A model generated the notes under the pieces. That model had not been told where the DNA came from, searched no databases, and saw only the letters and a program-made list of their open reading frames with translations. Of a stretch of DNA of 64,000 nucleotides, positions 1 to 64,000 are shown one piece after another; position 1 is the first letter of the stretch, and the number at the start of each line of letters is the position of its first letter. Source of the DNA: Spinacia oleracea (lineage: Eukaryota > Streptophyta > Magnoliopsida > Caryophyllales > Amaranthaceae). Both the position numbers and the translations under genes were made by a program. The DNA lies in assembly GCF_020520425.1 (NCBI RefSeq), contig NC_079492.1, positions 115,665,157 to 115,729,156 on the forward strand, in the 5' to 3' direction.

Positions 1-300
1 AATTGTATATCTCCCTTTGGGGTGGCAACTTCCATGCTTATCAATGCATGGAGAAGTGATGAAGATGAAGATGATGAAATGGAATCGGGATTGGGATTGG
101 GATTGCCACGTGAGGAAGAAGTGGAGAAAACGGAGGAGTTTGTAAGAGGATTGGCTACTTTGAAAGGTGTTACTTTGAAACCAAAGGACATTGCTGAGGC
201 TGCACTTTACTTAGCTAGTGATGAGTCTAGGTATGTCAGTGGTCATAATCTTGTTGTTGATGGTGGATTTACTACCTCCAAAAATTGTGTTGCTTTATGA
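1..300 (+). CDS. Short-chain dehydrogenase/reductase, C-terminal part (5' truncated by window edge)
   Basis: The reading frame is open from base 1 and ends at TGA 298-300, giving the last 99 residues of an SDR. The first residues ([10 protein letters not shown]) match the conserved strand after the catalytic region, where SDRs of the SDR110C / secoisolariciresinol dehydrogenase-like group have N-x-x-SP-x-G. The C-terminal block ([20 protein letters not shown] then VVDGGF) is the standard cofactor/dimer-interface end of the fold. An acidic insertion (DEDEDDEME) lies between them. Family members are NAD(P)(H)-dependent cytosolic alcohol or ketone oxidoreductases of secondary metabolism. The Rossmann GxxxGxG motif and the YxxxK catalytic pair lie upstream of the window, so the substrate cannot be assigned. 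Confidence 0.88.
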
Positions 301-561
301 CCATTTCCACCCATTCTTTTAACCTAATTTTTCTTCATTATATTATTAGTTCAAACTAGGCAAAAGTGTGTTGCAGAAATTACCAAAGATTTTTAGTATA
401 TAATAGTGGCACTATAAATTTGGTGCAGGTTTGAGGTTTACCAAAGTCCTTTGAAAATAGGAAGGAGTTTGAAAAGTGGTAGAAAAAAAGAATCAAAGTA
501 TATTTTATTAATTCATTAATTACACCTCGTACTTGTATCACATGGTTCACTCATATTCATA
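301..561. other. 3' flank of the SDR gene
   Basis: AT-rich sequence directly after the SDR stop codon, presumably the 3' UTR and downstream DNA. No other coding or structural signal was seen. Confidence 0.5.
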
Positions 562-824
562 TACTTCCTCCGTCTTTTAATACTCGCAACGTTTGGACTT
601 TTGCCACTATTCATATAATCTACTTTGACTATTCGTAGTGTTTTTTATATAAGATAAAACATAGTCATGTGGGATCTTGTTAGATTCGTCTCAATGTGTA
701 TTTTCAAAATATCAACTTTTTATAATTTTTGCATAAAGAGAATTTAAGATATAAATGATCAAAGTTGTGCATCGGCATGCGTGAAACTAACAAACGTTGC
801 GAGTAATAAAAGACGGAGGAAGTA
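562..824. mobile_element. Stowaway-like MITE
   Basis: About 263 bp bounded by long terminal inverted repeats. The left end reads TACTTCCTCCGTCTTTTAAT and the right end is its near-perfect reverse complement (AAAAGACGGAGGAAGTA). The stem extends inward through an ACTCGCAACGTTTG block repeated in inverted form near 791-805. The TA-flanked CTCCGT termini and the lack of coding capacity are typical of Tc1/mariner-type Stowaway MITEs. Confidence 0.8.
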
Positions 825-867
825 TATCATTATTTATGTGTGTCTAACTCTTTATATACCAAAAACA

Positions 868-1126
868 TACTACCTCCGTTTCAAAAAATTCTTTACAGTT
901 ACTATTTGCACGAACTCCAATGCAATATTTAACCACTGATATATTCAATTTCGTATGTGGAAAAATTATAAAAAGTTGATATTCTGAAAATACGTATCGA
1001 TACCAATCTAATAAGATCTTACATGTAACGTTTTGATGTATATAATAGTGAGAATTTACGGTCAAAGTTTTCATATTTTGGACACATATTCCAAAGCGTA
1101 AAGAACTTTCAGAAACGGAGGAAGTA
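868..1126. mobile_element. Stowaway-like MITE (second copy, different subfamily)
   Basis: The left end TACTACCTCCGTTTCAAAAA is matched in inverted orientation by CAGAAACGGAGGAAGTA at 1110-1126. The size (about 259 bp) and termini resemble the element 44 bp upstream, but the interior differs, so this is a separate insertion rather than a tandem duplicate. Confidence 0.75.
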
Positions 1127-2230
1127 TTTAAATTCTAATGCTTCATGTATGTACTCCATTTTACCTACCTAGTAATGAAATGGAGTTTGTTTTGTTTTCG
1201 ATTTATTACTCCCCCGATTGTACATGTAACCATGAAAGTTTTTCAAAATAAAGGTATTTAAAGAGTAAGAAGGTAGTGGTACTATAAGTCAACAAGTATA
1301 TAGGAGGGTCCTTCTCATGGGAGAGCCCCTAATGGATAGAAACCAATAATGGAAAATAGACTACAATTACTACGAAGACTAATATTTAAATAATAAAAAA
1401 CTAAATGGCCGATAATTGCTATCATGGCTACTGACCGATTTGCCGATGAACACTAATTTTAACGATATTTTCAATTTCCTTGAATTCCGTATTTTCAAGT
1501 ATAATTGATGAGCTTGTAATGGTTAACTTTACGTTTGAGTCACCTACTGTCCTAATCTCCTTGAAAGCTAATGGTTGAAATTCCAATTTTCTCAACAAGC
1601 ACTAATGATTGTAAGGATTCGTTGTGCAAAAGTACGAATTTAATTGACTTGTGAGCACATGGTTATCACTTTTGTTTAAATAAATCGAACATGATATATA
1701 GGACTATAGGCGTAACTTTAAGTGATACTTATAAGATCATAATATATAAGACTATAAGAGTATTATATTTCATCTTTTGATTTATATGGATCTCCTGACC
1801 ATCGAAGAGGGTACTCCAACTTAATTTTCTTTCACTTTTTTATGTTATTCAGAATATAAAAAGTCAACTAAGACAAAAAAAGTCAATCTGATCCAATAGT
1901 ACAAGAAAATACCTAATTTGGCACAAATTATACAAATGTTTAATGCTAATGCTATTATAGGTATTACCACTAGGCACTAGCTCACTAGTTAGTGCTGGAT
2001 ACAACCGTTTAGACTGTACTACTGTAGTGTGAAGTGTGATCACAAACATTTAGCTGTCCACAACATAATACGAATGCATTAAAGTTGAATTTTTTATACA
2101 AGTTAAAGTTGACTTTATCAAAGATGTAGTTTGACCTTGACCAACATCTAGCTTTACAACTATCTTTCTCCGAATTAGGTCTCTGTATATAAGTATATAA
2201 CATGTCATAACATACCATCGAGCTAATATG
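1127..2230. other. Intergenic, no gene seen
   Basis: AT-rich DNA with only short, unsupported reading frames. A single CTCCC-type MITE end near 1208 has no clear partner. Confidence 0.4.
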
Positions 2231-3294
2231 TACTACCTTCATTTCATAATTTATTTTAAGGTTACTATTTGCATATAAGACAAAAAGTGAAAAGTGTGTA
2301 ATAAGTTAGATGAATGGAATAAAATATGGATAAAGTAAGTGAAAAAATGTAAAAAGGTGGGGGAATGTAAGAAAAAATGAATAAAATAAAAGAAAGTGAG
2401 TGGAAAATGATAAATGTTGTGGGGTATGAGGGGTAAGGCAGTAAAGTTCGAGGCGTGATACACCGTTGGTAACTAGTGGGTCTATAACCCCATACCCAGG
2501 GAAATTTAGTTATTCTGCGTGTTTTTGTTGACAAGTCAACAAAAGTAACTTCCAAAGACTAATGACAATATTTATAAAAACAATGACAACATTTATAAAC
2601 ACATGCAATGACATCATTTATAAAAACAATGACAATAATATTCTTACTAGAAAACATAATTATTCTAAAACACAGCTTAAAAACGAAAAACAAAACCAAC
2701 AGTAACCAAATAATCAATGATGGAATTTAATACACTATCACAGTAATCAAATAATCAATGACGAAATTAATACAATAATGACAGGAGGCAAATAATCAAT
2801 GACAGTATATCCAAATGACATATTGTAACCATATATACGATCATTCCAATTCTAAGATCTAAGCATTCTAAAATCATAATAATGTTAACAATTAAACGAA
2901 CTTACACAAGTGATGTTAAATCCACATGAATTTGTTGAAATTCACAATGGTTTAAGGTAGAAAATGATGTAATTACCGTAGGAGAGGAAAATGGAGAGTG
3001 AGTGGAAGATGATGGAGAATGGAAATGCAGAAGGGGGAAAGTAGAATGGAAATGCAGAAGGAGAGAGGTAGAAAATGACTGAGAATGAAAATGCAGAAAG
3101 GGAAGAGGTAGAAGATGATGGGGTGCGCCAACTTTTTCTTTTCTTTTCATTTAACTTTTCTTTTAGGGTGGGTATGCAGTGTAATACCCGCTGGTTACCA
3201 ACGGTGTATCCTCCTTAGAATAAAACACAATATAAAGAAAATTATGAAACGAACTAAAACGAAAAAATAAAGACCATTTTAAAACGGAGGTAGT
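2231..3294. mobile_element. Large MITE-like element with nested inverted repeats
   Basis: The outer ends are TACTACCTTCATTTCATAAT at 2231 and, inverted, AAAACGGAGGTAGTA at 3280-3294, again flanked by TA. Inside are a second pair of inverted repeats: ACACCGTTGGTAACTAGTGG near 2460 and its reverse complement with two mismatches near 3188-3208. The roughly 750-bp inner segment therefore looks like a second element that landed in the outer MITE. The inner right half (2990-3120) has purine-rich GGAGAATGGAAATGCAGAAG repeats. No transposase was recognised. Confidence 0.55.
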
Positions 3295-4543
3295 ATTGTG
3301 GAGTAATATATACTTCACGTAGTATACTTATACTTCCTATATATTTTTGGTAAGGTAAAATAAAAGGCTTTATTGGGGCGAAATCTCTCTCTGCTAAATC
3401 CAATATGAATTAGCGGATTAAACCCTTTAAGAGTTAGTTGGGGAAATAGGAGTAACATGTTATTTCATTCAAAAGTGACATAAAAGTTTAGAATGGGTAA
3501 GTAGACTTTTTGTGAGTCCAGGTAATTGATCAGATCACTGACATTAATGTTATGGTATACACCGCGTCTTTTCTCATATCCCATGTAAATACTAGCCGTA
3601 ACTCGTAAGTATCCTCCATTACAACTTGGCCAGATTAAACAACAAACCTTATGAATCATGCAAAAATCCTATATTCCTTTATCTAAGGAGCTAGCTAGCT
3701 AGAGTTTAATTAATTATCATATATATGGTTTGTTGTCCAGTAACACAGCAACTGATAATATCATTACGTAGTACATAAAAATTAAAAATAACAATAATAA
3801 CAATAATAATAATAATAATAATAATAGATCAACGACCTAATTAAACGCAGGACCACTTAGCACTAACCAGTAACCACTATTTCATCTCCTTAATCTATCA
3901 TTACGTACCCCTTGCGCATATTCTAAGGTCAGATCTATTAGTGTACATGCATACAAATGTGAATTGAAAACAAGACATATATATTTTGGTACATTCATAA
4001 AAAAGATTGCATGTATCTTTTGATATCAGCTACTCCAGCAGTCCAGCGTACCTCAAATCTGGCTAGATACTGTTAAGTAGCTATGTGGTGTAAAGATGGG
4101 AGAATCTCTTTGATTCATTACCTAATTAATTAATTAATCTACCTCGCTTATCGCGATATTATATACGAAGTATTTTGTTTGGTCTACCTACTAATAATAA
4201 CTTAATAACTGCTGTACGTGCTAATCTCATTTCATTTTATTCTAATACTACGTACGTAACTAACTATTTTCTATAAACATAAATTGTACACTTTTATTAG
4301 TACTAGTGCGTCTTATTGTACCTCTACAAAATATAAATGAATGTACGTAGTTTAGTACTATATATATGTGGTCAAGTTTGCTTATCGTAGCTAATGCGAA
4401 CTACTGCGTGTTATCCCACTTTTCGTACTAACGACATAACTACTTTGATGTTTGATCATGTCGTGTCGTCAGGTATTGTTGTGTCCACAAGTTATGACAC
4501 GTCGGATAAACAGGTCGGACGAGAGCACAAGCGACAGACGATG
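3295..4543. other. Intergenic with AAT microsatellite
   Basis: AT-rich DNA. An (AAT)n/(AAC)-type microsatellite lies at about 3787-3827. No gene or clear transposon end was seen. Confidence 0.5.
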
Positions 4544-4851
4544 CACTACAAAATTATGCATCAATTAGAGATGGATTTTGAGACGGATACAACAAACGTC
4601 TCAAAATAGAGACGGATTACTAAATTTCGTCTCTAAATTAAAATTGAGATGAAATTGTATAGGGAGTTTCAAAAATTCCGTCTCAAATTTGTAATGGATT
4701 TGCAAGAATTCCGTCTCAAATTGTTTTGAGACGCTCTCTATAGAGACGCCCTATTTTCCTCTCAAATCCGTCTCTAAGCATCATTTTGAGACGGATTTGG
4801 ACTATATAGAGACGAAATTCCTCGTCTCTATAAAATGATTATTTTGTAGTG
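4544..4851. mobile_element. CACTA-type MITE with 3-bp target duplication
   Basis: The 308-bp element starts CACTACAAAAT and ends ATTTTGTAGTG, perfect CACTA-superfamily inverted ends. The 3-bp target duplication ATG is present on both sides (4541-4543 and 4852-4854). The interior is filled with direct and inverted copies of a GAGACGGA/CGTCTC subterminal motif. There is no coding sequence, so this is a non-autonomous element moved by a CACTA transposase. Confidence 0.85.
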
Positions 4852-4861
4852 ATGGTGCATA

Positions 4862-5540
4862 GGCGACGAACAACAAAGGCTAAGCGTCTGGGAATTAGGT
4901 CAAGATCAGAGCCCAAACCCCAAGATTCAGCGCCGTCAAGAAGGTTGAACCAAGTCAAGTAGGCAGCCGAAGATCAAGGAGAACGTTGGAGATAGAGGAG
5001 AGGCTTGCGGATACTGGTTTGCAACAACTCCCTATTTCTTAGGGATTCTCCCAACCGACCTATCCGTTGGGCTCAAGCTATAAACACGAGGCCGCATTCA
5101 ACAAAAGCACGTTAACTCAAGCATTCAAGCACTCTTAAGAATATTACTCCAACATAGCAGTCATTAAGCAGTTATTGTATTCTTTTCATTCTCGCAAAGC
5201 ACTCTTTTTACTTAGTTCTCTTAGGTTATCTAGTGGATTGGTAGCCTCATAGCTACCCACGGTTTTTCTCCCCATTCTTAGGTTTTCTGCGTCAATATCT
5301 CCTTGTGTTGTCTCCCTTTTATTTCTTTCCGTATTAATTTGCTTAGTTAGTGTCGACCCAAGCCAAGTGTCGCCCCTAGATGAAATTTGGCATAAACAGT
5401 TTGGCGCCGTCTGTGGGGACATTAACTAGGTTTTCCGTAGAAAAATTCCCTTAAAAATACCCCTCACAAAATGTCTTCCGCAGATATGACACTCGAGGAG
5501 ATCCGAGCAGCCTACGCCAAGGACCAGGCAGAGTTGGCTT
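4862..5540 (+). mobile_element. Ty3/gypsy LTR retrotransposon fragment (LTR end, PBS, gag start)
   Basis: The stretch up to about 5399 resembles the 3' part of an LTR ending in ACA. It is followed at 5402-5419 by a TGGCGCCGTCTGTGGGGA motif, the primer-binding-site context seen in plant Tat/Athila-group gypsy elements. A reading frame opens at ATG 5472, as expected for gag, and runs to about 5540, where the sequence changes character. The element is a truncated relic, and its left boundary near 4860 is approximate because the CACTA-type MITE abuts it. Confidence 0.55.
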
Positions 5541-7502
5541 TTTATATTCTGAATAACAAAAAAAATCACTTATCAATTAGCAAGTTTGGTTTATTCAAGA
5601 CAATGACTGTTTTCGTATAAGAAAATCATATTCATGACACTACGTTTAATTAGGTGGGTTTGGCATGCATTTTAGAACATCGAATTTCCTAATTTGTACG
5701 TGATCACTTTGTTTTAAGTCAAATTAAAGGAACCTAGTCCGGTTGTCCAAGAATTATCTTTGTTAAGCATGATTGGAACTTTGTATATTGTTGATTTAGC
5801 ATGTTGGGTGATAAAAGCAATAAATAGTAAAGCAAAGCATCACAATAGAAATAAGGGGTGCAATAAGTAAAGTTATACACCACCTAGAATGGACTAGGTG
5901 TAACCAAAAGGAATGAATAATGGACTAGGTGTAACCAAAAGGAATGAATAATAAAGGTGAGAAATTGAAAGGTGCAATATTGAAATAAGCAATTGAATAA
6001 GCAACGTAAGCATAAATAATTGAAGTTGCAACAATAGAAATTGAAGGTGCGGTGTTGGAAATCCAAACGTGAAACACTTGTTCAAGTATGACTTGGTTTC
6101 CCATGGATTCAACTTTGAAAGAATCTAACTTTAAATTGAGACTGCTCATTAAAAAGTACCATCGATTTTGAGCTTGAATGTTGAACTTGAACTTGAATAT
6201 CAAAATTAGGAGGCTAGATTCTTAAATATTATAACTTTCATGCTAAAAGATCTCATTTTTAATATGCTCCAAGACTTGAACTTGTTATAATTTAAAGAGA
6301 GTTTGCTCTCATTTAAATGTCCTTGAACTTTGAATATTTGAAATTGAATATTGAACATGAAACTTTGATGCACATTAGTTTTAGTTTGAAGAAGTTAGTT
6401 TGAAGAAGGAATTGCACTTCTTCAACCATCTTTGAACAATAATAAAGTTAGGTTATTTTGTAAGATTGTATGATGATTGTTGTAAAGAGTATTTTCAAGA
6501 GTGAAAACCTCATTTACTAATCATTATTTTCGAAAACAAATATTAAAGATTAGAACTTTGAACTTGAAATGGAGTAGAGAAGATCATTTGAGGAGGATTC
6601 AAGTATGAAACCCCTTAAAGATTACTCCTTTTGTACAAATCCTAGTTTAAGTGAGTTATGAACCCACTAAACATCATAGGATATTTGAAATTAGAAGATT
6701 AGAAGCATATTAAGTAGTAAAGTATGGATATTTAGGGCCTCAGATTACCTAGTTTTGCTAGGATGGTGCTTTCAAGATGTTTCCCCAATTGCTTTGATGT
6801 TTAGAACTTGAATATTTTAGGAAGTTTGTATTTTTAGGAGAGTTACGTTGTATTGTGGGAGAATTATTTTAGCATTACGATTAGGTGGAGATTTTCTCCT
6901 CCCCATTTGTGTAAAAATGGGGGGTTTTATAGGAAAAGAGGTTTGCAACTGCCAGCGTGGCCGACGCCAGGCGCAGCCCTGCGCTAGACGCTAGTTCTAC
7001 TGGTAGAAGGACGTTGACGGTTGTCCTTTAAGGGCAGCTGTCCTTGTTTGGATGGTAGAAAAAGATTCTTTGTACTATTTCTTGGAGGTTAAGCATTTTT
7101 TATGTCTTGAAAATGACGTTTTTGAAGCTTTTCGAGTTTGCTGATTTGTACAGGGTTTGCTCAGTTTTGCGGGTCGGTACCCGGGATGCTCCGTTTTGTG
7201 GGTCAGCGCCCGATTTTGGATTACTCAATGGCATTTTGATTGAAAACGTGCCTCAGAGACTGATCATGGCATCCATTTTGAAAGATTGTGTTTGGATTTT
7301 GAATTTATATTTTGGAATTGAAATTTTGTACCAAGTTCCAGGATGGGAACGGATTTGGGAATTAGATTTTGGATAATTGGACAGAATAAGTTCATTGTAT
7401 ATATCTTATCAATTGGGGCTTCCGCTCGGAGTTGCACCAACCTTGAAGCTAGGTTAATGGTTTCGTCATCCGCCTAAGGGGAGACACAAATTAGGTGTCT
7501 AC
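5541..7502 (+). mobile_element. Probable solo or truncated LTR (gypsy-like), no coding sequence
   Basis: Non-coding, with LTR-like organisation: a possible start TGTTGGGTG at 5801, a TATA-like TTTTATAGGAAAAGAGG near 6926, GC-rich blocks near 6955-7015 and 7170-7215, and a possible end GGTGTCTACA at 7493-7502. A 33-bp tandem duplication lies at 5889-5953. No partner LTR or target duplication was found in the window, so the boundaries are tentative. Confidence 0.35.
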
Positions 7503-7517
7503 AGAAACGTACATAAT

Positions 7518-7605
7518 TACTCCGTTTCATAATAATGTTTCAGTTTCTATTTTTCACACTTGCCAAAAACAGAAATATAACCCCTAAAAAAATACTGAGG
7601 AAGTA
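7518..7605. mobile_element. Short degenerate Stowaway-like MITE
   Basis: TACTCCGTTTCATAA at the left and CTGAGGAAGTA at the right form imperfect TA-flanked inverted ends about 88 bp apart. This is weak evidence. Confidence 0.35.
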
Positions 7606-7855
7606 TTATGTATTCATATTAATTAGTACTACTATAGTACTATATAGGAATGTGATCTCGGTTCTCAATTAGGCTTGTTAAATAGGTCGTTCGATATCAT
7701 ATTGAAGTTAAAGCTAGAATCGTTTTTAGGTTTAAGTCGAACAATATTTTTCATGAATAACAAGGTTTTCACTCAACGACCTCAACTAAAACTATACTGC
7801 TATATCGCTTCCATGATATTTAAATGGAAAAATTGAGTTTCATAATCCCAACTTC

Positions 7856-7976
7856 TGTAACACCCCAGAAATTTAACTATAGAAATACAAGAAATAAAGG
7901 TAATTCCACAACCGTCCCATTTAATAAACACCTTTATTTCTTTTATTTCTAATAGTGAAATTTTTGGAGTGTTACA
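7856..7976. repeat. 121-bp inverted-repeat element
   Basis: TGTAACACCCCAGAAATTT at the left is matched by AAATTTTTGGAGTGTTACA at the right, and the interior also pairs (GAAATAAAGG with CCTTTATTTC). The whole stretch can fold into one hairpin. The TGTAACACC ends resemble the termini of the Cassandra LTR next to it, so it may be a derivative or an inverted end duplication. Confidence 0.55.
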
Positions 7977-8269
7977 GTATTGTAATCCCCCTGCTTTGCT
8001 TTAAAATGATACAATGTACTACTTATTTCACCAAGGTGCACCTTTCTTTTAGGGGGTACATGTGATAAGATACTCCACAGTTAAGCGTGCTTGGCTGGGA
8101 GTAGTCTTACTGTCTTAGGATGGGTGACCTCATGTAAAGTTTTCCAGAGTGTGCATGAGTGAGGAAAATTAAAATGCGCCTGAAGAATTTGTGGTGGTTT
8201 GTAGGGCTAGTTGTATGCTCATTTCGTGACAATCAGTTCCACCCGAATTAAGGGTTGGGGGTGTTATAA
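7977..8269 (+). mobile_element. Cassandra-type TRIM LTR with 5S rRNA-like domain
   Basis: Positions 8052-8156 resemble plant 5S rRNA. The stretches ACAGTTAAGCGTGCTTGG and TAGGATGGGTGACCTC include the internal promoter region (A box/C box equivalents) used by RNA polymerase III. The segment ends in GGGGGTGTTATAAC, close to the GGGGGTGTTACA end known for Cassandra terminal-repeat retrotransposons in miniature, which carry 5S-derived promoters in their LTRs. A 5' partner LTR, PBS and PPT were not found. It is a solo or partial copy, and not a functional 5S gene because many conserved positions differ. Confidence 0.7.
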
Positions 8270-8579
8270 CTTTAGCCGGTTCGCTTTTTGTTAATCCCAA
8301 CTATGTATTATTTTTAAATAATTTGAATTTTCAGGTTCATTCACTTTAAATGGGCCTAAATGACCTGCTACTAGAATTAATGGTCACCTTTATTTTATTT
8401 ATTCTTTTGAAATAAATAAATATCAAATTAAAAGATCCGACATACGGAGTAGTAATTTCAATTGGATAACCAATATCAAAGAGAATGACGAAAAACACAT
8501 AGAGGAAAAAGAAAGTACACACAGAATAAAACCAAATAAAAACTAAAAGTAGGCAAAACAATGCTTTATGATTCATGCA
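8270..8579. other. Intergenic / LINE 5' flank
   Basis: AT-rich, no gene seen. The LINE 5' UTR probably begins near 8580 (pyrimidine-rich CTCTCTCTAGG stretch), but no target duplication could be recognised to fix the end. Confidence 0.3.
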
Positions 8580-8669
8580 TTTTCCAAGCTCGATTTCTCT
8601 CTCTAGGAAAATTCCTCGCTAAGAATTACTGTAATAGTCTCTACTTGATTACTTGTTGGTCCTCTTCTA

Positions 8670-10414
8670 ATGGAAGGGGATCCACCTCCCCCACCTGGTA
8701 CTGCGGATATCATCATGGTAGATGATAACAACCATCAGCTAGCTCCTGAAGTTAATATGGATACCCATAGAAAACAACAATCTTTTAGAGATGCGGTTCA
8801 ATCGTCATCCCAATGGTTTGAAGAAGCAAGAAAGATAATTGCTACATCCACTGAATGGGACGATGAAGATCCAATAGACCATAATGATATCAACACCTCT
8901 GTAAAGTTTAGCAAGGAAACTCTCACTAGATTGAGGAGTCCTTGGAATTTAACCCTCATGGGTAAGTGCTTGGGAATTAATGTTAGACCTTCTTTTATGG
9001 CTCAAAGAGCTAGAGTCATGTGGAGGCCAAAAGGATCTCTGAAAACCATAGACTTGGGTCAGAATATTTTCCTATTCAGATTCTCACTACTTGATGATTA
9101 TGAAAGAGCTTTCTTTGGAGGCCCATGGTTCATCTTAGATCATTACTTGATGCTCACGAAATGGAAACCTAATTTCAGACCTTCAGTTAATTCGTTTGAG
9201 AAGATGACAGTGTGGATTTGCTTTCCAGAACTTCCAGTAGAGTACTATGACAAAGAGGCTCTTTTTGTGATAGCAAGGGTGGCCGGAACTCCAGTGAGGG
9301 TGGATTATGCGACGGACCGATTGACAAGAGCCCGCTATGCACGTGTCTGTGTTGAGATTGATCTAAAGAAACCTTTGGTGACAAGTGTAAAGGTTGGTGG
9401 CAACAGTCAAACTATTATATACGAGAATATAAAAACTTTATGCTTTACTTGTGGCAGAATTGGCCATAATAAGGACAAGTGTGATAGTCAACTACTTTCT
9501 CAAAAGCATATTGGAAGTCATATGGAAACTTCTGGTTCGGAAATGCAAGGTGCCAATAATATGATAGTAGACCAAGGTCACCAAGGTACGTCCATTACCC
9601 AGATTAATCAACATAACAATGTTTTGTCTATTGCAGGTACAAGTGATAAAGGGGTAGGAACGAATATTAGCGACGCCCGAATTACTAATAATATCGAAAG
9701 AAACGTCTCAATAGATGATGACACTTATGGTCCATGGACGGTTGTTACTAATAAAAGATACACTAAACCGAGGGTAGATTCCTCAAAAAACAAATTCAAT
9801 AAACAACATAACACTAATGTTAACATTAATTCCTATAAAAGAAATACGGGTACTAATCAGAATAATCCTTCTAGCACAATCCGACCAATGGGAGATATAG
9901 CCAACAAGCGTCGATCGGATTTAATTTCCAATGAATTACATACTCAGAGTTCTAGTGCCTTAGTTAGTAATGAAGCTCAAGATTTCAATGATGATAGAAA
10001 TATTTTGGAAGGAGAAACAAGTAACGTCCTTTCTTCTTCCCCTCAACCATCGAGCCACGTGTTGGTTCCTTCTCAAGAAGTGGCATTGGAAAGTGCTACT
10101 GCTCCCCTTTTGCCCAATAGCATTCCGCATGCGTCCTTTATTAACTTACCTCCAAGTCTTCCTTCTTTACTTTCATATTCCACTTCTGAAATTCCTCTCT
10201 CTCCTTCTCCTCTCACTGTTGCTCGGAACTCCTCCAATGGATCGAAAGAAATCAACACCTCAAGTGACAAATCAAGCTTCTCTCAAGCTGTCCCCTCCGA
10301 AAACTTTGCATGCAACCACTTCTCTAGTCAATCCGTCTCCGATTTCAACTTACAGGAGGCGACTGAATCTGACGGCGGTACCATATCACCCCCGCTCTTC
10401 ACCAAGGACTCAGA
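8670..10414 (+). CDS. LINE ORF, 5' half: DUF4283 + CCHC zinc knuckle
   Basis: There are 581 codons from ATG 8670 to the copia insertion point; a spurious continuation into the LTR stops at 10484. Residues about 85-240 form a DUF4283 domain (motifs SPWNLTLMGKCLG, FGGPWFILDHYLML, MTVWICFPELP), typical of plant LINE ORF1 proteins. A zinc knuckle CFTCGRIGHNKDKC (C-x2-C-x4-H-x4-C) follows at residues 258-271. After it comes a long polar, low-complexity Ser/Asn-rich linker. The protein is expected to bind element RNA and form the ribonucleoprotein. The frame continues directly into the endonuclease half at 20812 once the insertion is removed, so this looks like one polyprotein rather than two ORFs. 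Confidence 0.88.
10410..10414 (+). repeat. Target site duplication TCAGA (left copy)
   Basis: The five bases directly before the copia 5' LTR are repeated at 20807-20811 directly after the 3' LTR, which proves the insertion event into the LINE. Confidence 0.95.
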
Positions 10415-11812
10415 TGAAGGAAATAATGCCCTTGGTCCAAGTATGCATTCTATGTTAAGTCTAATAAATGCGGTTCAGTATTAATTAACAAGTTAATAAT
10501 TCAGTGAGATCAAGTGAGCTGAATGCCTAGCTAGAGGCCGCTTCAGTTCAAGTGGAATTAATGATATTAATCCACAGCTTACTCTTGACTGAACCCGTAG
10601 GGTCACACAAATAGTACGTAAACGGATCAAGTATTTAATGGCATTAAATACTCCATCTATGAATATTCGGAACCGACGGATCTTGGTTTCAGTGGGAGCT
10701 AAGATCGTCACAGGCAAGAAATGAATACTCCGGAAACGATGATATTGCCGGAAACGGAAATATGGATCGTATCGGAAATATAAATATTATCCAAGTCGTA
10801 GATGTTGCCGGAAACGGAAACATGGTACGTATCGAAAAATATTATCGGAAATGGAAATATTACCAGAATCGGAAATATTGCCGGAAACGGAAATATTGTC
10901 AGAATCGGAAATATTACCGGAATCGGAAAATAATTCCGGAAACGGAAATATTAAATATTTGTTCGATACGGAAATTAATTCCGGAATCGGAAATATTAAA
11001 TATTGTTCGTATCGGAAATGAATTCCGGAATCGGAAAATTTAATCGGAAGCGCATCGTACGAATAAGCATCGGACGAGGCCTGCCGGACGAGGCCCAGCA
11101 CGAAGCCAGGCCATCGCCCAGCAAGCCATGCGCGCCGCACAAACAGCCACGCCAGGCCCAGCGCAAGGCCAGGCCCAGCAGGCCGTGGCAGCGCGCACAG
11201 CGCGCGCAACGCGCGCGGGCGCTGCGTGGGCTGCTGCTCGTGCGCACGCATGGGCGGCCCATCGTGGCTGCCGTGTGTGCGTGTGTAAGTGTTTGTGTTC
11301 GTGCACGTTTCCTAAAACGTGCAGAGTTCGGTTAATGATTAAATTCCTAATTCTATTTGATAAATTAATTAAATTAGAGTTCTTGTAGGATTCTAGGTTT
11401 AATCAATTTGTATCTGAATAGGATTCCAATTCCCTTTCCATACCCCTATAAATATGTGGCCTGGGTTCACAATTTATAACAGAAGTTTAAAAAGTATTCA
11501 AAAGTGAGTTTTTGAGAGAAAAATTCAGCCACACATCTTGCTCAAAAGTGCCGAAAATTCTAGTACCTTAAGGGCGATTCTAGTTGGTCAATCTTAAGGC
11601 GGATCCGGACGTGCTGTGGACTATCTACGGAGGGACGACACTTGGAGTCCTAAAGACTTGTTCTTGTTCGGTTCGGGCGCAGCTAGGGAAGGCACGCAAC
11701 AAAGAGTATGCATCTAATCTATGCTAAATGATTATGTGTAAATAATATGTTTTCCTGGGTTTATGGTTTTTCCGCATGATTTATGAATTGTCATATGTAT
11801 CATAACCTAACA
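10415..11812 (+). repeat. 5' LTR of the copia element
   Basis: Starts TGAAGGAAATAATGCCC and ends ACCTAACA. The U3 region has a field of short direct repeats (CCGGAAACGGAAATATT-like, about 10745-11045), then a GC-rich block (about 11060-11270). A TATA box TATAAATAT lies at 11447-11455, so R should start about 30 bp downstream, near 11480. Reading frames here on either strand come from the repeats and are not genes. Confidence 0.93.
11447..11455 (+). promoter_or_regulatory. TATA box of the copia LTR promoter
   Basis: TATAAATAT is preceded by CATACCCC, in the second half of the LTR as expected for the U3/R boundary. The identical copy in the 3' LTR is at 20441-20449, where it could drive transcription into the downstream LINE sequence. 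Confidence 0.7.
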
Positions 11813-11813
11813 G

Positions 11814-11827
11814 TGGTATCACGAGCC
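11814..11827 (+). other. Primer-binding site (tRNA-iMet type) of the copia element
   Basis: TGGTATCACGAGCC starts 2 bp after the 5' LTR. It matches the TGGTATCAGAGC context complementary to the 3' end of initiator tRNA-Met, with a one-base insertion (C after ATCA). Confidence 0.8.
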
Positions 11828-12889
11828 CCTTATTATTTTCATAATCTAATTTGCATAAACATGGTTAAATATTACAAATTTGCAAGAATTAAAAGGGGTG
11901 ATTAATTTTCGTAATTGTTAATTAATTGCAAATTGCGTTTATTTAATTATACGTACGCAGTTTTTCGGCAGTTTCTTCGTTACTCATCCAAATCGAGTGA
12001 TTTTTGTGTCAATTCCGCATGTAAAAGGCATTCTAAAATTTTGACAAAAATAATATTTTTCTGCCGAACCCAGAATTCTCAAATTCGAAGCCTAACTATG
12101 ACTTTTCGAAGGTTTTAGTTTTTCGAATGCAAAATTTCGTAAATTTAAGATGTTAAATTAAATATTTGCGATTCTTGTTGATAAATCTTGAATTTTTGAT
12201 TGACCTACTGCATATGTTTAACAAGTTTGAATGCCTAGTCTTGTTAATTATGCAATCTAATTTGTAATTATAATTAATTTGTTGAAAATTAGAATAATTT
12301 AGAATTAATTTGATTTTCATAATTAATTGTAATTTAATTAGAAACCTATGATTAAAAACCACCATAAAAAATTGTAAATTTATGATAAATTTTAAATTTT
12401 TATGACCTAGACTTGAATCCATAACAATCGGAAATCAATTGGATAATAAATTTTCGATTTTTTCGCCCTAAAATTATGAAATTAATAATATTTATTAATT
12501 TGTCATTAATTTTATAAATTTTAAATTTTTTATGCGATTCGTTCATAAAACTTGCACGCACGAAGCAATGGACGCTTCGTGTTACCCTTAAGGGGTGTTG
12601 TATAATGCGGGCATGCGACGACGAGCAAGGGAGCTCGTCGCCCGTGCGGCACGAATGCAATGAGCAAGGGCGTAGTGCACGAGCACAAGGCAGCAGCCCT
12701 GCCTTGTGTCGTGTGCCACGACCAATGGACGAATGGGCATGGGCGTAGGGCGAGCCAAGGCAGTCGCGTGTGGGCAGCAAGCGAGCTGCGCCACAACGCG
12801 CGCTGCCTCGCACAAGAGCGCGCAGCCTCGCGCGCAGCGAGCGCAAGCTCGCGTGCCACGAGCGCTGCGCCCAGCATTGCTCGCGCGCA

Positions 12890-13016
12890 CAGCGAGCGAT
12901 GTCGCCCGCCCAGCGAGCGATGTCGCGCGACCAGCGAGCGATGTCGCGCGCCCAGCGAGCGATGGCTCGCGCGCCCAGCGAGCGATGTCGCGCGCCCAGC
13001 GAGCGATGTCGCGTGC
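12890..13016 (+). repeat. 21-bp GC-rich tandem repeat in the copia interior
   Basis: About six head-to-tail copies of a CCAGCGAGCGATGTCGCGCG unit (20-23 bp) lie inside a GC-rich island at 12590-13165. The island is otherwise in AT-rich surroundings and is also rich in GCGCGC. The long frames read from both strands here arise from the repeat and are not genes. Confidence 0.8.
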
Positions 13017-16000
13017 GATGAGCGCTGGCGCGCGCAGCGAGCACCAATGCATGCGGAGGCTTGCGATGGGGATGCAGCAGCTATGCGACGAGCGCATGGG
13101 CTGCGCACACATGGCCAGCAATGGCTGTGTGCGTGCGGCCCATGGACGTGCAACGCGTAGGGTGTTTGCGTTACGATTAAAGATCGTTTTGAATGTTTAA
13201 TTTGAAAATTTCAGTTCACGTAATTTTAATTAATTTTAAAATTAATAATTTAAATTATTTTTTTTGGATTTTAATTTTGAATATTGTAATTATAATAAAT
13301 GTTATTTATTCTAATTATTTTATTAAAATTAAAATCATGAATTAATTTAAATAACGACTGAAATTAAATTAAACTTTTTGGATTCAATTATAAATTTATA
13401 TGAGCTTTAAATTTTAATTAAATTTGTATGTTTCCGGTTAGACTAGAAATACATTTTTATGTTTTAAATTGGTAAAGCATATGAATTTATTGGTTTAAGT
13501 GGGAGCGCTTTTTAGTCATAAACTCTTGATTAGGTCTACAAATCCTTAAGGTTAAAACAACTTGATTAGAATTAATAAGGACTGAATAATTGGTAGATTA
13601 TTGGTGCCCTTGATTAATTGCTGCAAATGTTTACGTGATGCATAATGTGTTTTACTAACCAGCTATGTGGGCCATTCATGATAATTAATGGGTGAATGGT
13701 ATATATTGTATATGTACTGTTTTGCAGGTTATGAAGTGACTAGTATGGCCCAAATAGGATAGAAAATATGGTCTGCGTACCATTAATTTGAATGTAATTG
13801 GTCTGAAGTACCAAAGTTATTTTTCAATTCAAATATGGTCTGCGTACCATCAAATAGTTGTAATTAGTTATAGCTTATCCTATTTGAAGAAAATGGTGCC
13901 TCCCACGGAGATTTTCAAGACGGACTTTGAAGTTAAAGCTTCAAGATGAAGTCGGGCCATACTAGATCACAAATATCTTATGCATGTTTTAAGTTATTTA
14001 TTGCTTTTAAATATGTCTTAAAATGCATGAGATCAAAAGCTTGATTATGTTGCATGATTAAGGATTTTAGTTCACTTAAAATCTAACCAACATAGTAAGA
14101 GCTTTAAGTTCCAAACTTAAAAATTGAGTTAAAAGGTGCCATGCCAAAATATACACTTGCTTGGATATCCTTTACATCAATTTAGTAATAGTTTTCGCTC
14201 AGCGAGGTGTTACTTATTGGTCCTAAAGGGGCAAGGTACACAAATAATTGTGAGTACATGTTAGTTTTGGTGAAACTCAACGATATAAGTAAGGAGTCCT
14301 TTTATGTCGTGGCAAAATCGATAGGTTTACCTAATAAGTTCTTAGACGTACCTATCAACCAAGAGTAGTTTTTAGACTATTAGCAAAAGGCTTTTGCTTA
14401 CCTAAAATGTTTTAGAATTGAGTCGACAAACTGTGCTTAATTCTTCAATGGTTTTAGGGTCTTGGAATCATTTTATTCACACCTGCCGGAACAATAAAAT
14501 CGAATAAAATGCTAATAACTTGTTTAAATTGCATGGTTGCTTTAATTTCAAGTTATTATTCATGATAAATGTTTAGACTTTGCATGCTTCAATGTATGTT
14601 TTAATTATTCTTTATAATTAAATATCTTGCACTGCAATAAATCCTTTTAGAAAGGTAACAGTAAATTTCCTCGATTGGTAGTGAATCCAAGAACGATTCA
14701 CGGAAATGAGAGAAAGTGAGCAATTTAAAATGTACGTTTCTTTTAGCGACTTTTATGGTTGTTTTCGAAGATCAAAATCGAATGGCAAACCAATTGGTGC
14801 TTGTGAATTCAAAATACACTGTAGTTTTGAGATCATAAAGCATTGAGCTTAAACGCTCAGCTTTACCAATGGTTAACAACCTAATATCTTTGTCCATTTA
14901 ATTCTCGAATGAGTCTAGTCCCTAGACATTCGAATAGATCGATGCTTAGAGAACTTTAGAAGCTTCTAATAAGATCATCTAGTTGAAACAAAATATTCAA
15001 CATAAATTAAAATGGTAAAGAACCTTGTTGGTGACATTGGACATGTCTAACAAAGTATAAAAGTCAACACTAAAGAATTCAATTCTTAAGACTATAAGAA
15101 AGGGTACAAGAAATAGGAAAACGAGGAACAAATGAAAGGAATTTACGATTCCGTTTCTACCTATAAGTTTATGTTTAAAGAGAAGTGACCTAGCAATCAA
15201 ACTTCCTTGGTATCATATACCGCTTAAGGTTCTTACTTCGGTAATAACTCAAACAATGAAAGCTAGGATACACTAATGACCTACAAGTGGGAAATGAAGC
15301 ATGGCAATGCTACATTAGTTGTAGGGTCATCTAGTTTGTTTTAAGTCCTTTCAAAGGCTGGAACTTAATGGCTATTTTGTTCCATAATCAGCATACCTAA
15401 ATTTCTGCTTCAAACACAGAAAGACTCACATTCAGAAGAACAAAAACAATGCTTGATTGTTTGTTCATTTGAATGAAATGGTCATTTACAGAATGAGTCA
15501 ATATGCTTGATTAAAACAAACAACTCTTTAAAGAACTTTACTAGGTTCAAATCAACCCCTTGATTTGAGTTCCACAAATCTTTGGCATTGTTGCTTAGAC
15601 CATATCAACAAGTTAACATTCATAAGCTCTATTTTGATGGACTTCTGAAAGTTGATTGATTTCTAGATCATTTTAAGACTACTAGTCTTACTTGTTGAAA
15701 GTAACAAAAGATATGAACTATTGTTAGAACGCCTAGACAATGGAGTTCAAAGCTAAAGAAAGATTTTATGGCTTTATTATTTCACATGGATTTGAGTGAA
15801 TATAGGTTTATTTACTCAAATGTGATATAAGTTGAATCTGTTTGGCTAGTTCAAAGATTCAGAAGTATAAAATCCACTTGGCAAGAAATCATAAAGATCT
15901 AGGTTAGATCATGTTGATGATTACTTGAGACCAAATATGATCATCAATGATTGTGTGTTGTAATTTCACAATCTAGCTCCATAAGATATGGCATATCTAA

Positions 16001-16871
16001 GTTGGAATGATCGAAGTCGATTAGTACTTGATTCAATCAATGATGGATCATAAAGACTTTTCCTATAATCTCTAAAACAAAATGCTCAACTACCACCAAA
16101 CTAAACCAAATTCGTCAAAGCTATTGAAAAGTAATTTCAGAATATCTTTTCATAATATATCTAAAGAGTTCTTAAACTCAGTGGGAGCTTAGTGTTTGTT
16201 ATTCAACAAACTAAGGTCCAAGTATAGATATATGTTTCATTGTGATTTATTCAAATGAGACACAAGGGTATTGTTTCTACCACGAATTTTTGAGAACATA
16301 ATGTTTGTTTGCTCGAAATAATGTCCTTTTGGAGATTCGTTTCCAAAATGACAAGTGGGAGAAAATAGACCTCGAAAGTTTTCAAGGCGAACAACAAACA
16401 TAAACGGACATTCCGGAGGCTTTTCGAAGTGCTTCAGAAAACCCGAACTTATTTTTTAAGGACTTTAGAAGTGGCTTTAAAGAATAGACATCTCTTAGAA
16501 GACTTTACAAGTGCTTCAAGGAGAACAGAATATTCAAAGGACTTTCAAGTGGCTATTGATATTCTATTGTTTGATGTTCTATACCCAAGTAGGCATAGAA
16601 TTCAAGTCACTGAAACTATGAGATTCTTCTATCAGATAGTGAAGAAACATAGAGATCAGGTCAATGAAACTATGAGATTCTTCTATTAAATAGTGAAGAA
16701 ACCTACAACTTGCAGTCAAACTATTATAGATTAATGAGTTTGTGACTTGTAAGAAAGCTATGACGAAACCCAGATTCCCTAAAATGGTTAGAGGCCATAT
16801 ATAGACTCAAATGTTTTAAATGGTTAGAGGCCATAAAACATACTCAATGTTTTGATGACAAAATTGAAATT

Positions 16872-17084
16872 TTGTTGATTTGCAAGAATAGGTTCACACC
16901 TATTGGTTGCAAGTTTGTTTTAAGGATAAAAACCATCAAACATGAAATTGTGTTCACACACAAAGCGAAATTAGTTGCTAAAGGTTACAAGCAAATTCAT
17001 GGCATGGATTGTGTTGAAACCTCATGCAAAATCATAATGCTTAAGTCTATAATTCAAGCAATGATTGCATATTGGTACATATAG
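16872..17084 (+). pseudogene. Copia reverse transcriptase remnant
   Basis: A 70-codon stretch retains the start of the copia RT domain: IGCKFVLRIK, then THKAKLVAKGYKQIHGMDC and MLKSIIQAMIAY. These correspond to the conserved V-G-C-K-W-V-F/K-I-K ... KARLVAKG-Y-Q ... D-Y-x-E-T-F-x-P-V motifs of Ty1/copia RT. The key region after DC is already degenerate (ETSCKII), and no YVDD catalytic box follows in frame. It is a non-functional fossil that shows the lineage of the element. Confidence 0.75.
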
Positions 17085-18154
17085 CAAGTGGATGACAAAA
17101 CGTATTCCTCAATCAAATGTTGGAGTATAATATGTACATGGTATGTCATAGAATTTGTGGATCCAAATAAATGCTTGAAAAGGAAAGCTAGCTTATAAAA
17201 TCTAAGTACAGATTTAAGCAAGCAATTGGGAATTGGAACTGTATTTTAGTGAAACTAATAAGTATTTTAGTTTCATAAAATATACATGATTCTTATAGAT
17301 ATATAAGAAGTTTAGTGGGAGTACTTAAAACTTAATTGGTCCTATGTGTATCACACACATATCTCTCTATTGTGAAATAACATTCAAATGCTAATGACTT
17401 AGATTTGAAATTATTCATCAATAATGGACCATGGCGAAACTTAGTACATACTGGGTATTAAGATCTATTTACAAAGATCTTATGATATTATTTTGGATTA
17501 AGTAATGGCATTTACTAAATCAAACACGAAAGTCTCCATTGGAGATATTCGACCCATGTGAATAAATCTAAGTAAAGGATGTTTGAACTATGTATAAGCA
17601 TTTACTAAGTTAACATCAAAGAATCTAATGAGATTCTTCACCTATATTATATGTCAAAGAATTTAGCTGGATTCAGTATCTACTGAAATTGAATGAGCTA
17701 AAGTTACATGAATAGAATTCAATTGGAATTATTCTACAAAAGAATTTATCATGTATGATATAATATGAGGATCGCCAAAAACGTATCGTATGACTTTAGG
17801 CATGACGAACATATACCAATCTCTATTGATCTAAGTGAAGACCAATTAGATTGAGATCAAGAAAAACTTATGGTACCTGAAAAGGTACATAGGATTACTT
17901 CTTGATTCAAGGAAATAAAGATATGCTAAATATTGATGCTACACGCATAAACACTGGCAAAAGATCAAGCAAGACCCTTTGGAGTTAACCATTGATAAGG
18001 ACGAGCTATAGAGCATCGTGTTTTGAAATGGCAACATGGATTGGAGACCATGAGTTGTTGCGTGGGAAATTAAAATATTAATTTCTATGTTCTAAGATAG
18101 AGTTGGAAAGTTTTCCACATGTCTGTGAACTGCTTGGATAAGTAAATCCAAACA

Positions 18155-18220
18155 AAGCATCACTAGCAACAGTTGAAGTAAAAGTAATTATTGCCTAAGA
18201 AGCAATAAAACAGGGTTGTT
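18155..18220 (+). pseudogene. Copia RNase H trace
   Basis: ACAGTTGAAGTAAAAGTAAT and the following bases read as a decayed form of the copia RNase H motif S-T/A-T-E-A-E-Y-x-A-x-x-E-A, with an in-frame stop. It sits about 1.1 kb after the RT remnant, in the expected order. Confidence 0.4.
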
Positions 18221-19397
18221 TAAAGTTCTTCACTGAACTTGGGTAGATCACCTGTCTGCTGGCTTGATGGTTCTTCATTGAAAAATGCGTAGAACCACTC
18301 TTGAAGCAAGAAAAACGTCTGCTAACTTGATGGTTCTTCATTGCAAAATGAGTAAAACCACCATCGAAGTAAGAAAGACTAGATCACATAATAAACAAAC
18401 TCGAAAAGATCTTATCATCATATCTCGAAGAACATTCGATGAAAAGAATATTAAGATTGGCAAAGCGTGATAACTAAACCTATGCAACAAGTGAGAAGCA
18501 ACACTCACGTTGTAGCACTGGAAATCAAGCATAGCTTTGAATTCCATGAATTGTTTTAGAAGATGGGTTTGAGGCCCATGGTTATAAAACATTGGGGTTG
18601 AACATTTATCATATATGAAATGTATTTTCATATTCCATTTAATCTTGGTTTAGTATTAAATGATGAGTCCCTTCAAATTTGACGATATATTCAAGATAGA
18701 CTGTCAGGACCAGTCCTGTGACTAAGAAATGTCTATCAAGTGAACTTGAATGTCAAAGGTTGAAAATGGTCCCTAGTCGGAGTTTTCTATAAAATTGGAC
18801 GCATAGAAAACGTTAGACGACTAGAATGCAAGATGACTAGTAGTTCTGTTTCTTGAACTATGTGGACATGGCAATGTCATAATCATTTGCATAGATACTT
18901 ACTTTGGGAAGACTAGTATCGGACAAGACCTATGAAACTTTACTGTAAGAGATGAAAATCTGTCATAAGTAAATTTCATTAAATTATTAGACACTAAATC
19001 CTCAATACCTGAGTGATTTGAGATTACTTGTTTGAGAACTGGTTGCTTTGACGTTGACCAACCGTCGCACCGTAAAAGGAGGCTATAAAGGCAACGCTCA
19101 GGTAATCACCTATCAAACGAAGTCTAATCTCAAGATCGCAAGATTGGGATTGTCCTCCCATAAATCGGGATGAGATGCTTAAAAGTTGTACAAGGCCACT
19201 CGGAGAGCTAGAAACTGTGAAATGCATGGCCGTGCTCGGATGAATCATAGGCTATGATTATCTGTTTATTTGATCAGTTGAACTCTGAAACCGAGGAACA
19301 CCTCTGGACATAATAAGGATGACAACTCTTACCTTATGTTCAAGAGCAAGCATCGAGCGACAAAGGAATTAGGAAATGCACACTTGTCCCTAAGGAC

Positions 19398-19408
19398 AAG
19401 TGGGAGAC
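19398..19408 (+). other. Polypurine tract of the copia element
   Basis: AAGTGGGAGAC directly precedes the TG of the 3' LTR, matching the AAGTGGGAGA-type plus-strand primer of plant copia elements. Confidence 0.8.
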
Positions 19409-20806
19409 TGAAGGAAATAATGCCCTTGGTCCAAGTATGCATTCTATGTTAAGTCTAATAAATGCGGTTCAGTATTAATTAACAAGTTAATAATTCAGTG
19501 AGATCAAGTGAGCTGAATGCCTAGCTAGAGGCCGCTTCAGTTCAAGTGGAATTAATGATATTAATCCACAGCTTACTCTTGACTGAACCCGTAGGGTCAC
19601 ACAAATAGTACGTAAACGGATCAAGTATTTAATGGCATTAAATACTCCATCTATGAATATTCGGAACCGACGGATCTTGGTTTCAGTGGGAGCTAAGATC
19701 GTCACAGGCAAGAAATGAATACTCCGGAAACGATGATATTGCCGGAAACGGAAATATGGATCGTATCGGAAATATAAATATTATCCAAGTCGTAGATGTT
19801 GCCGGAAACGGAAACATGGTACGTATCGGAAAATATTATCGGAAATGGAAATATTACCAGAATCGGAAATATTGCCGGAAACGGAAATATTGTCAGAATC
19901 GGAAATATTACCGGAATCGGAAAATAATTCCGGAAACGGAAATATTAAATATTTGTTCGAAACGGAAATTAATTCCGGAATCGGAAATATTAAATATTGT
20001 TCGTATCGGAAATGAATTCCGGAATCGGAAAATTTAATCGGAAGCGCATCGTACGAATAAGCATCGGACGAGGCCTGCCGGACGAGGCCCAGCACGAAGC
20101 CAGGCCATCGCCCAGCAAGCCATGCGCGCCGCACAAACAGCCACGCCAGGCCCAGCGCAAGGCCAGGCCCAGCAGGCCGTGGCAGCGCGCACAGCGCGCG
20201 CAGCGCGCGCGGGCGCTGCGTGGGCTGCTGCTCGTGCGCACGCATGGGCGGCCCATCGTGGCTGCCGTGTGTGCGTGTGTAAGTGTTTGTGTTCGTGCAC
20301 GTTTCCTAAAACGTGCAGAGTTCGGTTAATGATTAAATTCCTAATTCTATTTGATAAATTAATTAAATTAGAGTTCTTGTAGGATTCTAGGTTTAATCAA
20401 TTTGTATCTGAATAGGATTCCAATTCCCTTTCCATACCCCTATAAATATGTGGCCTGGGTTCACAATTTATAACAGAAGTTTAAAAAGTATTCAAAAGTG
20501 AGTTTTTGAGAGAAAAATTCAGCCACACATCTTGCTCAAAAGTGCCGAAAATTCTAGTACCTTAAGGGCGATTCTAGTTGGTCAATCTTAAGGCGGATCC
20601 GGACGTGCTGTGGACTATCTACGGAGGGACGACACTTGGAGTCCTAAAGACTTGTTCTTGTTCGGTTCGGGCGCAGCTAGGGAAGGCACGCAACAAAGAG
20701 TATGCATCTAATCTATGCTAAATGATTATGTGTAAATAATATGTTTTCCTGGGTTTATGGTTTTTCCGCATGATTTATGAATTGTCATATGTATCATAAC
20801 CTAACA
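19409..20806 (+). repeat. 3' LTR of the copia element
   Basis: Equal in length (1398 bp) to the 5' LTR. Three differences were noticed: near 10834/19828 (A versus G), near 10965/19959 (T versus A) and near 11208/20202 (A versus G). It ends ACCTAACA, then the TCAGA duplication, then LINE sequence. Confidence 0.93.
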
Positions 20807-20811
20807 TCAGA
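20807..20811 (+). repeat. Target site duplication TCAGA (right copy)
   Basis: The second copy of the 5-bp duplication created by the copia insertion. Confidence 0.95.
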
Positions 20812-23800
20812 TGGGGACACAATTATCAACACCAATACCGTCTACTCAGAATCTCTTCCCGATAACAGAGGCAATGCCCCTTTGCACCCCGAAACCAGCC
20901 AGGCCATCATCACCGCCAGAATTGCAGGGTGCGCTTCTTTTGTTGGATTCCCTTCACCGAAAGGAGGAGGAGGTAATTCGCTTCTCACCCCAGAGAAGGT
21001 TTCAGATAGATCAGAGGGTGTACCAAACCCCTCTGGTTATCCCAAAAGGAACTCCTACGTTTCACTTGCTCTTAGAAAGCCACAGACTAGATATGGGGCG
21101 AGCGGATCGCTTTATGGTAATGTTCATCACGAGAAGTCAGGTGGTGGGCATGCAAGTTCAAGCGAGGTACAGTCAACTACCAATGAGGACGATGGAAGTT
21201 CATACACTGGTAACTCCGATTCGACTAGAAGATATAGGGTCGATGGGGATGTTCGAGCAATGGAAGGACTCCTCCCACAGGGCCCAAACCCTAATTCTGA
21301 AAGGTTGGTAAACAATCTCCGCCCTCTCCCGTGTTTAAATATGAAGATTGTGATGTGGAACGTTCGAGGTGCTGCGAGATATGACTTTCTCCCTTATGCT
21401 CGTCATATGGTCGATTCCCAAAAGCCTATGGTTTTCATTTTCATGGAAACAAAAGCTGATGATATGCGTGGAAGACAAGTTATGCTGCAATTAGGGTTTC
21501 AAGAGTATAAGGTGGTTCCTTCTAATTCCCGTCGTGGAGGGATTTGGGTTTTCTGGAAGTCTTCAGTTAGTCTGGTCACTTTCTCAACTGGAGAACATTT
21601 TTTCCATGCCCTTTTTCATTTCAAATATATGGGCAAGGAAGCTTTAGTAACTGGCATGCATGCCCCTAGTGCAGCTGCTCAAAGGCACCAAATGTGGAAG
21701 GATATTCAATCGGATCTTCCTCCGTCAACTACTCTTTGGTTGATTGGGGGAGATCTGAATGAAGTCACTTCTCAGTCTGAAAAAAGTGGTGGTAGGCCTT
21801 TTAGACCCTCTCAATGTTCTGATTTTACTAACTTTTGCGACGAGGCGGCTCTAATTGATATAGGATTTTCAGGCAATCCCTATACTTGGGATAATATGAG
21901 AGAGGGTGTAGCTGCTATAAGAGAACGACTTGATAGAGCTCTTGTTAACCCTCCCTGGATTAATGACTTTCCTCAAACTAAGGTACTTCATTTGCCTAGA
22001 ACTTTTTCAGATCATTCGCCAATTGTTATTTCTATGGATAATTCATACATGCATGGCTGTTTTCCGTTTAGATGCAAAGAAGTCTGGCTTGAGCACCCTG
22101 ATTTTGAGAATTTTTTTGTCAATAGTTGGAAACGCCCTAATGATGAGTTTTTAGATGGTCGTGATACTTTTCTTGAAAAAGTTAATAATTGGAATCATAA
22201 TGTTTTTGGGAATTTGACTAAGCAGAAGAAAAGATTGCTAGCTAGAATAGATGGTATACAAATCGCTTTAGCTAGGAACCATTCCAACTACCTAATTCAA
22301 TTAGAGAAAAACTTAACTTTGGAGCTTAATGACATTTTCAGAAAAGAAAGAATTATTTGGGCTCAGAAAGCAGGAATCAATTGGAGAAAATATAGTGATT
22401 ATAATACTAAGTATTTTCACCTGATTGCTAAAGTTAAACATTCAAGAGGAAAGATTCTAGCTGTAAAGGATATCACTGATGATACTTGGATTTTAGATCA
22501 AAGTCAACTTAAGAAAGTAGCTGCAGATCACTTTTCAAGAATTTTTAGCACTACTCATGTTTCTAGCTTGAGAACTATTACTTTTAGCCCAACCAATACT
22601 ATAACGGATGCTGATAGAATGAATCTTATGAGGGACCCAGATATTATGGAAATTAAAAATTGTCTTTCTCAAATGGATTCTATGAAATGCCCGGGCCCGG
22701 ATGGGATTCAAACTATCTTTTATAAGCGTTTTTGGGACACTTTGAAGGATACGATATGTAATTTTGTGATAAAGTGCTTTAAAGATTGCGATATTCCTAA
22801 GAGTATTAATAAATCTTATATATCTCTTATCCCTAAGAAAGAGGCGCCCACGTATATTTCGGACTTTAGACCTATAGGACTCTGTAATACGATTTATAAA
22901 TTAATTACGAAGGTCATTGTCACCAGAATAACTCCCATTTTGGGCAATATTATTAGCCCTCTTCAGTCTAGTTTTGTCCCGAATAGGGGTATTGAGGAAA
23001 ATATAATTGTGGTTAAGGAAGTTGCCCATTTTTTTCATAAAGCCAGTAAAAAGAAAAATGTTATGGCCTTGAAGATCGATCTTTCAAAAGCGTATGATAG
23101 TTTAGAGTGGAGTTTTATTAGAGAAACCCTTATAGGTTTTAATTTCCCTAATGGTCTAGTAAAGTTAATCATGAATTGCATTTCGGGCCCTCTTATCAAT
23201 GTGCTTTGGAATGGTGAGTTAACTACGGATTTCCGACCCTCGAGGGGAATTAGACAAGGTGATCCTTTATCGTCTTATATTTTCGTTTTTTGTCTTGAAA
23301 GACTTTCGTTAATGATTGAAAACCAGGTGGGACTAGGAAATTAGACTCCTTTGCGACTTTCGAAAAACATATCTTTGTCCCATATTTTTTATGCAGATGA
23401 TGTGTTTTTATTTGGTTCAGCTACTTTGAACAATTTAAACACTATTATGGAAGTAATCAACACTTTTGGGGATGTTTCGGGCCTCAGAATAAATCTTAAT
23501 AAATCAAGCATTATCTTTCCCCCTAAAATGAATCATTTACTTCGCGCAGAGCTTGCTGGTCAGTATAATCTTCGTTCCACCACCTCTTTTGGGAAATATT
23601 TAGGAATTAACATTAGTGCCAATAGACTCAAGATTAGTAATTATTCTGATCTTTTACAAAAACCATGGATAGAATTAAAGGTTGGCAGGCTAAATTGTTA
23701 AACATGGCTGGGAGATGCACCATGATCAAATCAGTTTTGAATTTTTATCCAGTGTATGCTATGAAAACTTGCCTCATCCCAAGTGGTGTGTTGGATTACA

Positions 23801-24232
23801 TAGAGAAGGGTTTCTCAAGTAAGTACAACGCTATGACACCTCTAGCAGCAGAACTTTTGGCCCTAAGAGAAGGTTTATCCATGGCAAAGGCTTTCAAGAT
23901 TAAAAAAATTAGGAGTGGAGACGGATGCAGATTCTTTGATCTTTATGCTTGATACTTCGGGAGTGAATCCATATCCTCATCATGAACTGACTGCAGTCAT
24001 CGAAGATGTGAAGAATCTTCTCAAGGAAGACTGGGAGCTAGAATTCAGACATATTCCTAGGTTCAAGAATGTGGTTGCGCATATTTTGGCTGCAATAGGA
24101 ATGGAAATGATAGTTGGCCATGTCACTCACTTTGATCCTCCACCACGAGTGAGAGTGGACTATGAAAAGGACAAGGCTTCTGCTGCAAAGTATGATGTTG
24201 GTTCGACTTCTATAGCTCCAATCCAAGTGTAA
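20812..24232 (+). pseudogene. LINE ORF, 3' half: APE endonuclease, reverse transcriptase, RNase H tail (broken)
   Basis: The endonuclease domain runs from about 21341 (MKIVMWNVRG) through GGDLNE and ends with SDHSP near 22007, the AP-endonuclease-like nicking domain of L1. Reverse transcriptase begins near 22690 (PGPDG). It shows IPKKEAPTYISDFRPIGLCN, motif A KIDLSKAYD, GIRQGDPLS and, after the first stop, the catalytic FYADD near 23390. Lesions in order are an in-frame TAG at 23342-23344 between GIRQGDPLS and YADD, a 1-base frameshift near 23660, a deletion near 23815 that fuses the RT end to an RNase H-like region (AELLALREGL), and a frameshift near 23912. The last segment (LEFRHIPRFKNVVAH) ends at 24230-24232. 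The zinc-ribbon zf-RVT region is missing. Confidence 0.88.
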
Positions 24233-24514
24233 TGCTCATGAATATAGTTTGTGCTTCATGTCCTTCATATGCCTGTTTAGAGGTGGTATATATTTTGCTA
24301 GTAGTGTCATTCTAGAATTGCTTCTGACTTGTAAGTTAATAGGGTGTGCTATATTTTGGAACTTTGTTAGTTTTTGGTGGGCCGAGTTCCCTACTACTTC
24401 TGCTAGGATGGGTTGGAAGTGGTTGTTTAATATAGTTGTAAGAGGAAGTGTTCTAATGTTTGTAAAAGACCTTAAGTAGTTAATATTAATCTCCGTAGTT
24501 ACTTAAAAAAAAAA
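24233..24514 (+). other. LINE 3' UTR and poly(A) tail
   Basis: Non-coding sequence after the last stop, closing with an uninterrupted A10 run at 24505-24514, as expected for a LINE 3' end. Confidence 0.65.
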
Positions 24515-25026
24515 TGGCAAAAAATATATTGAGAGTTTTGGAGAATACGACTGAGGAAGTTTGATTGAATTTGTTGAAGAAGAGTGGAGATGGAAGTTGA
24601 GGTTGAGATGGTTGCCATGTTTGATGATCAAAAGAAAATGAGCAAATCGTTTTATTTTTTATATTTTCTTTTTAAAATTCATTAAATGTATTTTATTTTT
24701 TATTCAAAAGTCAACTAAATATTTAAAACTTATAAAAATAAGACACATGGCCTCTTTTGAGTAGGTTGTACCAGATTTTGGCCAATTTAAAGCGAGCGAT
24801 CTCTAAAATTCGGCTTATTTTAAAATAATTATAGTTGCGATTAATTAAAACGAACTGGCTAAAGTTGGGATTATTATATTTCCTTTTGAAATTTCATACT
24901 TCGTATTTCTTAATTTATTCCGTAGTCCAAAGTCCAAACCTAGAAATTTTATTTCCAACAAAAAATAAAGTTTTGTCGATTGAACTTTTACTCTCGTGGA
25001 CCATCATGAATAGGGGTGATGGACTA
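24515..25026. other. Intergenic, no gene seen
   Basis: AT-rich DNA. It ends with TGATGGACTA (25017-25026), which recurs at 26014-26023 as a candidate target duplication of the next element. Confidence 0.4.
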
Positions 25027-26013
25027 CGCAAATTTTTGGCTATACCCGGGTACAGCCAAAGCTGGCTGTACCTCCATCTAAAACGATGTCGTTTTGTGTT
25101 GTTTAAAATGAACATTAATATACTGGTACAAAAATGAACATTTACTATTTCGGAAATGAACATTTATTTATTTATTTGGAATGAACATTTACTATTTTGG
25201 AAATGAACATTTATTTATTTGGAAATAAACTACAAAAATGAACATTTACTATTTCGGAAATGAACATTTATTTATTTATTTAGAATGAACATTTACTATT
25301 TTGGAAATTAACATTTATTTATTTGGAAATAAACAATATAGGCGCTTGTAAAAACATAAAAGACCAATGAAGTGAACAATTTCATTATGAACATTAACCA
25401 TATATTTATTGTGAACAAACAAATAAACAAGAAAGAACAAATAATTCAACAAAAAAGAACAAACAATATAAAAAAGAACATAAAATTCCAGAAAAAAGAA
25501 CAAACAATACAACAATTATGAACAATTTTATGATGAATTTTAAAGCCAACATGAAAGAATAAACAATACAACAATAAGTTTGATAAATGAATTTAAAAAA
25601 AACAAGAAAGAACAAACAGTACAACAAGAAAGAACAAACAATACAAAAAGAAAGAATAAAAGATTAATGAAGAGTTTAATTATGAACATTAACCATATGA
25701 TTATTATAAACAAACAAATAAACAAGAAAGAACAAACAACTTAAAAAAGAACAAAAAATTCTTGAAGAAAGAACAAAAAATACAACAATTATGAAAATTT
25801 GATGATGAATTTAAAAAACAACATGAAAGAACAAACAGTACAACAAGAAAGATCAAACAGTACAACAAGAATGAACAAACAGTACAATAAGAATGAACAA
25901 ACAATAAATAAAAAAGAACAAACAGTCAACAAGAATGAACAAACAATATGATCGAGCGTGTCGTTTTGGGGGTACAGCCAGAGCTGGCTGTACCCGGGTA
26001 CATCAGTTAGCGA
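25027..26013. mobile_element. Inverted-repeat element with palindromic ends and internal minisatellite
   Basis: The ends carry inverted copies of a module reading TACCCGGGTACAGCC then GCTGGCTGTACC (left 25041-25072, right about 25969-26000). Each module is itself palindromic and can form its own hairpin. The 10-bp sequence TGATGGACTA flanks both sides, consistent with a Mutator-like target duplication, although the outermost bases pair poorly. The interior (25130-25960) is low-complexity tandem repeats without coding capacity. The right end lies 170 bp upstream of the DAP3 start codon. Confidence 0.6.
25130..25960. repeat. AT-rich degenerate tandem repeats inside the inverted-repeat element
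   Basis: Two repeat families occur. At 25130-25330 the unit is about 110 bp, built on ATGAACATTTACTATTTCGG and ATTTATTTATTTGG. At 25390-25960 the units are of the AAGAACAAACAATACAACA type. The many short minus-strand frames rich in F, L, C and V come from this repeat. Confidence 0.75.
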
Positions 26014-26182
26014 TATGATGGACTATACTTCCTCCTATATCCACGCAATGACGGGATGGCCCATTTTTAATATATCAAGCCCAATAGATGAAGTTGAATC
26101 ACTGCACCTCCATCTCCTAGTTTAGGAAACCATTTCTTCAAACTCCTTTTAGCAGCAAACATCCAAAAGCTCCGACGGCCAA

Positions 26183-29100
26183 ATGTGGCGGCGTTTTCTA
26201 GCCACCGCTGGTACAGCTACGAGCCACCACCATTTATCCAATCTCACTCCAATCACTGCCGTATTAGCAAACGAAACCTCCCGGTTTTACTCCGCTAAAC
26301 CCTCGAAATCGACACTTGCAAAGGTGAAAAAGAAGTTCAAAAGCGATGGAAAATCCGACGACGTTGGCGGCGGCTCTTCGGCTGAGCTGGACGCTGAAAT
26401 GGAAGGGGATCAACTCCGTATAAGGTTGCTGGAAGAGGATGACAAGGATAGGTCGCTTGATGTGGGCCTCAATGGTCTCCCTCTCTTCACTTCCACCTCT
26501 TCTCTCTCTCTCCTCTCGCGCAAGGATACTTGCTCTTACATGAAATTCAGGTTGCCTCCATTTCCATTTTGAAATTCAAAATCTGTTGTATTTTATACGA
26601 ATTTTAATTTGATTTTTGGTATTGAAATTTAAGGTTGGAGGATTTGAATGCTGCGGTGCCGGAGGGATTGCCGAGTGGGATGTTGAAGGAGTTTGATGAT
26701 TCAAAACGATGCGCTTTGCTTGTTCGACAGAGCTTTTTGGATCTTCGTGATAATTTCCGGCGCATTGTTGATCCCCCTACTTGGTCCTCTTCTTCTGGTA
26801 AAGGTAGTTAACTATACTACTAAAACCCTAAACCCTAAAATCGTACCATATGTAGTTTGTATTTATTTTGCAATTTAGCTGCTTCTTAGATATGCTATGT
26901 TGAATAACTGAATCCTGAGTTATGGTAGAGTGAAATGTGGTTGTTTTGGGATTGATCAAGTGGTTGTGAACGTGTCGAACACCTGTTATCTATCTCAAGA
27001 ATGGACCTTTAAGATGATTGTGTACACTAGGATATTCAAATTCTTGCAAATGCCATGAGAATGAGACTTGATAGGCTTTTATTTCTGCACTTATTTTGAT
27101 TGCTCAATAATGTGCGGTGACATTTGTGTATTTGTTGTTGTTTACCAGTCCTGTTGCCTATGTTCTTCATTTAGCTTTTCACTTTCCGAGTTCTATCTGA
27201 TTGCTCTGAGCTGAAATTGAGAAACTTGGAAGTTATTCAACAAATGATCAAGTTCTACCTGAAAGATCATTTTTCTGGTGATAACTAATTAGTTTATTTC
27301 GTATATGAGTACCACATTTGATGATATGGTTGTTGTTTTGTCAATTCTTAAGTATAACTTATTTGACGTTTCACAAGTTATCAGCTATTATGTCTTGATA
27401 GAGCAATCTGAGTAGGCAGCCTTAACTTAAAATGATGTTTTTTTCCTACAACTAGCAATTTTGCGTGGAATTGTTAATACATGATTTGCATGCTCATTTC
27501 CTAACTCTATCTCTGCACATGGAATGCGTCAATATTTTCAGCACCAAAACTTAGAAAACAGATTGTCTTGGATGGTCCTCGTAGCTGTGGCAAGAGTATT
27601 GCACTTGCAATGCTTGCTCATTGGGCTCGTGATGAAGGCTGGCTGGTCTTTTATTCCCCCAAAGGTCGTGATTGGACTCATGGTGGATTTTTCTATAAAA
27701 ACCCAGAAACTGGTCTTTGGGATTCCCCTCTTCAGGCTGAAAATATTCTGAAGGCAAGTTCTGATTTCTGTCTTGAACTATTGTGATTAAACAATTGAAA
27801 GGTTGCATCAAAGTGACTATATCATCAAATGTCTCCACGGTAGACTGGTAGAGACCAGAGAGGATGTTAATTTAATTTCTGGTACTTCACAATTATCATC
27901 AATCATAAGTTTATAACATCATGGCATCATCATTAGCATGGCAGCATCAACAGTACCTGAATTCTTCTAAAGGAAGCTCTGTCTCGGGCAATATAGATTG
28001 TAGGGGGTCAAATGTGTGCAACATTACCGAGATGTGTTTCTATAGGATATACGATCATAAACACAATAAGTGAATAACTATCTGCTACTTGCAACAAATT
28101 AGTTTCCATTTTTTGGTAATTAACTCATAGTCTCATACAGTAAGTAATGCTCCGTATATGGATCTGTTATGCATGTCTTGATTCATATTTCTATATCCTA
28201 ATTCATATTGTCTTGTAAATGTTTTGAAAGTTGCATATTTACCAAACATTCATTCCTCTCACTCTACAGGACTTCCTCAAATTTAATGAAACCTGCTTGC
28301 AAAAAATTCTTTGTCAATCATCTGATCCTATTCCACTAGGAGAAGGCGCCGGTGTGGGATTCTTGAAAGGAGCAGATTCCATGGCGATGCCAGAGGGTTC
28401 AACTTTATATGATCTAATCCAGATAGGAATTACTCATACACATGCTGCGGTTGGTGTGCTAGTCCGTTTGCGAAAGGAGTTATCGCTGGTGAAAGATGTT
28501 CCGGTACTTCTTGCGATTGACCAAGTAAGTCCTAAGTGCATTAGCTTCAATGACCTCTATTCCAACTCGACTGGCTGCCAATCAAGTTAAATTTGGTCAA
28601 TTGTTAAAGATTTGCGTCTATCTAGGCTTACGTTCTGCTTATTTTGCTGGCTGCAGTACAACAATTGGTTTACGTTTAGTGAATTTGAAGAAGTTGTTAC
28701 ACCTCGCTCTTCAAGACCAATTCACGCTAAAGAGATTGCAACTGTAAGAACTCTCAAAATGTCTCTTAAGTCTCCGTTTTTAATGTGTGATTGTGGGCTC
28801 TTGTTCAACCTAGGTGTATACATAACTTGGCTGTAAAATATGGTAACATTGCACAGCTTGTCTTGATATAGATGGCTCATCACTAAATCTTTACTGTGCA
28901 GGTAAATGCATTCAGACCTATGACGCATGATGACATGATGGTTGGTGCATTCTCACATTCAACGGCAGTGGGGAAGCTGCGTAAAGACTTGCCTGATGTA
29001 CCAGATAATGCTCGTGTTGATTTCCCTCGGTATACCCTGGATGAAGCTGCAGCTGTTTGCCATTATTACGTTAGGTATGCCTTCAGCTTATTGCTATACA

Positions 29101-29698
29101 ATAAAACCGTCGCCAAAAGTTGTAGCATATGTTATAGAGGTTTATGGTTTTATCAATGTAGTTGTTCTTCGAGATTTTGCATATTTTTCTCCTCTTTTGT
29201 GGTTTGACCCTGCACTGCAAATTTTCTTGCCGGAATTAAATTGTCTACAAATGGGAGAGAAATTTTGTGGGTATTTGCCTGCTCGGAATTATATTTGCTC
29301 CAGGCTGTGGTTTAGTTGCCTCACTTTGAGATGGAGATCAAGTCATAAATTTTTCTGCATATATGCGGGACGGAACGGTTTATGAACTGCTGCTGCTCGT
29401 TTTAGTCCTTCTCATTGGATTCGTCTATTGTACCTAGCTGCACACATATTCCCACTGGGCCATTTGTCTGTGCCTGTGATGGTTTCTAAAACTGCATAGT
29501 CTTTTGTGTTAGAAATTGTTCTCATGTCTGATTGTGAAGAGCATAGTGGTTCATGCTTTGACCTTTTAACATTTTTACAAACGTAGGCAAAGGCTTATCC
29601 GCCGAGAAGTTTTCACAGAAGAGAAGTGGAAGAAGATGTATTATCTTGCAAATGGAAATGGATCAGAGATGAGATGGCTAGCACCCTTAATGTGGTGA
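26183..29698 (+). CDS. DAP3: Mitochondrial small ribosomal subunit protein mS29 (DAP3 homologue)
   Basis: Seven exons join in frame to 458 aa: 26183-26550, 26634-26803, 27542-27753, 28270-28524, 28657-28743, 28902-29074 and 29587-29698. The N-terminus is Arg/Ser-rich and poor in acidic residues (MWRRFLATAG), as for a mitochondrial targeting peptide. Residues 189-198 read LDGPRSCGKS, a Walker A-like P-loop; mS29/DAP3 is the GTP-binding protein of the mitoribosome small subunit. Further family blocks are WARDEGWLVFYSPKGRDWTH, LLAIDQYNNWFTFSEFE and FRPMTHDDMMVGAFSHSTAV. The ORF ends LIRREVFTEEKWKKMYYLA ... APLMW-stop. Intron 3 starts with GC (AAG|GCAAGT), a GC-AG intron; the others are GT-AG. 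The length is close to plant homologues. It converges with the LOR gene. Confidence 0.92.
27754..27759 (+). other. GC-AG splice donor in DAP3 intron 3
   Basis: The exon ends CTGAAG and the intron starts GCAAGT; the acceptor is CTCTACAG at 28262-28269. Joining here keeps the frame (ILK then DFLKFNE). No GT nearby gives an in-frame junction with the conserved protein. Confidence 0.75.
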
Positions 29699-30193
29699 AT
29701 TATGTACAATCCAGTTGTCGGTTTGACTATTCAGCTATACATCCCAAGTCGGTACTACATATTTTGTACCTTACCATCCTGATTGCTAGCACCAGGAATA
29801 AGCTAGGTCCTGATGTTTCCTTGTAAACCCCATGGAGTGGTAGCAGTTTTTTTTCTTTTTTTTGAAGTAATTCTCCGTATTCCCTCTTCCCCCAAATAGT
29901 TATTTTGTCTCTCACTTCCTTTCTTTTGAGGGTTTTGAAACCAAAAAGAAAAAAGCAGAGAACTCCATTGGCCTGAATTTCAGGGCTTAATTTTGTATCT
30001 ACTATGCAATTGATGATAGATATGTTTTTTGGTCTATTATTCTTTGGGAATGTTATAAATCTTGAATCTTGATGGTTCTACTCTTGCTGATTTATTCTAT
30101 TGTCACTATCTTTCTTTTATGTCATGTTGCCCTTGCCATTTATGTTGTCCTATTTGCCTTCTCCATTTGGTCACAAGAGTTTGAATCAACTAA
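29699..30193 (+). other. DAP3 3' UTR and convergent intergenic region
   Basis: AT-rich and pyrimidine-rich, non-coding. No clear second gene. Confidence 0.45.
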
Positions 30194-30480
30194 GAACATC
30201 TCCAGTGGTTGTAGCAATTTGCAAAAGTTTCACGCTACTAGCTTAAATGTTTGAGTGATTTTAATAAATTAGCTTGGAAAAAAGTGGTCCATAGAAATTT
30301 AAGCAATACTCCGTGATAAAAATAAAATGGATAATTATAAAGTGGACCTATTTAAATATCAAGCTAGCTTAGTAAATTAGCTTACCATTGGAATACAAAT
30401 TAGATATAAAGTTAATTAGTTTAAAATCTTAGGTGGTATAACAAGCTAATTTGACAATTAGCTTGCCATTGGAGATGCTC
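30194..30480. mobile_element. Tourist-like (PIF/Harbinger) MITE
   Basis: Ends GAACATCTCCAGTGG and, inverted, CCATTGGAGATGCTC. The trinucleotide TAA is on both sides (30191-30193 and 30481-30483), the TWA target preference of PIF/Harbinger. The 287-bp interior includes paired GCTAATTTA/TTAGCTT segments and no coding sequence. Confidence 0.7.
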
Positions 30481-30483
30481 TAA

Positions 30484-30946
30484 GAAATTAAATAGCAGAG
30501 CTCTCTGGCTATGTCCCAGAGATTGAAATTTGTTATGCCAGAACTGAAATTCACAGTCTCACTTGGAGACTTCCCTGAAAACTAATAATTTCATCAGTCA
30601 AACAAAACTAACTTCTGTACATCCTCTTTAACTACTCTACAAGAACATATCTATATGTCGGTGATGTGTCAAATAAGAAAAGTTGTGGGTAACAAGATGA
30701 AACACATCCTCACATACTGAGACATGAACCCAATTGCCAAACCCTATTTTCATATGACATTCTGCCTGACAGTCTAATGGTTTCAGGTAATTTTAATTGC
30801 AAGATGAAGAATGGTAAATGCAGGAAATCAATCCAGTGGCATAGACATGTAGATAGATCAAGTTTTTAACTTGCTTCAGTTAGAATTTCCTCTCAATTGA
30901 ATGAAATGTTTTGCTTTCAAAGTTGTCAATAAATAAATAAATAAAA
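30484..30946. other. LOR gene 3' flank
   Basis: Non-coding DNA downstream of the LOR stop codon on the minus strand, including its probable 3' UTR. No other feature seen. Confidence 0.45.
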
Positions 30947-33050
30947 TTATAGTTGTTTTCGTCCATCTAAAAATACCAAAACCAATGAAGCAAGGAAGTT
31001 ATAATCGCTAAACCCAGGAAATACAGTTACTCTAAATTTGCTCCTCCCAACGAAATGCTTCCTAAAACCAAGCTTGTACATAAGATTTGTCTGCATCATA
31101 TTGAAACTTTAGTCAAACTCACAAATAATACTTATGACAAGTGCAAGGATGCAGCAATAACAAGCGAAAGAAAGATGAAATAGTAAGCAGCTTATGAGTT
31201 ATGATGAGCCAGGGCTGTAAACTGTTAGTGCTGAGTATCATGCATTACCTGAGCTACTATGAATTTGTCCTGATAAATGGTGCAAGTTCTCCAGAAAACG
31301 CAACCTCTCATTGCAAAATTTAAGTTTGCGCCATTCTCTCCCGCCAGAGTTACACTCAACTCTATTTTATTAAATGAATTCAGCTTCTGTTCCACCTTGA
31401 AAAACAGTTCCTCACAACCATCTCCCTTGAAGCCTTTCCAAGACCCGTCCTACATATAGACATAATAACTATAAACTAATTACTTCTCATCCAACTTAGC
31501 AGGATCCACAACCAAACATTGCTGCCAAAATGTCGCATAATTTCATTGCTCAAAGTCATCAAGTACATACAGCTCTGAAAAACTGATCACCAGTCTTGTT
31601 ATTCTTGCAAATTAAGGTTCTGAAACCAGAAATTTTGGAGCAAATTCTGGGAAACTGAATGAACATTGATTTTGCAAACTACAGTTCTGAAAAACCACTT
31701 GTTCTTGAATGCGAATACATTACACAGGTGCAATTGAACTAACCGAGCACGTACAAAGACATAACAGTATAACACTATAACACAGAACCTATTAGGTCAT
31801 GTTCTCTTCACCTTGTCATTGTTACTTATTGAATCAGATCTTATTAAATCAGACCAGACCAGACCAGATCAGACCAGCAACATTCAGACTAGACCAGACC
31901 AGACCAGCAACACATTCAGACCAGACCAGACCAGACCAGACCAGACCAGATCAGACCAGCAACATTCAGACTAGACCAGACCAGACCAGCAACACATTCA
32001 GACCAGACCAGACCATGAATGTTTAATTATTTATTATAATTATAATTATAATTATAATAATTAAAAAAATTATTGCTAATAACTAATAATATTATAAATT
32101 AATAATTAATAATAATAATAATTAATTATTAATTATAATTATAAATATAAGTAATAATTAATAATTAGTTATAATTAATAATTAATTCATAGTTATAATT
32201 ATTAATAATTATTAATTAATAATTTATTATTATTATAAATTAATTATTAATTTAATTAATATATAGTTACCAATTTTTAATTATTAATTATTAATCATTA
32301 ATTAATAATTAACAAATAATAATTTTTAATTATTCATTATTAAAACTTAGGTATTAGTTAATTTTTATTAAATAGTCATTAATTATTAAAAAAATTTAAT
32401 TATTAAATAATTTAATATTAATTTTTAATTATTTATTACTTATTATTTATTATAATAATAATTAGAAAAGTTCAGACCAGACCAGACCAGACCAGCATGA
32501 ACCAGACCAGACCAGACCAGCATGAATCAGACCAGCAAAATAAAAAATCAGATCAGACCAGACCAGACCAGACCAGACGAAGAGAACAGAGCCTAAGTGT
32601 GTTTTTATAATTAGTTTAGTTAGTTAAAGTCTCGTGGGGTCGTACCAGGGACACAAGATATTCCGTACTCCGTAAAATAAAATTACTGAAACAGTTTGAC
32701 ATCAATTGCAGAAACAGAATGAAGCACAATATCCCAATACCAAAATTAAAGGCAAAATTCAATAAAATAAAGAGGAGAGAGAAACTGACAGGAAACCGGA
32801 AAATAGTGACGAGAGGATTGCCGGAGGAGTCCAACAAGACACGCCCACGTAAGGCATGATCAAGTACCGGCAAAAGTGAAGGAGCGTCGGCAACTTTGAA
32901 GATCAGGTTGCCAAAAGCGTCGGAAAAGCGGACGCCTTTTCGATTTTTCTTCACGAATAAATCAATGGGTATTTGTGGAATTCCCTGATGAGCTTCAACA
33001 ACTACCTCTGAACTTTCTCTCTCCTCTGAACTCAAAATCAAATTGGTCAT
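30947..33050 (-). CDS. LURP-one-related (LOR) family protein
   Basis: Three exons on the minus strand (33050-32790, 31449-31249, 31090-30947) join with phase-0 junctions to 201 aa, the usual size of plant LOR proteins. Diagnostic blocks are FSDAFGNLIFKV and GRVLLDSSGNPLVTIF (exon 1), WKGFKGDGCEELFFKVEQ and GCVFWRTCTIYQDKFIVAQ (exon 2), and FRKHFVGRSKFRVTVFPG and FLASLVLVFLD (exon 3). The family has a Tubby-C-like beta-barrel around a central hydrophobic helix; the last block is that helix. Arabidopsis LURP1 acts in basal defence to oomycetes; a specific role here is not shown. The exon 1 donor (CCT|GTCAGT) is non-canonical beyond GT but keeps the phase. Intron 1 is large (1340 bp) because it carries a repeat element. 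The start codon lies 483 bp downstream of the end of RDM4. Confidence 0.88.
31792..32596. mobile_element. Inverted-repeat element with CAGAC arrays, inside LOR intron 1
   Basis: The left end reads TTAGGTCATGTTCTCTTCAC. The right end, inverted, reads TTAGGCTCTGTTCTCTTCGT, giving about 20-bp imperfect inverted repeats. Next to each end lies an array of CAGAC pentamers in the same strand orientation (31851-32015 and 32471-32576). The left array also contains a roughly 85-bp higher-order unit with AGCAACATTCAGACT. The middle (32020-32465) is almost purely A/T with many AATTATTAATAAT stretches. There is no coding sequence; the superfamily is unclear. Confidence 0.65.
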
Positions 33051-33532
33051 CCCACTGAATCTAATTTTAATTTTAAGTGAAAATCTGAAAGTTTGACATT
33101 CTTATTTGCTCATATGATTCATATTAGCCAGGTTGAATTGGGAAAGAGAATCTGCCTTTTTCCTAATAATTGCACCAACCAGGCAACTTCCAACTTGCGT
33201 TTTTTATACGCATTATTTTCTTATTATTCAGCAAATAAAATTGCCGTAAGACACGAATTTGGATTAGGTAAACAGATTTGATTTCCTTCTAAAGTAAAAT
33301 TTGGAGAAACAACTTTGATAACCAGATAAACTGTCTAGGTTATTTCATTCATTAAGTAATGATTGTTGGCGCAACTTTACCATCCAGCCATCGTTTTCCT
33401 ACACTGTAGTACTCCGTAATATAGCAGTAATACACATCCATTTTTACAAGCAAAAGGCGGTGTCATTCTACTGCCGCTAAATCTCGAGAGAATATAATTA
33501 GTTACAGACAATGCTTGTAAGCCTAAAAAAAC

Positions 33533-36500
33533 TCAACGATGTGCCCATCTCCAGTCCTCGTCGTCATCAGCATAATCATGAGAGTAATGATTGTTATGGG
33601 TTTCGTTCATCTCATCATCGGATAGCAGATCTTCTGATTGGTCATAATCCACTGCTTCCTCCGATTTTATATCACTTTCTGCTTCACTTTCCTTTTCTTC
33701 TGATTCACTCCCAGATTTTGAGGATTTCTCCTCTTCCTCATCCGAAGACTCCTCTTCTGGGTAATCATTATTTGGATGTTGCTCAGCTGACACCCAGAGT
33801 AAGAAATTTCATATCCTCATTAGATTAATGGTAGACTTGGAACAGATGATAAATCAAACATATCAAGGGTAGAGATGCATATAGAACTATAGATTACCAT
33901 TAGAGTCGTCAGTTTCATAGTCTGAATCATTAGGACCATCATAGTGATAATCATCATCATCAACTTGAACCCTGACCAAGATTGTGCATAAGTAATAAGC
34001 ATAAAAGAAAAAACATACAAAGGAAATGGATACAAAGGAAATGGATACAAAGTAAGATTGTACAAATAATGTATTAAGCCAGATAAGCGCACAAGGAAAT
34101 TCGCATACAAAGGAAATGGATAAGATGCCTCTGTTTCATCTGTCTTTTCCATGATTGCATATATGTCGTACACATACTCATCAGCTGAATCTGCAAAGAG
34201 CAAGATTAGTTATTAACCAACAATTGAGCACCACATATTCGCATAATGATGTTCTCTTACAGTTTAAAGAAACAAGTTACAACCACAAAAAAGTTATAAG
34301 TCAATGCCGATTTGTCTCATGCCTGACCAGAAACAGTTCAAAGAAACACAAAAACTCACAGCTAAAATAACAATTTGAACACCCACCATCTCCTTTGTCT
34401 AATAAGTACTATCCACCAACACATGTCGATACTATAGTCTTTTGCGAGCACAGGCATAACAACAAAGAAAGCAACTTCGAAGTACACAAAAAAAGAAAAT
34501 GTACAAACAAACCTTGTCTGGAAGCATAGGAACAAATGTCTGATTCAATCTCTTCTACAGCCCCAGGGACACACTCCCTTAAGAGAGGCAAGAATTTACT
34601 GAGCATCTCCTGATCGTCCAAAGAGATTTCTCTGCAATAATCAAAGTAATTATTGCATCTTTTTAAATCCACAATATTAAACAGGTACAATTATAATATG
34701 GGCACAACTGCAAAAGGGACTTACTCCTGCCTTTTCACCGTCTCGTCTTTATCAACACGGAGAACATCATAGACACGACATACTTCATCTAAAGCCTCAT
34801 CATGGATTGCCTCTTTATTGCCCATTCTACGCTTCCATATTTGTTCAAAACGTGCACTTTTTGCAATTTCCTAACAGAGGAAAAAATGACACAGCAAATT
34901 AATGGATGAAGATTTTAAAACTTCACTGATGATACATCCTTTTGGAATAAAAACAAACAAAATCTGCTTGATGTTTCATTATGTCATAAATATTAGAAGA
35001 AATAATTAATTAAAGGTGCCCCAGGGAGACATGTCTGGTAATGAAGGGTTCCCTCATTAAAGAAAAGTAGCAGTGCGACAAAATGCATGTAGAGCTATTA
35101 AGATGAATTGATGATACTCTTCCTGTGGCTTAGACAACAGGTGAAGTCAATTTTTGTAGCAATTGAGACAACAGTGAAGAAACTATGGAAGAGAAAAGTG
35201 GTTCAGGTAACATACAACCAGGCAAATGTGCCTACTTGATGAAACTGAAATTGAAAGACAGTAAAGCACCCATAACTATATTGTGACAAACATTTGAAAA
35301 TATTGTTATTGGTGATATTCATGGTTTGAAATCCCACGGAAGAAATTACCTCTTGTTCTTGCTTAGCTTTGGACAATAGCTGGTCATGCTTCTGCAAAGA
35401 TCGGAGGCAAAACCAATAAAAAAAATTGCCTTTACTTATCCAAAACAGGAGAGGAGGGGAGGTCAGCACATACATTCTCTTTTTGGAGAGTGCGTTTTCG
35501 CTCTTTAGTGCTAGCTTTAAACTTGGAATCACCATCAGGAGTAGGTGGCTGAATACAGAGCATAAAGTAAGCAAACATGAGGACAAGAAGGAAAAAAACT
35601 TCTTGGAAACATTGGCACAGCTAGTCAAGGATCCGATTGCGGCAATGTTAGACAACATTTTGAATTCATTCACCAAGCACTCCTAAGGAAGTAAAGGTGA
35701 AAAACAGAACATGAAGCGGCAGATGCTACAAAATCAAAATCAAGTTCTTCTGGGAGGAGAGAGCATACTGGTCTACCAAAATGGAGGCCGGTCTAAAACC
35801 AAACATCTTCATCAGATACCTAGACAACACATACAGGATGTTTGTCCATCGTGGATTATCCCGCGAGTCCACATAACAACTGGGACGCATACTCATTCAC
35901 CACCAATGTCCGAAAATAGCAATAGTATATACATAATAGTTTGGGACGTCTTACAAATATTGTCATAGCGATTGTATTTCCCAACATTTCCCGGCTAAAT
36001 TTGAATTGATATACGGGAGACAAGGCCACAACTACAGCAAAGGGTATTTTGGTTATATAAGGTCGATCTTAGTTTTGAAGAGTTTGGACAATCCGACAAT
36101 AATAACAATCATTTCCAGAAGAATGAATTGCATAAAAACTAACCACAAAGGATTGCAAAAAGTGAATGCTAGCTTCAGAGCTGCTAACAGTTTCGACATG
36201 TTCGACTAGGACCCTTTTGATCTTCGATTCCTCTGCCACAAGCACAAGTAATAATATGAATGAAAACTAATAGCACTAACATTTAACTTCCAAAATAAAA
36301 AAATATGTTGGTTGTTCTCAAATTCTCAACCCCAAAATTGCAACTTCACCAAAGTTTAAGCTAAACAATGAACAGAAACAACAATGGAAAATCATTTCAA
36401 GAACAAAAAGCAAAATTACCACATGCAACACTACTAACATATACGAAGTATTAATTTATATGAAAAAGAAAACCCAGAAAACAAAGGGCAGAATTCAATT

Positions 36501-36875
36501 ACCAGATAAATTCACAACATGCTCCATAAATTAACCTAATTTACAACAATCAAACAAAATTACAATAAAAAACTATACCTTGAGTAGAAGAATCAGAAAT
36601 GGATAGCTGACTAAAATCGATTAATGGACGCTTCACAGGTCTCTCATTGATTTCCAGCCCTGCATTCCAAAATCGTCAAAAATAAAATTTGCAATAATTA
36701 GGGGAAAATTTGAAAAGAAGATTAAAATAAAAGCGGGCATACAGAAAGCGTCAAGAGGAGATTGGTCAAGCTTGCGCTTAACCCTAACGATGACAGCCTT
36801 GTTATCGCCGTTGTTGTTGCTCGACAACCTTGAAATTGAAGAGCTTTCCCCGACTTCACCATTACTTGACTCCAT
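33533..36875 (-). CDS. RDM4: RDM4/DMS4, IWR1-type RNA polymerase-associated protein
   Basis: Ten minus-strand exons join in frame to 364 aa: 36875-36743, 36659-36579, 36232-36144, 35548-35474, 35391-35350, 34870-34725, 34631-34513, 34190-34109, 33971-33898 and 33786-33533. The N-terminal block VIVRVKRKLDQSPLDAFWLE and the core ARFEQIWKRRMGNKEAIHDE are typical of plant RDM4. The IWR1 signature DEYVYDIYAI is at residues 232-241. The C-terminal 84 residues are strongly acidic (DEEEEKSS, DDDEDW). Yeast IWR1 guides RNA polymerase II to the nucleus; Arabidopsis RDM4/DMS4 binds Pol II and Pol V and is needed for RNA-directed DNA methylation and development. Exon 5 is only 42 nt. Length is near the Arabidopsis protein. 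Confidence 0.92.
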
Positions 36876-37123
36876 TTTTTTGGTTCTCCCTTTAAGTTTG
36901 AGTTCAAAGTGGGTTAATTTTGCGGGTTTAAGGGTGGGTTTTGCCCAGGATTTGTGGGAGACCTCCAGAAAATGTTCTTTCACTGCAACTCGTACATGAT
37001 TGATTGATACTTTCTTTATTTATTCGCGTTTACGCTCTAATTGGAAATAAAAATTCGTGTTTATTTCCGATTAAATTAGGTCAAGGAAATATTTTCGGAT
37101 ATTAAATACACAAATTCTTATTT

Positions 37124-37415
37124 ACAATGATTGTACAATAAATATTGTACACTAGAGTAAAAGTTAACTCAAAATGCTTAAAAGTCAAACCTATATATGT
37201 AAAAGTTATCTATTTTTTAGTGATTTTTTTTTCATTTTAATAAAACTTATTTCTTCAAAATCACTAATAATGTATAAAATTAATCATATAACCTTTCAAA
37301 ATGTTTATCTATCAACTTTTTTTACTAATATAAAAGTTAATCAAAACTAGGTTAAAGTTACAAGAAAATGAGTAAAAGTTATATTGGTGTACAATAAATT
37401 TATTGTGCACCTTGT
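37124..37415. mobile_element. MITE with TGTACAATAAAT inverted ends
   Basis: ACAATGATTGTACAATAAAT at the left pairs with ATTTATTGTGCACCTTGT at the right. AGTAAAAGTTA and an inverted partial copy lie just inside each end. About 290 bp, no coding sequence, AT-rich interior. It lies upstream of the RDM4 start. Confidence 0.55.
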
Positions 37416-37495
37416 GCGCGCAAGGCCTTTTGTATTAAATATGTGCTTGCAAATACATATCATAGCAAAAGATAAAATAAGAAAAATGACAAAAA

Positions 37496-37683
37496 TGTTG
37501 TGAAATACATTGAAACGGGAGGTGAAATTGGGAGAGAACAACTGTGTGTTTTATTCCATGAACAACATGCTATATATACATACAATAAAATAGGGTTTGC
37601 TTGAGGAACAATAAACCCTAAGATCTAGAATATTCTGGAAATATACTAGGGGTATAATTGGCATCCACATAATATTCATAACA
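37496..37683 (-). mobile_element. Short LTR of a Ty1/copia element (minus strand)
   Basis: Read on the minus strand, this 188-bp segment begins TGTTATGAATATTATGTGG and ends TTTCACAACA. It is preceded by the purine tract AAGGGGGAG and contains a TATGTATATATAGC promoter-like stretch. This is the layout of a copia 3' LTR. The opposite LTR was not identified. Confidence 0.6.
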
Positions 37684-40600
37684 CTCCCCCTTAGATGTCC
37701 ATTATTGAAGGTTATGCCTCGTTAAAACCTTACTAGGAAAACCCCGTGGGATAAAAACCTAGTGAAGGAAAAAGAGTACATCATTCTTCATAATACGCTT
37801 GAGATGTTGCCTCAGTAAAAACCTTACCAGGAAAATCCAGTTGGACAAAACCTTGGTTAAGGGAAAAAGAGTTCAACGCATATTTCTCCCCCTGGTGAAT
37901 ACATCATTTGAGATCTTCTGGTACAATCAATCCAATATTGTTGAGTAGTTTCTCAAATGTAGCAGCATGGAGTTCCTTGAAAATTGATTCTCCAAAATTT
38001 AACTTGAATCTCCAATTCTCCACTTGAACAGATGAAGTGAATATATTTATCACCAATGTTTTGAAAATAATACCTGTAAGATCATTTGTTTTTCTCTATC
38101 TCATTCGATACGTTTGTTTTCGAGTTTCTCGATGCATAATACTTTAGCTTCACCTTAGATAGATACATTTTCTTGTATGAAACTTATCCATACATATTGG
38201 ACATGTATACCTTCTTCTTGAGATCATAAATGGTAGTTTTTAATCAATAATGATCAAACTTTCTTTGGTCATGAAAATTATAGATAAATAACAATATCAT
38301 CGTCCAACTTGGAGGTATAATATAGCTAATAATGTTATTTATACTATGGTTCTTCTGGACCATAAAATAAAATTCATCATAAGGACATTACATACTTTTA
38401 TCTTATATTTTAAGATGATTCATATTTGTACAAGAATTCTTCTTTGAATAATTGAGTATGTGTATTTCATAACTCTTATGTACTCAAACTTCAGGTTGAG
38501 TTGTCATTTCAAAAACACTGTGATCTTTTAAAGTTTTGATAATATCTCATCAATGTTGTGATATTCATATGCAAAACTCACAGGGCTAGATGTTTAAGAA
38601 CATCATGTATAAGTTCTTCAGGAACTTTTCTTATTTGCATGATTCATAACATACTATTAAATCAATATTATATTTCCTTTGCAACTAATATCCCAATGAA
38701 GCAAGAATCTCATCTTATAAATTTCCGTAAAGTTGCAAATCCGTCTTACCATTCTTTGGATTCATATTTCATATACGACATCATAATAGTTTTGTTATAT
38801 GAAGTTATAACTAGATAATTCTACATCATACCATGATAAAACATAAAACAATCTAAATGTATGATGAATGATGCATTTACCTATTAACTACACATGTATA
38901 TGAATGTAAGACTCAAATGCAAAACATTGTACAGTGTGGATATTTCAAATCCATAACTTGTTGGACTTCAGGTCCATGAGCTCATTTGATCATTATAGTT
39001 ATGTCTACATCGAAACAGACATAGATTTACGTTCCCCTATTCAAAATCCATTATTTCTCGCATATGCATTATATTTCAGTTCCATCATCTACGAGTATCA
39101 TCAAAATTCTTCAGCATATACTTTGCATGCTATTCATCAATTATATCTGAATACTTATTCAATAGGTACCATTCATTTTTCCTCACCGGCCATGTATTAT
39201 TGTTCAGATATCTATACCACTTCAAGGGTATTTCATACACTATTATATATAATCAATAGTGTTTTCTTTATTTTCAAAAATATCATCAACTGCATTATCT
39301 TGCCATCCTTTTCATATAATCACTATGTTAGAACCGTATATATATTCTACACTTCAGGTGTATATATTTAAATAAATATTGACAAGATATATAATTCTCA
39401 ACACTTAATATATGTAACATCGAGCACTATGACTATCATATACCTTTATGTCTCTAGACATTGTAAAACTTAACATAATTAAGCCACAGATATTTATGTC
39501 CAAACATATTTCGAGGACATAAAGTTGGCATGTACACTTACTCATATGGGGATCAATTTATTATCTTTCAATTTTGCCAACTTATTTTTGCTCGTCTCCC
39601 CCTAAGTTGGGAAAATATTTTCAATATGTTATGGGGCATAAAAAATTTCACCAACTAAATAATACACTTTTCAACATGTATTTTGATAAATATTACATAC
39701 TTTTGTTCTCTTCTAGAGATCAACATTGATTATGGGGAGTAGATATAATATGCAGTTGTTTTTTTCATATTTTCTCTTTTCATGCTGACGTATGATTGCC
39801 CCAATCAAGAGATTTATGATGCTTATTTATGATACTTAAATCAATCACAAAACACTTGTAAACTTATTGGTGATCTTCAAGTCACCTACTACCATTCTGG
39901 TGAACTTCGGGTCACTTACTATCATGGTGAACTTTAAATCACTTATCATTATACAATTTTTAAAAATCATTAATATCTCTTGTATTTATTTTCTCAATCG
40001 ATTCATTATAACTATTCGATTGAAATACAACTCAACCTCGTCATTTTGTCCTGCCTTTGAATATATACAACATACGAGGGAGTGTCAGCACATAAAATTT
40101 TATTTGACAAGAATTTTCAAATTCTCATAACGGGTGTTCTTAAACCCGGATGGCCTGGATTATCACATCATGCGTATATAATATCATATAAAGTATTTCA
40201 TTCGATAACTGCTGGTTATCTTCTCAAAGTGATCATTGTAATTATAAAATACTATAATTTGAACATATTGTGATGTGATATAACGACACAAACTGGTGTC
40301 TCAATTTTAACAACAAGACAATCTAAACAAAACTTATGGAAGATAGTTGGTACTCTTCAAGAGTATCCATTACAACTTTGGTACATATCACAAAAGTATA
40401 CATTTTCAGAATGTAGTATAGTACTCATGCTCATAGAGCGAGTCAATAAGACATGATCAAATATGTGTACCAAGTTTAACATATTGTATTATAATCATGA
40501 TCATATACTACTAATTTTATTATGTTGAGATATCTCCCCCTTATCCTTGCATGTATATAAATTTGATTCGGGAGGCGTGCTACAATGTCTATTAGACATA

Positions 40601-42006
40601 TGTTTTCATTATCTCCATACACCATGTTTATCTATAATTTATTTCCTTTTGATGAGTGTTAATAAAGTTCAACGAGATGTTTTGGTGTAATGGGCCCAAT
40701 ATTTTTTTTTCTCCGCAACCAACCCAAAAAATATAAAATTTGAGTTTTCTCATCATTAACTTTTACATACTTTTCATCACTTACAATCCCGCTTCTGGTG
40801 TATATGTGTATTTTAAAATTACTCTCATACTCATTTATTCCGCCATGACTATGTCGTATTTACTTTTACATTGTCGGTCATGAGTCTCATGACTACTGGC
40901 ATGATCTTTACCATTTTATTCATACAATATCTCATTCACTTCTGGGAATGGTTGACATAGTTGAATGTGATCATATTTTTTCAAGAGTTCGTTATTTTTC
41001 ATCCACCAAAAGAAAAAATATGAACTATTTAAAAACTTTCTTAAAACTTTCTCATAATTATCGTGTCTACAAGACAATACTAGTTACATGAAGAATAGAG
41101 CATATTGGCAACACACTTTCGAAACTACTACAATTTATGTGTCATATTTCCCTTGGACTATATAAGAGGGTATGCGGGTCTATAATAGTCAAATATTTAG
41201 ACTTAAGTCATGCACCTCTTTGACTTGTTGTCTTATTTTCTATTTTAATGACTTCACAAAAACTCGAAGCACATATGTTGATGTGTAATTTTAGCATCTA
41301 ATTAAGACCATTGATAAATGCGACATTTTTCAAAAAACCAACACCCACAAATTTGTGTTTTTCCAGGTTTTATAGTACAAAATCAAGTGGATACCAAAAA
41401 AATCAATTGTCAAAAATTTATAATGTAGTAAATATAAATTCCACATGGAACTTTCACCCTTTCAAATAAATTAACTTAATAATAGATTTGGTTCACCATC
41501 TCATAATACTATACAAGATGCAAGAAAAGATATTGATAATTTCTAGAGGGATGATGATAATAAATGGTTTAATAAATAATTCACGCAGTATTATATAGAC
41601 CTTCTACCAACATAATTAGTAGTTACTTGAATAATCGAATGTCCCAAATACCAATTTACAACTTATTTCACATATCACAACGATCTTATATATAATCGAT
41701 CAAATACTCTATATGCACGAACCAACCGTGTTAAGTTGTTAACAATTAACCAAGATGAACTAAAATAACAATGCGCTACAACATCTATATTTATGATCAA
41801 AAATTATTAAGTATATATCACTTATTATAAATACCAAATCAAGTTTGACCTAACTTTTAATAATAAAACCCAAACAACAAATTTCATAACAAAACTGTAA
41901 TCAAATAGATTTATATCACAAACCATGACATGTGTACAAAATATGGAATCAATCAACTCGATCAATCCTTATACATTGTGTAGCAAGTGACAATGCTAAA
42001 CTTATA
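37684..42006 (-). mobile_element. Degenerate Ty1/copia 3' internal region, then unassigned AT-rich DNA
   Basis: Next to the LTR, the minus strand carries the conserved 3' non-coding region of many plant copia elements: CTTTTTCCTTCACTAGG, CCCACGGGGTTTTCC and TAACGAGGCATAACC at about 37700-37790, with a diverged second copy at 37801-37880. From about 38000 onward no gag or pol motif is readable in any frame. Recurrent ACTTCAGG and CTCCCCCT motifs suggest old element sequence. The left part (37684-37900) is well supported and the rest is by continuity only. No host gene seen. Confidence 0.5.
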
Positions 42007-42539
42007 TCTCTTCTATATTAAAAAGCCCCAACACCCATCACTTTGGCGTACTTTTTTTGGAAATTTTTTTGGACAACTTTGCCCTTCTTTGTTTTACTCC
42101 GTATGTTTTTTTTTTCTTATGTTATGTTACCTATATAAAATAGCCGATCAAAACAATATGTTTTGTCGTAATTTTTCCTTCCAATTAAACCCCTCCTCTT
42201 AACAATTTATTATAGATTTATATCATTACCTATATAAAAAGCCGAAAGAGTTACAACATTTTGCGTTATTTTTTAATACTCCCTTTGTAATTTTTTTAAG
42301 AGTTACATGTTGATCGTCACAAGTGGGGTAGTTGGGACAATAAAGAAATATAAATAAAATAAGTGGGGTGAAAAAGTTAAAAAAAATGAAATTATTTATA
42401 ATTTAAGTGGGGTCATAGAAAAGTAAAAATAATAAACAATTGGGGAATGAGTGTAAAAGTTACCAAAGATGGAATTGTGACTCATAAAAAAGTATCGATC
42501 GGATATAGTAATTGTGACTCCTAAAACACTACAAAAATA

Positions 42540-42720
42540 TAGAGCAGGGAGGGCGACACTTTTTAAACAAAGAGGGCGCTTAAATTATCGCCTTTACTTA
42601 ATTAACCAACTAGGGCGACATTATATCGTTGTCGTACACATAAACAATAGGGGCGAATAGAGTGGGGTCGCCCTTTTTGTTTAAAATACGAAGGCGCGCG
42701 TCAAGAGTTGCCCTCTTTGA
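42540..42720. repeat. Left subterminal repeats of the CACTA element
   Basis: AGGGCGA/TCGCCCT motifs recur in both orientations (for example GGAGGGCGACAC, AGAGGGCGCTT, TAGGGCGACAT, GGTCGCCCTTTT). They match the right subterminal array. Confidence 0.8.
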
Positions 42721-43801
42721 TCAGATGACTTTATGAAAATAATAAAACATAAACCTCGAAAATCCCAAATTCGTTATCGGCCATTATGACTCTCCTACTC
42801 TTCTGCCAGAGTTCTTCAAGAAACTCCAGACACAAACCCTAAAATCCCAAATTCGTTTTCTCTAGACAAAAATCAATCGATTCTCAGTTTTTTCGTTGCC
42901 CTCTCTCTCCCTGATTCTCTCCCGAATTCCTTCCTAGATTTTCCTAATTGATTGAATTTCTCAACTTCGTCTATGCTTAGTTCGTAACCTCGGGGATTTG
43001 TTCGAAAAAAGCCCGATTTATGCTGAGATTTGTTTGAGAGAAGATCAATTTCCGCAGATATTTGTTCGAGAGAAGGCCGATTTCTGCTTACTGGTATCAT
43101 CTACTTCTTTTGATTTTTCCATGAATGTGGCAAGTGTTCTACACTTCTACTTTCATTGTTTTATCTTGTATGGTTAATGTTGTAATTGATGAAATTATAA
43201 TATGGTTAATGTTGTAATTGATATCATGAAGATTGCGTTTTATTGATTTGGTTGTTGACTTGTCGGAATAATGTTCAATTTGATTAGTTATTGAATTTGT
43301 TCTCGTTGGATTTTAACAGAATTGTTTATTTGTTTGGTTGTATTGTTCATCAAAACAAAATTTAAACTAATTGTTTATTTGTTTGGTTGTACACAATCTG
43401 AATTGTTTATTTGATCCCAATATTGAGGCTGAAGGTGCATCAAAACTCTCGTTAAAAACCTATTTGTCAGACTAATCCCAGTGTTGCAATGACTACAAAC
43501 AATACCGCTCCCTTTTTTGTTAGGGAAACTAATTAAGGGATAATGTTACTGACTTAGTAAATCATAATATAACCAAGACCTTTCTATATAAAATTCACAA
43601 ATTTAAATGTTGAAAATCCCTTTTCTAGTGGATCTAATCCTGCCCCAATTTTCCAATAGATATGCTTTGTTTGGTTATCAGCAATTTGCCAGACGAATAA
43701 GTGGATTCAGACAAACTAGCTTTTTGCAGGAGTAAAGCCAAAGTGCTTATTGAATTGGAGTCTAAGTCTGTAACTAGTTTATGGATCAGCTTGTGCGTAT
43801 T
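42721..43801 (+). other. CACTA left non-coding region, UTR-like
   Basis: Pyrimidine-rich CTCTCTCTCCCTGATTCTCT followed by three related TTTGTTCGA(A/G)-containing repeats (42990-43080) resemble a plant 5' leader, then AT-rich, probably intronic DNA. No conserved protein was read before the DUF946 segment at 43802. Confidence 0.4.
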
Positions 43802-44233
43802 ATCACATTAAGCCTATGCTTGCAGGAACATCTGACTTAGCTATATGGTTGTTTTACCCTTTTAATGGACCGTCTAGAGCTAAAGTTGGGGTTTTTAACT
43901 ATACCTTTAGGTGAAATAGGGGAACATGTAGGGGATTGGGAACATGTAACCTTAAGGATTAGTAACTTTAATGGTTTGTTAAGGAAGGTGTTTTTTTCAC
44001 AACATGCTGGGGGTGAATGGGTGTACCCTACGGACCTTGAATTTGGTGAAGGTAATAAGGTTGTAGGGTATGCTTCTTTGCACGGTCATGCTACTTACCG
44101 TAAACCAGGGGAGGTGTTACAAGGGTCTACTTATGTTGGAATAAAGAACGATACAGAGAAGAGTAACTATGTCTGGGATACTGGTAATGGTTACAAGATC
44201 ATCTCTGCGGATTATCTAGGCACTGTTACCTTG
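43802..44233 (+). pseudogene. Captured DUF946 (Vps62-like) gene fragment
   Basis: The sequence reads KPMLAGTSDLAIWLFYPFNG then, after a one-base frameshift in GTTGGGGTTT near 43888, IPLGEIGEHVGDWEHVTLRI, FFSQHAGGEWV, YASLHGHATYRKPGEVLQG and NDTEKSNYVWDTGNGYKIIS. These are consecutive conserved blocks of plant DUF946/Vps62-related proteins. The segment is contiguous with the TNP2 remnant in the same frame and has no role in transposition, so it is best read as a host sequence acquired by the CACTA element. The N-terminal half of the DUF946 protein is missing. Its frame, apart from the frameshift, stays open for 125 codons. Confidence 0.85.
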
Positions 44234-46040
44234 AAAGCTTGAAAGGATTTGAAGGAGATGAATGTGCATCATAATTTAATTCCTATTAAGATAGGTGATA
44301 AATATGCCATCCCTAGAGCACCATATCAGTTGACATCTATAGAGAGGCGTAAAGTATTGGAGTTCTTGTCCAAGGTTAAAGTGCCAGATGGTTACTCTTC
44401 TAACATAGCTCGATGTGCAAGTATGGAAGATGGAAAAATCTCAAACATGAAAAGTCATGATTTTCATGTGTTCTTGCAAGATTTGCTTAAACCGGCATTT
44501 CAAGGTATCTTACCTAAGGAGGTGCTAGAACCTTTGGTTGAGCTTAGCTTATTTTTTAAGCAATTGTGTTCTAAAACTCTAAAAATTGATGTGTTGGAGA
44601 AGATGGAAAAGAGTATTGCAATTACTCTTTGCAAGCTTGAAAAGGTATTTGTTCCGGCTTTCTTTGATATTATGGTCCACCTTCCAATCCACTTGGCCAA
44701 TGAGGCCAAGATAGCTAGCCCAGTGCAGTATCGTTGGCAATATCGGTTTGAAAGGTAACAAGTTATTCCTTTATATTAATATGTGAAGTTATTTTTTTAT
44801 TGCAACATGTTGTGTAATGGTTACCGCTTGTAGGGAAATGCACACAATGAAATCTACTGTGAGTAACAAAGCACAACCAGAAGGCTCGATAGCTAATGCA
44901 CGCATAATGGAAGAATGTCTTTCCTTTATATCTAGATATCTAAATGGGATTGAGACCAAGTTCAATCGCATGAGTAGAAATGACATGGATAGGCAAGAAT
45001 CTCTGTTGTTTAAGTTATCAGCTTTCCAAAAGAAGGGGAATCCACTAGGCAAAAGAACATTTAAGCAATTGAGCTTTTTGGATTGGAAGCAAGCTCAATT
45101 GTATGTTCTGATGAATTGTCAAGAAGTACAACCATTTATAGGGTAAGCTATCATCTTTTCTATAACTATTTTATTACAAGTGTCAAGAAGTGCACTAACA
45201 CTTGTATGTTGTACAGAGAGTACACCACTATACATGGGCCAAAACCAAGTCTAGTTGATTGGTTTCGATCTCAGGTAAGTGAACCGAGTGTAGTTCATTA
45301 ATTTCCACTTTATATATTATAATTTAAGCTACTTAAGAAATTCATTATCATAGATTTGGAAGCTTTACACGGAGGGGGATCCAAGAGTAACAATTGGTTA
45401 CTATCATTGTCACGAGGCCCGAGTAAGAGTGTGAAAAGCTATCAAGGATACTATGTAAATGGGTATCGCTTTCACACTAAGAAGCGTCAAAGAAGGCGAA
45501 AGACGCAAAATAGTGGAGTAATTGTTAAAGGAGATGCAGAGAGTGGAGAAAAGGACTTCTTCGGGGTTTTGAAAGAAGTCATAGAACTTGAATATGATGC
45601 ATCAAATAGTGGGGATACAGAACCTATTGTGGTGTTATTTCGATGTGTTTGGTTTGATGTTTATCGGCGAGGGATAAAAAGAGATAAGTTTGGCGGCGTA
45701 AGTCTCAATTTCAAAAAGTTCTTAGGGACCAATGAGCCATTTGCTATGGCATCTCAAGTAGGGTAAGTTTATTATGTTAGGGCACATAATGAGCCAGATT
45801 GGAGAATTGTTATTAAGACTGTCCCTCGTAATTTCTACAATTTCCTATTGTTGAGGTAGATGGCTCTGATGATGATCATGACGACGTTGGATTGGACTTT
45901 GAAGTACCAAATTCAGTGGAAGGTGATGGAGATGATGGAGATGATGATGATGATGATGATGATGTTCTCTTACCAAGAAATGATGTTCCTCCAGAGTTGG
46001 TAATGCAAGTGATTTTAAGTTGGAAAATGAGGTTGTGAAT
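44216..46040 (+). pseudogene. CACTA TNP2-type transposase remnant (DUF4218 + DUF4216)
   Basis: Recognisable exons: about 44216-44754 (KDLKEMNVHHNL, VPDGYSSNIARC, the DUF4218 core KSHDFHVFLQDLLKPAF, FFDIMVHLPIHLANEAK and PVQYRWQYRFER), 44834-45142 (MHTMKSTVSNKAQPEGSIAN, FNRMSRNDMDRQ), 45217-45274 (EYTTIHGPKPSLVDWFRSQ) and about 45354-45840 (DUF4216: LSLSRGPSKSVKSYQGYYV, NGYRFHTK, TQNSGVIVKG). Damage: TGA at 44240-44242, a phase break at exon 4, TAA at 45764-45766 inside SQVGxVYYVRA, and a 1-base shift near 45846 before a D/E-rich tail. The N-terminal catalytic region (Transposase_21) is absent; the captured DUF946 segment occupies that position. Confidence 0.85.
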
Positions 46041-46243
46041 GAAGAGGAAGAAGAAGAAGATAGTGAGCAAGATGAGAAAAGTGAGTCTTGTTCCTAATTT
46101 CAATCTGTTTGCATCTGGTTTTGACCTTAATATCTGCCCCTTCTTTACTTTCTGGTTTAGTTGTTTGCATCTGGTTTTGACCTTAATATTACATAAATTT
46201 CTAATTTATAGGTCTTGTTCCGTTGTTTTCAGAAGTTGATTTG

Positions 46244-49200
46244 ATGGCTTCTAGCTCAAGAAATTTGCCCGAAGGTGAGTATATATGATTGGTTTCTAGC
46301 ATTGTTATTAGAATCTGTAAACTAACCACATTCTGTGGAGCTTCTGATATCGATTTCTGATTTTACAGGAGAAAAAACAATCAATCTAGACACTCAATCA
46401 TCATTATCGCAACTAGACTCTACCACTCAACAACCTAAGAAAAAAAGACAAGGTATATAAGTATTGTTATTACTCTCATGTTTGATATCGTAAGCCTGCA
46501 GACATACTAATCTAGACAGATTTTGAGTCACTTTAAGGTCAGTTATGCCATATCTCTGTATTTACAGTTGCTCTCTAAATCTGGAAATTAAGAGCCATGG
46601 ATGATAAAGTTTATAAAATCTATCTGGATGCATGCACTTCCGTTTTCTATATTTGGGCGATCCTAAACTTAATATTATTACTGTCTTGCTTCATCTTGTT
46701 TCCATTATTCAATGTTGCCATTAATTTTTTTTCTAAAGTTTATTTCGTTGAATTTCATATCCTTAATATTGGTTAGATATTATTGGGACAAACTAATATA
46801 GAAAAATAAAAAATCTCTTAGGACAGTGGGATTACTTAATGAATGGAATCAAATGGGACAGTGGGATTACTTAATAAAGTCTTAAAAAAAGTGAGTTATT
46901 CATAATCTCTGTTACTTTCTTTGACCCCCTGTAGACACCTACATTTGTCCCCATTTCCGAAAGGGAAAGGTTCGATGATGAAAGCATAAATCTCCACTTG
47001 ACAACGCATCTCCTATAAAATAAACGAATCTCAATTCCCCTTTTCATTTCACCCGAAACCTGCTATTTATGGAAACCTGCTAAAAATAGTAACTGCCGTA
47101 AAAGGTAGCTTCTAAAAGTGGCAAATCATAAAGGATAGAAAACTGTCAGAATTAGGTGTTGCATTCCAACATAAATCCTAAATGAGATAGAAAACTGCGA
47201 GAATCCTATTCCTAATATGATTCGGAAATAAGAGTTACGTATTAATTAAAATCCTAACGAGCCTAGAGTTCGTAACGGGCCCAGACGCATTCCGTCATGA
47301 AATTGATACGCACTAAAAGACTGGATTAAGTCTCAAACACTCCGGATTCTAGGAATCCGAATCTGACAAAGAAACGGCCCAAACAGCAATTTCAACGCCC
47401 AGCCCTGGGCGCTGAAATTGCCTGGATCCTATTTTCCACGCCCAGAGCTGGGCGCCGAAATCTTTGACGCCCAGCCCTGGGCGCTGAAAATACCTGGGAC
47501 GTGTTTTTTCCTAATTCTTTGTGGATTAGAACTCTGCAATTCTATCTTTCCACGAACTCTTCCCTATAAATACAGCCCCAAATTCGACGTGAAAAGAACA
47601 CACAACAACACAACAATTATATTCTGAGTATTGACTCCAACCCTTAGCCTAAGCCTCACGCTGCGAAACTGTTCACGCGTTCTGTCGCAATCGATCCATA
47701 AATCGAACAGAACGTATCATGTCCCATAATTGAGATTCGTTAAATAAAAAGGAGAAATAGCAAAGTCAAAGTGGTTAGTTTTCTGAGAACCGTGACGCAC
47801 CTCTCAAGGGTGCGTCGTAATGTGTCCCTTTTCGATGATTTAACTGTTTTCCTCGCCCTTTTTATGAACTGTTAAACTAACTAAATCTGATTGTTCTATC
47901 ACGCCTAACAAATATAATATTTTTGGGAAATCGGATTATCATTCTAGGTCCCTTAATGCTATTTAAATCAGATAATCACGATCGAATTAGTATTATATGT
48001 TGCATATTGCTAAAATCAACTCAGATTAGTTTAATAGTTAACGCATGTCCCTTCAATTATTTATGCTGAGCTAGTAAGGATATCATGCCTCTGGAGTTAT
48101 CGACGAGCGAAGCACTCCTCTCGGAAGTTACAGTCCCCCGAACCCTCAATCTCTACCTTGTGGGTGTATGTTGAGAGATCCCCACACCAGGGATCACAAG
48201 GGAACCTACGGCCGTCGTGGTCAAACATAATTGCACTCCCTTTATGTCACGATAACCGGGTTTTGTCAGTTTTTCTCATTGTCGTTAAAAACTGAATGAC
48301 GACTCCTATATTACTAGTCAATTGGGTGTATACTCATAGGAAATCCAATTACACTTGATTGAATAAAAGAATCGTCACACTCACGAGGGACGAGGTCACG
48401 CATTAGCCTCGTGCTTTTTCGACCCCCCTCACAGTGGCGACTCCGCTGGGGAATAGTGAAGGAAATACTCGTGCTTGTAGGTAATCAAAATAGCCGAAGG
48501 GTGAAACGATCCTACCCCGCGTTTATTTCCCCATCAAGTTGGGACGACCTGAAAATCAGCATATTAATGTGAACGGGCAGAACCGCATAACGAATCTCGG
48601 CTCCCTCGGGAGTTGGGACTAAGGATACCTTTTTTCGCCAATAGGGGGGTGCATATGCCGTGCATGTTTCCCACTCGGTACTTGTGCAGGTAGTACACCT
48701 ATCCCGAACCCAATCGCTCGCTCATTAGGTCCCTCTCGCCTGCATGCCCCCTTGGCTTGCACTTGCGGGTTGGCCTCTTGAGCGAAATTCGTCTGTTGAA
48801 GACACTACCTCGACCGGGGCATGTGTTGAATCTACGATAGAAGCGGTACCAAGCCAGGCGCAGATAAACTACCCATAGAAGCCTATCATAAACTACTTGA
48901 CATATTTAATTTTCAAATCCATGTTTGTAATGTAGTTATGTGTAGCAAAATATGTGATTGTGTGTGACAAACTATCCTAGAAAACCAACGACCTTAAAAA
49001 TTGTCCAAACATTCATAAACTAATTTTCCAAAGAGTTATACCGAAACACGTGTTCCGCAAACCCGAATGATCGCCACAAAAATAAGCGACGCTCGGGATG
49101 GCCTGTAACGAATCCCACAAACGCTGCTACGCGTAAAGGACATTATTAGGCAAGCACGCAAATCGAAGTCGCATAAACAGAAGACAGAAAACGAGAACCA

Positions 49201-52200
49201 GCCAGGGACGCATTTTCAACGCCCTTGGCTGGGCGCCAGAATTTCTCACGCCCCTCGCTGGGCGCTGAAGTTGCTGCTTGGCCTTCTGGTCAGGCGCAGC
49301 AGCCTCGGTGCCCGCGCGAAAGGAAAATACGTAGCGCAAAAAAATGTTCGTAAAAAGAATTGCTACGAGGGCGTATGAAAAGGCACTCGATTCTAAAAGC
49401 GACTTATAAAAAATTAAATAACTCTTTGTGTCGTTGTTAGGCCTCCTACGACGACGATGTTCGGCACCCAAAAACCGAACATGCCAATCAAAATAACTTT
49501 GAATGTTACATGGGCAAAGTATTCAAAAAAATGATGTTCGAAAAAAGTTTTCAAAAAATAATGTTCAAATAAAAAATAAATAAATCCGAGTCTAGACTAG
49601 GCTATGCCAAAGTACAATCCAAATCCTAAGTCTTAGTTGTCTTATCCATAGAATCGGTCCCAATGCTTGGTATCGTTCTGCAAGTTAAAAGGTTAAACCA
49701 TGTTGAGTCTCCCTTCCTAACATTTAAATCAATAAAGCACCCATATGTAATTGTCATCCCTTACTAAGAATTTACGGCCTCAATACTCTCTCACCAATAA
49801 AAAGAATATATTATAGTATTTGCAAAATGGAAACGGTCACATTCTGGAAATTATTCCCCCATAGTCGCACAACCCCCAAAGTGAACCTAAGGTGTCAATA
49901 CCATTGGCAAAGAAAAAATTAATGGCCTCAAGGCTTATAATCACATTGGGTCACGACTATCATAGTCCTCTCGAGTCACTCACTCCTTGAAATACTACTA
50001 AGTACGGACTAAAAGATTTTCCATGAATGCAACATGACCAACCATGAAAATACCCAAATCGGCATACCGTAAGGCTACCATTGGGGTAAAGCAATACACG
50101 CTAAGAGGGAAGCCGCACTAATGATTCTAGTCTCGCAAAAATAAAAATTCGACCTCCCCAACTAACTACCTTGGCAACATTAAGCAAAATGGCGCATGAC
50201 AAATGAACACCCAAGGGTTAAAATCTAAAGTGTCAACAAACGAAAGGTATGGTCCAATTAGCCTAAGTCTGAGAGTCGCTTGGTCAAGTGTTATAGGCTT
50301 ACGCCACGTCATTATTTTGAGTCTAGGCCACCTCCTTGTATTCATACACGGGTTATAATCAGAAAGATTAATGAAAGTTCGAGTCTAAATCACAACTTCC
50401 AATTAAATCCCAGAAACTGGAGTCTGAAAAGAAACAAAAAAAATTATTTTCGATGTAATTCTTTCGTTAGATTTCAATAAGGTAAAAACAACATTTTGAA
50501 TCTACGCTATTTGCACATTTTAAGAAACGACTAAATACGCTTGCAAAGTAAGACAATTAAAGGTCCACTATAGGCCTACCAAACGAGGCTCACTCAGTCT
50601 CGCCTCGTGACTCAAAGACCACAACCATCTACCTTTTAGCCCAAATAAAAAATTGAAGGATTTATGTTGGGGAAAAATCCCAAGCAAAAAGAGAAAATAG
50701 AAAGAGAAAAGAGCGAGCCGTGAAATACTTAGCCCGTACCTCCCAAAGTGCGAAATTTACCCAAGTAAACGAAGGAAAAGAATTGAGTCAACCAATCCAA
50801 ATCATAAAATTCTACGATGTCTACCCTTTCCAATCCTTATGCTCTTACACGCCTTCGCTCTGGGGTCCCTGTTCAGCTCATTTAACCCATCCATGTTCTC
50901 ATTGCCATAAACCAAGAAACCATTACCTCGACTCTTGTTCCTGAACTTGTTGTCAACTGCAAACCACGCACGGCCATTGACACGTGCGTCATACCCATTA
51001 TTTCCAAAGCCCAAAACCTGTTCTTACACCACCATTAGCATAATGAACATATAACTTGTGTGGATACATCCTGTTGATCGATATACCCTTGAGCTGTCCC
51101 CATACTACTCATTGGCCTTGATTGATGTAAACTCGTGACACTAGCCTGAGGCTGTAAAATGTGAATCCTAGCAGATGTAATCCTTATGCTTGACCAATAC
51201 CTAACTTATCCTATCTCATTCAACCCATCTTTCAAAGCCGTCTTGAGTCACAAATAAATAAATAAATAAAAAAGACAAATGAAAAGTACATTCTACGCTC
51301 AACGTAAAAATGAAAAAAAAAAAATGTAAAAAAGCAAACTTTGCAAAGCGCCTTTAAAAGTTAGTCTAAAAAGAAAAAAGAAACATTTAGCGCACCAAAA
51401 AAGATCCGCCCAGAAGTCATTTTCAGCGCCCAGAGCTGGGCGCCGAAATCTTTAGCGCCCCTGCCTGGGCGCCGATTCTCTCTGCTTGCTAAAATTTGTC
51501 CAGAAGTGCTCGTCATTTTATCCGCACATACACGGAACAATAACGAACACTTGGGGGGGTACAGCACGTATTCAGATATACGTACCACCAAAAAATACAT
51601 GTACTCAAAAAAAAAATATAAAACAAAATTTTGGCAGCAGATTTAAATAATAATAAACTTCACTTATTCTACCATTTCAAATAATATGTTTCCACCTCGG
51701 AACGTACTTGTTTAAAATCCTACAACATTCTCATCAATGGCAGGCCCTGTGCTCCTTTTGAGGCAAAAAAAGGCGCTCGTTCCCACCTGTCTTCTTCCCG
51801 GTAGAGTGAAAGAGGTTTTTTCACTTCGGCATTCTAAGAAACCATTTTCTAGGCTAAGAACTACGCAAGACCTGATTCCAAATTAAATCTATTTAAGGCG
51901 GATACGTAGGCAATCCATGATTCGGTCCAACCAATATTAAAGCCTATAGAAAAACAAGAATAAAAATAGAAGTCCCTTATTGAAATTTAATTACTTGCAA
52001 TCCAAGTCGAAAGAAAAATTGAAAGCACGAAAAAGAATCAAAGTCATCAAGATGCCAAAATGAGCACACATCGAAAAATAATAAGGGCACGTACCCTTGC
52101 CAGAAGGAGCACTCACACTCCTAGGCACTTAGCCAAGACTCAAAAAGATCGCTTTGCCTCAATTGAATGGGGGCTAGCGCAAGCGTCCATGACCTCTAAA

Positions 52201-55200
52201 ATACTCGACTTGACCCTCCCTAAAGCGAACTAACTCAAAGACTTTCTTTCACCACTAGACATAGTAGTTCGCTTAAAGACCTTGTTTCACCACTAGACAC
52301 AGTCATGATCGCCAACAAGTAATAAAGGCAGTAAGCTTGCAATAAAGAGAATTGTTCTACGGCATTGCCCCATCGTTCCTTCGAACTCAGGGCACCCGTT
52401 CATGGTAATTCAAATGCTTGCGAATCCCCTTTGAAAAAAATAAACAGACATTGTCAATAGGACTTGGCACTCAACCAAGGCTCACCCTACTCAGACATAT
52501 GACACGGGCATCTGAAATCGAAATCTAAAAGCATCATTAATGGGAAGACATAATAGAAATTGGGGGCTAAAAAATTGAAATGGAAGATCTAGGGAAAGAA
52601 CTAAGTATACCTTGACCTTTTGTACGGACATACACCAAGCAAATCTAAGTCAACTTGAAAACGGTTTATATTCCCGCAATTCTGGAAAAGATGGCCCTAA
52701 AAGCCTAAAGCATATGCCAAACGGACACAAGTATATCTTGATGCCTGCACCCTGGCCTCCAGCAAATCCTTAGACAGCATTCCAAAAATCGTAACAGTAT
52801 TTTGATTCACTCAAGTAATCCTGTGCGAACCCTTCTATAAGTCAACTTACTTAGGACACCTCATATTGTACACAGTAGGATTCGGATTTTGATAAATTTC
52901 AAATAATTTTCAAAGACTTTTTCGAACATAATAAAGTGTCGTTGGTTTAAGCTAAGTATGTGTTTATCTCGATGTTGCAAAGTGAATCGAAAAGATTTCT
53001 AAATATGATTATGGGTAAAGAAAGGCACCTAGCTTTTGGTCAAGGCATACTCAAAACATGTGACTACCTTGACCATGGCAATGTCGCACAATACGACATT
53101 TACAAGAGAAGTAGCAGGTCACTACTCGAACGTACCTCGCACTAAACGAGTCTGGTTCAAACTATTCATGATCCATGTCACCATGAATGCATAAAGACGT
53201 ATGCAAAGTATTATAGCACCAAGCCAATCCCGTAGCTACAATTGGGGGCTTGAGAAAAACACTCTAAAAATGCTCGAAATGATGATTTTATCGCAAATTC
53301 TCGACGCTAATGCTATACATATGTCATAGGGGCTCAATCCTAAGCTTTAATCGTGCAAAACGAACCTTAGAATGGCTACAACCCCTCCCAAATTCTAAAG
53401 CACTACTTAGAATATATAAAGTCACCCCACTAACAAGGGTAACTGAAAATCGCGAGTCACCAAAACTCCGATCAAACCACTGCACATAACGCTCGCCCTA
53501 TAAAGCGCCCGTTACACAGTCTACATCGTTCCAAAGCAAAAGCGGAAAAAAAAATATTGTCAAAGTTCTACCCAGAAATCATTTTCAACGCCCAGAGCTG
53601 GGCGCCAATATCTTTAACGCCCCAGCCTGGGCGCTGATTCTTTCTGCTAGCCAAGTTTTGCCCAGATATAAAAATAAGAAAGAAACACCTATTACTCTTC
53701 GCATCGAACGAAGTAATAAGCCGTGCAAACCCACGCAGAAGGTGCTACACTTGTTCGAACACCTGAACGAGGCGTGATAAAGTACTCCAATGCAGAAAAT
53801 AACAATGATATCCCAACACCTGGAGGAATGTTCTAAGACACGTCGTTAGGCCACACAAGCCTACGTCGCACCATAAAATTTAAACCATCCCACAGTACAA
53901 GTCTAAAAAGTAAGGCACATTGCACTAATGCAAGCACGACCAAGAGTAAGAGGCAAAGACTACTTATCGCCCAAATTCAAAATGCAAGCCACACGACTTC
54001 CACATTAAGGATTGAAAGTAGCAAAACATTACCTGCCACGGAAGGGATAGCTCGCACCTACACGAGCGGAACCCCAAGGCATCTTTCTCGAAAGAACCTA
54101 CAAAAATCGTACGCCAAAAGGAAGCATCCCGACATGCATACTTGGGGGCTCCAAGCTACGAAACGAACATAGCAAAATAAAAAGAAAATGTCTGAACGAT
54201 CAAGAAGGGCACGATGCTTGAGCCCACTTCATGAATTGGCCTGAACCCTATCAAGCTTCTAAGCAAACTATTCAAAATCAGTCATTGCTCAAAAAATTAT
54301 TCAAGCAAACTGATTAATGGACCGCACACAACGGCCATTCTATGAACGCTCGTTCGCACATACATATCATCATTCTAAGTATCGAACATTCACGAACGCG
54401 TTTAAAAGGAAAAATATACAACAACAAGAGCGGTCAAAGTCTTACGCCTCAAGGTATGTTCCTCGGGCCATATAGACTCTCCCAACTATCGCAATAACTG
54501 TACACCTTAAGAGCAACAGTTCCTTAAAATAATCGCCCCAAAGCGACAAGCACCGTAGTCCACCAATCGGCTACGGCTTCTCAAGAGAATCATCACGTTC
54601 TAAAAACAAAGGAAAAAACAAAAGAGAAGAGAATACATAGAACTTCCAAGAGGCCAACTGTGTCACCAAGAAAGCTCGCCAGGAATTATTTTCAGCGCCC
54701 AGCGCTGGGCGCCGAAATCTTTAACGCCCAGGCTTGGGCGCCGAAAATGATCCCATACCCTCTCTGACTTCTATAGGGCCCTGCCATATTCATTTGACTT
54801 GAAAGTTGCCGAAAGTTGCACCTCACGGCTTTGTTAAGAGTAGCACACCGCTACAAAGATCGCTCGCACTTACGAGCACAATCCCAAATACGATCAAGGA
54901 CATTACAGAATGCGTATCCCCAAGGAACCTCTTTGACAAGAAATGACCGTCAAGCATGAGTGCTTGGGGGCTCGAAAGAAAATATATTATGCAAAGTTAA
55001 AAACAATATTCCCAGACTGCGCTGTACGAAGTCCCGTGTTTGGATGTCTCAAAAAATAAAACCGGTTTACGACCTCAAGACAAAGGTCGCCGTTGAGCCG
55101 TTGATACTTATACATAGTCTCCTAATCAAGGACCCAGGTAGTGGAAAAATTGAGCCGAAAAGACTAGCTCAAAACCATAAAAAGGTGATGACCACGAGAC

Positions 55201-58200
55201 TATGGTCCATCTAAACACATTGTCAACCCACATTTAGGTTGCAACTAAATCCGAGCATCCCTCGGAAGAATTCGCTCCTATAAGAATGAATAAAAAAGAA
55301 ATTCTCAAAAGAAATCACAAGAAAAAAATGAAATAGGGACTTGCCCACCTCAATCGGGCAACATCGCGATACGCAAATCCCAAATCGAAAAGACGAATTC
55401 AGGTTCGCTCACCTTCAGCGAGCGGGGCGTCCACCCTTAGCGGACAAGGCTCGCCCACCTTCAGCGGGCGGGGTCTGCGTCACTAGCCGCGCAGGTCCTC
55501 AGTTTTCGAAAAATAAAGTCTTCAAATTCAAAATAGGCTCTCCATCTTTAGCCGGCGGGGTCTACGTCACAAACCGCGTAGGTCCTTATTTTCAAAAAAA
55601 ACAAAAGAACTTCAAAACAGACTCGTCCACTTCTATCGGACGGGGTGTCCACCCTTAGCGGACAGGCTCGCCATCTTTAGCCGGCGGGGTCTACGTCATA
55701 AACCGCGTAGGTCCTTATTTTCAAAAAGCACAAACAAATTTCAAAATAGATTCGTCCACTTCTATCGGACGGGGTGTCCACCCTTAGCGGACAGGCTCGC
55801 CATCTTTAGCCGGCGGGGTCTACGTCACAAACCGCGTAGGTCCTTATTTTCAAATTTCAAAAACAGATTCGTCCACTTCTATCGGATGGGGTGTCCACCC
55901 TTAGCGGACAGGCTCACCATCTTTAGCCGGCGGGGTCTGCGTCACTAACCACGCAGGTCCTTAGTCGCTGCAGCGATAACTCTTTTCGGTTTTCCCTTTT
56001 TCCAAAAATTAAAAGGATTGGTTTTCCGTTTTTCCAAAAAAGAATGATGTGCTGGATTTTCCTTCGTTTTACGTCCCATAAAAACAAGGGGGTTTTCTCG
56101 TTTAGCTAGCCCTAAAAATGAGAATCTTTAAAAACATTTTTACCTCGTGATTGGGCTTGGCCAGGCCCAATTACACTTTATAGCTTTGATTTCGAAAACA
56201 TCTGTAGCTACTCCCAATGACAAAGTAAGGGAGTTTCTACGCACCTTTAGATTCTTCCAATGATAAAGTGAGGAAGTTTCTATACTATCAGTTGACAAAT
56301 CCCAATGACACGTGAGGGATATGTCGACACTTCAAAGTGATGACCCTTAAGTCAAATGTTATCACTCGGGGGCTCGTGAGACCCTCGCCAAAACAGGTCA
56401 CTATGGCTTGTGCGACGCACTCCGTCTAATACTTTGACCATCGTCTTACTCCAAGACTCAGTCAAAGTGGGGGCTAACTGTAGATACCTACATTTGTCCC
56501 CATTTCCGAAAGGGAAAGGTTCGATGATGAAAGCATAAATTTCCACTTGACAACGCATCTCCTATAAAATAAACGAATCTCAATTCCCCTTTTCATTTCA
56601 CCCGAAACCTGCTATTTATGGAAACCTGCTAAAAATAGTAACTGCCGTAAAAGGTAGCTTCTAAAAGTGGCAAATCATAAAGGATAGAAACCTGTCAGAA
56701 TTAGGTGTTGCATTCCAACATAAATCCTAAATGAGATAGAAAACTGCGAGAATCCTATTCCTAATATGATTCGGAAATAAGAGTTACGTATTAATTAAAA
56801 TCCTAACGAGCCTAGAGTTCGTAACGGGCCCAGACGCATTCCGTCATGAAATTGATACGCACTAAAAGACTGGATTAAGTCTCAAACACTCCGGATTCTA
56901 GGAATCCGAATCTGACAAAGAAACGGCCCAAACAGCAATTTCAACGCCCAGCCCTGGGCGCTGAAATTGCCTGGATCCTATTTTCCACGCCCAGAGCTGG
57001 GCGCCGAAATCTTTGACGCCCAGAGCTGGGCGCCGAAATCTTTGACGCCCAGCCCTGGGCGCTGAAAATACCTGGGACGTGTTTTTTCCTAATTCTTTGT
57101 GGATTAGAACTCTGCAATTCTATCTTTCCACGAACTCTTCCCTATAAATACAACCCCAAATTCGACGTGAAAAGAACACACAACAACACAACAATTATAT
57201 TCTGAGTATTGACTCCAACCCTTAGCCTAAGCCTCACGCTGCGAAACTGTTCACGCGTTCTGTCGCAATCGATCCATAAATCGAACAGAACGTATCCTGT
57301 CCCATAATTGAGATTCGTTAAATAAAAAGGAGAAATAGCAAAGTCAAAGTGGTTAGTTTTCTGAGAACCGTGACACACCTCTCAAGGGTGCGTCGTAATG
57401 TGTCCCTTTTCGATGATTTAACTGCTTTCCTCGCCCTTTTTATGAACTGTTAAACTAACTAAATCTGATTGTTCTATCACTCCTAACAAATATAATATTT
57501 TTGGGAAATCGGGTTATCATGCTAGGTCCCTTAATGCTATTTAAATCAGATAATCACGATCGAATTAGTATTATATGTTGCATATTGCTAAAATCAACTC
57601 AGATTAGTTTAATAGTTAACGCATGTCCCTTCAATTATTTATGCTGAGCTAGTAAGGATATCCTGCCTCTGGAGTTATCGACGAGCGAAGCACTCCTCTC
57701 GTTAGTTACAGTCCCCCGAACCCTCAATCTCTACCTTGCGGGTGTATGTTGAGAGATCCCCACACCAGGGATCACAAGGGAACCTACGGCCGTCGTGGTC
57801 AAACATAATTGCACTCCCTTTATGTCACGATAACCGGGTTTTGTCAGTTTTTCTCATTGTCGTTAAAAACTGAATGTCGACTCCTATATTACTAGTCAAT
57901 TGGGTGTATACTCACAGGAAATCCAATTACACTAGATTGAATAAAAGAATCGTCACACCCACGAGGGACGAGGTCACGCATTAGCCTCGTGCTTTTTTGA
58001 CCCCCCTCACACCCCCCAGTTGTGTATGAGCAACAATGTAAACCAATACACCTTTTATTCATGTATTTATAACACGGACTGCTGGAAGTACAATCCATAG
58101 ATGATAGCCTCACAGTAGACTTGCTGCAGTTGAACTTCAAGATAGTATTACTGTCGGTAATGCTAAATGGTAAGGTCTGATTCAGCCAGATTCCACCAGA

Positions 58201-60433
58201 TCGTAAATCAGCTCTTGTACAACTGTTCCTGTAGAACTCTTGTGAACTGATCATTAGCTGTTGGATCTTCGGGGAAATAGATGTGATAATGTATGATGAT
58301 CCATTGAGAGTGTCGAGCCATAGCTTTCCTGTGGTGCACCTCACTTTATAAAACTGGTCACCACATCTTTGTGAAGTGCTAAGTGGATAAGGTACTGGGG
58401 TTTTCCCACAATCTGGACACCAAAGTGTAGCTACTGCTTATTGAGTAACAGAAAGTAGAACTACTACTACAATTTGCAACTGTACCAGAAGCTTATACTT
58501 CAGCTTCGCGTGTGTCATCTCTGTTACAGTATCAGACCGGTGCTAAAAAAAATTTATACTGCCTCTTCCATGGTCATGGACTCAAGGTCTATCAAAGTTC
58601 TGGGATTTGTAAGTGTTTAGGAAATTTGAATGGTGTTCTCTCAAGTGGACTTCAGATATGACAAACCTTACTTTTTCCTATTTGAAAAACAAACAAAGAA
58701 TATAACTCATTCCAATGAACCAGGGTTAGAAGTATAATTTTTACCATTGATTGATAATTAAAAAGTAGTTATTGCCTAGGAACACTAATGACAGCAGGTT
58801 GGCTGTAACTTCCTAGGCATCAGCATTATTAGTTTTATCGCGATCAGTAGGTTTCACCGAAAAATATGATGTGATGTTGCAGGGTGAAGTTATAGCCTAG
58901 ACTAGGACTTTCATTCGTAGTTGCAGTAGATAGACTAATAGACTATATGTATTGTGCTGGTTGATGCCGCAGTAACTAAGCTTGAGTCTGCAAGAAAGTT
59001 GCTTTATGTTATTGCATAGGAGTAGACAGGTTCTGATATGGCTGCCCCTGACTTATTTTATTTGTGTTCTTTTTTATTTAGGTCCTTTTCGAGGTCCAAG
59101 TAGAGCACTTAAATATAAAAAACTGAGAAGTACCGAACCAGGAAAGGTTAAGGTTCATATTCCATCCTCATTGGGAGCTGCTGTGGGTAAGAATGCAAAC
59201 CAATTTGTGGGTGAATGTGCTGATTGGGTGAAGGAAATATGCCCTCTTAATGTTCAAAGCTGGAATGATATGCCTGAAGACGCAATAGATCGGTTATATA
59301 GTAGGATTCATGTATGAAAACCCCCAAAATTTTTGTTGATTCTCAGTAAGTTCAAGTTATTGTCTTGTTAGCAGCTGATATTTTTCTACTGACTTTTTTG
59401 TAGGCAAAGTTTGACTTCGGTGAAGGTGCACACATTCCAAAAGCGATACACATTCAGTGCTCTAACCTTTATAGGCATTGGAGAGAAAGGTTGAAGGCTG
59501 ACCATTTTACAAAGTGCAAAAGTTTGAAAGAAGCAGAACGTGCTTGTCCAGCAACTATAGACCTTACCCAATGGAGGTGGCTTATATATAATTATTGGGG
59601 CAATCCTAAACAGAGGGTAAGTATAGTGAATATGCTTATACTATTAGCCTTATAATAACTTTATTAATCCAATATGTTAATGTTGTAAATTTAAGGAAAA
59701 GAGTGAAAAGAATCGGGCGAATGCTCTTTCAAAGAAGATCAAGTCCGCATGTGGTGCCAAATCAACCGCTAGGATAATTTATGAATTGGTGAGCTTCTGG
59801 AAGTCTTAATTTCAAATTCGAATTCCTCTCTGGTTTGTTTACTCATTTGTGTACTTTAAGTTTCTAGTTTGAATACTATCATTTTACTTTTCCTAGGAAC
59901 TTGAGGCAGAAAATGAGCAGGAGGTCAATGAAGATGAGCAGGAGGTCAATGAAACTAATGGTGATCCTATATATTTGAAGCTATGGGAAAAGTCAAAGAG
60001 GTAATTGGATTATTTATATCTAGTGCATCATTTTTTCTCTTATTGCAAATTTTTATCTTCTTAGTTTTATCACCATAGGCATAAAAATGGGAAGTTTGAC
60101 GATGAGGCCGAAATCAAGTACAAGTCATTTAAAGAGTTACATGAAAAAGAAGTCAGAGAGAAAGGAGCTGACAATCTTATTTTGGATATTGCCTACAAAG
60201 AAGTGCTTGGATATCGTTCGGGTTATGCACGTGGGTTAGGTAAAGGCCACCCTATGTTATCCAAGGATGGGAAGAAAGGAAGAGCAGAGCTAGAAGCTAA
60301 TGTGGAGCATCTGAAGAATGAAAATAGCATGATCAGAGCAGAATTTGAGTCTCATAAACTGGAGGCTAAGAAGAAATAGCAAGAATTAGAACAAAAGCTT
60401 CAGTTAATCATGGACAAGATTGGCTTGACATAA
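46244..60433 (+). CDS. CACTA TnpA-like protein (plant transposase Ptta/En/Spm type), intron interrupted by a LARD
   Basis: Exons 46244-46274, 46369-46452, 59082-59311, 59404-59616, 59696-59788, 59897-60000 and from 60079 join in frame to 351 aa, ending at TAG 60377-60379; reading past it reaches TAA 60431-60433. Conserved blocks are RGPSRALKYKKL, VGECADWVKEICPLNVQSW, FDFGEGAHIPKAI with LYRHWRERLKADHF, TIDLTQWRWLIYNYW, KKIKSACGAKSTARI and the hallmark LGYRSGYARGLGKGHP. The C-terminus is a predicted coiled coil (LEANVEHLKNENSMIRAEFE). TnpA-type proteins bind the subterminal repeats. The second intron (46453-59081, 12.6 kb) contains the LARD and the GUB_WAK fragment. The premature TAG removes only 17 residues, so the protein may be near-functional. 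A further upstream exon could exist. Confidence 0.8.
46925..46929 (+). repeat. Target duplication CCCCC of the LARD (left copy)
   Basis: CCCCC precedes the 5' LTR and recurs at 58012-58016 after the 3' LTR. The low complexity makes the duplication less decisive than a mixed sequence would be. Confidence 0.65.
46930..48433 (+). repeat. 5' LTR of the LARD
   Basis: Starts TGTAGACACCTACATTTGTC, ends GACCCCCCTCACA. It contains three CGCCCAG...CTGGGCG palindromic modules (47396-47490) and a TATA box TATAAATA at 47565-47572. Confidence 0.9.
47565..47572 (+). promoter_or_regulatory. TATA box of the LARD LTR
   Basis: TATAAATA in the context CTTCCCTATAAATACAGCCC, about 75 bp downstream of the GC-rich palindromes. 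The copy in the 3' LTR lies at about 57143-57150. Confidence 0.65.
48435..48452 (+). other. Primer-binding site of the LARD
   Basis: TGGCGACTCCGCTGGGGA begins one base after the LTR. This type of PBS is seen in Tat-lineage plant gypsy elements; the cognate tRNA was not determined. Confidence 0.7.
48453..56463 (+). other. LARD interior, non-coding
   Basis: No gag, protease, RT, RNase H or integrase motif was found in any frame. It contains four dispersed copies of a palindrome module (near 49210, 51425, 53590 and 54695), TTGGGGGCT-type motifs (53220, 54140 and 54965) and a tandem array at 55395-55965. Many short segments resemble tRNA- or gene-like fragments only by chance. Confidence 0.7.
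55395..55965 (+). repeat. About 120-bp tandem repeats in the LARD 3' interior
   Basis: Four to five degenerate copies share GTCCACCCTTAGCGGACA, GCCATCTTTAGCCGGCGG and GTCTACGTCACAAACCGCG. Each block is an imperfect palindrome (GTCCACC...GCGGAC; GTCTACG...CGCGTAG), so the array can form serial hairpins. Confidence 0.8.
56464..56478 (+). other. Polypurine tract of the LARD
   Basis: AAAGTGGGGGCTAAC immediately precedes the TG of the 3' LTR. Confidence 0.7.
56479..58011 (+). repeat. 3' LTR of the LARD
   Basis: 1533 bp. It carries four rather than three CGCCCAG...CTGGGCG modules because a 29-bp unit is duplicated at about 56988-57045. It otherwise aligns end to end with the 5' LTR. Confidence 0.9.
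58012..58518 (-). pseudogene. Captured GUB_WAK galacturonan-binding protein fragment (antisense in CACTA)
   Basis: On the minus strand, ATG 58518-58516 opens a hydrophobic signal-peptide-like stretch (KLLVQLQIVVVVLLSV). An in-frame TAA follows at 58440-58438, then WCPDCGKTPVPYPLSTSQRC, GDQFYKVRCTTGKLWLDTLN, GSSYIITSISPKIQ and a cysteine series (FYRNSC, LKFNCS, MDCTSSSPCYKY, LHCCSYTTGG). This is the N-terminal galacturonan-binding (GUB_WAK_bind) domain of wall-associated-kinase-type proteins, including start codon and signal peptide. The LARD interrupts it at CCSYTTGG. No kinase or transmembrane part is present. Codons are clean except for the single stop. Confidence 0.85.
58519..59081. other. 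CACTA TnpA intron remainder
   Basis: Non-coding DNA between the captured fragment and TnpA exon 3. It may include the 5' leader of the captured wall-associated-kinase gene. Confidence 0.4.
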
Positions 60434-60963
60434 ATAAGGTAAGTTTTAATATTAAAGTGAAATTATTTTGAATATAAACTCATGGGAAAGGGGGGGGTAA
60501 ATGCAATCAATTTATGGGGAGATGCTGCCGAAATTAAGACGTGGGTGTTGTGTTGGGGCGGCTGATTGCAGGAAGTCAGGGAGGGTAGCTAGTTTTGCAG
60601 TTACAGTTAGATGTGTGGTGTTGTTGTTGGTGCTTTGTGGCAGTGTGTTGGGACTGGTTTTTTTGTCTTGCGCCTGAGCTATCAACAGGTTGTGGTTATG
60701 CAGCTACTGTTTTGTAGTCAACTGACATAAGTTGACTCTATGGGGTTTGCTTTGGGGCTGTCTTTTTTTTTTCTATAATAGTTTTGGAGTGGTGGTGTCT
60801 ACTGATTTTCTACAATATCATTAACAATAAGTTGTGCTATCTCTATCCATACACATTGATCAGGTAAAACTTCAATGAACAAACATACTCCATGAGAATT
60901 TTCACGTGTGGAAATGTCCGCACAAATCAATATCATATTGCATATATCTCACTGAAGAGAACA

Positions 60964-61111
60964 TTAATGATGAAAGCTGGCTACTGTGTAAGCAATCTGA
61001 TTGAGTAAGCTCCACCTAGTATATAGGCGAAAAATAAGAAGTGATGTTACACTTTCAAAAGATAAAGGGTTTGCAAGGAAAAGCTCTTCCCCTGCTGCAT
61101 CTTCATCTGTT
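60964..61111 (-). pseudogene. Unidentified exon-like fragment, possible third capture
   Basis: On the minus strand, an acceptor-like TTGATTTCAG is followed by an open 49-codon stretch (TDEDAAGEELFLANPLSFES ... SLLIFRLYTRWSLLNQ) ending at TAA 60966-60964. The composition is that of a normal protein, in contrast with surrounding AT-rich DNA. I do not recognise the family. It could be chance. Confidence 0.3.
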
Positions 61112-62177
61112 CTGAAATCAAGTATATATAAATTAAAACAAGCAAAAGATTTGTTATAGAACAACTCCACAGAAAAAAGTAACACAAGTTTCAACAGGGG
61201 CAAATAAGTTGAGACACGTCAGACAAAATATTGTGATTAGGTGTTTGTTTTGTTCTTAAACTTTGAATGAAATCAGTTTAATCACCAGTTCGATCTGTTC
61301 ACCCCTAACCTTGTTATCTGAATCCTTTATCTCTTTCTGTTTTTGTTCTTCCATGTGTTTTGTTATTCAGTCTATGGCTAGTAATTTGAATCACGCACGC
61401 CTTTTTTCGACTCTTGGTTGTTGTATTTTATGACAGATAGGTATTTTCATAGTTAAATTAGTCTTAGTTATTATCTTTTGTGACGGATTGGTGTTTTTGA
61501 ACAATGCTAATGTACTTAGCAACAGTTTGAAGTATTACGACAAATCTGGGCACTTGTTATTTATATAATTCCATCTTCGCATCATGCTGCAGTCATGGTT
61601 GTGTGTGCATCATGCTGCACTCATGGTTGTTAGATTGTGCTGAAGACATGCTGCTATTAGGATTTTTTATGGCTAGCTACTGTTCTTATTTTGGTTTAGC
61701 AAGTGGTGTTCTTGCTTTTTTGGTTTGGTTTAACTGGTTTAGTGCTTCCCATCAGGCTGCTATTCTACAAATTTTTGTTACCATTAATCCCCAACACGAA
61801 TGACATGGTGCTGCATATTCAAAGCAAGTCAACGTAGGAATTGCTCATCTCCGTATTTTCTGTCTCTATAACATAATGGATGCATCTGATTCATTTGTGT
61901 CTTGGAAGAGCAAACATTGTCTACTAGTGGACTAATAGTTGTTCTAAGTATGCTTTTTTTTTTTTGTGTTTACCAGAGAGAAAATACATGAAACTAATTG
62001 TTCTATATTTGTTTACAGGAAATATGTTTTTTTGGCCTTGACGAGTCTGCTGATCGGTATATCTTTTGTTGCATGAGAAGTTGGTTTTCCTGCTAGCTTC
62101 ACATACTTAGTTATGCTTAGGAGCTTTATGAAGTTTTATGAACTATTTTGTTAAGTTGTTGGCTTGCTGCACTCAGG

Positions 62178-62179
<2 letters not shown>

Positions 62180-62265
<86 letters not shown>
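62180..62265. repeat. (TA)n microsatellite
   Basis: About 43 uninterrupted TA units. It reads as an artificial I-Y protein repeat and has no coding meaning. Confidence 0.95.
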
Positions 62266-62267
<2 letters not shown>

Positions 62268-62399
62268 ATTTTTTGGAGGCTGTAAAAGAACTTTCGAATG
62301 TGCAAAGATTTGTTATTGTTTGTGGTATGAATTATGTCATTGTCCTATATCAGGTTCTTGCCTACCTATCAGATTATTTTTTAAAAAATAAAATAATTA

Positions 62400-62740
62400 T
62401 CAAAGAGGGCGACTTTAGTTGTTGTATTTGATTTTGAACAAAGAGGGCAAAACGCTTGCCCTTCTTGATATGATTTAAGAGGGCGACCAAATGTACTCTG
62501 CCGTCCTTGATTCTTACCAAAGAGGGCGAATGTGGATGCCTTTTTTGAATAAATCAAAGAGGGCGAAGAAAGTTGCCCTGTTAGATCTCAACCAAAGAGG
62601 GCGACTTTTAATGTTTGTCCTGAAAAGCTAATACAACGACAATAACAGGGCGACCTTGAGGGCGATTCTAAGGTCGCCCTTATAGCTTAGCAGGGCGATA
62701 ATTTTAACTAAGAGGGCGACTTTTTTCGCCCTCTTTGATC
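62400..62740. repeat. Right subterminal repeats of the CACTA element
   Basis: At least eight AAAGAGGGCGA or inverted TCGCCCTCTTT copies within 340 bp, matching the left end. Probable TnpA binding sites. Confidence 0.85.
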
Positions 62741-62774
62741 TTATATGTTGTAGTGAAAAAAGACGAAGGGGGTA

Positions 62775-63607
62775 TGATAGATATGATTATGAGATATCGT
62801 AGTATTGGATATAGTAGTAGTATACTATGTATTAGATAAGAGTTCATCCAAAAAGGTTCATGGCGTTGTAATTAATTAAGTATCAATATAATGTAGGGAG
62901 TTTTTAAGATAATTTTGAGGCCGGCATTACTTCAAGCACGTTGCCTAATTAGAAAATTCAAATGAATTTATAATCTTGATTATTTAGACATATGTTAATA
63001 TGCATGCAATGACAAATTTAAAAATTTCATACAAGCATGTTGTCTAATTGCAATATAACAATGTTTTTATGTTATAGAAAACAACCTAATAAATATGAAT
63101 AGTACTCCTTCTGTATTTAAATAGGAGATACATTTGACAGGGCACGAGTATTAAATAAGAATAGTTGAATGAAATAAAATAATAAAGCAAGTGGAGTTGG
63201 GTAAATATTTTAATCAAGTAAAATAATTGGAGACCATTAAATTTTGGATTAGTGTGGGGTGAGGGTTTATGAGATTAATTGTTTAATATGGTAGTGGGTT
63301 ATAGCGTAAATTAGATTGTCCAACACGTGTATGGCACGTGCTTCTCACTAGTATTGATAAAAACAATTTCATTATTTAAAATTCAAGACAGATGTTAGCA
63401 AAGTAAATAACCACATTAGAATTTACCGTCTATGATCATGTATAAAAATAAATTATTCAATAATCTATTATGCAAAAATATCATTAGTAATTTTGTACTC
63501 GACCATGCTTAAAAACATAGATGCATTTATCACTAAAAAAAACATTGAATAATGTACACCTTTACACTTATGATATATATTGATCAAATAGTAACTAAAT
63601 ATCGTAG
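62775..63607. other. Right flank of the CACTA/MITE nest, AT-rich
   Basis: Contains the putative Helitron right terminus (to 63351) and a lone MITE-like end TACTCCTTCTGTATTTAAAT near 63102. No gene seen. Confidence 0.4.
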
Positions 63608-64000
63608 TTTTTTTTTTTGCTAAGCAAGAGAGAATAATATTAATTGGATCAACAATTACAACTTAAGCCAACTCCAAGTCATACAAACCAACTAGGTTGG
63701 ACTCTATGCCCTTGGAATCAGCAAAAACAAAGCTAAAACAAGCTCTAAAAACACAACCAGAATGCCTAAAAGGCTATTACAATTTTGTGAACCAGTCACT
63801 ATCCCTCTTGCTTACATGTTTTGGCAAAACTACCTGAATTCTGCTCTTAACCATTTGCTTCAAAGCCTTCATACTCTGACTGACAGTGGGAATGGTACTC
63901 TCCCAAAAGCTAGTGTTTCTACATTTCCAGATCAGATAGACAGCAGCACCAACAACTGCAAAATAAACCTGCTTCCTGAACCTTGAAGCTCTACTTTGTC
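63608..64000 (-). mobile_element. LINE 3' end (minus strand), runs out of the window
   Basis: A poly-T run at 63608-63618 is the poly(A) tail of a minus-strand LINE. Upstream on that strand, a frame ending at TAA 63779-63777 reads SRFRKQVYFAVVGAAVYLIW, then KCRNTSFWES and LPKHVSKRDSDWFTKL. This is the zf-RVT-associated C-terminal region of plant LINE reverse-transcriptase polyproteins. The frame is open to the window edge. Confidence 0.8.

Follow-up and report, generated by a model that had tools for sequence, protein, structure and literature searches.

The DNA analyzed in this work is a 64,000-nt stretch of the Spinacia oleracea genome (C6:115665157-115729156), hereafter the window. It was compared with an 894.2-Mb assembly in 242 contigs, in which nearly all of the genome matches listed are located on contigs C1 to C6. 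The window contains a complete CACTA element (Table 1) that begins with CACTAC at 42527 and ends with GTAGTG at 62755, and the trinucleotide AAA is present on both sides (42524-42526 and 62756-62758). The element thus carries the CACT(A/G) terminal inverted repeats (TIRs) that define the CACTA superfamily, and the flanking AAA fits the expected 3-bp target site duplication (TSD), albeit in an A-rich context. Subterminal repeats of the GGGCGA type, also expected of the superfamily, were found three times in 42401-43200 and nine times in 62001-62900 in a plain count with no shuffled control. The 3' end was located via a related copy on contig C5 (L050), which ends in identical sequence and is flanked by GGT on both sides. 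Together, the insertion amounts to 20.2 kb, of which 11.1 kb is a nested long terminal repeat (LTR) retrotransposon; its LTRs differ at 19 of 1,504 aligned sites (1.26%), and CCCCC is found on either flank. An earlier note on this DNA had placed the locus inside a CACTA element, and the ends we found agree with that, but the element runs to 62755 instead of ending near 46040. Within the nested retrotransposon, palindromes of the CGCCCAG..CTGGGCG type are repeated at 47395-47507, 49201-49288, and 51408-51495. The downstream CACTA part possibly includes exon-like frames of a second gene, and three frames of this region yielded no Pfam match. With both of its ends present, the element might still move using the transposase of other copies.

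Table 1. Features of the CACTA element in the window
Feature	Position	Strand	Basis or remark
Complete CACTA element	42527..62755	+	5' end CACTACAAAAATATAGAGC, 3' end TATGTTGTAGTG
CACTA 5' arm to left junction	42527..43784	+	Comparison with L050 and L057
Left junction	43783..43784		2-bp overlap GG common to element and host gene
Captured DUF946/Vps62 coding-exon fragment, 447 bp, sense	43783..44229	+	Pfam, DNA search
Right junction	44228..44229		2-bp overlap AC common to host gene and TNP2
Remaining TNP2 exon, N-terminal part of DUF4218	44228..44758	+	Pfam PF13960, E 2.3e-27
TGA codon within TNP2 part	44240..44242	+	CGA in 19/19 other loci
Open frame with rest of DUF4218	44787..45143	+	Pfam
DUF4216 and acidic TNP2 C-terminal region	45323..46085	+	Pfam PF13952, E 1.4e-10
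Nested LTR retrotransposon, 11.1 kb	46930..58011		LTRs about 46930-48433 and 56479-58011
Downstream CACTA part	58549..60650	+	Homology to copy L051 at 58549-58739 and 58878-60650

Between the 5' arm and the transposase remainder lies a segment of a Vps62/DUF946 gene (Pfam PF06101, E 3.5e-51). When the genome was searched with the DNA of 43640-44760, matches were obtained at 32 places, and all 32 candidates were scored. The whole query was matched only by the window itself. The gene locus L012 (C4:78241756-78243321, at 78.24 Mb) matches 43783-44229 only, at 96% identity; relative to it, the captured piece has two 3-bp gaps that keep the frame and a +1 frameshift near 43890. In 17 copies, the match begins only at 44228 (96 to 99% identity). 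The 5' arm up to 43784 was matched at two places, one of them within the C5 copy, and the remaining places comprised two diverged copies, along with nine weaker matches (69 to 90%). As in gene-capturing CACTA elements, a host coding fragment is therefore enclosed by the element ends and a related host gene, L012 being the nearest, resides elsewhere in the genome.

At the left junction, the element sequence ...TTTATGG meets the host sequence GGATCAG..., and at the right junction the host sequence ...GTTAC meets the element sequence ACCTTG.... An overlap of at least 2 bp is expected from a random join with a probability of 0.16 per junction, so the two overlaps speak only weakly for template switching. 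The DUF946 and TNP2 frames coincide at the right junction, a match expected by chance in about one case in three. The DUF946 segment does read into DUF4218 in frame, as had been claimed, except for its first ~36 codons, which the +1 frameshift near 43890 splits from the rest and places in another frame. The claim that a lone TGA separates the two parts did not hold, since the true junction is at 44228/44229 and the TGA is found 11 bp into the TNP2 part, where L050 has ...DTLKARKDLKEM.... CGA is found there in all of the other loci (20 aligned rows representing 19 loci, L037 and L050 being one locus), and the ideas that the TGA terminates the captured gene or marks a boundary were rejected. Other copies with the same DUF946/DUF4218 junction, which the earlier note had proposed to look for, were sought genome-wide using a 30-mer that spans the junction and allowing up to three mismatches; the junction occurred once in the 894-Mb genome, and the reversed-pattern control gave no occurrence.

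What the fragment has replaced can be read from L050, which matches the window on both sides of it. In L050 the two matching parts are separated by 2,587 bp (L050 1942-4528), containing the region upstream of TNP2 together with its start codon and codons 1-594 of a 734-codon frame (L050 2747-4948) with the Transpos_assoc (E 4.1e-20) and Transposase_21 (E 9.4e-93) domains. L050 is itself shortened after this frame and is thus a relative rather than a complete parent of the window element. In 17 of the 19 related loci (including L037, which is L050 itself), homology to the TNP2 N-terminal half persists for 1.3 kb or more, and in most of the 17 it reaches the end of the compared DNA. The DUF946 piece gave no match in any of the 19. 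The earlier note had named copies with a complete TNP2 N-terminus and no DUF946 at this place as one of the observations that would speak against its reading, and the 17 loci are copies of this kind in that they run on into the TNP2 N-terminal half and have no DUF946. As for two individual loci, TNP2 homology in L022 (C6:15.13 Mb) extends for 0.6 kb only and is lost inside the Transposase_21 region (L050 3930), and L027 1-1478 (C1:105.18 Mb) ceases to match the TNP2 N-terminal half as little as 22 bp upstream of the position of the window's junction; both loci run on in other sequence.

Consistent with the comparison with L050, a tblastn search (E <=1e-3) of the window with residues 1-559 of the 734-residue L050 TNP2 frame returned no match. 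Of the TNP2 domains, DUF4218 and DUF4216 are present in the window copy and the N-terminal half with Transposase_21, present in L050, is missing; the full set (Transposase_21, DUF4218, and DUF4216) is required only of autonomous CACTA members. Both lines of evidence support the earlier statement that the normal transposase N-terminus is absent and that host sequence has replaced the catalytic half. In the tblastn search, a weak match to TNP2 residues 560-599 (40% identity over 40 residues, E 4.9e-4) was also seen on the minus strand at 2147-2266 of the window, which may be what remains of another CACTA element. The remaining part of the transposase, which had been described as intact, is in fact decayed. 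It shows 16 differences (12 substitutions and 4 single-base deletions) that are absent from all 11 aligned copies, these being 11 of the 17 close copies, with the 6 that are incomplete over the stretch omitted. Three single-base deletions break the frame of DUF4216 and the C-terminal region, which is open in L021 and L025.

To find the origin of the captured piece, the genome was searched with the Pfam Vps62 profile, which gave 11 matches, all 12 candidates being scored. Profile positions 321-470 are covered only by five full-length or nearly full-length genes, one of which has a stop, and by the captured fragment. Between the fragment and L012, 14 codons differ, and 11 of the differences are synonymous (dS 0.121, dN 0.0087), the dS estimate being a rough one that rests on 11 changes; two of the 14 codons, one synonymous and one not, adjoin a gap and depend on the alignment. 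In a neutral simulation of 14 changes (20,000 trials; transition-to-transversion weights of 1, 2, 4, and 6), 3.1 to 4.1 synonymous changes were expected, and 11 or more were reached in at most 0.04% of the trials (P <=4e-4). The element itself is 0.9 to 1.6% diverged from its relatives in five stretches, close to the 1.26% that separates the nested LTRs, and its outer 5' arm, with 17 mismatches in 776 columns (2.2%), shows the largest distance to the nearest compared copy. At a divergence of 1.41%, 1.4 synonymous differences would be expected versus the 11 seen (P 2.6e-7 for at least 11). The synonymous excess in such a young element indicated that most of the differences arose between two working genes before the capture. 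The dN/dS analysis that had been proposed for the DUF946 part against its donor gene could thus be run against the nearest gene, yet that gene is not the direct donor.

Indeed, present-day L012 was rejected as the direct source: a dS of 0.121 exceeds the element divergence of 0.009 to 0.022, and L012 carries an extra Asn that is absent from its paralogs L009, L010, L011, and L013 and from the captured piece. The latter in turn has one private in-frame 3-bp deletion and so lacks a residue that all five genes possess. No gene closer to the fragment than L012 was found in the assembly, either in the Vps62 profile search (12/12 scored) or in the DNA search (32/32 scored). Two other candidates related to L012 were considered. 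An ordinary L012 allele is an unlikely source, given the nucleotide diversity of 0.48e-3 reported for S. oleracea in the accessible part of PMC8902716. A sex-linked counterpart was set aside as well. Judged from contig order, C4 may be the sex chromosome, and L012 is located at 78 Mb, whereas the sex-associated region has been reported at 92-103 Mb of chromosome 4 (PMC8668906, available text); from the dates given for the X-Y strata (1.63-1.98 Mya at r 2.8e-9; PMC8902716, same part), our own arithmetic yields an expected Ks of about 0.01, far below 0.121. Thus, the fragment probably derives from a sister gene of L012 that was functional and is absent from the assembly. Our tentative view, held with slightly less than even confidence, is that the transposon retains a piece of a functional DUF946 gene that was either a paralog since lost or a gene of another Spinacia lineage that arrived with the element. 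Introgression from wild Spinacia has been reported (PMC8902716, as far as its accessible text goes), and it is possible that the source gene was brought in this way.

Does the chimera encode a hybrid protein? In the DUF946 frame, a TAA at 43771-43773 precedes the left junction by about 10 bp, and an ATG is first met at 43816, inside the fragment, with none outside it. An open frame with a start codon, as a functional fusion would require, is not present, given the TAA, the +1 frameshift, the TGA, and the deletions. No hybrid protein is predicted to be readable from the locus now, it is unlikely that one was ever produced, and the DUF946-TNP2 frame is, as judged from its sequence, most likely without function. 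The earlier suggestion of a once-functional hybrid protein is therefore not supported, given the upstream TAA, the internal first ATG, and several lesions in both the fragment and the transposase remainder. It would be highly improbable that this is a real fusion gene, the DUF946-DUF4218/DUF4216 product of which was made, kept by selection for a while, and lost to later decay. Such a gene would agree with the sense orientation of both parts, with their common frame at the junction, and with the excess of synonymous differences from L012 in the captured piece. However, the TNP2 half is just 0.9% diverged from a non-chimeric copy, so unless gene conversion homogenized this half, the fusion is much younger than a dS of 0.121 implies and the selection predates the capture. 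The single occurrence of the junction, the missing start codon outside the piece, the in-frame TAA upstream, the frameshifts, and the TGA also argue against it. Nor do we give much credence to an assembly artefact that fused a DUF946 read with a CACTA read, an explanation we regard as scarcely conceivable: the junction is found once in the assembly, as such an error would produce, but the piece differs from all of the assembly's DUF946 genes (nearest dS 0.121) and is thus not a misplaced copy, and both ends of the element surround it. We observed the replacement with its two ends, its single occurrence, relatives without the fragment, and subsequent decay; the chimera is real, but it is ordinary debris of CACTA gene capture, and very probably dead debris from a gene other than the L012 of today.

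How the capture debris arose can be outlined as follows. A break would have occurred inside a CACTA element, perhaps at an attempted excision. Faulty repair would then have removed about 2.6 kb (the upstream region, the TNP2 start, Transpos_assoc, and Transposase_21), and 447 bp would have been copied from a coding exon of a DUF946 (Vps62-like) gene that was functional and joined at the 2-bp overlaps. Repair of the break by strand invasion and template switching (SDSA-type filler DNA) is a route to which we give even chances; since the source gene is absent from the assembly, copying from it is something that we infer and did not observe. In rice, filler DNA at transposon excision breaks combines a deletion with foreign filler and has been attributed to SDSA and microhomology joining, with fillers of 1-123 bp at excision sites (PMC4423477, accessible part), compared with 447 bp inside the element in spinach. 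In the left arm, separate segments match separate copies, 43397-43784 being 98.7% identical to L050 and 42596-43369 being 97.4% identical to L057. These patchwork matches and the 2.2% divergence of the outer part indicated a mosaic structure already in the parent element, and the fragment may have been gained and the TNP2 part lost on different occasions.

Two other readings rival the proposed route only, not the interpretation as capture debris. According to a model described for Pack-CACTA elements (PMC13317346 and PMC8903248, available text), two elements insert in tandem into one gene, here a DUF946 gene, the inner ends are lost, and the outer ends move jointly. The left and right arms of the window element are indeed closest to different copies, and the source gene is missing from the assembly, as expected if it had been destroyed; we nevertheless consider this route unlikely because no relic of the remaining DUF946 gene was seen among the 12 of 12 Vps62 candidates scored. 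The entire L012 locus also served as a query, in a search that is weak because a flanking repeat flooded it; among the 40 of 1,313 candidates scored, no relic of a lost sister gene was seen either, and weak relics may have been missed. In a two-step history, host DNA would first have been captured upstream of TNP2, and only through a later deletion would the DUF946 remnant have come to adjoin the middle of the TNP2 exon. The different host-like fragment that L050 has in the same neighborhood (about L050 2039-2372) would fit with this, but the genome searches yielded no copy in which DUF946 precedes a complete TNP2, and we regard this history as rather doubtful. The SDSA-type, tandem-insertion, and two-step routes are not firmly separable.

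The host-like piece of L050 was inspected on its own account. Located upstream of TNP2 (C5:2897638-2897971), it shows 86 to 90% identity to parts of the gene located at C1:33.67 Mb, a frame of which matches the plant bHLH ACT-like model with E 2.7e-5 and 24.8 bits, under the cut-off of 27.6; the L050 frame at the piece gave no bHLH match. The bHLH-like piece is probably an independent capture in the same region of the element, and host DNA seems to have entered this CACTA family more than once.

Pack-CACTA elements are a class of short elements not known to contain transposase sequence. Like the Pack-TYPE elements (PMC8903248, accessible part), the spinach element has CACTA TIRs and a TSD around captured coding DNA and is non-autonomous; unlike Pack-CACTA elements, it is large and decayed and keeps part of TNP2, with DUF4218 and DUF4216 remaining between its ends. 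The Jozin-type CACTA elements of Chenopodium, a member of the same plant family, also captured host fragments. In the available sections of PMC8978399, their ORF 1 is described with TAD, Transposase_21, DUF4218, and DUF4216, captured fragments of Neprosin and AP2 genes are reported from the region 5' of ORF 1, and some regions of the elements seem capture-prone to the authors; neither DUF946 nor Vps62 occurs in that text. The Chenopodium fragments lie outside the coding sequence, whereas the spinach fragment takes the place of the TNP2 N-terminal half and adjoins the TNP2 exon in frame. Soybean Tgm-Express1 (PMC1947982 and PMC2613891, accessible text) likewise has CACTA ends with host gene fragments, but these are five unrelated fragments that are spliced as extra exons into host F3H transcripts, in contrast to the single fragment and transposase remainder of the spinach element. 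Host fragments in CACTA elements are thus an established kind of structure (Tgm-Express1, PMC1947982; Chenopodium, PMC8978399; available parts of both). What is distinctive here is that the fragment replaces part of TNP2 and adjoins its exon in frame and that the source gene is missing. In the accessible portions of the open-licence literature, we found no report of DUF946 within a CACTA element.

The locus represents a clean and datable CACTA capture, for which a single assembly provides both related copies that lack the filler and a gene closely related to the source. It illustrates that repair debris can present itself in raw sequence as an in-frame host-transposase fusion, and the mismatch between element age and synonymous distance suggests that transposons can hold gene pieces that are missing from an assembly. 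If the source was indeed a lost or foreign DUF946 gene, defective CACTA copies could serve as archives of lost host genes. Elsewhere in the window, two 1.4-kb direct repeats (10415-11812 and 19409-20806) share 99.8% identity and may represent the LTRs of a retrotransposon that inserted very recently.
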